Part shown: one piece after another, positions 1 through 64,000 of the stretch
Layout of the letters: every line of letters begins with the position of its first letter
How positions within the stretch are numbered: the stretch's first letter is position 1
Assembly: GCA_017458335.1 (NCBI GenBank)
Contig: JAFTFT010000041.1
Location: 1-64,000, forward strand
Source of the DNA: Oscillospiraceae bacterium
Lineage (GTDB): Bacteria > Bacillota > Clostridia > Oscillospirales > Oscillospiraceae
DNA length: 64,000 nt
Direction of reading: 5' to 3'
Translations under genes and position numbers: made by a program
Notes under the pieces: model-generated
Database searches by the model: none
What the model was told of the DNA's origin: nothing
The model's input: only the letters and a program-made list of their open reading frames with translations

Positions 1-94
1 CAATGGCAAGCTCAAACTGCAGCGCGGCAAACGAGGCCGTTCCAATCATCATTCCGATGGCCATGCATTCCAATATAAGCGATCTTCTTTTCAT
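1..94 (-). CDS. Partial membrane protein N-terminus
   Basis: An ATG at position 94 (minus strand) is preceded by a GGAGG ribosome binding site at 104-108 and opens 31 codons that run off the window edge. The peptide begins MKRRSLILEC and continues as a hydrophobic Met/Ile/Ala-rich segment, so it looks like the first membrane helix of an integral membrane protein. It starts 15 bases after the tetR stop codon and is probably cotranscribed with it, which makes it a plausible efflux or membrane target of that regulator. The fragment is too short to assign a family. Confidence 0.5.
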   Translation of the reverse strand, partial: MKRRSLILECMAIGMMIGTASFAALQFELAI

Positions 95-109
95 TCGTCG
101 GTTCCTCCG

Positions 110-724
110 TCAAAACCTCAGAAGCGCACGCCAGCCAGCTGTAAAGAAAGTATCTACCTCTTTTTGATATTGCTCTGCGCGTTCTCTGGGATAATCCTTT
201 CTGATAAATTCCGCATGCGTGCGGTATTGCTGCCGCATCATCGTGGAAATTGTTTCCGCATCAATTTCTGGAATATCCATGCCCTGCTCCCGAAGCCTCG
301 GCAGCGTGCGCAACATAACTTGTGTTTCATAATCAGCCACCTTGTCTATGATATTCTCATATGCCGTACCTTCGGCGCAGAACAAAAGAAGCTTCATGCC
401 GGAAAAATTGGCATAAATAAAATCCAACATCTCCTTAAATGTTTTTTCTTTATCCCAGACTTTCTCACTTTCCCCTTCTGCAAACAGAGTATCCTTCTTA
501 TTTTCCGCCATGTGCAATATTTCCTTGATCGCTGTGATCAGCGGATCGACCAGTGCTGAAAAGATCTCTTCCTTACTCTCAAAATGCTTATAGAGACCCG
601 GTGCTGAGATTCCAACCTCAGATGCTATCATCTGCATAGATGTTTCTCGAAACCCATTCGCTAAGAATATAGTTCTTGCGGTATTTTTGATTTTGTCCGG
701 TGTATTTCCTTTTTTTGCAGGCAT
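110..724 (-). CDS. TetR/AcrR family transcriptional regulator
   Basis: This 204-residue protein has a typical TetR N-terminal DNA-binding domain at about residues 10-55. It contains the RTIFLANGFRETS and GVSIAP-type recognition helix region, here GISAPGLYKHFESKEE. The rest is a helical ligand-binding domain with no diagnostic motif, so the inducer is unknown. The length is normal for the family. A 29-bp palindrome lies 18 bases upstream of the start and is the likely autoregulatory operator. The partial membrane gene downstream (1-94) is on the same strand and may be the regulated gene. The pair sits at the edge of a mobilizable element, which would fit accessory drug or stress resistance, but that is inference. 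Confidence 0.85.
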   Translation of the reverse strand: MPAKKGNTPDKIKNTARTIFLANGFRETSMQMIASEVGISAPGLYKHFESKEEIFSALVDPLITAIKEILHMAENKKDTLFAEGESEKVWDKEKTFKEMLDFIYANFSGMKLLLFCAEGTAYENIIDKVADYETQVMLRTLPRLREQGMDIPEIDAETISTMMRQQYRTHAEFIRKDYPRERAEQYQKEVDTFFTAGWRALLRF

Positions 725-741
725 ATGAGACCTCCTTGTGC

Positions 742-770
742 TTCAAAGGTTAATGATATTAACCTTTGAA
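742..770. promoter_or_regulatory. Probable TetR operator palindrome
   Basis: A perfect inverted repeat has 13-base arms (TTCAAAGGTTAAT and its complement) around the three bases GAT. It lies immediately upstream of the tetR start. Its size and position are those of a TetR-dimer operator, so autoregulation is the natural reading. Confidence 0.7.
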
Positions 771-853
771 TAGAATAACACCTTTTCTGAGAAAAGTCAA
801 CGGCAATCATCCGACAATCCAAGATTACTGATTTTTGTGGAGATAGGAGCAGT

Positions 854-2566
854 TCACCGCTCCCATCCATGATCCTTGCTTTTCTTCCGCTGAGGCTCAC
901 GCTCACGGCTTATCCTTTGCTGCTCAATCTCTTTCCTGCGCAGACGCTCCCGGATGGATCGAGGTTCTTCTTCACCCAGCAGCTCCGCAACATCCCGCTT
1001 TGCGCCGACCATGGTCCAGAAGTCATATTTATCCCCGTAAGCGGCCTGGATCTTGCTTTCAGCTGAGGCCTCTTTTTGAGGGCGGATCTCAAGCTGCGCC
1101 ATAGCCAGCTCGTCGGGATCGAAATCTACCGTCTGTGCTTTCAGCTCCTCGTATTCCGCAAAGGCGGCGTTCAGCTCGGCGGTGTACTTCTGCTCCTGCT
1201 GCTCCAGCTTTGCCAGGTTGGCCTCCATAGCGGAGATATCTTTCTTCACCGTGGAAAGCCCGGTATCCTCGGCATAGTCCAGAGAGGCAAGAAGCTGTTT
1301 CTTTTCGGAGCGCAGCTCTTCAAGTTCCTCCGTCAGCTCCGCTATGCGGTGTGTGAGATCACGGTGCTTTAAGATATTGAGCACCGGCGTTGCTTTCTTC
1401 TCGGAAAGCAGGGTGTTCCGTTCTTTGCCCTTTTCCTTGATCTGTCCGACGATCCGGGGATAACGCTCCAACTCCGGCTTCATCACATCAAGGCTCTTTG
1501 TCAGCCTGCGCTTGCCCGGCAGGATATAGCCAAGCTGATACTGGAAAACGATCATCTTTGCCCGCACGGATTCCATAGCCTCCGCAAGCGCCGGGATCGT
1601 GTTTTTGACCGCCTGCATCAGCTTTTTGACCTGCACTTTGATCTCCCGCAGCAGGGCGTTGTCCCGCTTGATCTGCCGGTTCAGCCCACAGCGATCTGAG
1701 ACGGCGCCTTTTTTCTCCATGGCGCGGGCGGCCACGCCCTCGTGAATCGTGGGTTGTTCATCCTTGCCCTGATCGGCAAAGCTGCGGTGGTCGATGCGCT
1801 CGTTGAGACCTTTCTCCTCCAGGCAGAGATTGACTTCATCCGCCCAGACTGCCCGCCATGTAACCAACTGTGCGTCGCTGTTCCAGCGCTCAGAGATCGG
1901 ATTTTGCCTGCCGTACTTGGTACTTTTCGGGTACTTGGATACACGCGCCAAGCCTTGGGCTTCGGCAACGGAAGGAACCATGTATTCCTTCTTCTTGCCG
2001 GTGTTGTATTGATATTGCCTTTCCCAGCCATCTTTTTGTGCTTCTTTGAACTCGGAGGAGGTAAAGCCCCGTTCTTCACCGCCCTTCACGCAGAGGTATT
2101 CCTTCTCGGTTTTGTGCTGCCAGGTTCCGTTCTCATTCAGAGGGCGAACGGTCAGCATGATGTGGGCATGGGGATTGTGGCCATCTGTGTCATGGATCGC
2201 CACGTCCGCGCACATGCCCTCACTTACAAATTGTTCCCGGATAAACTTCGACAACAGATCGACCCATTCATTCTTGCCCAGTTCAATGGGGAGAGCCACG
2301 ACAAACTCACGGGCCAGTCTGCTGTCTTTCGTTTTCTCCGCATCCTCCACAGCGTTCCAGAGCTTTGCGCGATCCTGCCATTCCGCAGGGGCACAGTCTG
2401 GAAGAAAGACATGCTCCCAGACAAGGCCCTGCTTCCGGGTGTAATCATGCTGGACACCATCGTATTCGTTATAGATGGCGGAGCAGCTCATATAGGCCGA
2501 TGCCGCACAAGCCGAGCGCCCGGTGCCTCGGCTGATGACCTTCGCTTCCAAATGGTAAATTGCCAA
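854..2566 (-). CDS. MobA/MobL family (MOB_Q) relaxase
   Basis: This 570-residue protein nicks oriT and covalently holds the transferred strand during mobilization. The N-terminal relaxase domain (about residues 1-220) has Tyr25 in an ASAY context, matching the catalytic Tyr25 position of RSF1010 MobA. It also has the metal-binding histidine motif HNPHAH at about residue 130. The C-terminal half is charged and predicted coiled coil (residues about 290-480). The start codon is TTG, chosen because GAGGTG lies seven bases upstream and the next residues AIYHLEAK match the family start. The gene is complete and ends normally. A matching oriT lies just upstream. No coupling protein or mating-pair gene is visible, so the element would need a helper. 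Confidence 0.9.
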   Translation of the reverse strand: MAIYHLEAKVISRGTGRSACAASAYMSCSAIYNEYDGVQHDYTRKQGLVWEHVFLPDCAPAEWQDRAKLWNAVEDAEKTKDSRLAREFVVALPIELGKNEWVDLLSKFIREQFVSEGMCADVAIHDTDGHNPHAHIMLTVRPLNENGTWQHKTEKEYLCVKGGEERGFTSSEFKEAQKDGWERQYQYNTGKKKEYMVPSVAEAQGLARVSKYPKSTKYGRQNPISERWNSDAQLVTWRAVWADEVNLCLEEKGLNERIDHRSFADQGKDEQPTIHEGVAARAMEKKGAVSDRCGLNRQIKRDNALLREIKVQVKKLMQAVKNTIPALAEAMESVRAKMIVFQYQLGYILPGKRRLTKSLDVMKPELERYPRIVGQIKEKGKERNTLLSEKKATPVLNILKHRDLTHRIAELTEELEELRSEKKQLLASLDYAEDTGLSTVKKDISAMEANLAKLEQQEQKYTAELNAAFAEYEELKAQTVDFDPDELAMAQLEIRPQKEASAESKIQAAYGDKYDFWTMVGAKRDVAELLGEEEPRSIRERLRRKEIEQQRISREREPQRKKSKDHGWER

Positions 2567-2760
2567 TCGTTTTCACCTCGATTCTTTTTCCTTTTTCTGT
2601 TTCTCTTTCGGCAAAGAGAAAGCAGGGCGATCATTCTGGATTCGCCCTGCCTCTGCGACAAAGCTGCCGGGTGCAGGTTTTCGCAGGCGAAGGGAACGGC
2701 GAACCGATCCCTTCGCGCAGGCAATGATGACCGGGACCACAGTCTCGGCAGCATTGGCTG

Positions 2761-2780
2761 GCGCTCTCCGCAGAGAGCGC
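2761..2780. repeat. Inverted repeat in the oriT region
   Basis: GCGCTCTC and its complement form an 8-bp stem around the bases CGCA. It lies in the 350-base non-coding gap between the relaxase and DUF3847-like genes, about 75 bases from the nic-like sequence, and may be an accessory relaxosome site. Confidence 0.5.
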
Positions 2781-2824
2781 AATCCGCCTCGCAGAGCGCA
2801 CGACCTGACCACCGGGAAGGCTGC

Positions 2825-2865
2825 CACCGCCGGGCCTGTGGCCCGGTGGTGAGTAAGTGCGCCCT
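2825..2865 (+). other. Putative MOB_Q-type oriT (hairpin plus nic core)
   Basis: A strong hairpin at 2825-2851 (CCGGGCC, loop TGT, GGCCCGG, extended by further pairs) is followed after two bases by TAAGTGCGCCCT at 2854-2865. RSF1010/pSC101-type origins of transfer have this architecture: an inverted repeat followed by an (A)A(G/A)TGCGCCCT nic core. The relaxase encoded next door belongs to the family that uses such sites. The expected nick is near the end of the CGCCCT run. Confidence 0.7.
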
Positions 2866-2917
2866 TCGGGATAAAAGAAAGCGGAGCGCCCCGGTCTCCC
2901 GGAACGCCCCACTCCCG

Positions 2918-3115
2918 TTAAGATAAATGTTCGCGTAAAACATCTTCGAGCTCTGTCAGATCCATCCCATTCACAGCGGGAAAGACCTTTTCCAAAACCG
3001 CACCCTCCTGGATCAGCCGCCGCGTCCGGGCCTTTCGTTCCTTTACCCGGTCTCTGGCCTGGGCTTCCTCCAGTCGGTGCTTTGCTTGGATCAGTTTCTT
3101 TTCGTCTTCTGTCAT
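2918..3115 (-). CDS. DUF3847-like small mobilization-associated protein
   Basis: This 65-residue protein has a strong GGAGGG ribosome binding site. The first 40 residues are Lys/Arg/Glu-rich and likely coiled coil, and the C-terminal part (LEKVFPAVNGMDLTELED) is conserved in small proteins found beside MobA/MobL relaxases in clostridial elements. I assign it to the DUF3847 type by resemblance. It lies on the far side of oriT from the relaxase, so a relaxosome accessory role is plausible but unproven. Confidence 0.6.
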   Translation of the reverse strand: MTEDEKKLIQAKHRLEEAQARDRVKERKARTRRLIQEGAVLEKVFPAVNGMDLTELEDVLREHLS

Positions 3116-3145
3116 AATTACCCTCCTTGGTAGCAGAAATGATTA

Positions 3146-3204
3146 GCGCAGATACCATTTTCCCGTGGCTTGGTATCAAGCGCCGTGATAATTGGTATCT
3201 GCGC
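3146..3204. repeat. 12-bp inverted repeat pair
   Basis: GCGCAGATACCA at 3146-3157 pairs perfectly with TGGTATCTGCGC at 3193-3204, with a 35-base loop containing a further TGGTATC. It lies upstream of the DUF3847-like gene and is part of a cluster of TGGTATC heptamers. Confidence 0.6.
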
Positions 3205-3283
3205 AACTTATGTTTGGTTTTTGGCATCAAAAATGGCCGGGAGTGATACTACTGTGGTATCATTCCCGGCCGGGTGTGGTATC
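3151..3283. repeat. Cluster of TGGTATC heptamers
   Basis: Four TGGTATC copies (3171, 3193, 3255, 3277) and one inverted GATACCA copy (3151) fall within 133 bases. Their density between two element genes suggests binding sites for an element protein such as a partition or relaxosome factor. Two copies are built into hairpin arms, so part of the repetition may come from secondary structure. Confidence 0.5.
3235..3271 (-). terminator. Rho-independent terminator after the nucleotidyltransferase gene
   Basis: A 15-bp stem (GGCCGGGA..., one G-T pair) with a seven-base loop lies 20 bases past the stop of the gene ending at 3291. On the minus strand it is followed by ATTTTTG. Confidence 0.7.
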
Positions 3284-3290
3284 CGTTGTC

Positions 3291-4091
3291 TTATCTTTCG
3301 CGACCATCTCGCTTTTGGGCCTTTGGCTGATCCGTCTCCGCTTTCTTCTCCCGGAGCTTTGCAAGGATAGAGGCTCGGTCTGTTTTCTTCTGCAGGTTTC
3401 CGGCGATCTCGTTTACGTTTTTCCCTGTTACGACATTGGGATAATTCTGCTCAAACTGAACCAACAGCGCACCAACCTCTTTTTCGCCGCTTACCGTCTG
3501 CTCATAAAGCTCTTCAAAGCGCCCGTCCTCCATGACGTTTTCTATAAACGCCTGTGAGGTTTCTGGAAGCGATTCCCAGCCTCCGTAAAGATCAGCTACT
3601 GCCTTGTGGATCTGATCCATCGAGATTGGCGTCCCGCGCTTCTCATGCTCTGCGAGGACTCCCAGAATGTCTGACAGATCGCTCTTGTACTGTCGCCCGG
3701 AACGAAGCTTCATAGCGATCAGGTATTCCGCAGCCACCGTGCGGATGGTCACGATATTGGCATAGGTCTTGTAATACACGGAAAACTGAGATAGCTTCAC
3801 CGAATAGGAATCGGTGTTCGTAAAGTCCGCATTCAGCCAGCCATTCGGGAGCCCGTACCGATCACCAACATGATTGATGGCCTCCTTCATGGCGGACGCC
3901 GCCTGAATCAGCGCATCGATATCCGTGGTCATATTCCGAAAGCCGTAGTTGATGAGAACAGAAGCTCCGCCGATCAGAACAAGTTCGGCAGGCATCTTTT
4001 TTCCTGCCTGCTTCCGGTATTCCTTGGCGACCTCTTTCAGGTAGAGATCGATGTTTTCCTTCGTAAACTCAAACTGTTTTTCAGATGACAT
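3291..4091 (-). CDS. AbiEii/DUF6036-like nucleotidyltransferase, probable toxin
   Basis: This 266-residue protein has the minimal nucleotidyltransferase signature: GGASVLINYGF at about residues 40-50, followed by TTDIDAL with the paired acidic residues that bind metal. This pattern is shared by AbiEii-type toxins and DUF6036 proteins. The C-terminus is charged and probably unstructured. Its start overlaps the upstream XRE gene by 11 bases, so the two are translationally coupled. Coupling with an HTH gene under a palindrome-controlled promoter gives the layout of an autoregulated toxin-antitoxin or abortive-infection pair. The toxic activity is inferred; the family can also include housekeeping nucleotidyltransferases. 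Confidence 0.7.
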   Translation of the reverse strand: MSSEKQFEFTKENIDLYLKEVAKEYRKQAGKKMPAELVLIGGASVLINYGFRNMTTDIDALIQAASAMKEAINHVGDRYGLPNGWLNADFTNTDSYSVKLSQFSVYYKTYANIVTIRTVAAEYLIAMKLRSGRQYKSDLSDILGVLAEHEKRGTPISMDQIHKAVADLYGGWESLPETSQAFIENVMEDGRFEELYEQTVSGEKEVGALLVQFEQNYPNVVTGKNVNEIAGNLQKKTDRASILAKLREKKAETDQPKAQKRDGRER

Positions 4092-4650
4092 TTCTTACCT
4101 CGTTTTCAATAATATTGAACCGTTTGAATTCAGGAATCGCTGTCATAGCAGCCTTTTGCAGAACGGCCTTGTCTTTGGATGCCGCCGATACCGCCCGGAG
4201 GCCAGCCGGATACACCGGCTTTTCCAGCTTGCACCGGCGAAGATCATCATACTCGTCACAGAGGGGGATGTCGTTCTCTCGACTGATATAATCCAGCATG
4301 GCAAGCAGATACAGACTCTCGGGATACCATTTCCGATCATAATAGGTTCGGATCTCTTGGCTTTCCAGCGTTTCCGCAATAAAGTCGATGTCGCCCAATT
4401 CCTTGACCCGATGGCAGATTGTGCTCTTGAAGTTTTCAAAGCTGCTGCGCTTCAAGAAACAGGGGGCGAGAAGCTCCTCCATTGTAATATCCAGAGCATG
4501 GGCGATTCGATAGATCGTCTCAGCACTGCATTTTTCCAACTGTGCCTTGCCATTGCAGATATCATTCACCGTAGCATAGGGGACTTCGCTCGTCTTCGCA
4601 AGCCGGTAAATGCTCATGCTCTTCAGCTTCAAAGCATCCTGTATCGTCAT
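4081..4650 (-). CDS. XRE-family HTH protein, probable antitoxin/autorepressor
   Basis: This 189-residue protein has an N-terminal XRE helix-turn-helix (residues about 8-62: MSIYRLAKTSEVPYATVNDICNG region). A C-terminal domain of about 120 residues has no family I can name. It is the first gene of a two-gene operon with the nucleotidyltransferase. A palindrome inside its promoter spacer suggests that it represses its own transcription. The canonical AbiEi antitoxin is a winged-helix protein, so this pair would be a variant with an XRE-type partner. Confidence 0.75.
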   Translation of the reverse strand: MTIQDALKLKSMSIYRLAKTSEVPYATVNDICNGKAQLEKCSAETIYRIAHALDITMEELLAPCFLKRSSFENFKSTICHRVKELGDIDFIAETLESQEIRTYYDRKWYPESLYLLAMLDYISRENDIPLCDEYDDLRRCKLEKPVYPAGLRAVSAASKDKAVLQKAAMTAIPEFKRFNIIENEVRNVI

Positions 4651-4673
4651 CGTCTATCACCTGCCTCTACCAT

Positions 4674-4704
4674 ACATTATAACGGTCAACCGTTATAATG
4701 TCAA
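4674..4704 (-). promoter_or_regulatory. Consensus promoter with embedded palindromic operator
   Basis: On the minus strand TTGACA (4699-4704) and TATAAT (4676-4681) are separated by exactly 17 bases, a perfect sigma-A promoter. A palindrome with 13-base arms (ACATTATAACGGT and complement, centre CA) covers 4674-4701, so it spans the spacer and both hexamer edges. A repressor bound here would exclude RNA polymerase. Confidence 0.85.
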
Positions 4705-4729
4705 CAGCGATTCCAGAATCATTTTCCCC

Positions 4730-5092
4730 TTATAAACTGTTGATGAAATCCATCGCTGTATCCAGATCATCCTCAACCGCCGTGTTGTCCTGTGCCGGGA
4801 CTGGTGCTGCTTGCAGCAAGGCGGCGAGACCGGTCAAGGGATTGGCCTGCACGGCCTGCTGCACCGTTTCCAACAAGCGCTGAAGGAAGGCGTCTTCCTT
4901 CTCCCGCGTTTCCAGATAGGGATCATCGGCCAGCAGCTTTTCCCGGTCGAAATATCCGTTCACGGCAGCAATAATGGCGTCGCTATAGGAGCGATATTTG
5001 GACTTGTCCCGGTTTTTGAGGTAAGCCCATGCCTTGCGCCCCTCCGGCTTCGTAAGATTGATCCGGAGCGTGGTCGTAAAGAGCTTGCTCAT
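4730..5092 (-). CDS. ParR-like ribbon-helix-helix protein
   Basis: This 120-residue protein has an N-terminal segment (TLRINLTKPEGRKAWAYL, then SYSDAIIAAVNGYF) that resembles the ribbon-helix-helix centromere-binding domain of plasmid ParR proteins. The C-terminal half is acidic. No actin-like parM precedes it. Instead the start codon sits inside the end of a truncated transposase reading frame, so upstream partition genes have apparently been lost. A weak AGG lies four bases before the ATG. A mobilization accessory role similar to MobC is the main alternative. Confidence 0.55.
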   Translation of the reverse strand: MSKLFTTTLRINLTKPEGRKAWAYLKNRDKSKYRSYSDAIIAAVNGYFDREKLLADDPYLETREKEDAFLQRLLETVQQAVQANPLTGLAALLQAAPVPAQDNTAVEDDLDTAMDFINSL

Positions 5093-5402
5093 ATCCTGCC
5101 TGCTGAAGCCGATCCAGAATGACGGATGAATTCTTAATTCCTTGTTTTAGCAGACTGTCGATCAGACCTGTATAACCGCTAAGCTTTGTGACTTTATGCT
5201 TACTGCCTTTCGTCTTCCTGGGAAGATCTTGGAAACCATTTCGCTTTAATCTCCGAAGCTTTCCCCGTGAAACACCGGTTCGTCGCTCTAGCTCTGCCAG
5301 ATTAACATGTTCCAGAGAGAAAGAATCTCCCTGTTCTACTTTCATTTCCTCAATGGCTTGTGCTATACTGTTTGCAAAGCCATTACTCATTAACTCTTTC
5401 AT
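5093..5402 (-). pseudogene. Truncated transposase N-terminal fragment
   Basis: From an ATG at 5402 with AAAGGAG five bases upstream, the frame encodes about 100 residues with an HTH segment (LAELERRTGVSRGKLRRL) and a conserved GYTGLIDSLLKQGIKNSSVI stretch. This resembles the N-terminus of IS21-like transposases. Homology ends abruptly at the residues AGYE, where the ParR-like gene begins in another frame. The open frame continues to 4983 only as an out-of-frame readthrough of ParR sequence. The DDE catalytic domain is absent, so the fragment cannot encode a working transposase. Confidence 0.7.
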
Positions 5403-5487
5403 TGTACTCCTTTCCACTGGGTTGTTGGCACTTTCCAGTTTACAGGATTTGAAAGAGCTTCGGTAGTGGCTTTTTCTTTTCCGACTA
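5403..5487. other. Short gap between transposase and tnpV remnants
   Basis: These 85 bases separate the transposase fragment from the end of the tnpV remnant. I see no gene or clear repeat in them; they probably include the upstream end of the truncated insertion element. Confidence 0.4.
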
Positions 5488-5785
5488 TTATTGGTCGTTA
5501 TCTCCCGACATTCTGTGGCTCGTTACGCCCGACCCGAACACCTGAGCTGCCATCTGCTCAACCAGCCTTTCCAGCATGCTTGTTGCTCTTTCATTAGCGT
5601 CAGCCAGATGCCTGTAAAGTGTTCCGTTCAGGATGAGCCGCTCATACAGCCCCGGGTGTTCTACCTACCTCCAGGTATTTCATGTGCATTCTGCCCCATT
5701 TTCCAATAGGACGCTGCTCTTTATCGCCGATTACCAAATCAGGGTACAACATGCCATCATTACCAAGGGTGTAGGTGCCGCCAAA
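5488..5785 (-). pseudogene. tnpV: tnpV remnant, main part, frameshifted
   Basis: Read on the minus strand from the IS junction at 5785, the frame gives FGGTYTLGNDGMLYPDL and GKWGRMHMKYLE, the start of TnpV proteins of Tn4451-type clostridial elements. After KYLE an extra GTAGGTAG-like stretch shifts the frame, and the protein resumes as PGLYERLILNGTLYRHLADAN with the stop at 5488. The end (GVTSHRMSGDNDQ) also departs from the family. The first ten codons lie beyond the IS21 insertion at 8566-8595. Two independent lesions make this a pseudogene. Confidence 0.75.
5780..5785. repeat. Target-site duplication, left copy
   Basis: GCCAAA directly abuts the TGAATATTCCG tip of the IS21-family element, and the same six bases follow the other tip at 8566-8571. 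Confidence 0.85.
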
Positions 5786-5825
5786 TGAATATTCCGTTTT
5801 TTCTGGACACCGAAACCGGCAAAGT

Positions 5826-5883
5826 TGAACACTTTCTCCGGCCGAAATGAACATCTTCACCGCTTAAACTGAACACTTTCTCC
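5826..5883. repeat. IS21 subterminal repeats, left end
   Basis: Two copies of TGAACACTTTCTCC (5826-5839 and 5870-5883) lie just inside this end. The inverse copy at 8511-8524, with a degenerate one at 8489-8502, lies at the other end. These are the multiple transposase-binding repeats expected of IS21-family ends. Confidence 0.75.
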
Positions 5884-6124
5884 GTGTGCATTGCACATTG
5901 ACAATTGAACACACGAACTGGTATCATGATCTTGCTTTTCCTTGCACTGGAGGATAGGGCAACGGTGGGGACCGACCCGAGCGCCAATGCAGGGTTTACA
6001 AAGGAGAGTGATGCCTGGGAGTGTCACTCTTTTTTATTATGCTCATGAGAAACACCACTCTCCTTGGAAAACTTAAAGCGTAAAACCCCGGGTCTGGGCA
6101 GAGCCCAGTGAGCCGCAGGCTCCT

Positions 6125-6868
6125 TTACTGAATGGTGCTCTTGCGCTTACGCATGGAATCATCGCCCTCAATGATGATCTTGTGTGAATCATGAGCAAAG
6201 CGGTCACAGATTGCATCCGCAGTAAGCTTGTTTGGCACCTGCTCCATCCAACCTGGGACATCAAACTGAGAGCAGAGAATGGTAGAGCCTTTGTGGTAGC
6301 GCGCATCTGCAATTTCAAGAACATCTCGGGATTCCATCTCGGATAGCGGATAGCGCATCCATTCATCAATAATCAGGAGAGCCGGCTTCTTGTACTATTG
6401 CATTGCCTTTGGAAAGGTATTTCCAGCTCTTGCAATCTGCAAGTCCGTGAGAAGATCTTGGAGCCTTACATATTTGACCTTAAAGAAGTTTCTTGCTGCC
6501 GAGATCCCCAGAGCGCAGGCAAGATAAGTCTTTCCACAGCCTGTGGCTCCAAGAAGCAGGATGTTGTGATGCTCCCGAATGTAATTGCAAGTGGAGAGCT
6601 TGGTGATCAGTTCCCGGTCGAGTTTCCGATCCGGGAAATAGTCAATGTTTTCAATACAGGCCCCAGGCTGGTCGAATCCTGCCTTTTTAATCAGATCTTT
6701 CAAGCGGTTGCTCTTTCTGGCTGACCATTCCTGGTCTACAATCAGGCCAAAACGTTCTTCAAAGCTTAAATTCTGGAAAGAAGACTCTTTGAGCTGGTGC
6801 TGAAAAGCTTCCGCCATCATACTGAGCTTCATTTCACGAAGCTTTGTCACAGTAGTCGTGTTCAACAT
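6125..6868 (-). pseudogene. istB: istB transposition helper ATPase with in-frame amber codon
   Basis: IstB is the AAA+ ATPase that selects targets and activates the IstA transposase. The frame starts at an ATG at 6868 overlapping the istA stop (TGATG). It encodes Walker A GATGCGKTY and runs 157 codons to a TAG at 6395-6397. The same frame continues directly with YKKPALLIIDEW (Walker B) and IstB residues to a stop at 6125, giving a normal length of about 247 codons. The stop is at a glutamine-rich spot, so a CAG-to-TAG change is the simplest origin. Without readthrough the product loses Walker B and should be inactive. Confidence 0.85.
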
Positions 6869-8406
6869 CACTTTGCCCTCCCGTAATAATCGGCCCCTCT
6901 TGTGAATCCGTACTGGGAGGTTGCATCTGAGAAAGTTGGTTCAGCCGCAGGAGTCAGGGTATCCTGGCCAGACGCGAGAATGGTCTTTACATGCTTAAAG
7001 GAAGGCTGAGGCGTGTAGGTCAGTGCTTTGGTACACGCTTTCTCGAGGCGCTGAACGGAGTATTTGTCGGCCAGCTTAAGTAATGCCAGGCAGGACTTAT
7101 ATCCCTGTTGCTCTACCTTGTAGCTGCTGAGGATTGCCTTTATAACAATTTCTGTATTCGGTCCAATCTTTGAGGCCCAGGCTATAAAGCGATCGCCATT
7201 CCAAGCAACATACTTTTTGTGGTCTGGCGGCATATGCTCTTCATTTGTACTGTACTGGTTGGCACGTCCATAAAGGCGGATGTGAGAGCAGATCCGATTG
7301 CCGCTGAAGAAAACCTCTACCATGTTCCTTGTAAGACGAACATCCACCTTCTGCTTAATGTACTCGTATGGGACAGAATAGTTCATCTTTTCCACAGCAA
7401 TGTGGTAATTGGGACCTACTGTGGCAACCTTCCATTGAGACAGCTCAAAAGGTTCTGCCGGAAGCTGCATCAGAAAAGGCTTTTCTTCCTCAAACATCGA
7501 GGCTCTGCTGCCATCTTTCTTCTGAAACGGTTTATGATTGAACTCATACAGCTTATCCCAGATTGCTTCATTCAGCTCCGGCAAGGAGAGAAACTGACGA
7601 TTACGCAGAGCAGCAAGAATGAAGGTGGAAATGACACCAACCGTACCTTCTACAAACGCTTTGTCTTTCGGAGATCTGACCCGGGCGGGAACAACGGCAG
7701 TGTTGTAATGTTCAGTCAGTTCCCGATATGACCGATTCAGTTCAACTTCATCTTTTCCGTGCTTCAGCACGCCAGTTTTGAGATTGTCACACTGGATCAT
7801 TTTGGTCACGCCGCCAAAATACTTGTAGGCGTTGACATGCGCCGTGGTCCAGCATTCTTGGTTCATGGAAAAGAAGCCTTCCACATAGCTGTATCCACTG
7901 AAAGGTAGCGTGGCTACAAAAACATATACCTTGATGAGCTCACCTGTGTCAGTGTCAATAATGCCTGTCGTGTCGCCTGCCCAGTCCACCTGCATGATCT
8001 CTCCAGGCTTGTGATTCAAATGCATCGTGGCGTTCTTCTTGGTACAGAAATCGTTGTAGTATTTGTTAAACTGTGTAGACTGATATGGAAGTTCGCCGGA
8101 TTGACGGCATTCGTCCACGTATTCCCTCCAGAGCAGATCCAACGTCACACCGTCACGCTGCAATTCTTTGTATACATGCTCATAATCTGGCATCTTATAC
8201 TTTGCTTTTCCTGAGGCCACCGAAAAAAGCGTCTCGTATACATCTTTATCCGACATCAACTCTGGCAAAGGGTATTTCAATCCTTTTTCCTTTGCCAACC
8301 TTAAGACATTGATAACGGTGGTCCTGGAGCATTTTACAGATTCTGCAATTTGGGTGTTGTTGAGCCCAAGATTTTCCAACCTTAGAATCTCGCGGTAATT
8401 GGTCAT
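6868..8406 (-). CDS. istA: IS21-family transposase IstA
   Basis: This 512-residue DDE transposase has an N-terminal helix-turn-helix (GLNNTQIAESVKCSRTTVINVL). A retroviral-integrase-type catalytic core begins at about residue 125 (MQVDWAGDT for the first Asp, then IQCDNLKTG for the second, then the PKDKAFVEGTVG region for the Glu). A C-terminal Mu-type beta-barrel region follows. The start at 8406 is chosen for the AAGGAGGG site upstream; an extension to 8481 lacks one. The gene is intact and overlaps istB. Confidence 0.92.
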   Translation of the reverse strand: MTNYREILRLENLGLNNTQIAESVKCSRTTVINVLRLAKEKGLKYPLPELMSDKDVYETLFSVASGKAKYKMPDYEHVYKELQRDGVTLDLLWREYVDECRQSGELPYQSTQFNKYYNDFCTKKNATMHLNHKPGEIMQVDWAGDTTGIIDTDTGELIKVYVFVATLPFSGYSYVEGFFSMNQECWTTAHVNAYKYFGGVTKMIQCDNLKTGVLKHGKDEVELNRSYRELTEHYNTAVVPARVRSPKDKAFVEGTVGVISTFILAALRNRQFLSLPELNEAIWDKLYEFNHKPFQKKDGSRASMFEEEKPFLMQLPAEPFELSQWKVATVGPNYHIAVEKMNYSVPYEYIKQKVDVRLTRNMVEVFFSGNRICSHIRLYGRANQYSTNEEHMPPDHKKYVAWNGDRFIAWASKIGPNTEIVIKAILSSYKVEQQGYKSCLALLKLADKYSVQRLEKACTKALTYTPQPSFKHVKTILASGQDTLTPAAEPTFSDATSQYGFTRGADYYGRAK

Positions 8407-8565
8407 AATGATGACCCTCCTTATATTGATGTCGTGCCTGAGCACGCACCAATATATTACCGCGATTTCGCCGGTGTTCAATCCAAGCGGAGTGACTGTT
8501 CAGTTTCAGCGGAGAAAGTGTTCAACTTGTGCGGTGCCGGTGTTCATTCTTGCGCGGAATATTCA

Positions 8566-8571
8566 GCCAAA
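8566..8571. repeat. Target-site duplication, right copy
   Basis: GCCAAA follows the CGGAATATTCA tip directly and matches 5780-5785. Confidence 0.85.
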
Positions 8572-8595
8572 TTCTTCATACAGGGACTTCATCAT
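8566..8595 (-). pseudogene. tnpV: tnpV remnant, N-terminal codons
   Basis: The AAGGAGA ribosome binding site at 8602-8607 and the ATG at 8595 begin MMKSLYEEFG, which joins FGGTYTLGND at 5785 when the IS21 element and one copy of its target duplication are removed. This reconstructs the TnpV N-terminus. Confidence 0.7.
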
Positions 8596-8706
8596 CGCTT
8601 TCTCCTTCAAATGTAGTCGTTTGGTGCTGTGAAATGGGTTGCGCACTACGGTTGGCGACTTTGTTGTGTTGAGGTTGATGATTAGTTCCTTATGACAATG
8701 AATTCA

Positions 8707-8738
8707 AACGGCAGCGGGGATTTCTCCTCGCTGCCGTT
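8707..8738 (-). terminator. Hairpin downstream of hsp20
   Basis: AACGGCAGCG and its complement form a 10-bp stem with a 12-base loop about 60 bases after the hsp20 stop. The following T-run on the minus strand is short (TTTG), so termination may be imperfect. Confidence 0.5.
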
Positions 8739-8798
8739 CTGTGTGAGAGTCCGTATGTTCTTATGAGGCGCCCCGCGTCTTTCGGGTGGCTCTGGGGA

Positions 8799-9239
8799 TT
8801 ACTTGATTTCGAGCCGTCTGGTGGGAGGAACCGTCTCGACCTTCTTCGGCATGGTGAGCTTCAGAATACCGTCGTTGTAAGCTGCCTCGATGCCGTCGAC
8901 GTTCACGCCGGACACGTCGAAGCTTCTGCTGAAGGAACCGTAGAAGCGCTCGCGCTTGATGAAGTTCTTCTGCTTCTCTTCCTCGTCCGCCTTGCGCTCG
9001 GCCGTGATGGTCAGGCAGTCGTTCTCAACATCGATCTTGATGTCTTCTTTCTTGAAGCCGGGGAGCTCCGCGTCCAGGACGAAGGCGTCACCCGTGTCGG
9101 TCACGTCCGTGCGGAAGCTGCTCATGGCCGGATGGCTGTTGCCGCCGAAGAAGCTGCGCTCCATGTCATCAAGCATCCGGAACGGATCATAAGCGGAAAC
9201 TCTGCTGCCTCTGCGATCAAAAGGAATCAGTTCAAACAT
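8799..9239 (-). CDS. Small heat shock protein (Hsp20/alpha-crystallin)
   Basis: This is a 146-residue holdase chaperone that keeps unfolding cytoplasmic proteins soluble under heat. The alpha-crystallin domain covers about residues 40-140, with conserved AELPGFKKEDI, the NDGILKLTMPK strand and a C-terminal R-L-E-I-K variant of the I-x-I tail. The start at 9239 is chosen because GGAGG lies eight bases upstream and MFELIPFDRRG is the usual clostridial start. A CIRCE operator lies in the leader, so HrcA should repress it at normal temperature. Confidence 0.93.
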   Translation of the reverse strand: MFELIPFDRRGSRVSAYDPFRMLDDMERSFFGGNSHPAMSSFRTDVTDTGDAFVLDAELPGFKKEDIKIDVENDCLTITAERKADEEEKQKNFIKRERFYGSFSRSFDVSGVNVDGIEAAYNDGILKLTMPKKVETVPPTRRLEIK

Positions 9240-9373
9240 TTTATATACCTCCAAGCATTTATTTACAGATGATAATTGGTTTTCGACGATCGATTCATTT
9301 CTTTTGTTTCATCGTGTATATAAAATACCATACAATTATGAACGATTCCTCTATATTTTATGAACTAAATATG

Positions 9374-9408
9374 AATATTAGCACTCTTTTAAAAAGAGTG
9401 CTAATATT
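9374..9408. promoter_or_regulatory. CIRCE element (HrcA operator)
   Basis: TTAGCACTC-N9-GAGTGCTAA is an exact match to the CIRCE consensus, and the arms extend to 13 bases (AATATTAGCACTC). It lies about 135 bases upstream of hsp20 and downstream of alr. A -35/-10-like pair (TTAGCA, TAATAT) is built into its arms. Confidence 0.95.
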
Positions 9409-9446
9409 GTCTCTTATTCCGCTTCCCCGGGAAGGGCGCCGGCTTC

Positions 9447-10556
9447 TTACATGCCGGTGTAGGTCCGTGCGACGCGATCGGTCAGGCGCGCGGTCAGGTC
9501 GCAGCCTTCGCAGCCGATCAGTCCCGCGACCTCCTGTGCCGGGAGAAGCGTCCCCGCTCCGTCGTAACCGAACAGCGTCACCTCATCTCCGGCCTCGGCG
9601 TCAAGGTCCTCCAGGTCCACAAAGCTCTGATCCATGCAACAGGCCAGCAGACGGACCCGTCTGCCGCGGACCAGGACCGGGGCGTGGGCCGCGAAAAGCG
9701 CCGGATCATACCCGTCTCCGTAGCCGATGGACAGGACGCCGACCCGCATATCTTTCTCCAGGATCGTCTTTCGGTCATACCCGAGGGTGTCGCCCGCATG
9801 ACGCTCGCGCACATCGGTCAGCCAGGCACGGTAGGAGACCGCTTCCCGGATCGTGCCGGTGGGCCGGTCCGGATTGTCAAGCGTGAGCCGGCGTCCCGCC
9901 CGGACCGCGTCGAAGAGGACGTTCTCCCCCGTCTCCAGCGAGGCGGAGGAAGCCATGTGACAGAGCCCTGTCCGGATTCCAGCCGCCCTAAGCTTCTCCA
10001 GATAATCCCGGAAGCAGCCGCTCTGCTGCTCCATCTGTTCCCGGCTGTGGTCGGAGAAGTGCGAAAAGCTGTCCCGGATCTCGATCACATCCTCCGCCCG
10101 CTTCAACTCCGCAATCAGGCGGTCCGCTTCCTCCGGCAGAAAGCCGATGCGGTGCAGGCCGGTGTCGAGCTTCAGCGAGACCGGGATCCTTCTCCCGGCT
10201 TTCCGCGCCGCCTCCCGCAGGACCGGGAACTGTCGGAAGCTTCCGAGGGTCAGCAGCAGATGATGCTCCACCGCCGCCTCCACCTGGGTGTCCAGCGGCA
10301 GGCTCATCACCAGAATCTGCTGGGTCGCCCCTGCCTCGCGAAGCTCGATCCCCTCCGCCACCTGGGACACCGCAAAGCAGTCGATCCCGCCCAGGTCAGA
10401 GAGAAAGCGGCCGATCGTCACCGCGCCGAGGCCGTAGGCGTTGGCCTTCAGGACCGGAATCAGCTTCACCTCCGGCCCGATTTCACGTCGGATCTGTTCA
10501 ATATTCTCTTTTATCGCCTGCAGATCAATCTGCAGATAGGAATTACTCGTGATCAA
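9447..10556 (-). CDS. alr: Alanine racemase
   Basis: This PLP enzyme interconverts L- and D-alanine for peptidoglycan and is 369 residues, the usual length. The PLP lysine is Lys38 in LKANAYGLG, and the C-terminal catalytic tyrosine lies in the GYGDGY motif near residue 275. The CMDQSFVDL motif of the C-terminal beta domain is present. It begins 40 bases after the ABC ATPase gene on the same strand, so it is probably the last gene of the amino-acid transporter operon. That links import, or recapture of D-amino acids, with racemization. A broader-specificity amino-acid racemase cannot be excluded. Confidence 0.9.
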   Translation of the reverse strand: MITSNSYLQIDLQAIKENIEQIRREIGPEVKLIPVLKANAYGLGAVTIGRFLSDLGGIDCFAVSQVAEGIELREAGATQQILVMSLPLDTQVEAAVEHHLLLTLGSFRQFPVLREAARKAGRRIPVSLKLDTGLHRIGFLPEEADRLIAELKRAEDVIEIRDSFSHFSDHSREQMEQQSGCFRDYLEKLRAAGIRTGLCHMASSASLETGENVLFDAVRAGRRLTLDNPDRPTGTIREAVSYRAWLTDVRERHAGDTLGYDRKTILEKDMRVGVLSIGYGDGYDPALFAAHAPVLVRGRRVRLLACCMDQSFVDLEDLDAEAGDEVTLFGYDGAGTLLPAQEVAGLIGCEGCDLTARLTDRVARTYTGM

Positions 10557-10596
10557 GCGTCTGTTTTCCTTTTCTGTAGAGTCGGAGAAAGGCGGC

Positions 10597-11343
10597 TCAG
10601 AGCACCTTGGAAAGGAAGTCCTTGAGGCGCGGATTGTTCGGGTGGTCGAACAGCTCGTTCGGCTCGTTCTCCTCCAGGATCTGGCCGCCGTCCATGAAGA
10701 TCACGCGGCTCGCGACCTCACGGGCAAAGCCCATCTCGTGGGTGACGACGACCATCGTCATGCCGTTTCTGGCAAGATCCCGCATCAGGTCCAGCACTTC
10801 GTTGACCATCTCCGGGTCCAGGGCCGAGGTCGGTTCGTCGAAGAGCATGACCTCCGGCTCCATGGCCAGGGCGCGGACAATGGCGATGCGCTGCTTCTGG
10901 CCGCCGGAGAGCATGTTGGGATATTCGTTGGCCTTATCCGCCAGGCCGATGCGATCAAGAAGCTCCTTCCCCTTCGCCTGGGCTTCCGCCTTTGTTTTCA
11001 GCTTCAGGTGGACCGGAGCCAGCGTGATGTTCTGCATCACCGTCTTGTGCGGGAAGAGATTGAAGTGCTGAAACACCATGCCCATCTTCCGCCGGTGGAG
11101 ATTCAGGTCCACGCTCTTGTCCGCCAGGTCCACCCCGTCGAAGTAGATGTGTCCCGAGGTCGGCGTCTCCAGCATGTTCAGGCAGCGCAGCAGCGTGCTC
11201 TTTCCGGAACCGGAGGCGCCGATGATGGCGACAACCTCACCCTGGTGGATGGTCAGGTTGCAGCCGTTGAGCGCCTTGACCTTGCCGTTGTTGTACTCTT
11301 TTTTCACGTCCACGACGCGGATGAGCTCATTGCTTGTCGCCAC
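10597..11343 (-). CDS. Polar amino acid ABC transporter ATPase
   Basis: This 248-residue ATPase of the GlnQ/HisP type energises import. It has Walker [10 protein letters not shown] (about residue 42), a Q-loop in FQHFNLFPH, signature LSGGQKQR (about 145) and Walker [14 protein letters not shown] (about 163), followed by the switch histidine in VVTHEMGF. Start is GTG with GGAGGATG upstream. It overlaps the permease gene by 17 bases. It is close in sequence to the second ATPase at 16811-17572, so the two operons are probably paralogous. Confidence 0.95.
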
Positions 11344-12061
11344 GGCGCATCCTCCTTTCGATTGCCTCGATGGCCTTGGAGGCCGGATAGTTGATGCAGA
11401 AGTAGATCAGCGCCGCCACCGTATACGGCGCAAGCGTGATATACGTCGCTCCCGCGACGGTCTTCGCGGCGAACATCAGTTCCGCCATGCCCAGCGTTGA
11501 GCAGATCGACGACTCCTTCACCATGGTGACGATTTCATTGGCCAGGGCCGGCAGGACGTTCTTGATCGCCTGCGGCAGGACGACCAGCTGCATGGAAGCC
11601 CAGGAAGAAAGCCCCAGCGAGCGGGCAGCCTCGGTCTGGCCGATATCCACCGCGAGGATGCCGCCGCGGAAGATTTCCGCCACGTAGGCGGAAGAGTTCA
11701 GCGCCAGCGCCACAACGCCGGGAATAAAGCGGCTCATCGGGATGAAGCCAAAGAGCTGCCAGCTGTTCGGGATCCGCACCGCGCCGAACAGGCCGAAATA
11801 GATAATGCTCAGCTGCACCAGCAGCGGCGTCGAGCGAAAGATCGCAATGTACGCGCCGGAGATGCCCTTGACCAGCTTGTTCTTGCTCAGGCGCATGATG
11901 GCCAGAAGCAGGGCCGGAATCACGGCCAGCAGGACGGAACAGACCGCCAGCAGCAGGGTATAGCCCACCGCCTGCAGGATGTACGTTCCGTATTCCCCCA
12001 TGAAGGAGAAATTAAAGAACGACGCCGGCGACAGATTGCCGAAAATACCTTCCCAGTCCAT
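11327..12061 (-). CDS. Polar amino acid ABC transporter permease
   Basis: This 244-residue membrane protein of the HisM/GlnP type has about five transmembrane helices and the EAA loop ([25 protein letters not shown]) at about residues 145-170, which contacts the ATPase. The first helix is near residues 30-50. It is second in the operon, after the binding protein and a long stem-loop. A single permease gene implies a homodimeric pore. Confidence 0.94.
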
Positions 12062-12106
12062 AGATCAGAAGTCCTTTCGTGTGTATTGCAGGAGTTTGTA
12101 TAACAT

Positions 12107-12145
12107 GCACGAATGTGTAAGGCATCACGCCTTACACATTCGTGC
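12107..12145 (-). other. Long stem-loop between binding-protein and permease genes
   Basis: GCACGAATGTGTAAGGC and its perfect complement form a 17-bp stem with a five-base loop (ATCAC). There is no T-run, so it is more likely an mRNA 3'-end stabiliser or partial attenuator. It would let the binding protein be made in excess over the permease and ATPase. The second ABC operon has a hairpin at the same place. Confidence 0.7.
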
Positions 12146-12187
12146 CGTATCAATTCGTCAAGGGTGCGGCGCAGGCCGCAGCGGGGA

Positions 12188-13078
12188 TTATTTTGTTTCG
12201 GCTGCTGCCTCTTCGACAGCTTCGGCTTCCTCTTCGCCCATCAGGACGTCGTCAGACTCATAGCCCTCGGGAGCATCCGCGGAGACCTCTTCGATGCCCT
12301 GGATGGCGTCGACCGTCGCCTTGAACTCGTCGATCTTGCCCTCGGCCTTCAGCTGTGCAATGGCCTCATTGATGCCGTCCAGCAGGCCCTTCGGGTCGCC
12401 CTTGGCCACAGCCACCGCGATGCCGTTGGGTTGCGGGAAGACCTTGCTTGCCTCTTCGGCGATGGAAAGCTGGTCATACTGCTTGTCATAGGAGACCGCG
12501 ACGGAGCCGTCGAGAAGGATCGCGTCGATCTTGCCGTTGACAAGTTCATTGACAAGGTCGGTCACCAGCGGGAGAGAAACCACACTGCAGCCGATCAGGT
12601 TCTGCTCGGCCTTTTCAACCTTGGTGGAACCGGTCTGTGCGCCGACGCTCACGCCGTTAAAGTCGGTCGCGGGATCCTGGAACTTGTCCACATCTTCGGT
12701 GCGGACAAGGATGTACTCGGGCAGCTCATCCATATAGCTCTCGGAGAAGTCGGCGGCCTTCAGACGCTTCTCGGTCGGCTCGATATCGGCCAGAACGATG
12801 TCAAAGTCGCCCTTGTTCAGCGCGGTCAGCAGGTAACCGAAGTCCATGTTCTCGATCTGAAGCTCCATGCCGAGATAGTCGGCAATGTACTGCGCGACCA
12901 TGATGTCAATGCCGCCGAAGACCATCTTGCCGTTCTCATCGGGATACATGAACTCAAACGGAGCGTAGTCGGCGCTCGTACCGAAAACGAGGACTTCTTT
13001 CTTTTCAGCAAACGCAGCCGTTGCGGCTACGCTGAAGATCAGAACCAGAATCAAAGCGATCGAAATTATTTTTTTCAT
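12188..13078 (-). CDS. Family 3 amino-acid binding protein, non-lipoprotein
   Basis: This 296-residue extracellular solute-binding protein has a signal peptide (residues 1-24, cleavage after AFA). The family 3 core begins VLVFGTSADYAPFEF and continues through GGIDIMVAQYIADYL, a polar or basic amino-acid binder type. No lipobox cysteine follows the signal peptide, which is unusual in a Gram-positive ABC importer. The last 35 residues are an acidic Glu/Ala-rich tail outside the fold. It is the first gene of the operon, under a consensus promoter with an ARG-box-like operator, so arginine or a related amino acid is a reasonable substrate guess. Confidence 0.92.
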   Translation of the reverse strand: MKKIISIALILVLIFSVAATAAFAEKKEVLVFGTSADYAPFEFMYPDENGKMVFGGIDIMVAQYIADYLGMELQIENMDFGYLLTALNKGDFDIVLADIEPTEKRLKAADFSESYMDELPEYILVRTEDVDKFQDPATDFNGVSVGAQTGSTKVEKAEQNLIGCSVVSLPLVTDLVNELVNGKIDAILLDGSVAVSYDKQYDQLSIAEEASKVFPQPNGIAVAVAKGDPKGLLDGINEAIAQLKAEGKIDEFKATVDAIQGIEEVSADAPEGYESDDVLMGEEEAEAVEEAAAETK

Positions 13079-13117
13079 TTCAGTGGTCCTTTCGCATAAA
13101 TTTATTCGACGCCGGTT

Positions 13118-13146
13118 ATTATAGTGAATATTTATTCAGATGTCAA
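13118..13146 (-). promoter_or_regulatory. Consensus promoter of the first ABC operon
   Basis: TTGACA (13141-13146) and TATAAT (13118-13123) on the minus strand are exactly 17 bases apart. The spacer holds the ARG-box-like palindrome. The binding-protein start lies 40 bases downstream. Confidence 0.9.
13125..13138. promoter_or_regulatory. ARG-box-like operator in the promoter spacer
   Basis: TGAATATTTATTCA is a near-palindrome differing by one base from the core TGAATAATTATTCA of ArgR/AhrC operators. It lies wholly between the -35 and -10 hexamers, where binding would block transcription. Confidence 0.6.
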
Positions 13147-13178
13147 GGGGTTCTGCCTTTTTTCTTTTTTGTTTCTTT

Positions 13179-14540
13179 TCAGTCGGCGGGATACCGGATC
13201 GGCTTGCCCAAACGGCCGTTTACGATTTTCCCGTCCAGAACCGCAGGCTCGCCCGCCAGGAAGACCGCCCTGATTCCCTTCGGGGGCAGCGTCGGTTCGG
13301 CGAAGGTGGCGCAGTCGAGGATCTCCTCCGGGTCAAACAGCACGAGGTCCGCGTCCGCGCCCGGACAAAGGCTTCCCTTCTGCGAAAGCCCCAGACGCAT
13401 GGCCGGAAGGGCCGTGATGCGGAACAGGGCTTCGTTCAGGCTCAGGCCGCTCTCCGGGGCAAGTTTCGCGAGAAAGCGCGGGAAGGCCCCGGCCGCCCGC
13501 GGATGTCCCTTTCCGTCGAAGAGGAAGCAGTCGCTTCCGACGGTGACGTTCGGATGGCGGTACGCGAGGCGGATTTCGTCCTCCCTCATCACATGTCCGA
13601 CCGTCAGATAGTCCGGATGCGCCTTTCTCTCCGCTTCAAAGATCTCTCTGGTACAGCGCTGTCCGCGGTAGCTTCCTTCGCAGAGCTCGATATCCGCGTA
13701 GCTGCAGTGCATCGCCTCCAGGTCGTCATAGGGGGCGCTTCCGATGCGGGTGGAGAAGGCCGCATACGGGTAACAGTCGCAGCAGGCGTCCATCCCCTCG
13801 GCGCGAAAGCGGTCCACCAGGGTCAGCAGCGCTTCCATCTGTCCGTAGGCCGCCATGCTGCCGATGTGAGAGAGCTGCACCGGGACGGAGGCCTCTTTCC
13901 CCGCTTCCAGCACCTCGGCCGCAGCCGCCGGCGCCCCCTCCGCGCAGGCGCGGATGTGGGCGGCGATCAGCTTCCCTCCGGCGCTGCAGCAGCGGGCCGC
14001 GGCCGAAAGCTCTTCCCGGCTCATGCCGGGGATGTATTCCAGACCGAAGGAGACGCCGGCGCAGCCCGCGTCCAGCGCCGCCGTGACCGCATGACCGATG
14101 GCTTCGATCTCCGAGGCGGATGCGGCGCCGTAGCGGTCCGCCTTCGAAAACCTCTCCCGGAACCAGGTATACCCGGCCAGCATCGCGACATTCACGAAGC
14201 AGCCGTCCCGCTCGATCTCATCCAGGAACGCGGTCGGATCGCCGAAGTTGTCGCCGCAGTTTCCGGCGAGGCAGGTGGTCACGCCCATGCGCAGCAGGCA
14301 GGCGAGATTCGCCCTGTCCGGGTCCTTATAGCGCTTCCCGTTCACCAGAGGGTCCTCATGGGCGTGCAGGTCGATGAATCCGGGGCAGACGACGAGGCCG
14401 CCGGCATCCGTCGTGAGATCCGCCGGGGGCGTCTCCGCGGTGAGGCAGAGGACCTTTCCGTCTTCCAGAAGGACATTCAGCCTCGCGTCGATGCGCTGAG
14501 AAGGGTCGATGACCCTTCCGTTTCTGATCAGGTGTTTCAT
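13179..14540 (-). CDS. N-acyl-D-amino-acid deacylase (amidohydrolase family)
   Basis: This 453-residue metal-dependent hydrolase releases D-amino acids from N-acyl derivatives. It has the amidohydrolase entry GFIDLHAHED (about residue 55), the GNCGDN segment, and a late GSDCFLFDGKGHPRAAGAFPRFL-type stretch around residues 345-365 that is diagnostic of the D-aminoacylase group, with the Asp after the metal site. The C-terminal beta-sandwich closes with PGADADLVLFDP. Flanking transporters, alanine racemase and an M20 amidohydrolase suggest scavenging of acylated or D-amino acids. Dipeptidase-like or imidase activity is possible within this fold. Confidence 0.85.
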   Translation of the reverse strand: MKHLIRNGRVIDPSQRIDARLNVLLEDGKVLCLTAETPPADLTTDAGGLVVCPGFIDLHAHEDPLVNGKRYKDPDRANLACLLRMGVTTCLAGNCGDNFGDPTAFLDEIERDGCFVNVAMLAGYTWFRERFSKADRYGAASASEIEAIGHAVTAALDAGCAGVSFGLEYIPGMSREELSAAARCCSAGGKLIAAHIRACAEGAPAAAAEVLEAGKEASVPVQLSHIGSMAAYGQMEALLTLVDRFRAEGMDACCDCYPYAAFSTRIGSAPYDDLEAMHCSYADIELCEGSYRGQRCTREIFEAERKAHPDYLTVGHVMREDEIRLAYRHPNVTVGSDCFLFDGKGHPRAAGAFPRFLAKLAPESGLSLNEALFRITALPAMRLGLSQKGSLCPGADADLVLFDPEEILDCATFAEPTLPPKGIRAVFLAGEPAVLDGKIVNGRLGKPIRYPAD

Positions 14541-14692
14541 ACTGTTCCGCTTCTCCTTCTACCTTCCGCAATGGTTTTGATCATGCTTTCCGGCGCTCTC
14601 CGCCCGCCGTGGCCTGCGGCCGCCTTGCGTCCGGGCCGCTTCCGTGGTATACTTCCCGCAGAATACCCGCGTGAACGAAAGGATCGATGTAC

Positions 14693-15274
14693 ATGAAAAT
14701 CTGTCTGTTCGGTGCCTCTTCCAGCCGGCTGAACCCGGTCTACTTCCGGGAGGCCGAGGCAATGGGCCGCCTGCTCGCCGAAGGCGGTCACAGCGTCGTG
14801 TTCGGCGGCGGAGTCGACGGGCTGATGGGCGCCTGCGCCCGCGGCGCGAAGGCCGCCGGCGGAAAGGTCGTCGGCATCGCGCCGCGGATGTTCAACGAAC
14901 CCGGCATTCTGCTCCCGGAATGCGACGAGCTGATCCTGACAGATACCATGGCCGCCCGGAAAGAAAAAATGTTCGCCGAGAGCGAGGCCTTTCTCGCCCT
15001 GCCCGGGGGCATCGGGACCATGGACGAGTTCTTCGAGGCGATCACGCTGCGGCAGCTGGGCCTGCTCCGGGGGCAGGTCGTTCTGCTGAACACGCTGGAC
15101 TTCTATACGCCGCTTGTCTCTTATCTCGGGCAGATGGCGGAGCAGGGCTTCATGAGCCGGAACTGTCTCGAGCTTGTGCGGCTTTGCAATACGCCGGAGA
15201 GCGCGCTGGAGGCGCTTGAAATCCCGGATGAACTGGATGGGAGCATCCGCCGTCTGGAGGACTATACCCGCTGA
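14693..15274 (+). CDS. LOG family protein (TIGR00730)
   Basis: This 193-residue Rossmann-type protein has the PGGIGTMDEFFE motif (about residues 103-114) that binds nucleoside monophosphate. Family members hydrolyse the N-glycosidic bond of cytokinin riboside or other 5'-monophosphates. In bacteria the physiological role is unclear, with purine monophosphate cleavage most likely. The older annotation lysine decarboxylase is not supported. The start at 14693 is favoured over 14687 because AAAGGA is then nine bases away. It is transcribed against its neighbours and has its own terminator. Confidence 0.9.
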   Translation: MKICLFGASSSRLNPVYFREAEAMGRLLAEGGHSVVFGGGVDGLMGACARGAKAAGGKVVGIAPRMFNEPGILLPECDELILTDTMAARKEKMFAESEAFLALPGGIGTMDEFFEAITLRQLGLLRGQVVLLNTLDFYTPLVSYLGQMAEQGFMSRNCLELVRLCNTPESALEALEIPDELDGSIRRLEDYTR

Positions 15275-15312
15275 ATCCCGAAAAGCAGGCCGGCTGCTGC
15301 CGGCTTTCACCA

Positions 15313-15358
15313 ATCCCCCGCCGTCTGAGCCTCTCATCGCGGCGGGGGATCGTTTTTT
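15313..15358 (+). terminator. Rho-independent terminator after the LOG gene
   Basis: An 11-bp stem (ATCCCCCGCCG and complement) is followed by TCG and six T residues. It also separates the convergent M20 amidohydrolase gene. Confidence 0.85.
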
Positions 15359-15374
15359 CTCTATACCTCATACC

Positions 15375-16811
15375 TCAGAGCGCGATCGGAACCGCGTCCT
15401 GTTCGATCGGGCAGACGTAGCCCCCGGCGGACCGCTCTTCAAATTCTGCCCTGGCCCGGGCCAGAAGCGCTCCATCCGACAGAAGGTCCACGGCGGTTCC
15501 GGCCAGCACCTTCGCCGCCAGAAACATGCCCTTGTGCGCGAGTTCGCTTTTTCCGCAGGCCACAATCTGCCAGGAGTGGCCCGGAACCCCCGCCGGCCAG
15601 CAGACCGTCTCGATCTGGGAGGTCGGTGTGAGCCAGCTGACATCCCCCACATCCGTGCTTCCGGGACTGAACTGTGTTGTGGAGTAAAGCGGCGGGATAA
15701 AGTCATTGACGGGCTTTTTTCCGTCCTGTGACAGAGTCCGGACCGTCTTTGCGATGGCCGGATCCCGCATGCCGTAGACGCCGGAAATTCCGCTGCCGGG
15801 GTAACTTGCCTTCAGGGCTGCCGCCAGCTCCAGGTCCTCGGGGGAATAGTCCGGAACGCCGCTCTCCTCCAGATTGCGGTACAGCGCCTGCTCGATGGCA
15901 AAGTTTGGGAGCAGCTCCGCCGTGCCGTCAATGAACACGCGCTCAAACTCCGTCCCCGTCATCAGGGCGGCGCCTCTTGCGATGTCGTCCACTCTCGCCT
16001 GAAGCTTCACGGAATCCGCCACTTTGTTCGCCCGGACCATATAGAGCACTGACGCCTTCGCCTGCACGACGTTTGGCGACACGCCGCCCGCATCCGTGAT
16101 GGCATAGTGGATGCGGCAGTCGTCCGTCACATGTTCCCGCAGGAACTGCACCCCGACGTTCATCAGCTCCACCGCGTCCAGGGCGCTGCGGCCGTTGTAG
16201 GGGTCGCCCGCCGCGTGGGCGGCCTTCCCGGTGAATTTGTACAGCACCTGGATGCTGGAATTGTTTGTTCCGGTTTTGACCTGGTTGACATCGCTCGGGT
16301 GCCAGCAGAGCGCCGCGTCCAGCTTTTTCCACAGACCGTCTCTGGCCATGAAGGCCTTTCCGGCGCCGCCCTCTTCCCCGGGGCAGCCGAAAAAGATCAC
16401 GGTTCCCGGTCTGCCGCTTTTCTCCAGCCATGCCTTGACGGCACACGCCGCCGCAAGCGAGCCGACCCCCAGCAGGTTGTGTCCGCAGCCGTGGCCGTTC
16501 CCGCCCGTCCTCACCGGGGCCGGTTCCGTGGCTCCGGCCTTCTGGCTCAGGCCGGAGAGGGCGTCAAACTCGCCCAGGATTCCGATCACGGGCCTGCCGC
16601 TTCCGAAGCTGCCGCAGAAGGCCGTGGGGATCTCGCAGAGATTCTCCGTCACCGTGAAGCCCAGCTCCCGAAGCTTTCCGCAGTAGAGCTCCGCCGCCCT
16701 GTATTCCTTCAGGGACAGTTCCGGATTTTCCCAGATTTCATCCGCCATTTCGCGGAAGAACGCGGCATGCTCCTCAATCACGGAGAGGGCCCGAACTGTG
16801 TCCTCCCTCAT
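15375..16811 (-). CDS. M20 family amidohydrolase (AbgB-like)
   Basis: This 478-residue zinc peptidase-fold amidohydrolase resembles p-aminobenzoyl-glutamate hydrolase subunit B. Metal-binding motifs are GEFDAL, GNGHGCGHN (about residues 105-113), FFGCPGEEGGAGK, and a late His near PGHSW. An inserted dimerisation lid begins near KFTGKAAHAAGDP. The ATG overlaps the ATPase stop as TGATG, so it is translationally coupled to the amino-acid transporter. It probably hydrolyses the N-acyl or peptide-like substrate imported by that system, releasing an amino acid. The exact substrate cannot be read from sequence. Confidence 0.85.
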   Translation of the reverse strand: MREDTVRALSVIEEHAAFFREMADEIWENPELSLKEYRAAELYCGKLRELGFTVTENLCEIPTAFCGSFGSGRPVIGILGEFDALSGLSQKAGATEPAPVRTGGNGHGCGHNLLGVGSLAAACAVKAWLEKSGRPGTVIFFGCPGEEGGAGKAFMARDGLWKKLDAALCWHPSDVNQVKTGTNNSSIQVLYKFTGKAAHAAGDPYNGRSALDAVELMNVGVQFLREHVTDDCRIHYAITDAGGVSPNVVQAKASVLYMVRANKVADSVKLQARVDDIARGAALMTGTEFERVFIDGTAELLPNFAIEQALYRNLEESGVPDYSPEDLELAAALKASYPGSGISGVYGMRDPAIAKTVRTLSQDGKKPVNDFIPPLYSTTQFSPGSTDVGDVSWLTPTSQIETVCWPAGVPGHSWQIVACGKSELAHKGMFLAAKVLAGTAVDLLSDGALLARARAEFEERSAGGYVCPIEQDAVPIAL

Positions 16812-17572
16812 CACAGCACCTTGGACAGGAAGTCCTGCAGACGCGGGTTTTGCGGATGATTGAAAATCGCATCCGGACTCCCCTCTTCCAGCAGTTTTCC
16901 GTCGGCCATGAAGAGGACGCGGTTTCCGACCTCGCGGGCAAAGCCCATCTCGTGGGTAACCACCACCATGGTCATTCCTTCGCGTGCCAGCTCTCTCATA
17001 ACGTCCAGAACCTCGCCGACCATCTCGGGGTCCAGGGCCGAGGTCGGTTCGTCAAAGAGCATCACGTCCGGCTCCATCGCAAGCGCGCGCACAATGGCGA
17101 CACGCTGCTTCTGGCCGCCGGAAAGCTGGATCGGATAGGCGTCCGCGCGGTCTTTGAGTCCCACGCGCTCCAGCAGCTCCAGGGCCTTTTTCTCCGCTTC
17201 CGCCTGAGGGACATTCTTTACCTGAACGGGCGCCAGGGTCATGTTCTGCAGGATCGTCATATGCGGAAAGAGATTGAAGTGCTGGAACACCATGCCCATC
17301 TTCTGCCGATGCAGGTCGATGTCCAGTTTTTTCCCGTCCGGTCCCTTTTTCTGCGTGATATCGACGCCTTCAAAAATGATGCTGCCCGCAGTGGGGACCT
17401 CCAGCAGGTTCAGAGAGCGCAGGAAGGTGGATTTCCCCGATCCGGAGGGGCCGATGACGACCATCACGTCGCCGCGGTTGATGTCCACGGTCACGCCGTC
17501 GAGCGCCTTGATGCGCTCTCCCTTGTAATATTTCTTCAGGTCTTTGACCTGGATCAGCTTATCGTTTGTCAC
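16811..17572 (-). CDS. Polar amino acid ABC transporter ATPase (second operon)
   Basis: This 253-residue GlnQ-type ATPase has Walker [10 protein letters not shown], a Q-loop FQHFNLFPH, signature LSGGQKQR and Walker [14 protein letters not shown]. It matches the first-operon ATPase over nearly its whole length, including the terminal [18 protein letters not shown], and differs mainly by a short insert near residue 75 ([11 protein letters not shown]). The GTG start at 17572 follows an AAAGGAAG site and overlaps the permease by 14 bases. Confidence 0.95.
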
Positions 17573-18260
17573 CGGCGCTCATCTTCCTTTCAAAATGTGC
17601 AATGACTTTGCTGGTAGGATACGTCAGGCAGAAGTACAGCACCGTCGCGATGATCAGCGCTTCCGCCATGCGGTAGGTGGCGCCCTTTACGGCGTTCACC
17701 GCCGACATGATATCCTGTACCCCGATGGTATAGCAGATTGCGGATTCCTTGATGATGGTCACGAATTCGTTTGCGATGGCCGGCAGGATGTTCTTGATCG
17801 CCTGCGGCAAGATGACAAAGCGCATGGTCTTGACGCTGGACAGACCGAGCGAGCGCGACGCCTCTGTCTGTCCGATGTCAATGGACTGAATCCCGGAACG
17901 GATGATCTCGGACAGATACGCACCCGAGTTCAGCGACAGCGCCACCACCGCCGGGAAGAAGCGGTCAAAGCGGATAAAGCCGAAGAGCTTGAAGCCGGGC
18001 AGAACCTTCACGCCGTCAAAGACCACATAGAAGATGACAAAAATCTGAACAACCATCGGCGTCGCACGGAACAGTTCCACATAGACCGTGGCGATCGCCT
18101 TGAGGATTCTGGACCGACCCATCCGGCAGATTGCAAGGATCAGCGCCAGGATAAAGCCGAAAATAACCGTCAGCGCAGAAAGCGACACCGTACAGACGAC
18201 GCCCTGCAGAAACAGCTTCCAGTATTCCAGCGCTTTTTGAAAACCTTGGACAGTGAGCAT
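17559..18260 (-). CDS. Polar amino acid ABC transporter permease (second operon)
   Basis: This 233-residue permease has about five membrane helices and the EAA loop ([26 protein letters not shown]) at about residues 134-158. It is paralogous to the permease at 11327-12061. It follows the binding-protein gene after a 151-base gap with a hairpin. Confidence 0.94.
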
Positions 18261-18358
18261 AGTTGACTCTCCTCTGAATCAGTTCCCCGATCGCCGGGGG
18301 TATTCTTTCGCGGAAGCACCGCGGGAATCTCATCTGTTTTTCTCTGAGGTACAAAACA

Positions 18359-18379
18359 CCTCCGCCGGGAAGGCGGAGG
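18359..18379 (-). other. Stem-loop after the second binding-protein gene
   Basis: CCTCCGCC and GGCGGAGG form an 8-bp stem with a five-base loop. On the minus strand TGTTTTG follows, so it may terminate part of the transcription before the permease gene, in parallel with the stem-loop at 12107-12145. Confidence 0.65.
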
Positions 18380-18411
18380 GTCTGGTATAATTGAATTGTG
18401 CCGGACTCGAA

Positions 18412-19311
18412 TCAGCCCGCGCTCGCCTCCGCAACGGCTTCAGCGATGGCCGCATCCGCATCTTCCGCATCCAGCAGGCCTTCGTACTTGGCGCCGACCG
18501 ACTGCTCATTGGCCTCGGCGACGAAGCTGTCCATGGAGCCGTCCTCCAGCGCCGCCGCGACGGCCATGTTCACCGCCTCCAGCAGACCGGCGTTGCCCTT
18601 CACGACGCCGACGGCAGAGCCTTCGGATTCATAGGGGACTTCCAGCACAACTGCCAGGTCGGGATAGTTGGAGGCATAGTTTTCGGCAACGGCCGTCTCA
18701 ATGTACGCGCCGTCTAGCTTGCCGCCCAGAAGCTCTGCCACGATGTCCGTCACCTTGACCAGGGCGACAATGTCCGCCTCGGGAGAGTTCGTGTTGGCCA
18801 GGTCCATCTGGATCGAGCCGTTCTGGGCGCCGATGGAGTACTCGGCCTTGTTGGTGTCTTCCAGGCTCTTGAAGAGATCCTTGTTGGCCTGGGTGGTCAC
18901 AAAGGACTGTCCGCCCTGGTAATAGACATCGGAGAAGTCCATCGCGTCCATGCGCTTCGGGTCGGGAGAGAGGCCCGCCATACCGAGGTCGATGCCGCCG
19001 GAGGCCAGCTCATTCAGAACACCGTCAAAGTCCATGGGGATGATCTCAAGCTCAAGGCCGAGGTAATCGGCGATGTAGTGAGCCAGCGCCACGTCAAAGC
19101 CGGCCAGGACAGGCTCGCCGTCCACAATGGCATAGAATTCATAGGGAGCGAAGTCCGGGCTGGTGGCAACCGTCAGCTTGCCCGGGGTCACCGTCTCGAA
19201 TTCCGGAAGCTCCGCCTTCGCATCATCGGCAAAGGCCGTACCCGCCGCCATCAGGCTGAAGGCCATGGCAAGCGCCAGAACCAGGCCGAGCAGTTTTGCA
19301 TATTTTTTCAT
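18412..19311 (-). CDS. Family 3 amino-acid binding protein, non-lipoprotein (second operon)
   Basis: This 299-residue extracellular binding protein has a signal peptide (residues 1-24, cleavage after AFA) and a family 3 core starting LTVATSPDFAPYEF, with AGFDVALAHYIADYL. As in the first operon there is no lipobox cysteine, and the C-terminus is an Ala/Glu/Asp-rich tail. The start at 19311 is chosen because GAGGA lies seven bases upstream and the hydrophobic signal follows directly; the longer start at 19332 lacks a good site. Its promoter has an ARG-box-like site just upstream of the -35. Confidence 0.92.
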   Translation of the reverse strand: MKKYAKLLGLVLALAMAFSLMAAGTAFADDAKAELPEFETVTPGKLTVATSPDFAPYEFYAIVDGEPVLAGFDVALAHYIADYLGLELEIIPMDFDGVLNELASGGIDLGMAGLSPDPKRMDAMDFSDVYYQGGQSFVTTQANKDLFKSLEDTNKAEYSIGAQNGSIQMDLANTNSPEADIVALVKVTDIVAELLGGKLDGAYIETAVAENYASNYPDLAVVLEVPYESEGSAVGVVKGNAGLLEAVNMAVAAALEDGSMDSFVAEANEQSVGAKYEGLLDAEDADAAIAEAVAEASAG

Positions 19312-19373
19312 TTCATTTTCCTCTTCTTTCATCTTTAATCGGTTCGAAACCGTCCCTCATCAGGACAATGCGC

Positions 19374-19402
19374 ATCATAGCACTCCGGTTCCCGTTTGTC
19401 AA
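19374..19402 (-). promoter_or_regulatory. Promoter of the second ABC operon
   Basis: TTGACA (19397-19402) and TATGAT (19374-19379) on the minus strand have 17-base spacing, 63 bases before the start codon. Confidence 0.85.
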
Positions 19403-19410
19403 GCACATTC

Positions 19411-19424
19411 TGAAAAATTATTCA
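19411..19424. promoter_or_regulatory. ARG-box-like operator upstream of the promoter
   Basis: TGAAAAATTATTCA differs by one base from TGAATAATTATTCA and lies nine bases upstream of the -35 box, inside a slightly longer dyad TTCTGAA-N6-TTCAGAA. A perfect 10-bp TGAATATTCA lies further upstream at 19464-19473. Confidence 0.5.
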
Positions 19425-19544
19425 GAATTCGAGGAAATTTTTCATGATATATGCATTTATGCGTGAATATTCAAACAATATGCGAATAAATGAGGACTTA
19501 TACCCCTGTTCTTGATGTTATTTCATCTTATATTCAGCGTTCTG

Positions 19545-22046
19545 TCAGAAAGGCTTTCCGCCGTCGCCTGCCTGCTCCGTTCCGGCCGCTCTCAGTTCCC
19601 GGATTTTCCGGATCACACGGCTGACGTTTTCCCGCAGCTGATCTTCGCTCAGCGCGCCTCTCTCGAGCGCCTTGCGCAGCTGTTCCGCGTCGCCGCTGCT
19701 TCCCGGCATGAAGAGATCTCCGCCCGCGGCCGCGACCCGGCCGGCGTTTGCGATGGGATAGATCGACTTCTTATTCGTCACCCCGGTCACGACCCAGTCG
19801 GTCATGACGATGCCCCGATAGCCGAACTCATTGCGCAGGATCCGGCGGATCAGGCCCTCGTGCTCGGAGGTGTGGCAGCCGTTGAGAAGGTTATACGAGG
19901 TCATCAGGGCATGGGGCTGCGCCTCGCGGACACAGAGCTCAAAGCCCTTGAGATAGATCTCGCGCATCGCGCGCTCGCTGACGACGCTGTTGTTGTTATA
20001 GCGGTTGTATTCCTGGTTGTTCGCGGCAAAGTGCTTGACGGTGGTTCCCCGCCCGGGATGGGCCTGGACCCCCTGGGTGATCGCCGCGGCAAAGGCGCCG
20101 CTCAGGAGCGGGTCCTCCGAGAAGTATTCAAAGTTCCGGCCGCAGCGGATGCTCCGGTGGATGTTCAGCGCGGGCGCGAGCCAGAGGTCCACGTTCATCC
20201 GCTCCATCTCATCCCCGACGATGTCTCCGCACTGCCGGGCAAAGTCCCTGTTCCAGCTCTGGGCCAGCGCGGTTCCGATGGGGATCGCCGTGGTGTACTG
20301 GTGGCGGATCTCGGTCCTGGGATCCGGCTTCTTTCTGCCCAGCCGGGAGAGCAGCCACTTTGCGGGCTTCGGCAGGAAGTCCTGCATGGATTCCAGCGAA
20401 GACTGCCCCACGGGAACGGGGCCCTTTTCCCCCATGACATAGTCGCGGCTCAGGCGCAGGCCGGCAGGGCCGTCCGCCATCACCAGGGGCTTCAGGCCGA
20501 GGTCTTTTGTGAGGCCGCAGGTCTCGCCCGCCGCGCCGGCCACGGCGAAGCCCGCGCTGCCGATGACGGCGGCAAAGCCGTTTTTCGGATCATGCGCCCC
20601 GAGGGACATCTGAATGAGCTGCTCGGTGCTCATGCCGCGGACCGCTTCGTCGATCTCAAAGCGGCCGGCGTCTTCCACCGTTTCTTTCGGGACCGCGCCG
20701 GGGTCCACGGTGAGGATCGGCACCTCCGGGGCGAACATGTCGATGCGCTCCAGGGTCGGCTTCCAGTCGGCAAAGTCCGTAACGCCGCAGACGTTCGCCG
20801 TCTGCCGGGTGACGACCTCTTCCTCGAGGCGCAGGCGGACAATCGGTTTGGTATCCTCGGAACTTGTCCCGAGGCGCAGGAAGTAGTCCCCCTTCTCCAG
20901 CACCCAGCAGGCCCGCTCGCTGTCATAAGACGCAAGGTCCGAGACGCGAAGTGTCATGGTGACGGTGTCCGTCTTTTCCGGCGCTAGAGTCACGGTCTTT
21001 CCGAAGGCCGCAAGGCACTGGAAGGGCTGGTCCAGTTTACCCTCGGGCTTTGACACATAGACCTGCAGCGTCTCCTTCCCGGGGAAGCTGCCGCTGTTCT
21101 TCACCGAAGCGGTGACCGTGACCGTCTCGCCGTCCAGTTCCGCCTTCTCCCCGCTGACTTCAAAGGAGGTATACGACAGGCCGAAGCCGAAGGGGAACAT
21201 CGGTCTCACCCCGGCCGAGTCAAAGTACCGGTAACCGACATAGATGCCCTCCCGGTAGCGCGTCTCGTTCATGTCGCCGAAGTCCCCGATGGCGGGGTAG
21301 TCGTCGAAGGCAGCCCAGGTTGTCGCAAGTTTTCCGGAGGGATTGGCATTTCCCAGCAGAAGATCGGCCAGCACGCAGCCCGTCTCCACACCGAGCTGGG
21401 AGAGGAGCAGGATGTTCCCGACCTCGCCAATCACCGGGGTGAGATCCACCGGTCCGCCCACGTTCAGCACCAGCAGGAACTTTTTATACTGCTTCTGCAG
21501 AAGGAGGATGTCACGGGCTTCCGTTTTCGTGAGGGCGATGTCTCCCGGGATGTTTTCCCGGTCGTTTCCTTCCCCGGAGGTCCTCGCGAGCACGTAGACC
21601 GCGGTCTCTCCGCCGCCTTCCAGGGGCAGATCATATTCCGGCTCCGGCATGACCGCGCCCATTCCCTCGATGATGGCGTTGGTGTGGTTCCGTCTCGCGC
21701 GGGCTTTGATCTCTCGGACGAAGTCTTTCTTCGCCTGTTTGCGTACTGCGTCGTAGGCATCCAGCCAGTTTTCGGTGGTCAGGCGGAAGCCCGCGGCCTT
21801 CAGGCCCTCTTCCACGGTGACAAAATAACGGGAGTTTACCTCGCCGGAACCCGTACCGCCCTTTACCGTCTGTCTGGCACCGCTGCCAAAGAGGGCGAGT
21901 TCCCCTGCCTGGGCGAGAGGGAAACTTCCGTCCGTCTTCAGCAGGACCGTACACTCCGCGAGAGAAGCCCGGAGGGTCTCGATATGTTCCCGTTCATAGT
22001 CCTGCAGCTGACTGCCAAATCCATTGAAATCCGTCGTTTGTTCCAT
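19545..22046 (-). CDS. GH3 beta-glucosidase with inverted domain order
   Basis: This 833-residue glycoside hydrolase probably releases terminal beta-linked sugars from oligosaccharides in the cytoplasm, since no signal peptide is seen. The domains run in the reverse of the usual GH3 order. The C-terminal alpha/beta sandwich domain is first (residues about 40-270, ending near NPSGKLATTWA), then a fibronectin-like domain (about 310-390), then the TIM-barrel catalytic domain (about 470-810). The catalytic barrel shows GPAGLR, the KHFAANNQE segment and the nucleophile Asp in GIVMTDWVV. Cellulolytic and gut clostridia are known to have this arrangement. It is last in the gltX-tcdA-ClC series. Confidence 0.9.
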   Translation of the reverse strand: MEQTTDFNGFGSQLQDYEREHIETLRASLAECTVLLKTDGSFPLAQAGELALFGSGARQTVKGGTGSGEVNSRYFVTVEEGLKAAGFRLTTENWLDAYDAVRKQAKKDFVREIKARARRNHTNAIIEGMGAVMPEPEYDLPLEGGGETAVYVLARTSGEGNDRENIPGDIALTKTEARDILLLQKQYKKFLLVLNVGGPVDLTPVIGEVGNILLLSQLGVETGCVLADLLLGNANPSGKLATTWAAFDDYPAIGDFGDMNETRYREGIYVGYRYFDSAGVRPMFPFGFGLSYTSFEVSGEKAELDGETVTVTASVKNSGSFPGKETLQVYVSKPEGKLDQPFQCLAAFGKTVTLAPEKTDTVTMTLRVSDLASYDSERACWVLEKGDYFLRLGTSSEDTKPIVRLRLEEEVVTRQTANVCGVTDFADWKPTLERIDMFAPEVPILTVDPGAVPKETVEDAGRFEIDEAVRGMSTEQLIQMSLGAHDPKNGFAAVIGSAGFAVAGAAGETCGLTKDLGLKPLVMADGPAGLRLSRDYVMGEKGPVPVGQSSLESMQDFLPKPAKWLLSRLGRKKPDPRTEIRHQYTTAIPIGTALAQSWNRDFARQCGDIVGDEMERMNVDLWLAPALNIHRSIRCGRNFEYFSEDPLLSGAFAAAITQGVQAHPGRGTTVKHFAANNQEYNRYNNNSVVSERAMREIYLKGFELCVREAQPHALMTSYNLLNGCHTSEHEGLIRRILRNEFGYRGIVMTDWVVTGVTNKKSIYPIANAGRVAAAGGDLFMPGSSGDAEQLRKALERGALSEDQLRENVSRVIRKIRELRAAGTEQAGDGGKPF

Positions 22047-22063
22047 GTCTGCCTCCCTTGTCG

Positions 22064-23386
22064 TCAGCGATATTTTTCTTCCATCGGGGTATGCTGGCCC
22101 TCGTGGTGGGCGTTGGTATGTACATCGATGTACTGGGCCTTGAGCTTGTCATACAGGATACGCTGGCTGGAATACAGCCCGTCATAGCCGGACAGCACAT
22201 AGCTCAGCGCGCAGGCGAGGGCATAGTACAGCAGGCCGTCCGCTCCGAAAAGCTCCACCGCGAGGAAGGTGGAGGCGAGCGGGCAGTTCACCGCGCCGCA
22301 GAACACGGCGATCAGCCCGACAGAGGCCGCAAAGCCCGCCGGAATTCCCAACAGCGGTCCGACCGCGCAACCGAAGGTCGCGCCGATAAAGAAGCTCGGC
22401 ACCACTTCGCCGCCCTTGAAGCCCGCGGCCAGGGTGATACAGGTGAACAGGATTTTCAGCAGGAAAGCCGTCGGAACCGCGCTGCCGTCCTCCACAGCCC
22501 GCCGGATCACCTCGCCGCCGGCTCCGTTATAATCCCCGGAAGGGAACAAAGCGGAAAGGCCGATCAGCAGGGCGGCGCCCGCCAGGATCCGCGCCCATTC
22601 CTTCGGAAGCAGCTTCTGCATCCCGTGCTCCGTCCGGTGCAGCACTTCACAGAAAAGGCTGGACACCCAGGCGCTCAGCGCCGCGAGGGCGGATACCTTC
22701 AGCAGCATGACAAACTCCAGCGCCGGCGCGGTCACGGCAAAACGGGTGGGCGTGACGCCGGCCACGAGCGAGATGGCATAGGCCGTAAGCGAGGCCACCA
22801 GGCAGGGAATCAGGGCCACATGGTACAAAAGCCCTACGCTGATGACCGCCATGGCAAAGACGGTCGCCGCCATCGGCGTGCCGAAGAGGGCCGAGAAGAA
22901 GGCCGCCATTCCGGTCATCGTCGCCGTCCTGCGGTCCCGATCGTCCAGGTGCAGAAGCTTTCCGATTTCAAAGCCGATCGTGCCGCCCATCTGCAGCGCG
23001 GCGCCCTCACGTCCGGAGGAACCGCCGCAGAGATGGGTCAGCAGCGTAGAGAAAAAAATAGCCGGAATCAGTGCGATTTTCAGGCCGTTGCCCGTCTGCA
23101 CCTCCCGGATGATGCTGTTGGTGCTCTGTCCATCCACCCGGAACATATGGTACAGGCCCACAATCCCGAGTCCTGCCAGCGGCAGGCAGTACAGAAGCCA
23201 GCGGTACTGCATGCGCAGGGCGGTGACATAGTCCACGCCCAGATGAAACGCGGTGCCCAGCAATCCGCAGAGCACCCCGACGATCACGGAGGTCAGCATC
23301 CACTTGCCGAGCGCCCCGGCATAAAGAAGCGCCCGCGCAATCTGCGTTTCCAGCTGCGCTTCCAAAAGCTGCAGTTTCAGTTTCAT
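22064..23386 (-). CDS. ClC-family anion channel or antiporter
   Basis: This 440-residue membrane protein of the ClC fold has about 10-12 helices. It shows GSSGREGAALQMG (residues about 122-134) and GFKGGEVVPSFFIGA (about 342-356). The second motif resembles the fluoride-exporting CLC-F branch (GFKGGEVTP-type) more than the chloride exchangers, but the CLC-F GNN motif is replaced by DGQSTNS. Fluoride or chloride transport are therefore both possible. No fluoride riboswitch is visible. Its start overlaps the tcdA stop by four bases (ATGA). Confidence 0.85.
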   Translation of the reverse strand: MKLKLQLLEAQLETQIARALLYAGALGKWMLTSVIVGVLCGLLGTAFHLGVDYVTALRMQYRWLLYCLPLAGLGIVGLYHMFRVDGQSTNSIIREVQTGNGLKIALIPAIFFSTLLTHLCGGSSGREGAALQMGGTIGFEIGKLLHLDDRDRRTATMTGMAAFFSALFGTPMAATVFAMAVISVGLLYHVALIPCLVASLTAYAISLVAGVTPTRFAVTAPALEFVMLLKVSALAALSAWVSSLFCEVLHRTEHGMQKLLPKEWARILAGAALLIGLSALFPSGDYNGAGGEVIRRAVEDGSAVPTAFLLKILFTCITLAAGFKGGEVVPSFFIGATFGCAVGPLLGIPAGFAASVGLIAVFCGAVNCPLASTFLAVELFGADGLLYYALACALSYVLSGYDGLYSSQRILYDKLKAQYIDVHTNAHHEGQHTPMEEKYR

Positions 23387-24156
23387 GGCCGTGAGACTCT
23401 CCGTTTCTCTGCAAGTTCATTGACCACCTCGGCCGCCATCAGCAGGCCCGCCGCGGCAGGGACAAAGGCGGTGGAGCCGGGCGTGACCCGCTTTTTTCCG
23501 TACCCGGTTTCCTCCGACTCCGGACCGCCGGCATCGGCATCGGCGCCTTCCGCTTCCCCACGTCGCGGCGTCAGGGGCGTCTCGCGGGAATACACGACCT
23601 TCAGGTGTTCGATCCCCCGCTTTCTCGCTTCCTTGCGCATAACACGGGCCAGCGGGCATTCCGAGGTTTCAAAGAGGTCCGCGACCTCCAGGCGGTCAGG
23701 GTGCAGCTTGTTTCCGGTCCCCATGGCTGAGATGACGGGCACGCCGGCGTCCCGCGCCTTTTCGGCGATCAGGAGCTTGGCCGTCACCGTGTCCACCGCG
23801 TCCACCACATAGTCGTATACGCCAAAGTCGAAGTCCCCCGCCGTCTCCGGCAGGAAGAAGGTCTGATACGTCCGAACCGTGCAGTCGGGATTGATGTCCC
23901 GGATCCGCTCGGCGGCAGCCTCGACCTTCAGGCGTCCGACGCTGGAACGGGTGGCGATGATCTGACGGTTCAGGTTTGAGAAGCTGACCCGGTCATGGTC
24001 AATGAGGTCCAGCGCCCCGATTCCCGAACGGGCCAGCGCTTCCACCACGTAGCCGCCCACGCCCCCGATTCCGAAGACCGCGACTCTGGCGCCCTTCAGG
24101 CGCTCCATGGCGGCACCGCCGTACAGGAGCGCCGTTCTCACAAAGGGATCCGGCAT
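23383..24156 (-). CDS. tcdA: tRNA threonylcarbamoyladenosine dehydratase (TcdA/CsdL-like)
   Basis: This 257-residue E1-like ATPase cyclises t6A37 of ANN-decoding tRNAs to ct6A. The ATP-binding GIGGVGGYVVEALARSG lies at residues about 29-45, followed by DHDRVSFSNLNRQ and the acceptor DYVVDAVDT. Length is normal, but a variable acidic segment of about 25 residues lies near residue 215. It starts four bases after gltX, so it shares that operon. ThiF/MoeB function is less likely because the C-terminal region follows the TcdA pattern (SRETPLTP). Confidence 0.85.
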   Translation of the reverse strand: MPDPFVRTALLYGGAAMERLKGARVAVFGIGGVGGYVVEALARSGIGALDLIDHDRVSFSNLNRQIIATRSSVGRLKVEAAAERIRDINPDCTVRTYQTFFLPETAGDFDFGVYDYVVDAVDTVTAKLLIAEKARDAGVPVISAMGTGNKLHPDRLEVADLFETSECPLARVMRKEARKRGIEHLKVVYSRETPLTPRRGEAEGADADAGGPESEETGYGKKRVTPGSTAFVPAAAGLLMAAEVVNELAEKRRVSRP

Positions 24157-24159
24157 GGG

Positions 24160-25644
24160 TCAGTTCAGCTTCTCCAGCGCGATGCGCAGCCGGCGCAGGG
24201 TCTCCTCCCTGCCGAGGATGCGGCAGATCTCTACCGCGCCGCCCGGCGTCACGGCCTTGCCCGCGGCCGCGATGCGCACCGGCCACATGACCTTGGCGTT
24301 CTTGACCTCCCACTTTTCGGCAAGCTCCGTCATGGCAGCAAGGATCTTCTCATCCGTCCAGTCGCTCAGGGCCTCGAAGGTTGGGACAATCTCATTCAGA
24401 ACCGCCTTGGAGCTCTCGCGGTCGGACTTCGACTTCTTGTGGACAAAGAGCTCCGCGTCATATTCCGGCAGCGTGTCGAAGAAGTCCAGCTTCTCCGGGA
24501 TCTCGGTCAGGATCTCGGTCCGCTGCTGCAGGAGGGCTGCGATGGCCGCGGCGTCATAGGCCTCGTTCTTCACAGCCTGCCGGATATAGGGCTCTGCCAC
24601 CGCGGCAAAGGCCTCCGGAGACATGGCGCGGATGTAGGCGGCGTTAAAGTAACGCAGCTTTTCGATATCGAAGATGGCCGGGGACTTGGAGATGCCGGAG
24701 ATCTCGAAAATCTTCTTCAGCTCGTCCAGGCTGAAGATCTCCTGCTCGCCGCCGGGGCTCCAGCCCAGCAGCGCCACATAGTTGATCACCGCGTCGGTCA
24801 GGTAGCCCTGGGCGATCAGATCCTCATAGGAGGGGTCGCCGTGGCGTTTGGACATCTTGTTGTGCTGATCCCGCATAACCGGCGAGCAGTGGACATACTT
24901 TGGAATCTCCCAGCCGAAGCCCTCGTAGAGCAGGTTGTACTTCGGCGCCGAGGAGAGATACTCGCTGCCACGCACGACGTGGGTAATGCCCATGAGGTGA
25001 TCGTCGATGACGTTGGCAAAGTTATAGGTCGGCAGGCCGTCCCGCTTCATCAGGACCTGATCGTCCAGGGTGCTGTTCTCCACCCGGATGTCACCGAAAA
25101 TCTCGTCATGGAAGACGGTCTCCCCTTCCCGGGGGATCCGCTGGCGGACCACATAGGGCTCGCCGGCTTCGGCGCGGCGGTCCGCCTCCGCCGGATCCAG
25201 GCTGCGGCAGGGATCCGCGGCGCGGTTAAAGTCCCCGCTGTCCTCCTCGCTCTCGGCCTTCTCGCAGAAGCAGCGGTAGGCATGGCCGCGGGAGATGAGC
25301 AGCTCGGCATACTTTCCGTAAAACGGTCTGCGCTCGGTCTGGATATACGGGGCAACCGGTCCGCCCACATCCGGACCTTCGTCATGGTCCAGATGACACT
25401 CCTTCATCGTCTTGTAGATCACGTCCACCGCGCCCTCGACGAGGCGCCCCTGATCCGTGTCCTCAATGCGCAGGATAAAGGTCCCGTCCGCGTGCCGCGC
25501 GATCAGCCAGGTATACAGCGCCGTGCGCAGGTTTCCGACATGCATGTATCCCGTGGGTGACGGGGCAAATCTTGTGCGCACCTTCCCCTTCGGGATGCGC
25601 GCTTCCATCTCTTCAAACCAGCTGAGATCGATCTTCTCAGGCAT
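24160..25644 (-). CDS. gltX: Glutamyl-tRNA synthetase
   Basis: This 494-residue class I synthetase charges tRNA-Glu. HIGH-type motif PSPTGYMHVGN is at about residue 28-38, the KMSKRHG motif at about residue 262, and the anticodon-binding helical domain covers about 340-494. Length is typical. Whether it also charges tRNA-Gln, needing GatCAB, cannot be told here. It is the promoter-proximal gene of gltX-tcdA-ClC-GH3. Confidence 0.96.
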   Translation of the reverse strand: MPEKIDLSWFEEMEARIPKGKVRTRFAPSPTGYMHVGNLRTALYTWLIARHADGTFILRIEDTDQGRLVEGAVDVIYKTMKECHLDHDEGPDVGGPVAPYIQTERRPFYGKYAELLISRGHAYRCFCEKAESEEDSGDFNRAADPCRSLDPAEADRRAEAGEPYVVRQRIPREGETVFHDEIFGDIRVENSTLDDQVLMKRDGLPTYNFANVIDDHLMGITHVVRGSEYLSSAPKYNLLYEGFGWEIPKYVHCSPVMRDQHNKMSKRHGDPSYEDLIAQGYLTDAVINYVALLGWSPGGEQEIFSLDELKKIFEISGISKSPAIFDIEKLRYFNAAYIRAMSPEAFAAVAEPYIRQAVKNEAYDAAAIAALLQQRTEILTEIPEKLDFFDTLPEYDAELFVHKKSKSDRESSKAVLNEIVPTFEALSDWTDEKILAAMTELAEKWEVKNAKVMWPVRIAAAGKAVTPGGAVEICRILGREETLRRLRIALEKLN

Positions 25645-25733
25645 AGCTTCTTCCTCCTGTCGTTTTCAGGCTCCCGCCCCTCCGAAGGGGCCGCAGCCGG
25701 TCTTCTCCGCCCGCGGCGGATCTGAGTTTCTTT

Positions 25734-25762
25734 ATCATATTTTACATTTTTCCTGTTGTCAA
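25734..25762 (-). promoter_or_regulatory. gltX promoter
   Basis: On the minus strand TTGACA (25757-25762) and TATGAT (25734-25739) have 17-base spacing. The -35 hexamer overlaps the trpS -35 hexamer on the other strand by five bases. Confidence 0.8.
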
Positions 25763-25784
25763 GCACAACTTATTCTGCTACAAT
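25756..25784 (+). promoter_or_regulatory. trpS promoter
   Basis: TTGTCA (25756-25761) and TACAAT (25779-25784) have 17-base spacing. The leader to the trpS start is about 65 bases and contains no visible T-box antiterminator. Confidence 0.75.
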
Positions 25785-25854
25785 AAATTGATTGTCCGGC
25801 ATTGGGATCGGACATTCTTTTCTACAACAGTTTATGAAATGGAGATACCATCAG

Positions 25855-26871
25855 ATGGATCAGCAGACAGAAAGAAAAAAGGTAATGCTGTCCGGCATTC
25901 AGCCCTCCGGCGATCTGCACCTGGGCAACTACCTGGGCGCGGTGAAGAACTGGACCGACCTCGCGGAGGAGTTTGACTGCTACTACTTCATGGCCGACCT
26001 GCACAGCATCACGGTCCGCCAGAACCCCGCGGATCTCCGGCGGCGCTCCGTCTCGCAGCTGGCGCAGTACATTGCCTGCGGTCTGGATCCGGAGAAGAAC
26101 ACCCTCTTCATCCAGAGCCATGTGCATGAGCATGCCGAGCTCGGCTGGATTCTCAACTGCTACACCATGTTCGGCGAACTCAGCCGCATGACCCAGTTCA
26201 AGGACAAGAGCGCGAAGAACGCCGAGAACATCAACGGCGGACTCTTTACCTATCCCTCGCTCATGGCCGCCGACATTCTTCTCTATCAGGCGGACTTTGT
26301 CCCCGTCGGCCAGGACCAGAAGCAGCACTGTGAACTCACCCGGGACATCGCCACCCGTTTCAACAACATCTACGGCCCGACCTTCACGGTCCCCGAACCT
26401 TATATTCCCAAAGTGGGCGCAAGGATCATGAGTCTCTCCGTGCCGACCTCGAAGATGTCGAAGTCCGACCCGGCCGGCTGCGTGTTCATCATGGACCCGC
26501 CGGAGGAGATCGCCCGCAAGTTCAAGCGCGCCATCACCGACTCGGACACGGAGCACTGCGTCCGCTATGACCCGGAGCAGAAGCCCGGTGTCTCGAACCT
26601 CATGAGCATCTATTCCTCTGTCACGGGTCTGAGCTTTGAGCAGATTGAGCATGATTTTGAAGGCAAGGGCTACGGCGTCTTCAAGCCTGCCGTCGGCGAC
26701 GCCGTGATTGAGATGCTCCGTCCCATCCGTGAGGAGAGCGCGCGGATGATCGCCGAGAAGGACTATCTCCGCTCGGTCTATACCGAGGGCGCTCAGCGCG
26801 CCTCCGCGGTGGCCCGCCGGACGCTGCGCAAGGTCTACAAGCGCGTCGGTTTTGTGGAGAAGCCTTTCTGA
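25855..26871 (+). CDS. trpS: Tryptophanyl-tRNA synthetase
   Basis: This 338-residue class I synthetase charges tRNA-Trp. The HIGH-type motif is LHLGNYLG near residue 22 in SGIQPSGDLHLGN, and the KMSKS motif is SKMSKSDP near residue 200. The ATG at 25855 follows GGAGA at nine bases and gives the normal family length; a longer open frame from 25792 would start at TTG without a site. Confidence 0.96.
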   Translation: MDQQTERKKVMLSGIQPSGDLHLGNYLGAVKNWTDLAEEFDCYYFMADLHSITVRQNPADLRRRSVSQLAQYIACGLDPEKNTLFIQSHVHEHAELGWILNCYTMFGELSRMTQFKDKSAKNAENINGGLFTYPSLMAADILLYQADFVPVGQDQKQHCELTRDIATRFNNIYGPTFTVPEPYIPKVGARIMSLSVPTSKMSKSDPAGCVFIMDPPEEIARKFKRAITDSDTEHCVRYDPEQKPGVSNLMSIYSSVTGLSFEQIEHDFEGKGYGVFKPAVGDAVIEMLRPIREESARMIAEKDYLRSVYTEGAQRASAVARRTLRKVYKRVGFVEKPF

Positions 26872-26938
26872 TCCGTTCTGAGTTTCCGCGCTTCTCTGTC
26901 CCGTTATCCGGGCGATTTTATCAACTGGAGCATTGATT

Positions 26939-28135
26939 ATGCAAGCATTTGATTTTCCGATCTGGAAAATATTCGCAGGCCCCGCGGTCGCGCTCCTGGT
27001 CTCCTACTTCATGACGCCGCCCGTCAAGAAGTTTGCAGAGAACGTGGGCGCAATCGACGTCCCGAAAGACGCGCGCAGGGTCCACGACCATCCGATTCCG
27101 AGGATGGGAGGGCTCGCCATCTTCACCGGCTTTGTGCTGTCGGTTCTGCTCTTCGTCAACATGTCCATGCAGGTGATGGGTCTTCTGCTGGGCGCGGTGA
27201 TCATCGCGGTCATGGGCGCGCTGGACGACATTCTCTGCCTGAACCCCTGGATCAAGCTGGGCGGACAGTTTCTGGCCGCGCTGGTGGCGATCCGCTGCGG
27301 CATTGTCTTCGACGCCATCTCAAACCCCGGCTTTCTCGACGCCGAGGCCACCATCCAGCTGGGCTGGCTGTCCATTCCGTTCACCATTCTCTGGATCATC
27401 GCCTGCACCAACGCGGTCAACCTCATCGACGGACTGGACGGCCTCGCCGTCGGCATCTCCGCCATCAGTTCCATCTCGATGATGATCGTGTCCATGATCC
27501 TCCCCGCCGGCGTCGCCGGGATTCCCCTGATCCTGGCCTGCCTGGCCGGCGCCTGTTTCGGTTTCATGCCCTATAACCTCAACCCCGCCAAGATCTTCAT
27601 GGGCGATGTGGGGTCGCAGTTTCTCGGCTTCGTGCTCTCCTGCGTCTCCATCATGGGTCTGTTCAAGTTTCACGCGATCATCACCTTCCTGATTCCGCTG
27701 CTCTCGCTGGCGGTTCCGCTGGGCGACACCATCTTCGCCTTTTTCCGCCGGATTCTGCACGGGCAGAGTCCCTTCCACGCCGACCGCGGCCATATCCACC
27801 ACAAGCTGATCGACATGGGGATGAGCCAGAAGCAGGCCGTCGCCGTACTGTACGCGGTCTCGGCGGTGCTGGGCCTGATCGCGGTGCTTGTCGCCGGGCC
27901 CGGGACCGGGATCCGCATCGTCTGCATCGTGGTCGCCTTCGCGATCTCCCTGACGGTCTGGCTGTTCGTCTTCTCGAAGGCGCATCACACCGAGCTTCTC
28001 CATCCGGATCACCTTCACCCCGAGCACCGGGAAGGCCCCGGCGCCGCCCCCGCCGCCTCCGCAGATCCCCCTGACGCCCCTGCGGGTCCCGCTGCCGTTT
28101 CGGAGGCGCAGCCGGAACAGGAGCGTGTCGGATGA
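26939..28135 (+). CDS. Undecaprenyl-phosphate sugar-1-phosphate transferase (TagO/WecA-like)
   Basis: This integral membrane enzyme of about 398 residues belongs to the MraY/WecA family. It starts lipid-linked polymer synthesis, probably from UDP-GlcNAc, for teichoic acid or surface polysaccharide. About ten to eleven helices are visible. Conserved sites are RRVHDHPIPRMGG, GALDDI, NAVNLIDGLDGLA (about residue 155) and GDVGSQFLGF, with the DRGHIHHKL loop typical of WecA rather than MraY. A Pro/Ala/Glu-rich cytoplasmic tail of about 45 residues follows the last helix. The start at 26939 has GGAG eight bases upstream. Confidence 0.9.
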   Translation: MQAFDFPIWKIFAGPAVALLVSYFMTPPVKKFAENVGAIDVPKDARRVHDHPIPRMGGLAIFTGFVLSVLLFVNMSMQVMGLLLGAVIIAVMGALDDILCLNPWIKLGGQFLAALVAIRCGIVFDAISNPGFLDAEATIQLGWLSIPFTILWIIACTNAVNLIDGLDGLAVGISAISSISMMIVSMILPAGVAGIPLILACLAGACFGFMPYNLNPAKIFMGDVGSQFLGFVLSCVSIMGLFKFHAIITFLIPLLSLAVPLGDTIFAFFRRILHGQSPFHADRGHIHHKLIDMGMSQKQAVAVLYAVSAVLGLIAVLVAGPGTGIRIVCIVVAFAISLTVWLFVFSKAHHTELLHPDHLHPEHREGPGAAPAASADPPDAPAGPAAVSEAQPEQERVG

Positions 28136-28620
28136 GGATCGCGGTTTTCTCCGACACTCACGGCTATACCGCTCCGATGGAGGACGCGGTAGCACGCTGC
28201 CGCCCGGACGCCGTCTTTCATCTCGGCGACCATGACCGTGATACGGAGGTTCTTCTGCGGAAGTTTCCGGAGATTCCCCTCTACAACGTTGCCGGCAACT
28301 GTGACTTCGCCGCGCTGGCGCCGAATGTGCTCACGGTCTCCCTCGGGCCGGTCAGGGCCTTCCTGACCCACGGCCATCTGTACCACGTGGACTACGGCAG
28401 GGTCGACTCGCTGGTTTACGCGGCGCAGGAAGAGGGCTGTCAGCTGGCGCTCTTCGGTCATACCCACGTCCCCTTTCACGAGGACGTCGGCGGCGTCAAG
28501 GTCGTCAACCCCGGCACCGCCGGCAAGGGCCGCAGCCTCACCTGGGCTTTGCTCACCATCTATGACAACGGAGGCATCGGCGTGGAGATGAAGACGCTGG
28601 AACACGCCTCCCGCTGGTAA
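28132..28620 (+). CDS. YfcE/MJ0936-family metallophosphoesterase
   Basis: This 162-residue calcineurin-like phosphodiesterase has DTHG (residues 8-11), HLGDHDRD (about 30), GNCD (about 54), HGH (about 80) and GHTHVP (about 107), the complete metal-binding set. The family hydrolyses phosphodiesters in vitro and the in vivo substrate is unknown. It overlaps the preceding gene by four bases (ATGA), so the two are coupled. Confidence 0.9.
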   Translation: MRIAVFSDTHGYTAPMEDAVARCRPDAVFHLGDHDRDTEVLLRKFPEIPLYNVAGNCDFAALAPNVLTVSLGPVRAFLTHGHLYHVDYGRVDSLVYAAQEEGCQLALFGHTHVPFHEDVGGVKVVNPGTAGKGRSLTWALLTIYDNGGIGVEMKTLEHASRW

Positions 28621-28697
28621 GCCTGGAAGCCTTTTTTTCTCCCCGGCCGGCCGTACACAGCACCCCTTCCCCAGCAGACTGCAACATCTCAGGCGGT

Positions 28698-28727
28698 TTC
28701 CCGGTCTGAAGCCGGGAAGCCTTTTTT
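28698..28727 (+). terminator. Rho-independent terminator before tex
   Basis: TTCCCGG and CCGGGAA form a 7-bp stem with a seven-base loop, followed by GCC and six T residues. It ends just before the tex ribosome binding site. Confidence 0.75.
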
Positions 28728-28742
28728 ATGAAAGGAAGCAAC

Positions 28743-30917
<2,175 letters not shown>

Positions 30918-31035
30918 GCTGCCGCCTTTCCTGTGCCGGTGTTCCGGGTGATCTTCCCGCGGAAAGCGGAATTCTCCTTTTCCGGTCCGTTTGAACCCTG
31001 TCCTTTCCTCTGATCCTGAATCCGTATTCTCAGGC

Positions 31036-31077
31036 ACCGTACTGCGCCCTCCCGGGTGGCAGCACGGTGTTTTTTTC
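31036..31077 (+). terminator. Rho-independent terminator after tex
   Basis: CACCGT-x-CTGC pairs with GCAG-x-ACGGTG around a GC-rich loop and is followed by at least seven T residues. Confidence 0.85.
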
Positions 31078-31164
31078 TTTTCGTCTTTATACAATCTTAA
31101 CATTCAGGCAAAAGTCTTAATCCTGTTTTAATTCATTTTATGCGATACTGGACGCGGAAAAATC

Positions 31165-31193
31165 TTTACAGTTTCTTAACGCTCTGGTATAAG
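31165..31193 (+). promoter_or_regulatory. Promoter of the kdpDE-like/kup operon
   Basis: TTTACA (31165-31170) and TATAAG (31188-31193) have 17-base spacing. Upstream, TCTTAA repeats at 31095 and 31115 are exactly 20 bases apart, on one face of the helix, with a third at 31174 inside the spacer. This fits a response-regulator tandem site, possibly for the KdpE-like protein encoded here. Confidence 0.65.
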
Positions 31194-31228
31194 TGAATCA
31201 TCACTCGAACGCCGGAGGAATCTGCATC

Positions 31229-32332
31229 ATGCGGCATTTCATCAAAAGGGCCTCGCCCCTTCTGGACCTCGCGCTCAGTCTGTTTTTTCTCACCGCCGCC
31301 ACCCTTCTGGGGACGCTCTTCTATCGCCTGGACTTTTCTGATTCCACGATCATGATGTCCTATCTGCTGGGAGTGCTGATGATCGCCGTCGGAACCTCCC
31401 ACCGCATCTACAGTCTGCTGTGCTCCGTGGTCTCGGTTCTGCTGTTCAATTATTTCTTTGTTGACCCGCGCTTCTCCCTGCAAGTTCTGGAGCCCGGGTA
31501 TCCCGTGGTCTTTCTGGCTCTGTTCGTGACTTCCTTCATCACCAGCACCCTCGCGGTGCGCCTGAAGGATGCCGCCCGTCAGGCCGAGGAGAACGCCCGG
31601 GAGCGGGAAGCCGCCGCCATACAGATCGAGAACGAGCGCCTGCGCTCGACCCTGCTGCGGGCCATTTCCCACGATCTGCGGACGCCGCTGACCTCCATCT
31701 CCGGCAACGCCAGCAACCTGCTCTCGCACGGGGAGAATTTCGACGAGGCCACCCGGCAGTCGCTCTACCGTTCGATCTATGAGGATTCGCTCTGGCTCAA
31801 CCACATGGTGGAAAACCTGCTGGCCAGCACCCGCCTGGAAAACGGCGAGGCAAAACTGAGCTTCTCCACGGAGGTTCTGGAGGACATCCTCGAGGAGGCC
31901 GCTTCCCACGTGCGCGCCTTCAGTCCAAATCATCAGATCGTCGTGGAAGCTCCTGCGGAGCTGATCCTGGTCCGGGCCGACGCAAGGCTCATCATGCAGC
32001 TGCTCATTAACCTTCTGAACAACGCCGTCAAGTATACCCCGGAGGGCTCCACCGTCCGGATCACGGCGGAAAAGCGGGGCGGAACCGCATATGTCACCGT
32101 CGCGGACAACGGCCCCGGCGTCCCGGACGAGGACAAGCCGAAGATCTTCGACATGTTCTACACCGGCGATCAGAGCGTCTCGGACGGGCGGCGGAGCCTC
32201 GGCTTCGGTCTCGCCCTCTGCAAAACAATCGTCAAAGCCCACGGCGGGGAGATCTCGGTCTCCGACAACATCCCGCACGGTGCGGTCTTCACCTTCAGTC
32301 TGCCTGCGGAGGAGGTGCCCCTCAATGGATAA
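31229..32332 (+). CDS. KdpD-like sensor histidine kinase lacking the N-terminal KdpD domains
   Basis: This 367-residue membrane kinase has four close helices of the DUF4118/KdpD type (about residues 15-110; FNYFFVDPRFSL is the diagnostic loop), a short linker coiled coil, HisKA with the phosphoacceptor in AISHDLRTPLTS (about 160), and HATPase with NAVKYTPEG, DNGPGVP and GFGLALCK. Full KdpD has about 900 residues with a cytoplasmic KdpD/universal-stress region, absent here. The ATG at 31229 follows GGAGGA; an upstream GTG coincides with the -10 box and cannot be used. It precedes a kdpE-like gene and kup. Confidence 0.9.
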   Translation: MRHFIKRASPLLDLALSLFFLTAATLLGTLFYRLDFSDSTIMMSYLLGVLMIAVGTSHRIYSLLCSVVSVLLFNYFFVDPRFSLQVLEPGYPVVFLALFVTSFITSTLAVRLKDAARQAEENAREREAAAIQIENERLRSTLLRAISHDLRTPLTSISGNASNLLSHGENFDEATRQSLYRSIYEDSLWLNHMVENLLASTRLENGEAKLSFSTEVLEDILEEAASHVRAFSPNHQIVVEAPAELILVRADARLIMQLLINLLNNAVKYTPEGSTVRITAEKRGGTAYVTVADNGPGVPDEDKPKIFDMFYTGDQSVSDGRRSLGFGLALCKTIVKAHGGEISVSDNIPHGAVFTFSLPAEEVPLNG

Positions 32333-33032
32333 AACACTGATTCTGGTCGTGGAAGACGATCTTCCGGTTCAGAACCTGATCACCGTCACGCTGAAGGCGG
32401 AGGGGTATCGCTATCTCACCGCCCAGACCGGTCAGGCCGCCGTGATCACCGCCGCCACACACAATCCGGACATCATCCTGCTGGATCTCGGTCTGCCGGA
32501 CCTGGACGGCGTCGAGGTCATCCGCCGGGTACGCTCCTGGTCGAATGTCCCCATCATCGTCATCAGCGCCCGCAGCGAGGATCCCGATAAGATCGACGCC
32601 CTGGATGCCGGCGCGGATGACTATCTGACAAAACCGTTTTCGGTTGCGGAGCTTCTGGCCCGCCTGCGGGTCACGCTGCGGCGGCTCAATACCGCGGCGC
32701 CCGATGCCGCTCCTTCCGTCTTCCGAAACGGCGCCCTGAGCATCGACTATGCCGCCGGCTGCGTCAGTCTGGACGGAGAGGAAATCCGCCTCACGCCCAT
32801 CGAATACAAGCTGTTGTGTCTGCTCTCCCGGAACGTCGGGAAGGTACTGACACATAAATACATCACACAGAACATCTGGGGAGACAGCCTGGAGAGCAGC
32901 ACGGCTTCCCTGCGGGTCTTCATGGCCACGCTGCGCAAGAAGCTGACCCGCTCGCCCGACAGTCCCGCCTACATCCAGACACATGTCGGGATCGGCTACC
33001 GGATGGTCCGTGTGGAGGAGAACACGGAGTAA
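32325..33032 (+). CDS. KdpE-like response regulator
   Basis: This 235-residue OmpR-family regulator has a receiver domain (VVEDD near residue 10, phosphoacceptor Asp in ILLDLGLPD near 54, Lys in LTKPF near 104) and a winged-helix domain (about 135-230, with LTPIEYKLL and VGIGYRM). It overlaps the kinase gene by eight bases. The position between a KdpD-like kinase and kup implies potassium or turgor-responsive control of kup, and possibly of its own operon. Confidence 0.93.
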   Translation: MDKTLILVVEDDLPVQNLITVTLKAEGYRYLTAQTGQAAVITAATHNPDIILLDLGLPDLDGVEVIRRVRSWSNVPIIVISARSEDPDKIDALDAGADDYLTKPFSVAELLARLRVTLRRLNTAAPDAAPSVFRNGALSIDYAAGCVSLDGEEIRLTPIEYKLLCLLSRNVGKVLTHKYITQNIWGDSLESSTASLRVFMATLRKKLTRSPDSPAYIQTHVGIGYRMVRVEENTE

Positions 33033-33038
33033 ACGCTC

Positions 33039-35069
33039 ATGAAAAAACGATCAGGTTTTCGATTCGGCATGTTCCTTGTGACCATCGGCATCGTCTACGG
33101 CGACATCGGCACCTCGCCCATGTACGTCATGAAGTCGATCCTCGAGGGCAACGGGGGCATCACACAGATCGACGGGGATTTCATCATCGGATCCCTCTCC
33201 CTGGTGATCTGGACCATCACACTGCTGACGACGGTCAAGTATGTGCTGATCGCCATGAAGGCGGACAACCACGGCGAGGGCGGAATCTTCTCCCTCTACT
33301 CTCTGGTGCGTGACTGCGCAAAGTGGTTGATTGTTCCCGCGATGCTGGGCGGCGCGGCCCTGCTGGCCGACGGCGTTCTGACGCCGGCGGTCACGGTCAC
33401 CACCGCCGTGGAAGGACTTCGCAGCATCGAGAGCATGGACCGCTTTCTCGGCACCGGCCAGTGGAAGGTCGTCGTCATCACGCTTATCATCATCACGGCG
33501 CTCTTTTCGGTTCAGCACGCCGGCACCAGCCGGATCGGAAAAGCCTTCGGGCCGGTCATGCTGCTCTGGTTTTCCTTTCTGGGGATCACCGGCATGGCGC
33601 ACATTCTCTCTTTCCCGGTCGTGCTCAAAGCCTTCAATCCGATCTATGCCGTCCGGGTCCTGCTCAGCCCCGCGAACAAGCTGGGTTTCATGATCCTCGG
33701 CAGCGTCTTCCTCGCCACCACCGGCGCGGAGGCCCTTTATTCCGATATGGGCCACGTGGGGAAGGAAAACATCTACTTCAGCTGGCCCTTCGTGAAGCTG
33801 TGCCTGATCCTGAACTACCTCGGGCAGGGGGCCTGGATCATTCAGAGCCGGGGGGATGCCGGGCTCGCCCAGGTCATGGATCTGAATCCCTTCTTTCTCA
33901 TGCTGCCCGAGGCGCTGCGTCCCTTCGCGGTCATCCTCGGCGCCGCCGCGGCGGTCATCGCCTCCCAGGCCCTCATCACCGGCTCGTATACGCTGGTGTC
34001 CGAGGCCATCCTGCTGGATCTTCTGCCCCATCTTGAGATCCGCTATCCCTCCGACACCAAGGGGCAGCTCTACATCGGCACCGTCAACAGCCTGCTCTGG
34101 ATCGGCTGCAGCCTCGTGGTGCTGTACTTCCGCTCCGGAGCGCGGATGGAATCGGCCTACGGACTTGCCATCACGGTCACCATGCTGATGACCACGCTTC
34201 TGCTCTGCGTCTATCTGCGCGATCTTCGGAAGAAAGCCATTCCCGCCTATCTGATGCTGTTGGTGTTCGGCGGGATCGAAACCGTGTTCTTCATCTCCAG
34301 TCTCAGCAAGTTCATGCACGGCGGCTATGTCACCGTGATTCTGACCCTGGCGCTCCTCCTTCTGGAGATCATCTGGTACCGCGGAACCCAGCTGGAGCGG
34401 AAATATTCCACGCGGCTGAAGATGCGGGATCACATCGACAGCCTCGTCGCCCTGCACAACGACCCCGAAATCCCGCTTCTGGCACACAATCTGGTCTATC
34501 TGGACGGCGAGAGGGATCTCGAACTGATGGACCGCGACATTCTCTATTCCATTCTCGACAAGGACACCAAACGCGCCCAAGCCTACTGGTTTGTGAATGT
34601 CCATGTACTCAATGAGCCCAAGACCCGGACCTATGAGCTGGAAACCTACGGGACGGACTGCATCTTCCGGATCCGCCTCAACCTGGGCTTCAAGTGCTCC
34701 CAGCGGGTGAACGTCTACCTGCGCCAGATCGTACAGGATCTCCAGGCGAGAGGAGAGCTGCCCGTTCAGGACAAGCGATACTCCATCTACGGCAAGTCCA
34801 CCGTCGGAACCTTCAAGTTCTGTATCATCCAGAAGTCCGTCACCACCAAGACCGAGCTCTCTTCTCTGGACGAATTCGTGCTGAACACCAAGTATGCCAT
34901 CCGCCGGGTCGCCGGCTCCAAGGAGCGCTGGTACGGGCTGGACACCTCTTCTCTGATTCTGGAGTCCGTCCCTCTGATCACAGGCGGAGGCTCGGAACAC
35001 AAACGCATCCAGCGCGTGGAAAGCGGCGCTTCCGCCGCTCCGGCAGACTCTGCTTCCGCCGACACCTGA
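33039..35069 (+). CDS. kup: KUP family potassium transporter
   Basis: This 676-residue potassium/proton symporter has about twelve membrane helices in the first 430 residues and a soluble C-terminal domain. The N-terminal signature GIVYGDIGTSPMYV is complete, with the NHGEGGIFSLYSL loop. It begins six bases after the kdpE-like gene, so uptake is under operon control of the two-component system. No kdpFABC genes are present in this window. The last 30 residues are Ser/Ala-rich. Confidence 0.95.
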   Translation: MKKRSGFRFGMFLVTIGIVYGDIGTSPMYVMKSILEGNGGITQIDGDFIIGSLSLVIWTITLLTTVKYVLIAMKADNHGEGGIFSLYSLVRDCAKWLIVPAMLGGAALLADGVLTPAVTVTTAVEGLRSIESMDRFLGTGQWKVVVITLIIITALFSVQHAGTSRIGKAFGPVMLLWFSFLGITGMAHILSFPVVLKAFNPIYAVRVLLSPANKLGFMILGSVFLATTGAEALYSDMGHVGKENIYFSWPFVKLCLILNYLGQGAWIIQSRGDAGLAQVMDLNPFFLMLPEALRPFAVILGAAAAVIASQALITGSYTLVSEAILLDLLPHLEIRYPSDTKGQLYIGTVNSLLWIGCSLVVLYFRSGARMESAYGLAITVTMLMTTLLLCVYLRDLRKKAIPAYLMLLVFGGIETVFFISSLSKFMHGGYVTVILTLALLLLEIIWYRGTQLERKYSTRLKMRDHIDSLVALHNDPEIPLLAHNLVYLDGERDLELMDRDILYSILDKDTKRAQAYWFVNVHVLNEPKTRTYELETYGTDCIFRIRLNLGFKCSQRVNVYLRQIVQDLQARGELPVQDKRYSIYGKSTVGTFKFCIIQKSVTTKTELSSLDEFVLNTKYAIRRVAGSKERWYGLDTSSLILESVPLITGGGSEHKRIQRVESGASAAPADSASADT

Positions 35070-35111
35070 TACGGGCCGGCAATAACCCCGGCAGTTCAAG
35101 GCCGTTACCCT

Positions 35112-35204
35112 GCAGAGGGCGCACGTGACGCGACGCCCTTCTGCGTCAAAAACAACTCGAACCCTCCGGCAGGCTTTTTGCCTCGCCGGAGGGTTCGGTT
35201 TTTT
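35112..35204 (+). terminator. Rho-independent terminator after kup
   Basis: The main stem (GAACCCTCCGGC at 35159-35170 with its complement at 35185-35196) is followed by GG and six T residues. A weaker upstream hairpin, GCAGAGGGCG with CGCCCTTCTGC, lies at 35112-35145. Confidence 0.85.
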
Positions 35205-35269
35205 AGGCTTATCTCACGATAAAACGGATATCATGGATAGTTCAGAGTCCGCCGTCTCTGCCGCTCATT

Positions 35270-36226
35270 CTAAAGCAGGTGGAGTTGCGGGGCCTTTCCC
35301 GTCAGGAGGATGCAGATGGCCTCCTCCTGCAGGTTGGCTCCGATCACCGTGATGACGGCCCGGTTTTCGGGCACCTCAGCCACATGGAGCTCTTTCGCCG
35401 TGGCGTTGATCTGGTACCAGGCGCCATTTTCCCGGAAGAAGCCCTTCACCCGCAGGATCCGGCCGAAGCGCTTCTCCCGGAACAGGGTTTCGATCTTCTC
35501 CCGCAGCTCATCTTCTGTGAGCGGCAGGTCCAGGTAGGACAGGGACTGAAACTCGCTGAGCCTGCCTGCCACGGTCTTCACATATTCGCTCATGCGGTAT
35601 CCGCAGTGTGTCAGGCGGTCAAAATCCTCTCCGGTCAGTTCGTCCCAGGGCTTGCAGAGGATTCTGTTCTCCGGAATCGCCGGACCGTTGATCTGTTCCG
35701 CCGCCCGGTTCAGATGCCGGAGGGTACTCTGAATCTGTTCCTTCGTCGCCAGCTGCGCCTTGCTGATCAGCACGCAGCCTGCGTCCGCCGCCTGGGAGGC
35801 CAGGAAAAAGTCCTCTTCCTCGCTGGTCTGTTCGTCGAGTTGGGCATCCACCACCGCGATGACGCTTCCGGCCTCGTACCAGCGGTCCAGAGGCGCTTCG
35901 TTCAGCGTGTCGAAGAACTCGTCCATATCGAAGACGCCGGAGGGTTCGATGATCACCCGGTCATATCCGCTCATCCCCATGGCAATGAGTTTGGTACGGA
36001 AGCGGCGCTTGTGACAGTCGGGATCGCAGCCGCCCGCCAGCATCTCCAGCTCGCAGTTCTCGCCCCGCAGCTCATTCAGCAGCGGGAGGTCAACGTTCAC
36101 CGCGCCGTGGTCATAGACCAGAATTCCGATTTTCAATCCCCGGTTCATGAGATACCGGGCATAACGCAGCAGGAAGGTCGTCTTCCCCGCGCCCAGAAAT
36201 CCCGTGATCAGATCCACCTGAATCAT
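35270..36226 (-). CDS. COG0523/CobW-like G3E GTPase
   Basis: This 318-residue P-loop GTPase belongs to the metal-chaperone group. Walker A is GFLGAGKTT (about residues 9-17), and GTPase signature residues lie in EPSGVFD and VLISKAQ. The usual CxCC metal motif is replaced by GGCDPDCH. The C-terminal domain (residues about 215-318) is the CobW_C type. It may deliver a metal to an enzyme of the adjacent fumarase-permease operon, but the client is unknown. It starts 59 bases after the pseudoesterase gene. Confidence 0.8.
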   Translation of the reverse strand: MIQVDLITGFLGAGKTTFLLRYARYLMNRGLKIGILVYDHGAVNVDLPLLNELRGENCELEMLAGGCDPDCHKRRFRTKLIAMGMSGYDRVIIEPSGVFDMDEFFDTLNEAPLDRWYEAGSVIAVVDAQLDEQTSEEEDFFLASQAADAGCVLISKAQLATKEQIQSTLRHLNRAAEQINGPAIPENRILCKPWDELTGEDFDRLTHCGYRMSEYVKTVAGRLSEFQSLSYLDLPLTEDELREKIETLFREKRFGRILRVKGFFRENGAWYQINATAKELHVAEVPENRAVITVIGANLQEEAICILLTGKAPQLHLL

Positions 36227-36284
36227 GCTCTCCGCTCCTTGTCTGCTCTCTGTCTGCCGTCTGCTTCCGTGTTGTGTGCTCCGC

Positions 36285-37439
36285 TCATTTCACCACGTCA
36301 TAGAACACCTTCGCCTGGCCGAACAGCCATTCCATCACCGCGACGCAGCGGTAGGCGGCGTTGAAGGAGGCAACGTGTACCGCCGGGTTTACCATCGCAA
36401 GTTCCGCCGCCTGCTTGACCTCGTCGCTGTCCGGTTCAATCGTTCCTGTCCGCCAGAAGACGAAGTAGTGCCCGGTCTCGCTGACCGTGAGCTTGATTCC
36501 GGAAAGCGTCCGGTCATGGGGTTCCCAGTCGCCGTTCCAGATCGAGTAGGCATACCCGACTCCTCTTTCGGCAAACCGGTCCATCAGTCTTTGTGCGCAG
36601 CGGTACGCGCCCCTGTCATCCTCCGCGGTGAAGAAGATGAACTTCTGATCCTTCAGGGCCTCGAGTCGGTTTACATCCCATTGTCCGCTGACAAACATAC
36701 AGGCAGTAAAGAAGCCCGGATCCTCTGACGCGATGGACATCAGCGCCTCGCAGCCCATGCCCTGGCCCGTGCCGTAGATCCGGCTGCTGTCCACCGCATA
36801 TTCGCCGCGCAGGAAGTCGACAAAGTTCTTTGTAAGCTCGACATAACCCGTCGTCGTATAGCCGTAGACATGGTCGAGAATCGCCTCACGATACAGCGGC
36901 ACCACGACAATCGCCGGGAACTGTTCCTGCCATTCCTTCGCGGTCCAGACCAGACCGCCGATTCCCTGCACCAGGGGGAGCTCCGGGTCGGTTCCGGTTG
37001 AGGTCACATCCGGCAGGAAGAGCACCAGCGGATAGGCAGCCGCCTTGTCGTACTTCTCCGGCAGGAAGATGTTGTAATGGATATAGAGGCCCGTCTCCCG
37101 GTCGGTATAGGTCATTCGGTGAAACAGGGCCGGCTGATTCAGAATCAGCTTCCACTTGTCGTCTGCGAAGCTGTCGTCCACCGCCGTGAGGGAAGCCTTT
37201 TTTGCTCCGCTTTGCGTACCGCTTGCGTCAGCGGTCTGTTCGGCGGGCGTCTCGGATGCTGCGCTCTCGGCAAACGCAGGCTGTCCTGATCTGCCGCCCA
37301 GGACAGACAGGAGCAGCGCCAGTGCCAGGCAAAAGGAAGCTGCCCACATGCCCACACCAGCCAAAGCGCCGGTGAGCCGGTGTTCTGTCCGCCTTTCCCT
37401 CCCGCCTCCGGCGGGAGGGAATTTGTTCTCTCTTTTCAT
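36285..37439 (-). CDS. Secreted alpha/beta-hydrolase-like protein with degenerate nucleophile
   Basis: This 384-residue protein has an N-terminal membrane or signal segment (about residues 30-50), a Ser/Ala/Thr-rich linker to about residue 85, and a feruloyl-esterase/PHB-depolymerase-like alpha/beta hydrolase domain (TDRETGLYIHYNIFLPEKY onward). The nucleophile elbow, normally GQSMG in this group, reads YGTGQGMGC near residue 230, so the catalytic serine is glycine. A pseudoenzyme or binding role is therefore likely. The start codon at 37439 overlaps the permease stop (ATGA), showing coupling to the anion permease. Confidence 0.75.
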   Translation of the reverse strand: MKRENKFPPAGGGRERRTEHRLTGALAGVGMWAASFCLALALLLSVLGGRSGQPAFAESAASETPAEQTADASGTQSGAKKASLTAVDDSFADDKWKLILNQPALFHRMTYTDRETGLYIHYNIFLPEKYDKAAAYPLVLFLPDVTSTGTDPELPLVQGIGGLVWTAKEWQEQFPAIVVVPLYREAILDHVYGYTTTGYVELTKNFVDFLRGEYAVDSSRIYGTGQGMGCEALMSIASEDPGFFTACMFVSGQWDVNRLEALKDQKFIFFTAEDDRGAYRCAQRLMDRFAERGVGYAYSIWNGDWEPHDRTLSGIKLTVSETGHYFVFWRTGTIEPDSDEVKQAAELAMVNPAVHVASFNAAYRCVAVMEWLFGQAKVFYDVVK

Positions 37440-38710
37440 GCCCACACCAGCCAGATCACCAGGGCGCCGGTGACCGCCGCGATGAACGTGAAGGGAATGC
37501 CGATCCGGGTGAAGTCGCCGGTCGAGACCTTGTAGCCTTCCTTCTGCAGGATGCCGATGCCGGCGATGTTGGCCGATGCCCCCACCGGGGTGATGTTGCC
37601 GCCCAGCGTCGCACCGATCAGCAGTCCGAAGGCAAAGAGGTAGGGCTCCACCCCCAGCTGGGCCGCGATGCCGCTGACCACCGGGAGCATGGTCGCCACA
37701 TAGGGGATGTTGTCGATGAAGGCGCTCAGCAGCACCGAGACCCCTACGATCAGCACATAGGTCACGAGCTTGGAGCCGCCGCCCAGTTTCACAAAGAGGG
37801 TGGCGATGGCGTCGATGACACCGGCCTGAGTGATGCCCTCGATCACCATGAACAGACCGGCCAGCAGAAGAAGCGTCTTATAGTCGATGGACTTCAGCAC
37901 GCTCATCGCCACGCCGCCGGAGCGCTGACGGATCAGTTCGTAGAGAATGCCGATCACCGCCAGGCCGCAGCAGATAAAGCCGTTGGTAAGCTCCGGCTTG
38001 TTTTTAAACTGAGAGGCGACGATGAGCAGGACCACCGTCCCCACCATCAGCACCGTCGGGACATAGTCGGTCACAACGGTCCTGACCTCGGCCGTCACCT
38101 TCTCCTTTTCCTTTCGGAAGATGAACAGCAGCACCGGAATCGTCAGCAGCGCGCCGGCTTCCACCGCAAAGGCGATGCCCGGCTTGCCCATGAACCAGAA
38201 GAAGTCGTTGAAGCTCATATTCATATAGCCCGCCAGCAGGATCGACGTAGTGTCGCCCACCAGGGTCGCCGCGCCCTGCAGGTTGCTGGAGACGGCGATG
38301 GCGATGATCAGCGGGATCGGATTGGTTTTCAGCTGCCTGGCCACCGCGAGGCCGACCGGCGCGACCATCAGCACCGTCGCAACGTTATCCACAAACGCCG
38401 AAATCAGGCCTGAGAAAATAGACAGCACCACGGCCGCCCACTGAATATTCGGCACCTTCTGCAGCAGCTGTTCCGCCATCCGGCCGGGCATCTGGCTCTG
38501 GATGAAGAGCTCCACCGTCGCCATCGTGCCGGTCAGCATCATCAGCACGTTCCAGTTGATCGCGCCCACAGCGCTCATCGGCGGCAGGATCCCCACCAGC
38601 ATGAAGACCAGCGCCGCCGCCAGCGCAATGATCCACCTGTAATCCGCAAAAATCAGCAGCAGCACATACATGCCCGCAAACAGGGCCAGCGCCAGTATCA
38701 TCGTGTTCAT
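37436..38710 (-). CDS. ArsB/NhaD/CitM superfamily anion permease
   Basis: This 424-residue ion-transporter-superfamily protein has about eleven helices. It shows the two inverted-repeat signature loops, SAFVDNVATVLMVAPVG (about residue 110) and SAFIDNIPYVATMLPV (about 325), and GATLGGNITPVGASANI (about 375). Members move dicarboxylates, citrate, arsenite or sodium. The fumarase gene immediately upstream makes a C4-dicarboxylate substrate plausible. Confidence 0.85.
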   Translation of the reverse strand: MNTMILALALFAGMYVLLLIFADYRWIIALAAALVFMLVGILPPMSAVGAINWNVLMMLTGTMATVELFIQSQMPGRMAEQLLQKVPNIQWAAVVLSIFSGLISAFVDNVATVLMVAPVGLAVARQLKTNPIPLIIAIAVSSNLQGAATLVGDTTSILLAGYMNMSFNDFFWFMGKPGIAFAVEAGALLTIPVLLFIFRKEKEKVTAEVRTVVTDYVPTVLMVGTVVLLIVASQFKNKPELTNGFICCGLAVIGILYELIRQRSGGVAMSVLKSIDYKTLLLLAGLFMVIEGITQAGVIDAIATLFVKLGGGSKLVTYVLIVGVSVLLSAFIDNIPYVATMLPVVSGIAAQLGVEPYLFAFGLLIGATLGGNITPVGASANIAGIGILQKEGYKVSTGDFTRIGIPFTFIAAVTGALVIWLVWA

Positions 38711-38760
38711 CTCAAAAAACCTCCGCGTGTTTCAATGCTTCTTCTGTATTTTGTAAAGGA

Positions 38761-40137
38761 TCAGATCATCGTTTCCGGATGAAAGACCTCGTCAAAACGC
38801 TCTTCCGTCAGAAAACCCAGGCGTACACAGGCCTCCTTCAGCGAGATGTTCTCCTGATAGGCCAGTTTCGCCGTCTTTGCCGCGTTTTCGTACCCGATAT
38901 AGGGGTTCAGGGCAGTGACCAGCATGAGGGAGTTGTGAAGGTTCTGCTTCATTCGCTCCCGGTCCGCCCGGATGCCGGCGGCGCAGTTTTGGGTGAAAGA
39001 CAGGATCGACTCCGAGAGCAGGCGTACCGACTGCAGGAAGTTATAGGCCAGCACCGGCAGGAAAACGTTGAGTTCAAAATTCCCCTGGGAGGCGGCGATT
39101 CCGACGGCCGCGTCGTTCCCCATCACCTGGACCGCCACCATCGTGACCTGCTCACACTGGGTGGGGTTCACCTTCCCCGGCATGATGGAACTGCCCGGCT
39201 CGTTCTCCGGGATCCGGATTTCCCCGAGACCGCAGCGCGGTCCGCTGGCCAGCCAGCGGACATCGTTTGCGATCTTCATCATGTCCGCCGCCAGCGCCTT
39301 GACCGCGCCGTGGGCGAAGACAAGTTCGTCTCTGGAGGTCAGGGCATGGAACTTGTTTTCCGCCGGTACAAAGCGCGTCCCCGTAATCCGGGAAATCTCT
39401 TCCGCCGCCAGCCTGTCGAACCCCTCCGGGGCATTCAGGCCGGTTCCCACCGCGGTTCCGCCCAGCGCCAGCTCCCGCAGCGGTTCCAGCGCCAGCTTCA
39501 GCATCTGAACATCCCGTTCCACCGAGCTTCTCCATCCGCTGATCTCCTGGGAAAAGCCGATGGGCACCGCGTCCTGCAGATGCGTCCGGCCGCTTTTGAC
39601 CACATCCGTGTTTTCCGCTTCCAGGCGCTTCAGTTCCCGGATCAGGGTCTCTGCCGCCGGGATCAGCTGCTTTTCCAGGCCAAGCACCGCCGCGATGTGC
39701 ATGGCGGTCGGGAAGGTATCGTTGGACGACTGGCTCATGTTGACGTCGTCGTTCGGGTGGCAGCACTTTTCTCCCGCCAGTTCATTTGCACGGTTCGCGA
39801 TCACTTCGTTCGCGTTCATGTTCGACTGGGTCCCGGAACCGGTCTGCCATACCACCAGAGGGAAATGCCCGTCCAGTGCGCCCGCGGCAACTTCACTGGC
39901 CGCAGTCTCGATGACAGATCGCTTTTCCTCCGTCATCTTCGCCGGCAGCAGGCGGTGGTTTGCCCGGGCGGCCGCCTGTTTCAGCACGCCGAAGGCATGG
40001 ATGATCTCCGGAGGCATCGTTTCGATCCCGACGCCGATCCGGAAGTTCAGGCAGCTGCGCTGCGTCTGCGCCCCCCAGTAGCGGTCCGCCGGGACCAAAA
40101 CCTCGCCCATCGAATCATGTTCCGTTCTGTATGTCAC
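38761..40137 (-). CDS. fumC: Class II fumarate hydratase
   Basis: This 458-residue homotetrameric enzyme interconverts fumarate and malate without an Fe-S cluster. Conserved regions are SGTQSNMNANEV (about 98), SSNDTFPTAMH (about 138), the catalytic His in the GRTHLQDA region (about 185), and GSSIMPGKVNPTQCEQ (about 315). Length and motifs separate it from aspartase, which differs in the GSSIMPGKVNP flanks, though aspartase cannot be fully excluded. It leads the operon with the anion permease. Together with the malic enzyme at 47942 it gives a route fumarate-malate-pyruvate. Confidence 0.92.
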   Translation of the reverse strand: MTYRTEHDSMGEVLVPADRYWGAQTQRSCLNFRIGVGIETMPPEIIHAFGVLKQAAARANHRLLPAKMTEEKRSVIETAASEVAAGALDGHFPLVVWQTGSGTQSNMNANEVIANRANELAGEKCCHPNDDVNMSQSSNDTFPTAMHIAAVLGLEKQLIPAAETLIRELKRLEAENTDVVKSGRTHLQDAVPIGFSQEISGWRSSVERDVQMLKLALEPLRELALGGTAVGTGLNAPEGFDRLAAEEISRITGTRFVPAENKFHALTSRDELVFAHGAVKALAADMMKIANDVRWLASGPRCGLGEIRIPENEPGSSIMPGKVNPTQCEQVTMVAVQVMGNDAAVGIAASQGNFELNVFLPVLAYNFLQSVRLLSESILSFTQNCAAGIRADRERMKQNLHNSLMLVTALNPYIGYENAAKTAKLAYQENISLKEACVRLGFLTEERFDEVFHPETMI

Positions 40138-40230
40138 GCAGGTCTCTCCTTTTTCTTCTCGCTTCTCACATCCGCACAGGAAGCAGACGCAGGCCGGAGA
40201 GAAAGGCCCGGACCTGCGTCTTTCACCTCA

Positions 40231-41658
40231 TCAGTGTTTCGGTTTATATCCGCCGGCGGATTCTGTCTTTCTGCCCGTCTTCTCCGCGGGTGTACCCCGC
40301 CGCGGCTGTGTCTCCGCGCGGCGTTCTTCATCCCGACGCTCCGCGCTGCGCTTTCCGGTCGGGGCCGCCTTCAGAGTCTCCGGCTCCTGCCAGTCAAGTT
40401 CTTCTTCCTCCGGCTCTCCTGCGGCGCGTCGTCTCATGGCAGTAAGAAGGACTACGGCGATGATCAGCACTGCAAGCAAAACCCCCGCAATGATCAGAAC
40501 CGCGGTCGGAATTTTCTTCTGTGCGGCGTCATGGTCCGCGCTCTCCGGAACAGGCGTCCGGGTCTCTTCCGCCTGAGCGGTCACCGTCGCCGTGCTTGCT
40601 TCCGGGGACACGGCCGCCGTGGAGGCAGCGCTCTGCTCCTCCGGGGCCGCCGCTTCGGCAGTGTCGTTCTCGCCGGCCGCCTGCTGTGCCGCAGCCTGCT
40701 GCGCGGCCGCAAGTTCTGCGGCTTCCCGTTCAGCCTGCTCCTGCTTCCAGCTCTCCAGCTTCTGATCCAGCTGAAGCGCGTAATCCGCCAGGTGCCCGCC
40801 GACTTCCGCAATGATGTTCTGGTACTCCCCGACGTTTCTCGTCATGACCGTCACCACGATGGGGTTCGGGGTATAGATGACGGCCGTGCAGTGATTGTTG
40901 TTGTTTCCGTTGGCTTCCTCATAGGCGCCGAACTTCTGCGCAATGGTATAGCTGCCCTTCAGCGCGGCGTTGCGGTTGTAATAGTCGTCCGGCTGGGCCT
41001 GCTTGAGATAGTCCAGCACGTGGGGAAACTTCGCGTCTCCCCCCTGATAGAGTGTGCGCATCACCTGGGTCATGTAGCGCGCCGTGTAATAGCTCACGTC
41101 ATAGAAGTCCTGCTCAAAATAGCTCTCCGGCAGATCCGTGAACTTGATCGTCATGTCGCTGCACTTGCCGGAATAGGTTCCGCCCAGCCATGATACCATG
41201 GAGTGTCCGCTGTCGTTGTTGGAGTAGATCAGGGCCGTGGATTCCAGATACTCCAGCGTGGTTCCGTTCACGACGGTGTCCTGGGTGAGCTCTCCGGCCG
41301 CTTCCTTCTCCGCCATCAGCATTGACACCGGCACCTTATACAGGCTCGCCGAATACATCCACTGATCCGCGTCATAGTACCAGCTGTCCCCGGTTCCGGA
41401 GTACCAGAATCCCACTGAGAAACGCATATAGTTCTGGTTGAGGTTGTGTTCCTGGACAAAGCTGTCCATCCACTGCTGCAGCTCATTTGCGTCGATGATG
41501 CCGCTGTCCTCCGCTGCGGGGAGCGCCGCAGCGTCGCCCGGTGCGGCGGCTGCCGTTTCTTCCGCCGGCGCAGCTTCCGCAAAGGCCGCCGTGCACATGG
41601 AACCAAGCACCAGAATTGTCATGATCAGCGACAGAATTTTCCTGCCTGTTTTCTTCAT
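40231..41658 (-). CDS. Membrane-anchored SxxK serine hydrolase (class A beta-lactamase-like)
   Basis: This 475-residue protein has a signal peptide (about 1-27), a penicillin-binding/beta-lactamase-fold domain (about 55-300) with SLYK as the SxxK motif near residue 122 and YSNND in the SxN position. KFG takes the place of the usual KTG. A Gln/Ala/Glu-rich stalk, a single helix (about 395-415) and a basic cytoplasmic tail rich in Arg/Glu follow. The reversed topology (catalytic domain outside, helix C-terminal) is typical of surface-anchored proteins. The substrate is unknown; a peptidoglycan-related role is more likely than antibiotic resistance. Confidence 0.75.
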   Translation of the reverse strand: MKKTGRKILSLIMTILVLGSMCTAAFAEAAPAEETAAAAPGDAAALPAAEDSGIIDANELQQWMDSFVQEHNLNQNYMRFSVGFWYSGTGDSWYYDADQWMYSASLYKVPVSMLMAEKEAAGELTQDTVVNGTTLEYLESTALIYSNNDSGHSMVSWLGGTYSGKCSDMTIKFTDLPESYFEQDFYDVSYYTARYMTQVMRTLYQGGDAKFPHVLDYLKQAQPDDYYNRNAALKGSYTIAQKFGAYEEANGNNNNHCTAVIYTPNPIVVTVMTRNVGEYQNIIAEVGGHLADYALQLDQKLESWKQEQAEREAAELAAAQQAAAQQAAGENDTAEAAAPEEQSAASTAAVSPEASTATVTAQAEETRTPVPESADHDAAQKKIPTAVLIIAGVLLAVLIIAVVLLTAMRRRAAGEPEEEELDWQEPETLKAAPTGKRSAERRDEERRAETQPRRGTPAEKTGRKTESAGGYKPKH

Positions 41659-41833
41659 CTCTTCTTCTCTCCGATCGGCTTTCAAAATCTTTGCCTATTA
41701 TATGCGAAATCACCATCAAGCGCAAGGGCGGAATCCGCCTCCCGTGTTAAAATCTTCTGAACAGTCCGCACTTGCCCGTCAGATCGCCTTCGCGCTGTTT
41801 TATATTTTTTGTTTTTAAATTTATATATTTCTA

Positions 41834-41862
41834 TTGACAAATTTGTTTACAGGGTTTATAAT
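41834..41862 (+). promoter_or_regulatory. Perfect consensus promoter upstream of the RHH-like gene
   Basis: TTGACA (41834-41839) and TATAAT (41857-41862) have 17-base spacing, in an AT-rich stretch that contrasts with the surrounding sequence. A short palindrome ACAAATTTGT overlaps the -35 edge and could be a repressor site. Confidence 0.88.
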
Positions 41863-41920
41863 GCAGCTGTCATGGGGGAGCAGAGCTCTCCGGTGAATTC
41901 TTCGGAAGGGAATGATCTTT

Positions 41921-42568
41921 TTGAAAAAGACATTATATAGTCTGATGCTGAACGACGAGGTCGTCCGGGAAGTGGACCTCCTGGCCCACCGTCTGGGGAC
42001 CAACCGCTCGGCGCTCATCAACCAGATCCTCGCGGAATATGTGAACTACACCACGCCGGAGCGCCGGATCAATGACGTTCTCTCCGCCATTGAGCAGCTG
42101 ATGCAGCCGAACAGCGATCTGGTGCCGTTCTTCGCCCCGAACAGCTACAGCATGTCGCTCAAGAGCTCGCTGGAATATAAGTACCGCCCGACGGTGAAGT
42201 ACGAGGTCCAGCTCTTCCGCGGCGAGGAGGAGAACATCGGCGAGCTTTCCGTGGTCTTCCGGACCCAGTCGAGCGCGCTCATCAACGTGATGACCGAGTT
42301 CTTCCGCCTCTGGAAGAGCATTGAGGACGCCCACCTCGCCCCGAAGGTCGGCCACCGCCAGCACTATGCCCTGTATGACGGGCGCTTTACAAGAAGCATC
42401 TCCGCTCCTGACCGCGACTGTACCACCGATCAGCTGGCCTCGGCCCTCTCGGAGTACATCAAGCTCTTCGACAAGCTGATGAAGGCCTACGTCAGCGGGC
42501 GCCTCAACGCGCACGAAGTGGAAGCTGCGTACTATTCCCAGATGCTCAACAGCCCGATCCATATCTGA
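41921..42568 (+). CDS. Ribbon-helix-helix-like protein of unknown function
   Basis: This protein of about 215 residues has an N-terminal segment (LYSLMLNDEVVREVDLLAHRLGTNRSALINQILAEYV) of ribbon-helix-helix character, with the strand, turn and NRSALINQ helix typical of this fold. The remaining 165 residues match no family I recognise. The start is uncertain: ATG at 41912 sits directly against the GGAAGGG site, whereas TTG at 41921 is ten bases from it and begins KKTLYSLML, so I prefer TTG. It is monocistronic or leads clpB. A DNA-binding regulator, perhaps of itself or clpB, is inferred. Confidence 0.7.
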   Translation: MKKTLYSLMLNDEVVREVDLLAHRLGTNRSALINQILAEYVNYTTPERRINDVLSAIEQLMQPNSDLVPFFAPNSYSMSLKSSLEYKYRPTVKYEVQLFRGEEENIGELSVVFRTQSSALINVMTEFFRLWKSIEDAHLAPKVGHRQHYALYDGRFTRSISAPDRDCTTDQLASALSEYIKLFDKLMKAYVSGRLNAHEVEAAYYSQMLNSPIHI

Positions 42569-42630
42569 CCGGTTTCGATCGCGCGGAACTGTCAAAAGGC
42601 TTTCCGCGCTTTCCGGTCGGCCCAATTGGA

Positions 42631-42653
42631 TTACGTAATTATTTATTATGTAA
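42631..42653. promoter_or_regulatory. Imperfect palindrome before clpB
   Basis: TTACGTAAT-N5-ATTATGTAA (one mismatch) lies 37 bases upstream of the clpB start, in the promoter region. It could be an operator. No CIRCE element or CtsR heptad pair was seen. Confidence 0.4.
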
Positions 42654-42689
42654 ACTTTATAAATGTACTCTCTCAAGGAGGTTTGACAT

Positions 42690-45269
<2,580 letters not shown>

Positions 45270-45310
45270 GTCTGACGCGAATATCCGATCGCAATCCGGC
45301 AGATCGCAGA

Positions 45311-45343
45311 ATCGGCCCCGGAGCTCAATGCTCCGGGGCCGAT
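45311..45343 (+). terminator. Terminator hairpin after clpB
   Basis: ATCGGCCCCGGAGC and its perfect complement form a 14-bp stem with the loop TCAAT. The following T content is low, but the hairpin is strong and lies between convergent genes. Confidence 0.75.
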
Positions 45344-45374
45344 TTGCCATTATTCCGTTCATTTACGACTTGAT

Positions 45375-45821
45375 TTACTCTTCATCCAGAAGCTCATACA
45401 GCAGCTGGTAGAGCGTCAGGGCTTTGCCCGGTGTGAGACGGACACAGCTTCCCACCTTGCCGGGGATCTCCTTCGCCCGCTCCTGCAGGGCGCGTCCCGC
45501 TTCCGTCAGCGTGATGTGCACAACCCGCTCATCCTCCGGCGACCGGCTTTTCTCCAGCAGGCCCTCCTTCTCCAGCTTTTTCAGCAGCGGAGAGACCGTC
45601 CCGTTGTCCAGATGAAGTCTCCGGCAGATTTCGCTCACCGGAATGCCGTCCTGCTCCCACAGGACCAGCAGCACCAGGTACTGGGTATAGGTCAGGTTCA
45701 GTTCCGAAAGAAAGGGCGTATAGAGCGCGGTCACCTTGCGGGCCGCGGCATAGAGCGGGAAGCAGAGCTGATTCGACAGCTTCATCACTTCACGGTAATC
45801 GTAAGTCGGGATATGATCCAT
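45375..45821 (-). CDS. OhrR-like MarR-family peroxide-sensing repressor
   Basis: This 148-residue winged-helix repressor has an N-terminal cysteine in NQLCFPLYAAAR (Cys20), the site of hydroperoxide oxidation in OhrR. Conserved LTYTQYLVLLVLWE follows, with DNGTVSPLLKKLEKEGLL as the recognition and wing region (about 70-90). The divergent neighbour is a glutathione peroxidase, so it probably represses that gene and itself until oxidised. The one visible conserved sensing cysteine suggests the one-cysteine type, though a second cysteine near residue 125 exists. Confidence 0.88.
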   Translation of the reverse strand: MDHIPTYDYREVMKLSNQLCFPLYAAARKVTALYTPFLSELNLTYTQYLVLLVLWEQDGIPVSEICRRLHLDNGTVSPLLKKLEKEGLLEKSRSPEDERVVHITLTEAGRALQERAKEIPGKVGSCVRLTPGKALTLYQLLYELLDEE

Positions 45822-45857
45822 TTCTTGTTGCTCTCCATTTATATTTGATTCAATATT

Positions 45858-45886
45858 ATTTTATAAATTCTTTTTGCGTTTGTCAA
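45858..45886 (-). promoter_or_regulatory. ohrR-like gene promoter
   Basis: TTGACA (45881-45886) and TAAAAT (45858-45863) on the minus strand have 17-base spacing. Confidence 0.8.
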
Positions 45887-45921
45887 GCTATAATTTCTGC
45901 AAATTTTCTTTATTTTTAGAC

Positions 45922-45950
45922 TTGACAAACTATTCGGATTGGTGTATATA
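45922..45950 (+). promoter_or_regulatory. Glutathione peroxidase promoter
   Basis: TTGACA (45922-45927) and TATATA (45945-45950) have 17-base spacing, 40 bases before the start. Confidence 0.8.
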
Positions 45951-45990
45951 TGTTTTATCAAATATAATTTAACCACAAGGAGGAACACTC

Positions 45991-46530
45991 ATGAATCTGT
46001 ATGATTTCACCGTTAAGACCCGCAAGGGCGCCGATGTTGCGCTCTCCGATTTCGCCGGCAAGGTCGTTATGGTTGTCAACACCGCTACCGGCTGCGGCTT
46101 TACCCCCCAGTATAAGGAACTGCAGGAGATCTACGACGCGTTCAAGGATAAGGGCTTTGAGATTCTCGACTTCCCCTGCAACCAGTTTGCCGACCAGGCG
46201 CCCGGCACCGATGAAGAGATCCATACCTTCTGCACCGGCCGCTTCGGGATCACCTTCCCCCAGTACGCCAAGATCGACGTCAACGGCGAGAACGCCATCC
46301 CCCTCTATCAGTGGCTCACTTCCAGCACCAAGTTTGACGGATTCAACGGCCCGATGGGTCTGATGCTCAGCGGCGTGGTCAAGAAGATGGACAAGGACTA
46401 CAAGAACAACGGCAACATCAAGTGGAACTTCACCAAGTTCCTCATTGACCGTGAGGGCAACATCGTCGCCCGCTTCGAGCCTACCATGTCCATGGACAAG
46501 GTCCGCGCCGCGGTCGAAGCCGCTCTGTAA
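45991..46530 (+). CDS. Glutathione peroxidase-family thiol peroxidase
   Basis: This 179-residue thioredoxin-fold peroxidase reduces hydroperoxides. The active-site motif is NTATGCGFTPQY with cysteine at the peroxidatic position (about residue 36). FPCNQFADQAPG and the WNFTKFLIDREG motif supply the Gln and Trp of the catalytic tetrad. It has cysteine, not selenocysteine, and probably uses thioredoxin as reductant, as usual in bacteria of this kind. AAGGAGG lies eight bases before the start. Confidence 0.94.
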   Translation: MNLYDFTVKTRKGADVALSDFAGKVVMVVNTATGCGFTPQYKELQEIYDAFKDKGFEILDFPCNQFADQAPGTDEEIHTFCTGRFGITFPQYAKIDVNGENAIPLYQWLTSSTKFDGFNGPMGLMLSGVVKKMDKDYKNNGNIKWNFTKFLIDREGNIVARFEPTMSMDKVRAAVEAAL

Positions 46531-46563
46531 GCAGTTTTTCGATTGATCATACACTGATTTCAG

Positions 46564-46600
46564 GCACAATGCCCGCGTTGACACAACGCGGGCATTGTGC
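46564..46600 (+). terminator. Terminator after glutathione peroxidase
   Basis: GCACAATGCCCGCGTTG and its perfect complement form a 17-bp stem with the loop ACA, followed after a few bases by CATTTTTG. Confidence 0.85.
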
Positions 46601-46639
46601 TAAACTCATTTTTGCAAGGGGCGAGGCGGCCGGCTACTC

Positions 46640-46830
46640 CGAAAGAATCGAGGGCTTGCTGAGATGCCGATTACCGTTACATTTCACGTATTGGGCTTAA
46701 CCTTTACCGTAACCGTAAAAAAGCAGAACCGCCACCCGGCACGGTGACGGATCTGCATATAAAAATGTAGTACCAACCGCAAAGGGCTGACCGCCGGAAA
46801 GGAGGTATAAGCCCCTTGTGCCCTCATCAT
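46640..46830 (-). ncRNA. Structured non-coding segment, possible type I toxin-antitoxin remnant
   Basis: This stretch contains a hairpin at 46723-46756 (GCAGA...CACC pairing with GGGTG...TCTGC). On the minus strand it ends in six T residues (46717-46722), so it terminates a minus-strand transcript. On the plus strand the sequence CCGGAAAGGAGGTATAAGCCCC precedes TTG and reads like a ribosome binding site, but no convincing short toxin frame follows. A minus-strand frame (46684-46832) also exists, with no recognised domain. Layout resembles Hol-Tox-type loci that have lost the toxin. This is tentative. Confidence 0.35.
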
Positions 46831-46861
46831 ATCATTTATGCTTATGGAAGTCAAGTTTGGA

Positions 46862-47800
46862 ATGAACATGATTCTGCTCGGTGCTGCCGGCTTTATCGGG
46901 ACCAACCTGACGCTGGCGCTGGCGAAACAGCCTGAAAACCAAATTACAGTCGTGAGCCGGAGACGTGCCTCCTTCGCGGATGTGGACGCAATGGCCCTGC
47001 CCAATGTCCGCTTCGTGGAGTGCGACCTGGTCGAAGAGCCGGATTTCACCCATCTGCTGGTCGGGCAGGACGTCGTGTTTCACCTGCTGAGCACCACGGT
47101 GCCCACCACGTCGAATCTGCAGATTTCCCAGGAACTGACGGCAAATGTCGTCCACTCGGCAAAGCTGTTTGAGGCCTGCGCCGCCTGTGGGGTGAAGAAG
47201 GTGATTTTTTTCTCCTCCGGCGGAACGGTTTACGGGAAGGCCGCGGCCTGTCCCCTGCAGGAAGACACACCCACCGACCCCATCACCTCTTACGGGATTC
47301 AGAAGCTTACGATTGAGAAGCTTTTGTATCTCTACCACCACATGTACGGCTTCGATTACCGGATCATCCGTCTGGCTAATCCCTACGGGCCCTACCAGCG
47401 TCCCGACGGGGTTCTCGGCGCGGTCACGACCTTCACCTACAAGGCGCTGAAGCATGAACCGATCACCGTCTACGGCGACGGCAGCGTGGTCCGGGATTTC
47501 CTCTATATCGATGATGCCGTACGCGGGATTCTCAACATCGTCAGCGGTGACGCCCCGGAGCGGGTCTTCAACCTCGGCAGCGGGCACGGTACCAGCATCC
47601 GTGAGGTGCTGGACACCATCCGGCAGGAGCTGGAGATTGAACCGGAGATCATCTGGAAGCCCTCCCGCACCGTCGACGTTCCGGTGAATTACCTGGACAT
47701 CGGCCGCTATGAGCGTGCTTACGGCGCGCTGAACCCGATTTCTCTGGAGCACGGCATCCGCAAAACCGCAGAGTTTCTGAAGCAGTATTACCATCTCTAA
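46862..47800 (+). CDS. NAD-dependent epimerase/dehydratase (GalE-like)
   Basis: This extended short-chain dehydrogenase of about 312 residues has an N-terminal GAAGFIGTN nucleotide-binding motif, the VFHLLSTTVPTT segment, SSGGTVYG, and the catalytic YGIQKLTIEK (Tyr-x3-Lys). DFLYIDDAVRGI is typical of UDP-sugar epimerases. GalE, WbpP or dTDP-sugar activity cannot be separated. The start is uncertain; ATG at 46862 begins MNMILLGAAGF and gives a normal N-terminus. The gene follows a non-coding element and has no obvious operon partner. Confidence 0.85.
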   Translation: MNMILLGAAGFIGTNLTLALAKQPENQITVVSRRRASFADVDAMALPNVRFVECDLVEEPDFTHLLVGQDVVFHLLSTTVPTTSNLQISQELTANVVHSAKLFEACAACGVKKVIFFSSGGTVYGKAAACPLQEDTPTDPITSYGIQKLTIEKLLYLYHHMYGFDYRIIRLANPYGPYQRPDGVLGAVTTFTYKALKHEPITVYGDGSVVRDFLYIDDAVRGILNIVSGDAPERVFNLGSGHGTSIREVLDTIRQELEIEPEIIWKPSRTVDVPVNYLDIGRYERAYGALNPISLEHGIRKTAEFLKQYYHL

Positions 47801-47854
47801 GCACCGCGTTCTTCCCCAGTCCTCTGATCAAATCATATAGAATCCTCGAAAATC

Positions 47855-47894
47855 GCAACGCTCCGGCCGCCGTGGAAGGCAGTCGGAGCGTTGC
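47855..47894. terminator. Bidirectional terminator between epimerase and malic enzyme
   Basis: GCAACGCTCCG and its perfect complement form an 11-bp stem, with GATTTTC on the minus strand and TTGTTTC on the plus strand. It lies between two convergent genes. Confidence 0.7.
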
Positions 47895-47941
47895 TTGTTT
47901 CTGCGTCTTGTTCCGAAGGCCGGCGGCTCTGCCCCGCCTCG

Positions 47942-49117
47942 TCAGATTCTCGCCACGCCACTCTCGCGGGCGGCCTGCGCCGTCGCCGCGGCGACCGCGT
48001 CCCGCACCCGCGGGTCAAAGGCCTTCGGAAGGATATAGTCGGCACAGAGCTCGCTTTCAGAGACCAGATCGGCCAGCGCTTTTGCCGCCGCAAGTTTCAT
48101 GGCGTCGTTGATGTCGCTTGCCCGCACATCCAGGGCTCCGCGGAAGATTCCCGGGAAGCAGAGCACATTGTTGACCTGGTTGGGATAGTCCGAGCGCCCG
48201 GTGGAGACCACCGCCGCGCCGCCCGCTTTGGCATCGTCCGGGAAAATCTCGGGCGTTGGGTTGGCGCAGGCAAATACGATGGCATCCCGGTTCATGGTTT
48301 TCACCATTTCGGTGGTAAGCACGCCCGGCGCGGAAACCCCGATGAACACGTCCGCTCCCTTCAGGACCTCACTCAGTGTTCCCTTCCGGCGCAGCGGGTT
48401 CGTGATCTCCGCAATCTCCTGTTTGGCCGGGTTCATGTGCTCTTCCCTTCCGTTCCAGATCGCGCCGCCGCGGTCGCAGAGCGTCACGTCCAAGGCCCCC
48501 GCCGTGATCAGCAGCCTCGTGATGGCCGTGGCCGCGGCGCCGGCGCCGTTGAGGACAATGCGCACCTCATCCAGCTTCTTCCCCACCAGCTTCAGGGCGT
48601 TGGTGAGTCCGGCCAGCGTGATGACGGCGGTCCCGTGCTGGTCGTCGTGGAAAATGGGAATCTCCGTGCACGCCTTCAGGCGCTTCTCGATCTCAAAGCA
48701 GCGCGGCGCCGAGATGTCCTCCAGGTTCACCCCGCCGAAGGATTTGGAGATCAGGCGGACCGTCTCCACGATCTCGTCGACGTTTTTGCTGTCGATGCAG
48801 ATCGGGACGGCATCCACATCGCCAAAGGCCTTGAAGAGGGCGCACTTCCCTTCCATGACCGGCATGCTGGCCTCCGGGCCGATGTCCCCCAGGCCGAGCA
48901 CCGCCGTTCCGTCGGTAATGACCGCCACCATGTTCCAGCGCCGCGTCAGCTCATAGCTTTTTCCCGGATCCTTCTGAATCTCCAGGCAGGGCGTCGCGAC
49001 GCCGGGCGTATACGCCAGGCTCAGCGCCTCGGACGAGTCCACTGCCGCGCGGACCGTAACCTCGATCTTTCCCTTCCATTCGGCGTGTTTCTCCAGTGAG
49101 CGTTTTCCGTAATCCAT
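47942..49117 (-). CDS. NAD-dependent malic enzyme
   Basis: This 391-residue cytoplasmic enzyme decarboxylates malate to pyruvate with reduction of NAD(P). Conserved sites are SLAYTPGVATPC (about 32), the TDGTAVLGLGDIGPEA region (about 68), the metal ligands in IPIFHDDQHGTA (about 152), and the cofactor-binding VLNGAGAAATAI (about 187). The short bacterial form without the C-terminal phosphotransacetylase-like domain is present. It starts 52 bases after the glycosyltransferase gene. Confidence 0.92.
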   Translation of the reverse strand: MDYGKRSLEKHAEWKGKIEVTVRAAVDSSEALSLAYTPGVATPCLEIQKDPGKSYELTRRWNMVAVITDGTAVLGLGDIGPEASMPVMEGKCALFKAFGDVDAVPICIDSKNVDEIVETVRLISKSFGGVNLEDISAPRCFEIEKRLKACTEIPIFHDDQHGTAVITLAGLTNALKLVGKKLDEVRIVLNGAGAAATAITRLLITAGALDVTLCDRGGAIWNGREEHMNPAKQEIAEITNPLRRKGTLSEVLKGADVFIGVSAPGVLTTEMVKTMNRDAIVFACANPTPEIFPDDAKAGGAAVVSTGRSDYPNQVNNVLCFPGIFRGALDVRASDINDAMKLAAAKALADLVSESELCADYILPKAFDPRVRDAVAAATAQAARESGVARI

Positions 49118-49168
49118 GCTTCTGCTCCCTTCCGTGCTTAAACCGTCTTCCGCCAGCGCTCTGTCCGC

Positions 49169-50242
49169 TTACTCCGCCTGCTGTTCCCCGCCGGCAAGCT
49201 CCCAGTAGCTGTCGATGATCTTTTTGTTGTAGGCGGCAAGATCGTCCGGGTGCTTTTCTTCCTTCCCGGCCGCGGCGAGTGCCGCCGCCATATCCTCCCG
49301 GCCCACCAGGCCGTCGGTATACTGCTCCAGGTTTTTCGTACAGTAGAGCGGCAGGCCAATCACCATCGCGTCCATGATGTTCAGCGGATGTCCCTCATAG
49401 CGCGAGGTGGAGATGAACGCGTCCATCTTCTGCATGATGCAGTAGGGATTGGAACGGCTGCCGAGGAAGAACACCTTTTCTTTCAGGCCGAGCTCTTCAC
49501 ACTGCTTCTCCAGCGCCTCGCGGTCTTCACCGTCGCCGATGATATAAAGCCTCAGGTCATCTCTTGTTTTGCAGGCTTCGGCAAAATAGTTCAGCATAAT
49601 GTCATAGCCCTTCTGATGGACCAGGCGCCCCAGCGCCACGAAGTTCACACAGCGTTCGTCCACCGAAACATCGGTCGGTTCCTCCTCCTTCTTCCGGATG
49701 GCCTCGACGTCGATGAAGTTGTGGATGGAGCTGTAGGGCTTGTCCGTCACGCCCGAGAGCCGCCGGAACGGCTCGATGATGGAGGCCGTCCCCGCCACAA
49801 AGGCGTCAAAATGCTTGAATTTTCCCTTGAAGCAGTGCCACAGCACCCGATATTTCCACTCATTTTTGTATTTGATCTCCACATCGTTGTGGATGAACAT
49901 GACCCGCTTTCTGGCCGGGACCGTCAGTGCGCCCACCGCACAGGAGCACTGGTAGGAGTTGAAATCCACCGCGAGGTCGAACAGAATGTCCTTCGGAAAA
50001 TCATAGTGGATGTGCTTCAGGGCATAGTCGAAGGGCACAAAGGAATAGAACCGCGGGGTCGGATTCAGGTAATGGATGTGCAGCTCTTTCGGAAAGTCCA
50101 GATTCCAGAAGTCGTCCTTTCTGGAGAGGAACAGGTGCATCTCAAAACGGTCATAGTCCATGTTCCGCATGAGATTGACGGCGGATTTCTGAATGCCGCC
50201 CACATCCAGATCGTTCTGAAAGAACGCAATTTTCTTTTTCAT
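49169..50242 (-). CDS. GT4-family glycosyltransferase
   Basis: This 357-residue glycosyltransferase has a GT-B fold. The N-terminal domain begins KKKIAFFQNDLDVGGIQKSAVNL, the VGGxxxS pattern of acceptor-binding loops. The C-terminal donor domain shows FVALGRLVHQKGYD (about 225) and the EGHPLNIMDAMVIGLP nucleotide-sugar motif (about 310). It probably builds a surface polysaccharide or teichoic acid. ATG at 50242 follows GAGGAGAAAG. It is the last gene of the ttcA-radical SAM operon. Confidence 0.88.
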   Translation of the reverse strand: MKKKIAFFQNDLDVGGIQKSAVNLMRNMDYDRFEMHLFLSRKDDFWNLDFPKELHIHYLNPTPRFYSFVPFDYALKHIHYDFPKDILFDLAVDFNSYQCSCAVGALTVPARKRVMFIHNDVEIKYKNEWKYRVLWHCFKGKFKHFDAFVAGTASIIEPFRRLSGVTDKPYSSIHNFIDVEAIRKKEEEPTDVSVDERCVNFVALGRLVHQKGYDIMLNYFAEACKTRDDLRLYIIGDGEDREALEKQCEELGLKEKVFFLGSRSNPYCIMQKMDAFISTSRYEGHPLNIMDAMVIGLPLYCTKNLEQYTDGLVGREDMAAALAAAGKEEKHPDDLAAYNKKIIDSYWELAGGEQQAE

Positions 50243-50308
50243 GCTTTGCTTTCTCCTCAAATTCGTCTGTCCCGCCTCCCCGCTTCCGGAAGTCCGGGGC
50301 ATAAGCGT

Positions 50309-50962
50309 TCAGCGGTAGATCCGCATCCCGGCGTCGTAAGTCTCCAGCCTGGTGAATTCCGCAAAGTCAGGCGCCAGGTCCGGGCAGAGCTGCCGCAGGG
50401 CCGAGGGGAGCAAGTCCGGGTTCAGCGTCGGTTCCTGCGCCGAGATCACGGCGTGCAGACGGATGTCTTCTCCCGCCGGTTCAAAGCGGATGCTGCGGAT
50501 CGCGGGCCGGATGTCCGCCTGGCCGATGCCGCGCTTGGTCTTTTTCTCGATGACGATCTCGCCCTGATTGAAGAAGGCTTCCAGCTGTCCGATCTCCGGT
50601 GCGCCGTGATCGTATTCCAGCGTGCCCTCAATCTCCAGCCATTTCAGCAGAGCGCTCTTGCGCTCGCTCTCATAGGCCTCCAGCACCCGGATTCCCTCCG
50701 GAAGCACCGCGGTCAGGCGTTCCGGCAGCGTTGAGAGTTCCGCGTCCTCCCGCAGACGAAAGTCCATCAGCTCACAGCGGCTCGCCGTTCCGACGGACAG
50801 CGGCAGCAGAATCGAAATCAGCGGGTGCGGATTGAAGCCCTCGGAGTATTTCAGCTCCAGTCCCGCGCGGGCAAAGGCGCGCTGCATCGTCGCCATCAGG
50901 TCCAGATGGGAGATATAAACCGCGCGTCCGGTCTTTTCAAAGCGCAGTCTCAGTTTATCCAT
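50309..50962 (-). CDS. TIGR03936/DUF2344 radical SAM-associated protein
   Basis: This 217-residue protein begins KLRLRFEKTGRAVYISHLDLMATMQRAFARAG, the conserved start of DUF2344 proteins, and has the SEGFNPHPLIS motif. These are always encoded next to a TIGR03960 radical SAM protein, as here, where the two overlap by eight bases. In many Clostridia ribonuclease G and ribosomal protein genes follow, but here a glycosyltransferase does. The biochemical role is unknown. Confidence 0.88.
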   Translation of the reverse strand: MDKLRLRFEKTGRAVYISHLDLMATMQRAFARAGLELKYSEGFNPHPLISILLPLSVGTASRCELMDFRLREDAELSTLPERLTAVLPEGIRVLEAYESERKSALLKWLEIEGTLEYDHGAPEIGQLEAFFNQGEIVIEKKTKRGIGQADIRPAIRSIRFEPAGEDIRLHAVISAQEPTLNPDLLPSALRQLCPDLAPDFAEFTRLETYDAGMRIYR

Positions 50963-52790
50963 CGCATCTTCCCTCCGTCAGAAGCTTCGCCGCGCCGCAG
51001 GCCGAGCACTGTTTCCGGCAGTCCGGCGAGAGCTCGGCCCGATAGGCCCGCTCCCGTTCCCGCAGCAGATGGGCTTTGCGTACCCCGACGTCAATGTGAT
51101 CCCAGGGAAGCACCGCGTCCGTCGGAATCTCACGGTTGGCATAGAAGGCCGGATCGATGCCGCAGTCCGAAAACGCCTGCATCCAGCGCTCGAAGGAGAA
51201 ATAATCCGTCCACGCGTCCAGCCGCCCGCCGCGCCGGAACACCAGCTCGATGGCATCCGCCACCCGCCGGTCACCCTTGGAGAGCACGGCCTCAATCAGG
51301 CTGGTCTGGGCGTCGTGCCAGTTGTAGACCACGTTCTTCGCCGTGATGGCCCCGCGCAGCAGGTTCACCCGCCGCATGTATTCCTCGAGGCTGATCTGCG
51401 CTTCCCACTGGAAGGGGCTGTGGGGCTTGGGGATAAAGCAGGAGGTGGAGACGGTGATCTTCACGCCCCGGTTCTTGTTCTTCGCGTTCAGGCGCCAGCA
51501 GTGCAGCACCTGGTTCGCCATCTCCGCGATGCCGAGGATATCCTCGTCCGTCTCAGTCGGGAGGCCCAGCATGTAGTAGAGCTTCACGTTGTTCCAGCCG
51601 CCCGCGAAGGCAATGGAGCAGGTGTGCAGCAGGTCCTCCTCGGTGACGTTCTTGTTGATACAGTCGCGCAGGCGCTGGCTCCCGCCCTCCACGGCGAAGG
51701 TCAGGCCGCTCTTGCGTACCTTCTGCAGGCGCTGCATGATCTCCATCGAGAAATTGTCCGCCCGCAGGGAGGGCAGGGACAGGCCGATGCTCCGCTCCTC
51801 ACAGTACTCCAGAAGTCCGTCGCAGAGCGCGGGGAGTTCGCGGTAGTCGCTGGTCGAAAGACTCAGCAGCGTGAGCTCCTGGTAGCCGGTATTCTTCAGG
51901 GCCTCGATGCCCTGCCGGACCAGGGTTTCCTTCTTCTTGGCCCGGATCGGGCGGTAGACATGCCCCGCCTGGCAGAAGCGGCAGCCGCGCACACAGCCGC
52001 GGAACAGCTCCAGGCTCACCCGGTCGTGGACCACCTCGGTGGAAGGGACAATGGGGCTGGTCGGGAAGGGCACGGCATCGAGGTTCGAGATGATGCGTTT
52101 CGTGACCTTTTCCGGAGCGCCGTCCTTCGGCGTGACGGAGGCGATGTTTCCGTCCTCCAGGTAGCTGACCTCATACAGCGACGGGACATACACCCCGCCG
52201 ATCTGCGCCGCCGCCCGGAGAAAGTCCCGCTTGCTCCAGCCCTCCCGCTTGGCCTGCCGCAGGAGGGTCAGAAGCTCGTTGTTCATCTCCTCGCCCTCTC
52301 CGATGACAAAGAGATCCATAAACGGCGCCATCGGTTCGGCGTTCACGCCGGCGGTGCCGCCCGCCCAGATCAGCGGAAGCAGGTTCGGGCGATCTTCCGA
52401 ACGCAGGGGGATTCCCGCCATGTCCAGCATGTCCAGCACCGTGGTGTACGCCATCTCATAGCCGATGGAAAAGGCCACGGAATCAAATTCCGAAACCGGG
52501 TCTCCGCTCTCCAGAGCATAGAGGGGGATGCCGGCCTGTTTCATCTCGTCATACATGTCTCCCCAGGGGGCAAAGACGCGCTCACACCACACGAAATCAA
52601 GGCTGTTCATGGTGTGGTACAGGATGCTGAGGCCCAGGTTCGACATGCCGATCTCATAGGTATCCGGGAAACAGAAGGCAAGGCGAAGCTCCACTTCGTC
52701 CCTGTTTTTCAGGATCTGGTTGTATTCGCCGCCCGTGTAGCGTGCCGGCTTCTGCACCCGGGGCAGGATGCGTTTGAGTCGTTTATCCAT
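50955..52790 (-). CDS. TIGR03960 family radical SAM protein
   Basis: This 611-residue protein has an N-terminal B12-binding-like domain (about 30-180), then a radical SAM domain with CVRGCRFCQAGHVYRP (about 273-288) giving the CxxxCxxC cluster ligands, and a C-terminal helical region ending in a CxxC zinc-ribbon-like CRKQCSACGAAK. It overlaps ttcA upstream and the DUF2344 gene downstream by eight bases each. The reaction is unknown; RNA or ribosome modification is a common proposal because of its usual neighbours. Confidence 0.88.
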   Translation of the reverse strand: MDKRLKRILPRVQKPARYTGGEYNQILKNRDEVELRLAFCFPDTYEIGMSNLGLSILYHTMNSLDFVWCERVFAPWGDMYDEMKQAGIPLYALESGDPVSEFDSVAFSIGYEMAYTTVLDMLDMAGIPLRSEDRPNLLPLIWAGGTAGVNAEPMAPFMDLFVIGEGEEMNNELLTLLRQAKREGWSKRDFLRAAAQIGGVYVPSLYEVSYLEDGNIASVTPKDGAPEKVTKRIISNLDAVPFPTSPIVPSTEVVHDRVSLELFRGCVRGCRFCQAGHVYRPIRAKKKETLVRQGIEALKNTGYQELTLLSLSTSDYRELPALCDGLLEYCEERSIGLSLPSLRADNFSMEIMQRLQKVRKSGLTFAVEGGSQRLRDCINKNVTEEDLLHTCSIAFAGGWNNVKLYYMLGLPTETDEDILGIAEMANQVLHCWRLNAKNKNRGVKITVSTSCFIPKPHSPFQWEAQISLEEYMRRVNLLRGAITAKNVVYNWHDAQTSLIEAVLSKGDRRVADAIELVFRRGGRLDAWTDYFSFERWMQAFSDCGIDPAFYANREIPTDAVLPWDHIDVGVRKAHLLRERERAYRAELSPDCRKQCSACGAAKLLTEGRCDG

Positions 52791-53646
52791 TCTCTTCTCC
52801 GTCTTCCCCCTGATTGAACCGCTCCAGGAAGCTGTGCATCCCCCCCTCGGTCTTGTAGCCGGGGAAGGTGTCCAGATGCACGGCGTGGATGCTGTTGAAG
52901 ATGCTGCGGTCGATGTTGGGGTTCTCCTCCCGCAGCTTCTGGATCAGGAGCTTTGTCTCCTTGCGCTTGCTGCTGTGTTCGTCGCTGTCGCAGTTCTGCG
53001 TGAAGCGGCAGGCACAGCGGATAAAGTGCAGGTCGTTGTAGCGGCACCAGGCCAGAATGTCGTCCTCATGGACGCAGTAGAGCGGGCGGATCAGGGTCAT
53101 GCCCTCGAAGTTCTTGCTGTGCAGCTTCGGCTGCATGGCCTGCAGCTGGGAGCCGTAGAACATGCCCATCAAGGTCGTCTCGATCACATCGCTCAGATGA
53201 TGTCCGAGGGCGATCTTGTTGCAGCCGAGCTCCTTCGCCTTGCTGTAGAGATAGCCCCGGCGCATCCGGGCGCAGAGATAGCAGGCCGAGCTGCTCTTTC
53301 CCACAGAAGCCGTCACGTCGAAGATGTCCGTCTCAAAGACCGTGAGCGGGATGTTCAGGAGCTTCGCGTTTTCCTCGATCACCCGGCGGTTTTCCTCATT
53401 GTAGCCCGGATCCATCATCAGGAAAACGAGTTCAAAGGGCACGTCGCTATGCCGCTGCAGCATCTGCAGGAGCTTGGCGTTCAGGAAGGAATCCTTCCCG
53501 CCGGAGACGCAGGCCGCAATCCTGTCCCCCGCCTGTACCAGCTCGTACTGCTTCATGGCGTTGATGAACGGCCGCCACAGGCTTTTATGAAACTTTTTGT
53601 TGATGCTCTGCTCTACCAGCTGGTATTTTTCAAGCTCTCTGCTCAT
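52783..53646 (-). CDS. TtcA-like tRNA 2-thiocytidine synthetase
   Basis: This 287-residue PP-loop ATPase has SGGKDS (about residue 47) and the CYLCARMRRG motif (about 118) that binds an Fe-S cluster, with further cysteines in FIRCACRF (about 205). TtcA thiolates C32 of certain tRNAs. The start at 53646 follows GGGGGAAG; the extension to 53703 lacks a site. It leads the operon with the radical SAM genes, which suggests a shared role in RNA modification. Confidence 0.85.
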   Translation of the reverse strand: MSRELEKYQLVEQSINKKFHKSLWRPFINAMKQYELVQAGDRIAACVSGGKDSFLNAKLLQMLQRHSDVPFELVFLMMDPGYNEENRRVIEENAKLLNIPLTVFETDIFDVTASVGKSSSACYLCARMRRGYLYSKAKELGCNKIALGHHLSDVIETTLMGMFYGSQLQAMQPKLHSKNFEGMTLIRPLYCVHEDDILAWCRYNDLHFIRCACRFTQNCDSDEHSSKRKETKLLIQKLREENPNIDRSIFNSIHAVHLDTFPGYKTEGGMHSFLERFNQGEDGEENG

Positions 53647-53705
53647 GTGCTTCCCCCGAAAATCAAGTCTTTTTATGATACCATGCACTTGGGAAAAGTG
53701 CAACG

Positions 53706-53737
53706 AAAAAACGCAGAAGTTTCCTTCTGCGTTTTTT
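53706..53737. terminator. Bidirectional rho-independent terminator
   Basis: AAAAAACGCAGAAG and CTTCTGCGTTTTTT form a 14-bp stem with a four-base loop, so a U-run follows the hairpin on either strand. It ends the molybdoenzyme operon and separates it from ttcA. Confidence 0.9.
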
Positions 53738-53865
53738 GCTTTGTTTTGTCCGGGGCCGTTTTCGGGACTGGGCTTCCGTCCCGTTTCTGAAGTCCCTTTC
53801 CCGGCTCTTTCCAGGTTCTCACTTTCGGGGTCTTTTCTTCATGCAGTCTCTTTTGAGACTCGCGT

Positions 53866-55287
53866 TTACCCAATCACCCGGATCACATCAAAGGCTTCCC
53901 CGGATTCCAGAACCTCTCTGGCCTGCCCCAGGTTATGGCAGATTACGCACTTCAACTCTCCGACCGTGAAGCGTTCCGGCGCAGCATCTCTCGCCATGGA
54001 CCACGCGGCCTTCTCCAGAAGTCTTCCGAATTTTCCGCCGGGCTGCGGCACGGGAAGCACTTTCAGTTCTGCGGTGCGCTTCGGATTCGGCTCGGAGCCG
54101 GTGCGGATCATGATGCGCGCCAGTTCCCGCGGATTCACCGTGATGTCCACCGGATGGGTCTTCTCGGTCTCGGAGGCATCGTTTCCGACGGGGGTGACGG
54201 CAAAGAGCCTGTCCGCCTGACCGCGCAGGGCAGAGCCGAACTGCGCAACGGCCGAGCCGTAGAACACAAAGCTCTCCTTCCGCTCCGGGAAGTTTTTCTC
54301 CAGGAAGGCCTTCGCCGCAAAGCTGTTGGTGAGGATAACGGGTCTCTGCCCTTCCAGCTTCTCTGCCAGCAGTGCCTCGGCCTCCGCCTCGGCGGCCTTC
54401 TCCGCGCCGGCCGCGTCATAGATCTCATCGGTGCCGATCTTCTTCAGGCTTCCCGCGATCTGCTCCGGCGTCACGCTGCCTGGCTGCAGCTTCAGCACGC
54501 GCTCCAGCTCCGGAATCACATCGGCATCCACCAGGGCGGCGGTTTTCAAGCCGTCCCGGTGCGCATAGTAGACCAGTTCGTCCTTGTGCTCCATGGCATG
54601 GATCGCGCCCGTGGGGCAGACCTCGACGCAGCGGCCGCAGCCGATGCACCCGCTCTCCGCCATGCTCCTGCCGAAGGCCGGCCCGATCAAAAGCTCGCTG
54701 CCACGGCCGGATGCCGCCAGATTGTGTACGGTCTGAACCTTGCCGCACACGTCCACGCAGCGTCTGCATTTGATGCACTTGTTGGGGTTGCGGACGATGA
54801 CGGTGCTGTCGTCCAACGGATATGTGTTGTGCTTCTGAGAAAACGGCAGCACATCCACTTTATACTCGCGTGCCAGGGCCTGAAGCTCGCAGAAGCCGTC
54901 CTTCACGCAGTCGCAGAAGAAGCACATCTCACAGAACTTCGGATCCAGATCGTCACAGCGGGAGCTCCCGATCCGCAGGCAGTGGTGGCAGTCCACCGCG
55001 TGGTTGGAGAGCAGCAGCTCTAGCGTCAGCTTCCTCGAATCACGGACCGCTTCCGTGTCGGTGTGGACGACCATTCCTTCGCGCACCCTGGTTGCGCAGG
55101 CATGCTGGAAGGTTCTCGCCCCTTCAATCTCCACCACGCACATGCGGCAGCTGGCCCTCGGATCCAGTTCCTTCAGGAAGCACAGGGTCGGGATGCGGAT
55201 CCCGTTGGCGCGCGCCGCTTCCAGCACGGTCGTTCCGGCAGGCACAGACAGGGTCTTGCCGTCGATGATGATGTTCACGTCTGCCAT
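53866..55287 (-). CDS. HylA-type hydrogenase-like iron-sulfur subunit without H-cluster ligands
   Basis: This 473-residue electron-transfer subunit begins with a [2Fe-2S] domain (Cys36, Cys47, Cys50, Cys64), then a NuoG-type His-Cys cluster (HHCLRIGSSRCDDLD, CEMCFFCDC) and two [4Fe-4S] motifs (CIKCRRCVDVC, CIGCGRCVEVC, about 172-235). The remaining 230 residues align with the [FeFe]-hydrogenase large domain in order, but each H-cluster motif is altered: TSCCPGW becomes TNSFAAK, the second Cys region is YGSAVAQFGSAL, VMPC is VTPV, and the terminal GGCxxGG is missing. It therefore cannot make hydrogen. The start at 55287 is seven bases from GGAGG. Confidence 0.85.
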   Translation of the reverse strand: MADVNIIIDGKTLSVPAGTTVLEAARANGIRIPTLCFLKELDPRASCRMCVVEIEGARTFQHACATRVREGMVVHTDTEAVRDSRKLTLELLLSNHAVDCHHCLRIGSSRCDDLDPKFCEMCFFCDCVKDGFCELQALAREYKVDVLPFSQKHNTYPLDDSTVIVRNPNKCIKCRRCVDVCGKVQTVHNLAASGRGSELLIGPAFGRSMAESGCIGCGRCVEVCPTGAIHAMEHKDELVYYAHRDGLKTAALVDADVIPELERVLKLQPGSVTPEQIAGSLKKIGTDEIYDAAGAEKAAEAEAEALLAEKLEGQRPVILTNSFAAKAFLEKNFPERKESFVFYGSAVAQFGSALRGQADRLFAVTPVGNDASETEKTHPVDITVNPRELARIMIRTGSEPNPKRTAELKVLPVPQPGGKFGRLLEKAAWSMARDAAPERFTVGELKCVICHNLGQAREVLESGEAFDVIRVIG

Positions 55288-55289
55288 GT

Positions 55290-56522
55290 TCATGCCTCCT
55301 TCCTGATCTTTGCGTCGAAGTCTTCGGGGAACAGCTTCAGCGCGCTTATGAGCGCCGTGGTCGCGCTCTGCCCCAGCGGGCAGAAGCAGTTCTTCTGCAT
55401 GTACCCGGAGAGTTTCCTGATCAGCTCCACATCCTGTCTGCTTCCCTCGCCCGCTGCCAGCTTCTCCAGCAGCTCCTCGACGCGCATGGTGCCCTCCCGG
55501 CAGGGGGTGCACTTGCCGCAGCTTTCATGCCGGAAGAACCTGGCGATCTCCCACAGGATGTCCACCATGTTCCGGCTCTCGTCGATCACATACATGGCCC
55601 CGGAGCCCAGAGCCGCGCCGATGGAGCGGATGGAATCAAAATCGATGGGGGTATCCAGCTGCTCCGGTGTCACGAAGCCGCAGCTTGAGCCGCCGAGCTG
55701 GACGGCCTTCAGCTTCTTTCCTCCGGCCACTCCGCCGCCGAACTGCTCCAGCACCTCGCGCAGCGTCGCGTTCGTCGGCACTTCGACACAGACCTTGTTC
55801 TCCACGTCACCCGAAAGGCACATGAGCTTCGTGCCGGGGAACTTTTCGGCGCCGATGCCGCCGAACCAGTCCGCGCCCTTCCGGACGATCTCGGGGATCA
55901 CGGCGAAGGTCTCCACGTTGTTCACGACCGTGGGCTTCTGGTGCAGTCCCTTCACCGCCATGGAGGGCGGCTTCAGACGCGGCTCGCCGCGCAGGCCTTC
56001 CAGCGAGTTCACGATGGCTGTACCTTCGCCGCAGACATAGGCGCCCGCACCGGAGACGACCCTGATCTTCGTCCCGCCGCAGAAGCCCTTCTCTTCCGCC
56101 TGCTTCACCGCCTTGCGCAGCAGTTTAATGGACTTTTCATACTCGCCGCGGACATAGATGAAGCATTCTTTTGCGCCGACGGCATAGGCGCCGATCAGCA
56201 GTCCCTCGATCACGGTATGGGGGTCACCCTCCATGATGACGCGGTCCTTGTAGGTTCCCGGCTCGCCCTCGTCGGCGTTGCAGACCAGGTATTTGGTCTT
56301 CTCTTTGCTCGCGAAAGCGCTGCTCCACTTTTTTCCGGTGGAGAAGGCCGCACCGCCGCGCCCGCGGAGCCGGCTGGTCTCTTCGATGGTCTGGATGAGT
56401 TCTCCCTGGTCCATGGTCCGGGCCTTTTCCAGCGCCTCATAGCCGCCGGCGGCGATATACTCCTCGATGGAATCGGGCTTGATCCGGCCCACATTCCGCA
56501 GGGCAATCCGTACTTCTTCCAT
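55290..56522 (-). CDS. NuoF/HylB-type NADH-binding flavoprotein subunit
   Basis: This 410-residue subunit oxidises or reduces NAD(H) with FMN and passes electrons to Fe-S clusters. The FMN/NAD site shows LRGRGGAAFSTGKKW (about 53-67) and ADEGEPGTYKDR (about 85). The [4Fe-4S] motif SCGKCTPCREG is at about 335, with the fourth cysteine in NCFCPLGQ. It lacks both the N-terminal thioredoxin-like extension and the C-terminal ferredoxin domain of longer HydB/HndC proteins, so it is complex I NuoF-like in length. ATG at 56522 overlaps the upstream stop (TGATG). Confidence 0.92.
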   Translation of the reverse strand: MEEVRIALRNVGRIKPDSIEEYIAAGGYEALEKARTMDQGELIQTIEETSRLRGRGGAAFSTGKKWSSAFASKEKTKYLVCNADEGEPGTYKDRVIMEGDPHTVIEGLLIGAYAVGAKECFIYVRGEYEKSIKLLRKAVKQAEEKGFCGGTKIRVVSGAGAYVCGEGTAIVNSLEGLRGEPRLKPPSMAVKGLHQKPTVVNNVETFAVIPEIVRKGADWFGGIGAEKFPGTKLMCLSGDVENKVCVEVPTNATLREVLEQFGGGVAGGKKLKAVQLGGSSCGFVTPEQLDTPIDFDSIRSIGAALGSGAMYVIDESRNMVDILWEIARFFRHESCGKCTPCREGTMRVEELLEKLAAGEGSRQDVELIRKLSGYMQKNCFCPLGQSATTALISALKLFPEDFDAKIRKEA

Positions 56523-56962
56523 CACCGGTCACCTCCCAGCAGTTCCGGAATTCTTGCGGGATTCACATTGGTATAGAGTTTCCCGTTCACAAGCAGATTG
56601 GGCGCCGCCTGGCACTGGCCGAGACATTCCACCCAGTCCAGGCCGTATTCCTCATTGCTTTCGCCCATCTTCAGGCCGATGGCGGATTCCAGCGAGGCAA
56701 TCAGCGCGGCGTTGTCTCCGCTGTGGCAGGCCGTGCCGCGGCAGACGCGGATCTCCTTCTTCGCCGGCGCGCTGAAGCGCAGCATGGAATAGAAGCTTGC
56801 CGTGTCATAGAGCTCCGCCGCGCTCTTTCCCTCATGCTCGGCCAGAGCGTTCAGAGCTTCCTCGGTCACATAGCCGTCCCGTTTCTGAAGAGCCAGCAGC
56901 GCATCCAGCAGGCCGCCCTCCTGAAGGGCTTTTTTGATTACTGTCTGATAAGAGCTTGCCAT
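56522..56962 (-). CDS. NuoE/HylC-type [2Fe-2S] subunit
   Basis: This 146-residue thioredoxin-fold ferredoxin subunit has four cluster cysteines: CRGTACHSGD (about 79-88) and ECLGQCQAAPN (about 117-127). It partners the NuoF-like subunit. It begins one base after the molybdoenzyme stop, behind GGAGGTG, and overlaps the next gene, so all four genes form one operon. Confidence 0.93.
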   Translation of the reverse strand: MASSYQTVIKKALQEGGLLDALLALQKRDGYVTEEALNALAEHEGKSAAELYDTASFYSMLRFSAPAKKEIRVCRGTACHSGDNAALIASLESAIGLKMGESNEEYGLDWVECLGQCQAAPNLLVNGKLYTNVNPARIPELLGGDR

Positions 56963-56963
56963 C

Positions 56964-59270
56964 TCACACCTCCTGTACCTTCTCGACCCGGCAGGGGGTA
57001 TACCGCCAGTGGGAATTACCGGTCATCTCGTCAATATCGGTGTTATCGGTCAGATAGTTGGCGTGCATGCCGCGTATTTCTCCCTGATAGTGCAGACCGA
57101 AGTAGTGCGGCATCAGGCAGTAGCCGGGTGATGCACGCCAAGTGATTTCTGCCGGGATCTCAACGGAGCCGCGGTTGGTCGAAAGGCGCAACTTTTCTCC
57201 GTCGGCAATACCCATCTCTGCCGCATCCACAGGGTTAATCCAGAGCGTATACAGATTGCGGTAACGGCTTGTCGCCGGATTTCGCATTGCGTTGTTTACG
57301 CCGCCCTCGTCACGCCTGCCGGAAGATAGGATCATGTTGTTTCCGTCCTTGAGCATCAGCGCCTCCCGCTCCCGCTCCGGAGTAATATACGCATAGAGGT
57401 AGTCTTCGATCTCCTTGCACCAGAGATGCATTTTCCCGTCCTTGTGCGTGATATGCTTTTCCATCATATGTTCCGTATCCGCCATACCGATCACTGCGCC
57501 CTCCGGATGGTGATCAACCAGATCAAAGGCCGCATCCAGCACACACCAGTCTTTGAAGACCGGGAGCCTGGATAGCACAGGATGCAGACCGGTATCCGCC
57601 TGGACAGTCGGAATCGCGCTTTTGAAGACAGGACTGGTCAGCAGAACCGCCCAGTTCATTGCCCGGCCGGAGGATCTCATGGCTTTTCCAAGGGTAAGTG
57701 CGATGATCGTTGCAGCCTGATCAAAGTACTTCATGCCGCCTTTTCCGATCCACATAACGACTTTCATAAAGTACTTGATGCGGTCCCCCGTGCGTACAGC
57801 CTCCTCTGCCGCGTCGTACAGGCTTTTGGGAAGCTCCGGCAGGTACCCCATGGCCTGCGTCAGTTCCGCAAAAATCATGGAATCTTCCTTCGCCTCACCG
57901 AAAGGCTCGAGAATGCGCTTGCGGCTGCCGAAAACCACCTCCGGATAGTTCAGCGTGAACATATCAAAGTCACCGTCGGCCTCATAGGCGCTCATACTGG
58001 GAAGCACATAATCTGCCAGCATGGTCGTCTCCGTCTCCACACAGTCGATGGCAACGAAAAGCTCCAGCTTTTTGAGAGCTTCCTCTATACGCTGTGAATC
58101 GGGATAGCTACGGGCAGGATTCGTCAGCACACTGAAAGCCAGCCGAATGCGGTCCTCGTTGTCTCCCAGCACTTCATCCGGAAAAACTCCTTCCGGGAAA
58201 ATCCCAAGAACCGGGAAGCGGTTCGTGACCGGCGTGCGCCAGACCTTTGGATCATTCTCATCCGTACTGTCCAGATACAGCACACGCTCGGGCATTACGC
58301 TGCCGCCCTTCACCAGCGCCATGCCGCAGACAATCGCAAGCAGAATGCAAAGATAGCTGCTTGCGGTGGAGTGCCGTCCGAAGAACAGGCCGAGATCGCG
58401 GTGCATGCCCCACTTTTTGGTGGTGATAATGCGGGCAAACTTCTCCGCCTGCTCCCGGGAGATCTGGCAAACCTCCAGTGCCGCGTCGATGTCAAACCCT
58501 TTAAACCACGGCAGGACAAGGGCCCAGTCTCGGGTGTATTGATTGATATACTCCTGGTTCTGCCAGCCTTTTTCCAGAATGATGGCAATCAGTGCGCGCA
58601 TCAGCAGGGCGTCCGAGCCATTGGCCGGCATGATGTGCAGGTCTGCCATGCGCGCCGTCTCGCTCAGCCGCGGATCGACAACGATGACCATCTTCTCCGG
58701 ATCACGGGAAAAGCTGCGGATCGTCCTCTTTGCGTTCGGCATCTGATGAGAGACATATGCGTTGCTACCCCAATAGACAATGACCTCGTTGTTCTCATCA
58801 TCCGGCTCCAAAAAATGGAACGCATAGCCGAAAATGCGGCCGTGGCTCCACCAGTCGCCCATAAACTCCACGCCGATGGGATTGAAATTATACTGCGTGC
58901 CGATGGCCTTCATCAGCGGCAGTGCGGTAGCGGCCGGCGTTGTAATGGAATAGGTTCCGCCGCCGAGAAAAGCCGCAGAACGCGGACCGTGCTTTTGAAT
59001 AATGGCGTTGGCGCGTTCGGCAATCTCCCGGTATGCCTGCTCCCAGGAAATGCGCTCATAGTGGTCGCCCACACGCTTTTTCGGAAAGAGGAGCCGATCC
59101 CGGTTCTCCGTAAAGTATTTCGCCGTTCTGCCCTTGCGGCAGCAGTAGCCGTTTGACCGCGGGCTGGATGGGTCGGGGCGGACATTGATGATCCGATTGT
59201 CCTCGACCTCCATCTCCAGGCCGCAAGTAACGGCGCATAGATTGCACCATGTTTTTTTCCAGACACCCAA
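56964..59270 (-). CDS. Molybdopterin oxidoreductase, catalytic subunit, non-formate type
   Basis: This 768-residue Mo/W-bis-MGD enzyme of the DMSO reductase family has an N-terminal [4Fe-4S] motif Cys9, Cys12, Cys16 and Cys43/44. The metal-ligand region reads DWWSHGRIFG, placing Ser142-His143-Gly144 where formate dehydrogenases have Sec/Cys-His-Gly. Later domains include the cofactor-binding VYWGSNAYVSHQ, the ADYVLPS segment and a C-terminal MopB_CT domain (about 640-750). No twin-arginine signal is present, so it is cytoplasmic, as expected with NuoEF partners. The TTG start follows GAGGAGG. Substrate unknown; serine ligation would suit an oxo-transferase. Confidence 0.85.
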   Translation of the reverse strand: MGVWKKTWCNLCAVTCGLEMEVEDNRIINVRPDPSSPRSNGYCCRKGRTAKYFTENRDRLLFPKKRVGDHYERISWEQAYREIAERANAIIQKHGPRSAAFLGGGTYSITTPAATALPLMKAIGTQYNFNPIGVEFMGDWWSHGRIFGYAFHFLEPDDENNEVIVYWGSNAYVSHQMPNAKRTIRSFSRDPEKMVIVVDPRLSETARMADLHIMPANGSDALLMRALIAIILEKGWQNQEYINQYTRDWALVLPWFKGFDIDAALEVCQISREQAEKFARIITTKKWGMHRDLGLFFGRHSTASSYLCILLAIVCGMALVKGGSVMPERVLYLDSTDENDPKVWRTPVTNRFPVLGIFPEGVFPDEVLGDNEDRIRLAFSVLTNPARSYPDSQRIEEALKKLELFVAIDCVETETTMLADYVLPSMSAYEADGDFDMFTLNYPEVVFGSRKRILEPFGEAKEDSMIFAELTQAMGYLPELPKSLYDAAEEAVRTGDRIKYFMKVVMWIGKGGMKYFDQAATIIALTLGKAMRSSGRAMNWAVLLTSPVFKSAIPTVQADTGLHPVLSRLPVFKDWCVLDAAFDLVDHHPEGAVIGMADTEHMMEKHITHKDGKMHLWCKEIEDYLYAYITPEREREALMLKDGNNMILSSGRRDEGGVNNAMRNPATSRYRNLYTLWINPVDAAEMGIADGEKLRLSTNRGSVEIPAEITWRASPGYCLMPHYFGLHYQGEIRGMHANYLTDNTDIDEMTGNSHWRYTPCRVEKVQEV

Positions 59271-59418
59271 GGCAGTTTCCTCCTCTGTTTCTTCATTATT
59301 AAGGTGTTTTATGATTTTCTTGCCCTGTTGAACGGATCATTTGTCAGGTAACGATTTTCCACTGCCGCAGGAAAGAAGCAGCAATGGATTCTGTTAAGGA
59401 GCATATCGCTCGTCTATT

Positions 59419-59433
59419 TGTGAAGTGGTCACA
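59419..59433. promoter_or_regulatory. Inverted repeat at the molybdoenzyme promoter
   Basis: TGTGA-N5-TCACA lies just downstream of a -10-like TATGAT (59442-59447, minus strand), so it would overlap the transcription start. The divergent layout makes the GntR regulator upstream the likely binder. A Crp/Fnr-type site is a weaker alternative because the spacing is five instead of six. Confidence 0.45.
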
Positions 59434-59496
59434 GATGTTATATCATACACCTGCGATGATTACAAGCCTTTTGTGAAAATAATATCCGGAAAGCAC

Positions 59497-59532
59497 AAAA
59501 AAAGACGAAAGCCTGTCTGGATGGCTTCCGTC
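59497..59532 (-). terminator. Terminator after the GntR gene
   Basis: GACGGAAGCC and GGCTTTCGTC (one mismatch) form a stem, followed on the minus strand by seven T residues. It ends the mogA-gntR operon 30 bases after the stop. Confidence 0.88.
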
Positions 59533-59562
59533 CGTTTGCTGTACATATTCTGTTTTCGATGG

Positions 59563-60264
59563 TCAGATGATCGCCGTTTCCCCCTCCAAGGGGAGACGCA
59601 TGGTCTCTCTCATACAGGCGGCCGCGGCGGGGGCATTCCGCTCGCTCACATACCGGAAGACCTCTTCGGCGTTCTGAACGACGGCGTCCGTTCCGTTTTT
59701 TTCGATAAACTGCTGATACATGCGCTGCTGCGGCTCCATGGTGCAGTGATACAGCACTGTCAGCAGGAAGTTGTCACTCATCCGGTACATCCGGTAGATA
59801 AACTCCGTAATCCGCACGCAGAACACTTTTCGGTCCTCTTCACGGCGAAGCCGCTCCAGAAGTTCTCCCCATTCTTCCAGGTCCTTCTCTGTCGCCCTCT
59901 GAACTGCCAGCCCTGCCGCCATGGGATCCAGCGCGGCGCGGGTCTCACAGAAGGAGCGCACGTCATGCGCATTGAGCCTTCCCCCGTTGTACTGGAGGAT
60001 GGATGAGAGTACGGCTGGATTCCCACTGGTCCGATAGTCGGTCACATAGACGCCGTGGCGCGGCTTGACCTCTACGAAGCCCTTGTTCGCCAGCTCCGCG
60101 ACCCCCGCGTTCACAATCGTCAGGCTGACACCCATTTTCGTGCAGAGCTCTCTCGACGTGGGCAGGCGGTCGCCCGGTTTCAGTTCCTCCGACAGGATCT
60201 GCCGCTCAATTTCCCGCACAAAGGTCTGCCGGACGGATAAGCTGTTCTTATTGTCTTCGCTCAT
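59563..60264 (-). CDS. GntR/FadR-family transcriptional regulator
   Basis: This 233-residue regulator has an N-terminal winged helix (about 14-75: GDRLPTSRELCTKMGVS, then EVKPRHGVYV) and a C-terminal helical FCD ligand domain (about 100-220). FCD regulators respond to small carboxylic acids or related metabolites, which may be the key to the molybdoenzyme's substrate. It overlaps mogA by four bases (ATGA) and lies directly upstream of the molybdoenzyme operon, so control of that operon is likely. Confidence 0.88.
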   Translation of the reverse strand: MSEDNKNSLSVRQTFVREIERQILSEELKPGDRLPTSRELCTKMGVSLTIVNAGVAELANKGFVEVKPRHGVYVTDYRTSGNPAVLSSILQYNGGRLNAHDVRSFCETRAALDPMAAGLAVQRATEKDLEEWGELLERLRREEDRKVFCVRITEFIYRMYRMSDNFLLTVLYHCTMEPQQRMYQQFIEKNGTDAVVQNAEEVFRYVSERNAPAAAACMRETMRLPLEGETAII

Positions 60265-60794
60265 CGGTCTTCCTTGTGATCATGATGGTGATGATGGTGC
60301 TCGTGGTCATGATCCGTGGAGCCGTCTGCATAGAGCATATCCATCCCGTGGAGAATCGCTTCCAGCACCGCCGCGAGGTTTTCCTTCGCGGCTTTTTCAC
60401 TGCCCGGAAGATTCACGATCAGGGTCTTGCCCCGGATGCCGGCCGCGCTGCGACTCAGGCAGCCGCGCGGGGTGATCTGCAGGCTGGCCCAGCGCATCGC
60501 CTCCGGGATGCCGCGGGTCTCGCGTTCCACCACGGCCAGGGTCGCCTCGGGCGTGATGTCCCGCTGGGAGAATCCGGTCCCGCCCGTCGTCATCACGAGG
60601 CCGATTTTCTTCTCATCCGCGCAGGCGATCAGTTCCGCCTTGATCTGTTCCATCTCGTCCGGAATGATATTGGTATAAACCACGTCAAAGCCCGCGTCCT
60701 CCAGCATTTTGCACACTGCCGGTCCGCTGGTGTCCACCCGTTCGCCGCGGGACCCCTTGTCGCTGATGGTGATGACTGCCGCTGTATATTTCAT
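60261..60794 (-). CDS. MogA/MoaB-type molybdopterin adenylyltransferase with His-rich tail
   Basis: This 177-residue protein activates molybdopterin for metal insertion. It has the MoCF-biosynthesis fold, with SDKGSRGERVDTSGP at the start and TTGGTGFSQRDITPEA (about 72-87) as the nucleotide/pterin site. The C-terminus ends in a run of alternating His and Asp with six consecutive His, absent from ordinary MogA, which suggests a metal store or metal-delivery function. The start at 60794 follows GGGGAGG. It leads the operon with gntR, next to the only molybdoenzyme in the window. Confidence 0.9.
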   Translation of the reverse strand: MKYTAAVITISDKGSRGERVDTSGPAVCKMLEDAGFDVVYTNIIPDEMEQIKAELIACADEKKIGLVMTTGGTGFSQRDITPEATLAVVERETRGIPEAMRWASLQITPRGCLSRSAAGIRGKTLIVNLPGSEKAAKENLAAVLEAILHGMDMLYADGSTDHDHEHHHHHHDHKEDR

Positions 60795-60879
60795 AATTGA
60801 ACCTCCCCGGTTTTGCTTTGGTTTTTGATTGCGCCCAGTATACCGCGAACCAGCGGATTCTTCAAGCGGCATTTCCGGA

Positions 60880-60920
60880 AAAGCGGCACCGGAGATCCAT
60901 TAGCTCCCCGGTGCCGCTTT
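60880..60920 (-). terminator. Terminator hairpin after the beta-helix gene
   Basis: AAAGCGGCACCGG and its perfect complement form a 13-bp stem with a 15-base loop. It lies 65 bases past the stop codon at 60987, with TTTTCC after the stem on the minus strand. Confidence 0.75.
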
Positions 60921-60986
60921 GAAATTTTGTTCTATAACTGCGCTCTGCAGGCTGTGGTATTGTTTCGCAGGACGGTACTGAAGGCT

Positions 60987-62792
60987 TTACAGCGGCCTTT
61001 CGAGGCCGTACCTCGTGGTGCTTACATTCTCTCCGGCCGGCTCGAACACGCCGTCATACACCTGCTCGGTATTCCAAAGGATGTGGTCTGTGCCGGTAAG
61101 CATCAAGCCGTTGGCGTAACAGTCATGGATGCTGCAGTTCTGGAAGAGGAAATGGCTGCAGTTCCAGAGATTTGCGCCGTATTCGCTGCACTCGTAGATC
61201 TCGGTGTTGCGGATGATAAAGTCCGAGCTGTCGCTGGCGCCGATGCCGTTTACGCCGCAGCCGAAGAGGCCGCAGTTGGCAACCTCCACATCTTTGCACC
61301 CGGTAAACTCAAATACATCCCCGGCGCAGGAACCGGGCGCCTCGCGCAGATGTCCGGCGGTCAGATCGCTGATGCCGATCCCGGAACAGGAGTCAAAGCG
61401 CAGCACGTCCGCATAGCGCGGTGTCGCCTGGAGGACGGTCTGATCTGTCCCCAGGCCGATGATCTTCAGATTCCGCACCCCCTGGATCACCAGGCACGGT
61501 CCGTCGTAAACATCCATCCAGTAATAATACACGCCGCCTGCTCCGCCGTAGTTGGCCGCTGTACTGAAATCGATCAGCGGCGCATCGACATAGATCACGC
61601 TGTTGCTGCCGATGGCGGCGAGGAATTCATCCGCGGTCGTGACATGACTGACCGTTGGTTCTCCGGTCATCTGCTGATCTTCTTCCGGGAAATATTCAAC
61701 GGTGAATGAGAAGGTATAGCTGTCTGCATCACAGGGCACCCTTGTCAGCCCTTCCAGAGCGGCCTGATCCATGCCCATACCGTTCTCATCGACCACCGGA
61801 ACCGCTGCCGTGGGGGTGTCCGCGTCCGCATGGAAGAAGGGTCCTGTCAGCTGATTTCCGACGAACTCCGTCCCTCTGACCGTCACCGGCTGGCCCGAGA
61901 CAAAGAACATGCCGCCCCAGTCGTACTGACCGACGATGTTGTCGCGGACGCTGCAGCCGGAGATGAGGAATCCCTGCGTATAAGAGCTCTGGAAGAGCGT
62001 CTCCGTGTTGTTGTCCGAAATCTCTGTATTGAGCACCGCAAAGCCGTTGCAGCCGTGCGCATGCAGCAGATTGAATGCGTACCAGTCGGATCCGTGTTCC
62101 TTGCTGTAGCCGCAGTGCCGGATTGTCCCGTCCACGAAACGGACGTCCTCACAGTTGAAGGTCTCGATGGCGCCGTAGGTGCAGTCATGGATGACCGTGT
62201 TTTCGGCAATGATGGAGAGGCTTTCCGACGCCGTGATGCCGTAGGTACCGCAGCCGTAGAGGTCGCAGTTTTGAACCCGGACTCTGCTGCAGCTGTAGAA
62301 GTCCAGGACGCCGCCGGAGCAGTACCCTTCGCCCGGCGTGTGCCCCGCCGTGAGATTGGAAATGTGCAGATCGTCGCAGCTGTCCGCCGCCAGAACATTG
62401 GCATAGCGGGGCTCGGTCACGATGCTGCAGCGCTGCGCATCGCTGCCCTCCAGCCAAAGTCCGGCAACGTTCCGGATCACAAGCTGGTATCCGTCCCAGG
62501 CGTCCACCCAGTGCCAATATTCTCCCGCACTCACGTCTCCGTAGGTCCGGGCCTGTGTCAGGTTATATTCCCCGTCTTCCAGCTGAACCACGCGGTCCGG
62601 CCCGATCGCATCCAGAAGTTCATCCACGGTGCTGACGCGGATAACGGTTTCCGGTCTCGTGCTGTCCTCTCCATCGAGTCCTGCTTCTTCAGCCTGGGCC
62701 GCCGGAGCACTCCCGCTCCCGAACCCTGTGATCGCAAGAAGCAGTGCCAGAACCAGTGAGAGCAGAGCCTTGTTTGTTTTTTTCTTCATCAT
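60987..62792 (-). CDS. Secreted right-handed parallel beta-helix protein, two tandem domains
   Basis: This 601-residue protein has a signal peptide (about 1-32) and two related beta-helix domains, residues about 50-345 and 385-600. Each begins with a segment such as VSTVDELLDAIGPDRVV or VTTADEFLAAIGSNSVI, contains YYWMDVYDG/WHWVDAWDG, an ISNLTAGH/ISDLTAGH repeat and an NCDLYGCG/NCGLFGCG rung. Regular Cys and Asn ladders are typical of NosD/pectate-lyase-like folds. No catalytic residues for a lyase can be pinned down. Binding to, or breakdown of, an extracellular polysaccharide is plausible. Confidence 0.85.
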   Translation of the reverse strand: MMKKKTNKALLSLVLALLLAITGFGSGSAPAAQAEEAGLDGEDSTRPETVIRVSTVDELLDAIGPDRVVQLEDGEYNLTQARTYGDVSAGEYWHWVDAWDGYQLVIRNVAGLWLEGSDAQRCSIVTEPRYANVLAADSCDDLHISNLTAGHTPGEGYCSGGVLDFYSCSRVRVQNCDLYGCGTYGITASESLSIIAENTVIHDCTYGAIETFNCEDVRFVDGTIRHCGYSKEHGSDWYAFNLLHAHGCNGFAVLNTEISDNNTETLFQSSYTQGFLISGCSVRDNIVGQYDWGGMFFVSGQPVTVRGTEFVGNQLTGPFFHADADTPTAAVPVVDENGMGMDQAALEGLTRVPCDADSYTFSFTVEYFPEEDQQMTGEPTVSHVTTADEFLAAIGSNSVIYVDAPLIDFSTAANYGGAGGVYYYWMDVYDGPCLVIQGVRNLKIIGLGTDQTVLQATPRYADVLRFDSCSGIGISDLTAGHLREAPGSCAGDVFEFTGCKDVEVANCGLFGCGVNGIGASDSSDFIIRNTEIYECSEYGANLWNCSHFLFQNCSIHDCYANGLMLTGTDHILWNTEQVYDGVFEPAGENVSTTRYGLERPL

Positions 62793-62891
62793 TTATCCCG
62801 CCCTTTCCCTGACAGATGCTTTATCGCTTGATTGTTCTGTCATTCCGGATTCAGTATAGCAGATTCCTCTTGAAAAGAGTCTGAAGAATCC

Positions 62892-63830
62892 TTAATTCCG
62901 TTTCCCCTGCCGGATCCGGTCCCGTTCAAACGCCCGGTTGATTTCATTCAATACCCGCTTTTTGTCTGCGCTCCACCTTGGCGCAATCAGTCTGCGTTTC
63001 GTTCCGTCGCCGGTCAGGCGGTGGACCACCATCTCCTGCGGGATGCTCTCGATGCATTCTTCCAGGATCCGGATGTATGCGTCTAAAGACAGCACTTCAA
63101 ATGCTCCCGCCCGGTACTCTTCCGCCAGCGCCGTCCCCTCCAGCACATGAAGCAGCTGGAACTTGATTCCCTGCACGCCGCTTCTCCCGATGTAGGCCGC
63201 CGTCTGCCGGATCATCTCCGCTGTCTCCCCCGGGAGCCCGATGATCATATGAACAATCACGGAGATGCCCGTAGCCCGCAGCCGCCGAACCGCGTCGTCG
63301 TACACCTCCAGAGAATAGCCGCGCCGGATGGACAAAGCGGTCTTCTCATGGATGGTCTGCAGGCCCAGTTCGATCCAGACCGGCTTCTCTTTATTCAGCT
63401 CTTTGAGCAGAGTGACCACCTCGTCCTCAAGGCAGTCCGGCCGCGTACCGATGGACAAAGCCGCAATGTCCGGGTGCCGGATGGTCTCGGTGTATAAGTT
63501 CCGCAGTCGTTCGATCGGTGCATAGGTTCCGGTGTAACTCTGATAATAGGCGATGAACTTCCTCGCGCCCTTGTCCGCCACCACCGCTTTCGCCATCTCG
63601 ATGGCTTCGGAGACCTTGTCTCCCACCGGGATGGCAAAGTCGCCGCTCCCGCCCGCGCAGAAGGTGCACCCGCCGGTTCCCTTGCTGCCGTCTCTCGTCG
63701 GGCAGGTAAAGCCGCCGTCCAGTGCCAGCTTGTAAACCTTCTCACCGAACTGCTCCCGCAAGAAGCGGTTCAGACTGCGGTAATGCTTGTATGCCTCATT
63801 CTGTTTTATTAGCTCTTTTTCTCTTGTCAT
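62892..63830 (-). CDS. TIGR01212 family radical SAM protein (YhcC-like)
   Basis: This 312-residue radical SAM protein has CPTRDGSKGTGGCTFCAGG (about 43-61), the unusual Cx(n)CxxC ligand spacing of this family, then IGTRPDCLEDEVV and WIELGLQTIHEKTA in the barrel. The function is unknown. The start at 63830 is chosen because AGGTGG lies upstream and MTREKELIKQN is a normal N-terminus; the extension to 63863 has no site. Confidence 0.9.
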   Translation of the reverse strand: MTREKELIKQNEAYKHYRSLNRFLREQFGEKVYKLALDGGFTCPTRDGSKGTGGCTFCAGGSGDFAIPVGDKVSEAIEMAKAVVADKGARKFIAYYQSYTGTYAPIERLRNLYTETIRHPDIAALSIGTRPDCLEDEVVTLLKELNKEKPVWIELGLQTIHEKTALSIRRGYSLEVYDDAVRRLRATGISVIVHMIIGLPGETAEMIRQTAAYIGRSGVQGIKFQLLHVLEGTALAEEYRAGAFEVLSLDAYIRILEECIESIPQEMVVHRLTGDGTKRRLIAPRWSADKKRVLNEINRAFERDRIRQGKRN

Positions 63831-63863
63831 TCGTGCCACCTGTTCATAGTACGATGATACCAC

Positions 63864-64000
63864 AAGTCCGGAGAAGAGGAAAGGATAATTTCGGCCGTAG
63901 GCTTACTATTTTATATTCTCTTTCCCGGGTGAAATTACTCCGAAATTTATAGTATAATACTCCCCGCTTTTGAAACCTTTTCTGTTTTTTGCTGTATATA
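63864..64000. other. Non-coding right edge
   Basis: Nothing I can assign is visible here apart from an isolated TATAAT (63953 region) without a convincing -35. It is presumably the upstream region of the radical SAM gene or of a gene beyond the window. Confidence 0.3.

Follow-up and report, generated by a model that had tools for sequence, protein, structure and literature searches.

A four-gene NADH-linked locus whose molybdoenzyme subunit is probably no formate dehydrogenase

HylABC-FdhF2 of Clostridium acidurici is a bifurcating NAD-dependent formate dehydrogenase (FDH), and its HylA subunit is without the H-cluster motifs L1-L3, according to PMC6085437. In the Mo/W superfamily, the protein ligand of the metal is the basis for division into types (PMC6650914), and Asp is the metal ligand in the type II enzymes NarG, PcrA and EbdA (PMC6650914 and PMC11574389). 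PMC7311640 and PMC9751292 were further sources. The current work concerns a window, that is, a whole analysed stretch of 64,000 nucleotides of an Oscillospiraceae bacterium, in which four genes encode the same kinds of subunits as HylABC-FdhF2: a molybdoenzyme, a HydA-like subunit without L1-L3, and NuoF-like and NuoE-like subunits. The features of the locus are as follows.

53866-59270, minus strand: four coupled genes, CAT, NuoE, NuoF and HYL
56964..59270, minus strand: CAT, catalytic DMSO-reductase-family subunit, 768 aa (PF04879, PF00384, PF01568; fold model pLDDT 88.7)
59139..59246, minus strand: [4Fe-4S] motif of CAT (Cys9, Cys12, Cys16, Cys44, relay Lys46), invariant in alignment A6
58866..58868, minus strand: codon of Glu135 in CAT, aligned with the Cys/Sec ligand of FDHs
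58845..58847, minus strand: codon of Ser142 in CAT, 7 residues past the ligand column
56522..56962, minus strand: NuoE-like [2Fe-2S] subunit, 146 aa (PF01257)
55290..56525, minus strand: NuoF-like FMN/NADH subunit, 411 aa (PF01512, PF10589), with a non-bifurcating residue pattern
53866..55287, minus strand: HYL, HydA/NuoG-like iron-sulfur subunit, 473 aa (PF13510, PF12838, PF02906), no L1-L3 H-cluster motifs
54892..54978, minus strand: Cys-rich insertion in HYL, with Cys119, 122, 125 and 127 invariant in 14/14
59563..60264, minus strand: GntR/FCD regulator upstream of CAT, possibly in the same operon
60261..60872, minus strand: MogA/MoaB-type molybdopterin-binding-domain protein (PF00994; TIGR00177 passes its cut-off, the MogA model does not reach its own)

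The tight coupling of the four genes, as claimed in the original prediction, was confirmed: CAT and NuoE are separated by 1 base and NuoF and HYL by 2 bases, and NuoF overlaps NuoE by 4 bases. The expected Pfam domains were found in all four proteins, in agreement with a DMSO-reductase-family protein joined to a NuoE/NuoF/hydrogenase-like module. CAT begins with TTG, preceded by AGGAGG; no Tat leader was seen in its sequence, and the protein is taken as cytoplasmic. The start of HYL was set at the ATG at 55287; a longer reading frame from 55512 would overlap NuoF. Relatives of the GntR/FCD regulator occur near the CAT genes of two other loci (L029 and L032).

CAT has the Fe4S4, molybdopterin and dinucleotide-binding domains and the fold of the DMSO reductase superfamily, and its Cys12, Cys16, Cys44 and Lys46 are conserved against 23 FDHs. 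The positions of Cys/Sec140, His141 and Arg333 (E. coli FdhF numbering), catalytic residues of FDHs, are occupied by Glu, Phe/Leu and a gap in 23/23 rows of the CAT family and its sister; in the alignment with the 23 FDHs, the segment bearing Arg333 is missing from CAT. Against TIGR01591, CAT scores 146.8 bits (219.3 in hmmscan), far under the cut-off of 666.25. The nearest PDB sequences and folds of CAT are FDHs, which would suit a divergent formate dehydrogenase, but the replaced or absent catalytic residues and the low score make such an enzyme extremely improbable. The earlier doubt about formate dehydrogenase activity is thus upheld, for a reason other than Ser142: the register of Glu135 and the absence of the Arg333 segment. 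In the tree, the CAT family forms a separate clade; NarG, TorA, NapA, Nas and DmsA stand on long branches there and their places are unsure. Most likely, CAT represents a separate subfamily of Mo/W-bis-pyranopterin proteins.

The original prediction had placed Ser142-His143-Gly144 at the Sec/Cys-His-Gly of FDHs and concluded that the active-site ligand is changed. The residue at the ligand column does differ, and the tripeptide is present in CAT, but the tripeptide lies in the wrong register: the column holds Glu135. With the family HMM, the Cys/Sec of 22/23 FDHs falls in the Glu135 column, and with the family and sister HMM the Ser142 column comes 7 residues after it in 23/23. Profile-profile alignment and gap-free alignment to four PDB FDHs gave the same register. 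In two larger multiple alignments the ligand column holds Glu in 23/23 and 18/18 rows, versus Cys/Sec in 23/23 and 16/16 FDHs; in these and the profile alignments, the catalytic His of FDHs corresponds to Phe136. Weaker alignments scatter. Small multiple-alignment modes place the Sec of FdhF at Phe136, Trp141 or Asn128; pairwise alignments reach Glu135 in 101/368 cases for the family and 21/161 for the sister; and an FDH HMM run on the family gave Glu135 in 8/23 and left the site uncovered in 12. When NarG, DmsA and TorA were aligned as single sequences, none of 18 alignments came within one residue of Glu135, and the Asp of NarG fell on Trp140 in this scattering set.

The family counts rest on 22 loci, left from 24 after the fragments L036 and L037 were dropped; the scan used two N-terminal peptide patterns, and divergent members may be missed. 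Among the carriers of the CAT system is a bacterium in culture, Sporomusa acidovorans. Glu135 is invariant in all 22 loci (the motif of L022 being counted from its broken first copy) and in 7/7 sister sequences. Ser142 is likewise invariant in the 22 loci, but is Val in all seven sisters. Because His143 is Cys in 9/22 named loci, Ser-His-Gly is not the family motif.

The fold model of CAT (AlphaFold2, from a 34-row alignment already in the Glu135 register) is FDH/NapA-like. Glu135 sits in the opening turn of the helix formed by residues 132-147, and Ser142 is located in mid-helix. An earlier AlphaFold2 model from 8 close homologues (pLDDT 44.8) was set aside. A Ser142 metal ligand, as in DMSO/TMAO reductase, could draw on its invariance in the family and on one of six TorA alignments, a scattering single-sequence result, in which the TorA Ser falls on Ser142. 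This proposal is very unlikely in view of the seven-residue offset, the lack of any hit on Ser142 among 529 pairwise alignments, the Val of the sisters and the mid-helix position. By profile methods, the Glu at the ligand column would also set CAT apart from the type III (Ser-ligand) reductases, and Glu135 at the FDH ligand column would do so from the type II (Asp-ligand) enzymes.

Glu135 may bind or face the metal, by analogy with the Asp of the nitrate/perchlorate reductase group. The likeness to type II enzymes would lie in a carboxylate ligand; the residue in CAT is Glu instead of Asp, the sequence and fold are nearer FDH/NapA, and membrane or exported partners were not seen at the CAT system. 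Arsenite oxidase is not known to have a protein ligand to its metal, and it appears among the full-length structural matches of CAT. In the same complex, Glu135 might then be a nearby acid/base or substrate-binding residue while the metal has no protein ligand; known members of the superfamily have a hydroxide in the position of the side chain (PMC11574389). The invariance of Glu exactly at the ligand column in two families speaks against this arrangement, which is considered rather unlikely.

Sequence comparison supports NuoE and NuoF as complex-I-like NADH subunits, and the proposed link to NAD(H) is supported. The proposed likeness to electron-bifurcating HylABC is not supported by NuoF. 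Bifurcating beta subunits are recognized by an NADH site with Ala/Glu and Met, an FMN site with Phe, and the motif GGPSG. Family NuoFs carry T/K, Tyr and GGSSCG, the published non-bifurcating pattern at three sites, and the bifurcating residues were found in none of the 10 aligned; five of 14 NuoEF-bearing loci (L016, L017, L019, L023, L038) were left out of this alignment. A second NuoF of the same genome (L045) has the bifurcating set. Since NuoF has non-bifurcating residues, the suggested coupling to ferredoxin is unsupported. A Hyl-type bifurcating complex using ferredoxin and NAD(H) would agree with the shared subunit kinds, with the absence of L1-L3 as in HylA (PMC6085437), and with a flavodoxin/ferredoxin-like gene seen near some CAT genes. 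It is nevertheless quite unlikely, given the three NuoF sites, the lack of any extra FeS domain in the 411 aa NuoF by Pfam, and the presence of a NuoF with bifurcating motifs in 3/9 control FDH loci, which were judged on two criteria as the FMN-site pattern matched no NuoF there. Such proteins should be annotated neither as formate dehydrogenase nor as bifurcating Hyl.

Like HylA, HYL is a HydA homologue without L1-L3 (14/14 members), a result resting mainly on L2: in HydA comparators strict L1 was found in 3/19 and L2 in 19/19, and many of these proteins went unmatched by strict L1 and L3. The Cys-rich insertion is present in all 14 members and absent from 18 readable HydA-like comparators, C. 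acidurici HylA itself not being among them. The sequence supports HYL as a HydA descendant that serves as an iron-sulfur wire, its H-cluster motifs having been lost.

Soluble, NAD-dependent FDHs like those of Rhodobacter and Methylorubrum (6tg9, 7vw6) are likewise NADH-linked and non-bifurcating, and 7vw6 is the top structural match of the CAT model. CAT differs in lacking the FDH catalytic residues, and here the HydA-like wire forms a subunit of its own. A CAT that has no Mo/W cofactor and, like NuoG, conducts electrons or is a relic is highly improbable: all three cofactor-related domains are retained, and the full-length structural matches are cofactor-bearing enzymes. MoeA or MobA genes lie near CAT in 11/22 loci, which together with the MogA-type gene of the window argues for a Mo/W-type cofactor.

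With slightly better than even probability, the complex is an NADH-dependent, non-bifurcating soluble oxidoreductase, probably a reductase, whose Mo/W-bis-pyranopterin subunit has a carboxylate at the metal site. Electrons would pass from NADH to FMN, FeS centers, HYL, the [4Fe-4S] cluster of CAT and Mo/W, with net reduction of a substrate; the reductive direction is a guess, and the oxo transfer suggested originally is possible. A literature search, with most subscription papers outside its reach, found no report of a Glu ligand in the superfamily or of a CAT-NuoE-NuoF-HYL system. We tentatively suggest, at somewhat less than even chance, that the CAT family and its sister, which has no partner subunits, provide the first examples of Glu as metal ligand among Mo/W-bisPGD enzymes, and that in gut and acetogenic anaerobes the complex performs an NADH-dependent reduction not described before. 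If so, the ligand types Cys, Sec, Ser and Asp would be joined by a further one, and the conserved Glu would offer a directly testable structure-function case.

Across the family loci Ser142 is constant, HYL adjoins CAT in 21/22 and NuoEF is present in 14/22. Neighbor genes were taken from codon-weighted ORF calling and tblastn; greedy ORF picking was rejected for its antisense artefacts. Six CAT-HYL loci are without NuoEF nearby, and thus NADH is not the donor everywhere; L030 ends before any NuoEF could appear. CAT-HYL may be the core and NuoEF an exchangeable NADH input, a complex-I-like module on a different molybdoenzyme core. The sister family (L079-L085; 37-40% identity) keeps Glu135, and HYL or NuoEF was found in 0/7 of the stretches read. 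Neighbor genes of the family and sister loci gave no consistent substrate clue. An acyl-CoA ligase is present in L018, an HgdD-like pair in L029, and SDR-like genes, named by eye, in L032 and the sister locus L089.

The minus strand of the window carries four consecutive genes between 53866 and 59270, all in the same orientation and spaced by 1-2 bases or overlapping by 4 bases:

56964-59270, minus strand: CAT, the catalytic subunit (768 aa), with three domains of the Mo/W-bis-pyranopterin superfamily (Fe4S4, molybdopterin, dinucleotide-binding)
after CAT, minus strand: NuoE, NADH-module subunit (146 aa)
minus strand: NuoF, NADH-module subunit (411 aa)
53866-55287, minus strand: HYL, hydrogenase-like iron-sulfur subunit (473 aa)

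The subunit kinds and tight coupling claimed in the original prediction were borne out, and the four-gene system is a real, conserved complex. The operon is preceded, on the same strand, by a MogA/MoaB-type gene and a GntR/FCD regulator.

Ser142-His143-Gly144 of CAT had been read as the Sec/Cys-His-Gly site of formate dehydrogenases (FDHs). Profile methods and the larger multiple alignments instead put Glu135 in the Cys/Sec column, with Ser142 7 residues later. A profile of 16 family members (CAT homologues) was aligned with PDB chains; in the five alignments shown, Glu135 met the Cys/Sec of four FDHs without gaps and Phe136 met their His, and acetylene hydratase had its Cys opposite Phe136. 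Profile-profile alignment with 23 FDHs again placed Cys/Sec on Glu135, with or without a sister family of related proteins (L079-L085). The FDH residue occupied this column in 22 of 23 FDHs under the family HMM (20 of these with a posterior symbol of at least 8) and likewise in 22 of 23 under the family-plus-sister HMM, which put the Ser142 column 7 residues after it in all 23. Two larger multiple alignments set Glu in 23/23 family and sister rows against Cys/Sec in 23/23 FDH rows, and Glu in 18/18 against Cys/Sec in 16/16 FDH/Nas rows.

Other results go against this register. A 14-row set aligned in three MAFFT modes had the FdhF Sec at Phe136, Trp141 or Asn128. In the pairwise alignments, FDH Cys stood opposite Glu135 in 101 of 368 family pairs (the rest: 127 gaps, 81 six residues before Glu135, 48 at Trp141 and 11 elsewhere); for the sister pairs the figure was 21 of 161, with 48 at +2. 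FDH Cys stood opposite Ser142 in none of the 529 pairs. An FDH HMM run on the 23 family and sister sequences gave 8 on Glu135, 2 at +2, 1 deletion and 12 without coverage of the site. Single-sequence hhalign came within one residue of Glu135 in 2/6 settings for FdhF, 4/6 for NapA, 5/6 for a Nas-like protein and 0/18 for NarG, DmsA and TorA; TorA met Ser142 in one setting.

Glu135 and Ser142 are both invariant in the 22 named family loci, where residue 143 varies between His (13) and Cys (9). The sisters (37-40% identity; 7 of 398 phylum genomes) keep Glu135 and carry Val for Ser142 in 7/7. A Ser ligand is not supported, and interest shifts to the Glu conserved in the ligand column. According to the consulted parts of PMC6650914 and PMC11574389, protein ligands are Asp, Ser, Cys and Sec, Glu not being among them; the latter adds hydroxide. 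The original suspicion that this complex is no formate dehydrogenase is very probably right: all 23 family and sister rows have Glu in the Cys/Sec column, Phe (21) or Leu (2) in the His141 column and a gap at Arg333-Asn336; the relay Lys is conserved in 23/23. In the tree, family (16) and sisters (7) each form one group; the two share a stem of 2.1 changes per column next to FDH+NapA/Nas, and the branches of the reference rows are long.

Hyl-like electron bifurcation is likewise not supported. PMC7311640 names, in its section 17, residues that tell bifurcating beta subunits from non-bifurcating ones. By these, all 10 aligned family NuoFs are of the non-bifurcating type, with GT[YF]KDR, GGSSCG and, in the YVCGE/YICGE stretch, Tyr. 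A second NuoF of the window's genome (L045, a 634-residue open frame) is of the bifurcating type, with GAFMDR, Phe and GGPSGG. Among nine control FDH loci, L115, L119 and L120 show DPGA[FY]MDR with GGPSGG and L113 shows EPGTFKDR; no NuoF with either was seen in the other five. Near the FMN site, gut-clade NuoFs (window 55290-56525) read CGEGTA versus CGEETA in Sporomusa/Acetobacterium; L045 also has CGEG. HYL lacks the H-cluster motifs L1-L3 in 14/14 members, resembling HylA as described in the relevant part of PMC6085437. Its Cys-rich insertion with four invariant Cys was missing from the 18 HydA-like comparators that could be read, out of 19.

Electrons from NADH would most likely reach CAT by way of NuoF/NuoE and HYL; the predicted Mo or W centre of CAT may carry or face Glu135 and would reduce some substrate. 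Of the 24 loci found, 22 have a full or near-full CAT; in 21 of these HYL adjoins CAT, and in 14 NuoE+NuoF accompany it. Six others have CAT-HYL without NuoEF in the surrounding stretch, their HYLs being more divergent in five (41-45% identity) and 63% identical in one; the L030 sequence ends before any NuoEF. Where NuoEF is absent, another donor might feed HYL, perhaps a flavodoxin/ferredoxin-like protein; such a gene lies near CAT in 7/22 (L015, L016, L022, L028, L029, L034, L035), and MoeA or MobA in 11/22. At L015 (8001-10307), a CAT 88% identical to the window's stands without adjacent HYL or NuoEF, just downstream of such a gene, in a genome (G072) whose second CAT copy has all partners. 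That copy (L013/L038, G072:C9) is interrupted near residue 592 by an in-frame TAG, and its NuoF is split between two frames, probably through decay or assembly error; HypA-like and iron-alcohol-dehydrogenase-like genes (by eye) lie upstream. The sisters showed no HYL or NuoEF in the stretches read (0/7, two stretches short), and MoeA adjoins the CAT-like gene in 2/7.

No match exceeded the FDH cut-off in the window's genome assembly (2.95 Mb, 84% complete). Its two other PF00384 proteins both have a Tat-like-looking leader (by eye); these exported-looking DMSO-reductase-family proteins (L046, L047; G000:C35, ~36600-66000) lie with genes that, again by eye, resemble ModABC-type transport genes.

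Few genomes are carriers: among 149 relatives there are 9, all of one genus and counting the window's own genome, and a class-level search at 1e-40 gave 1 of 391, namely that genome. In the family to which Sporomusa acidovorans belongs, this species is the sole carrier among 12. Most of the named carriers are MAGs of Oscillospiraceae, Ruminococcaceae and Clostridia; S. acidovorans and an Acetobacterium-labelled groundwater MAG are also among them. L022 holds a tandem CAT pair (1624-3915 and 3966-6260) with in-frame stops in the first. Near the L018 CAT operon, a helix-turn-helix protein and a MoeA (10734-11672 and 12910-14823) each bear a PBP_like domain, perhaps for molybdate or pterin sensing.
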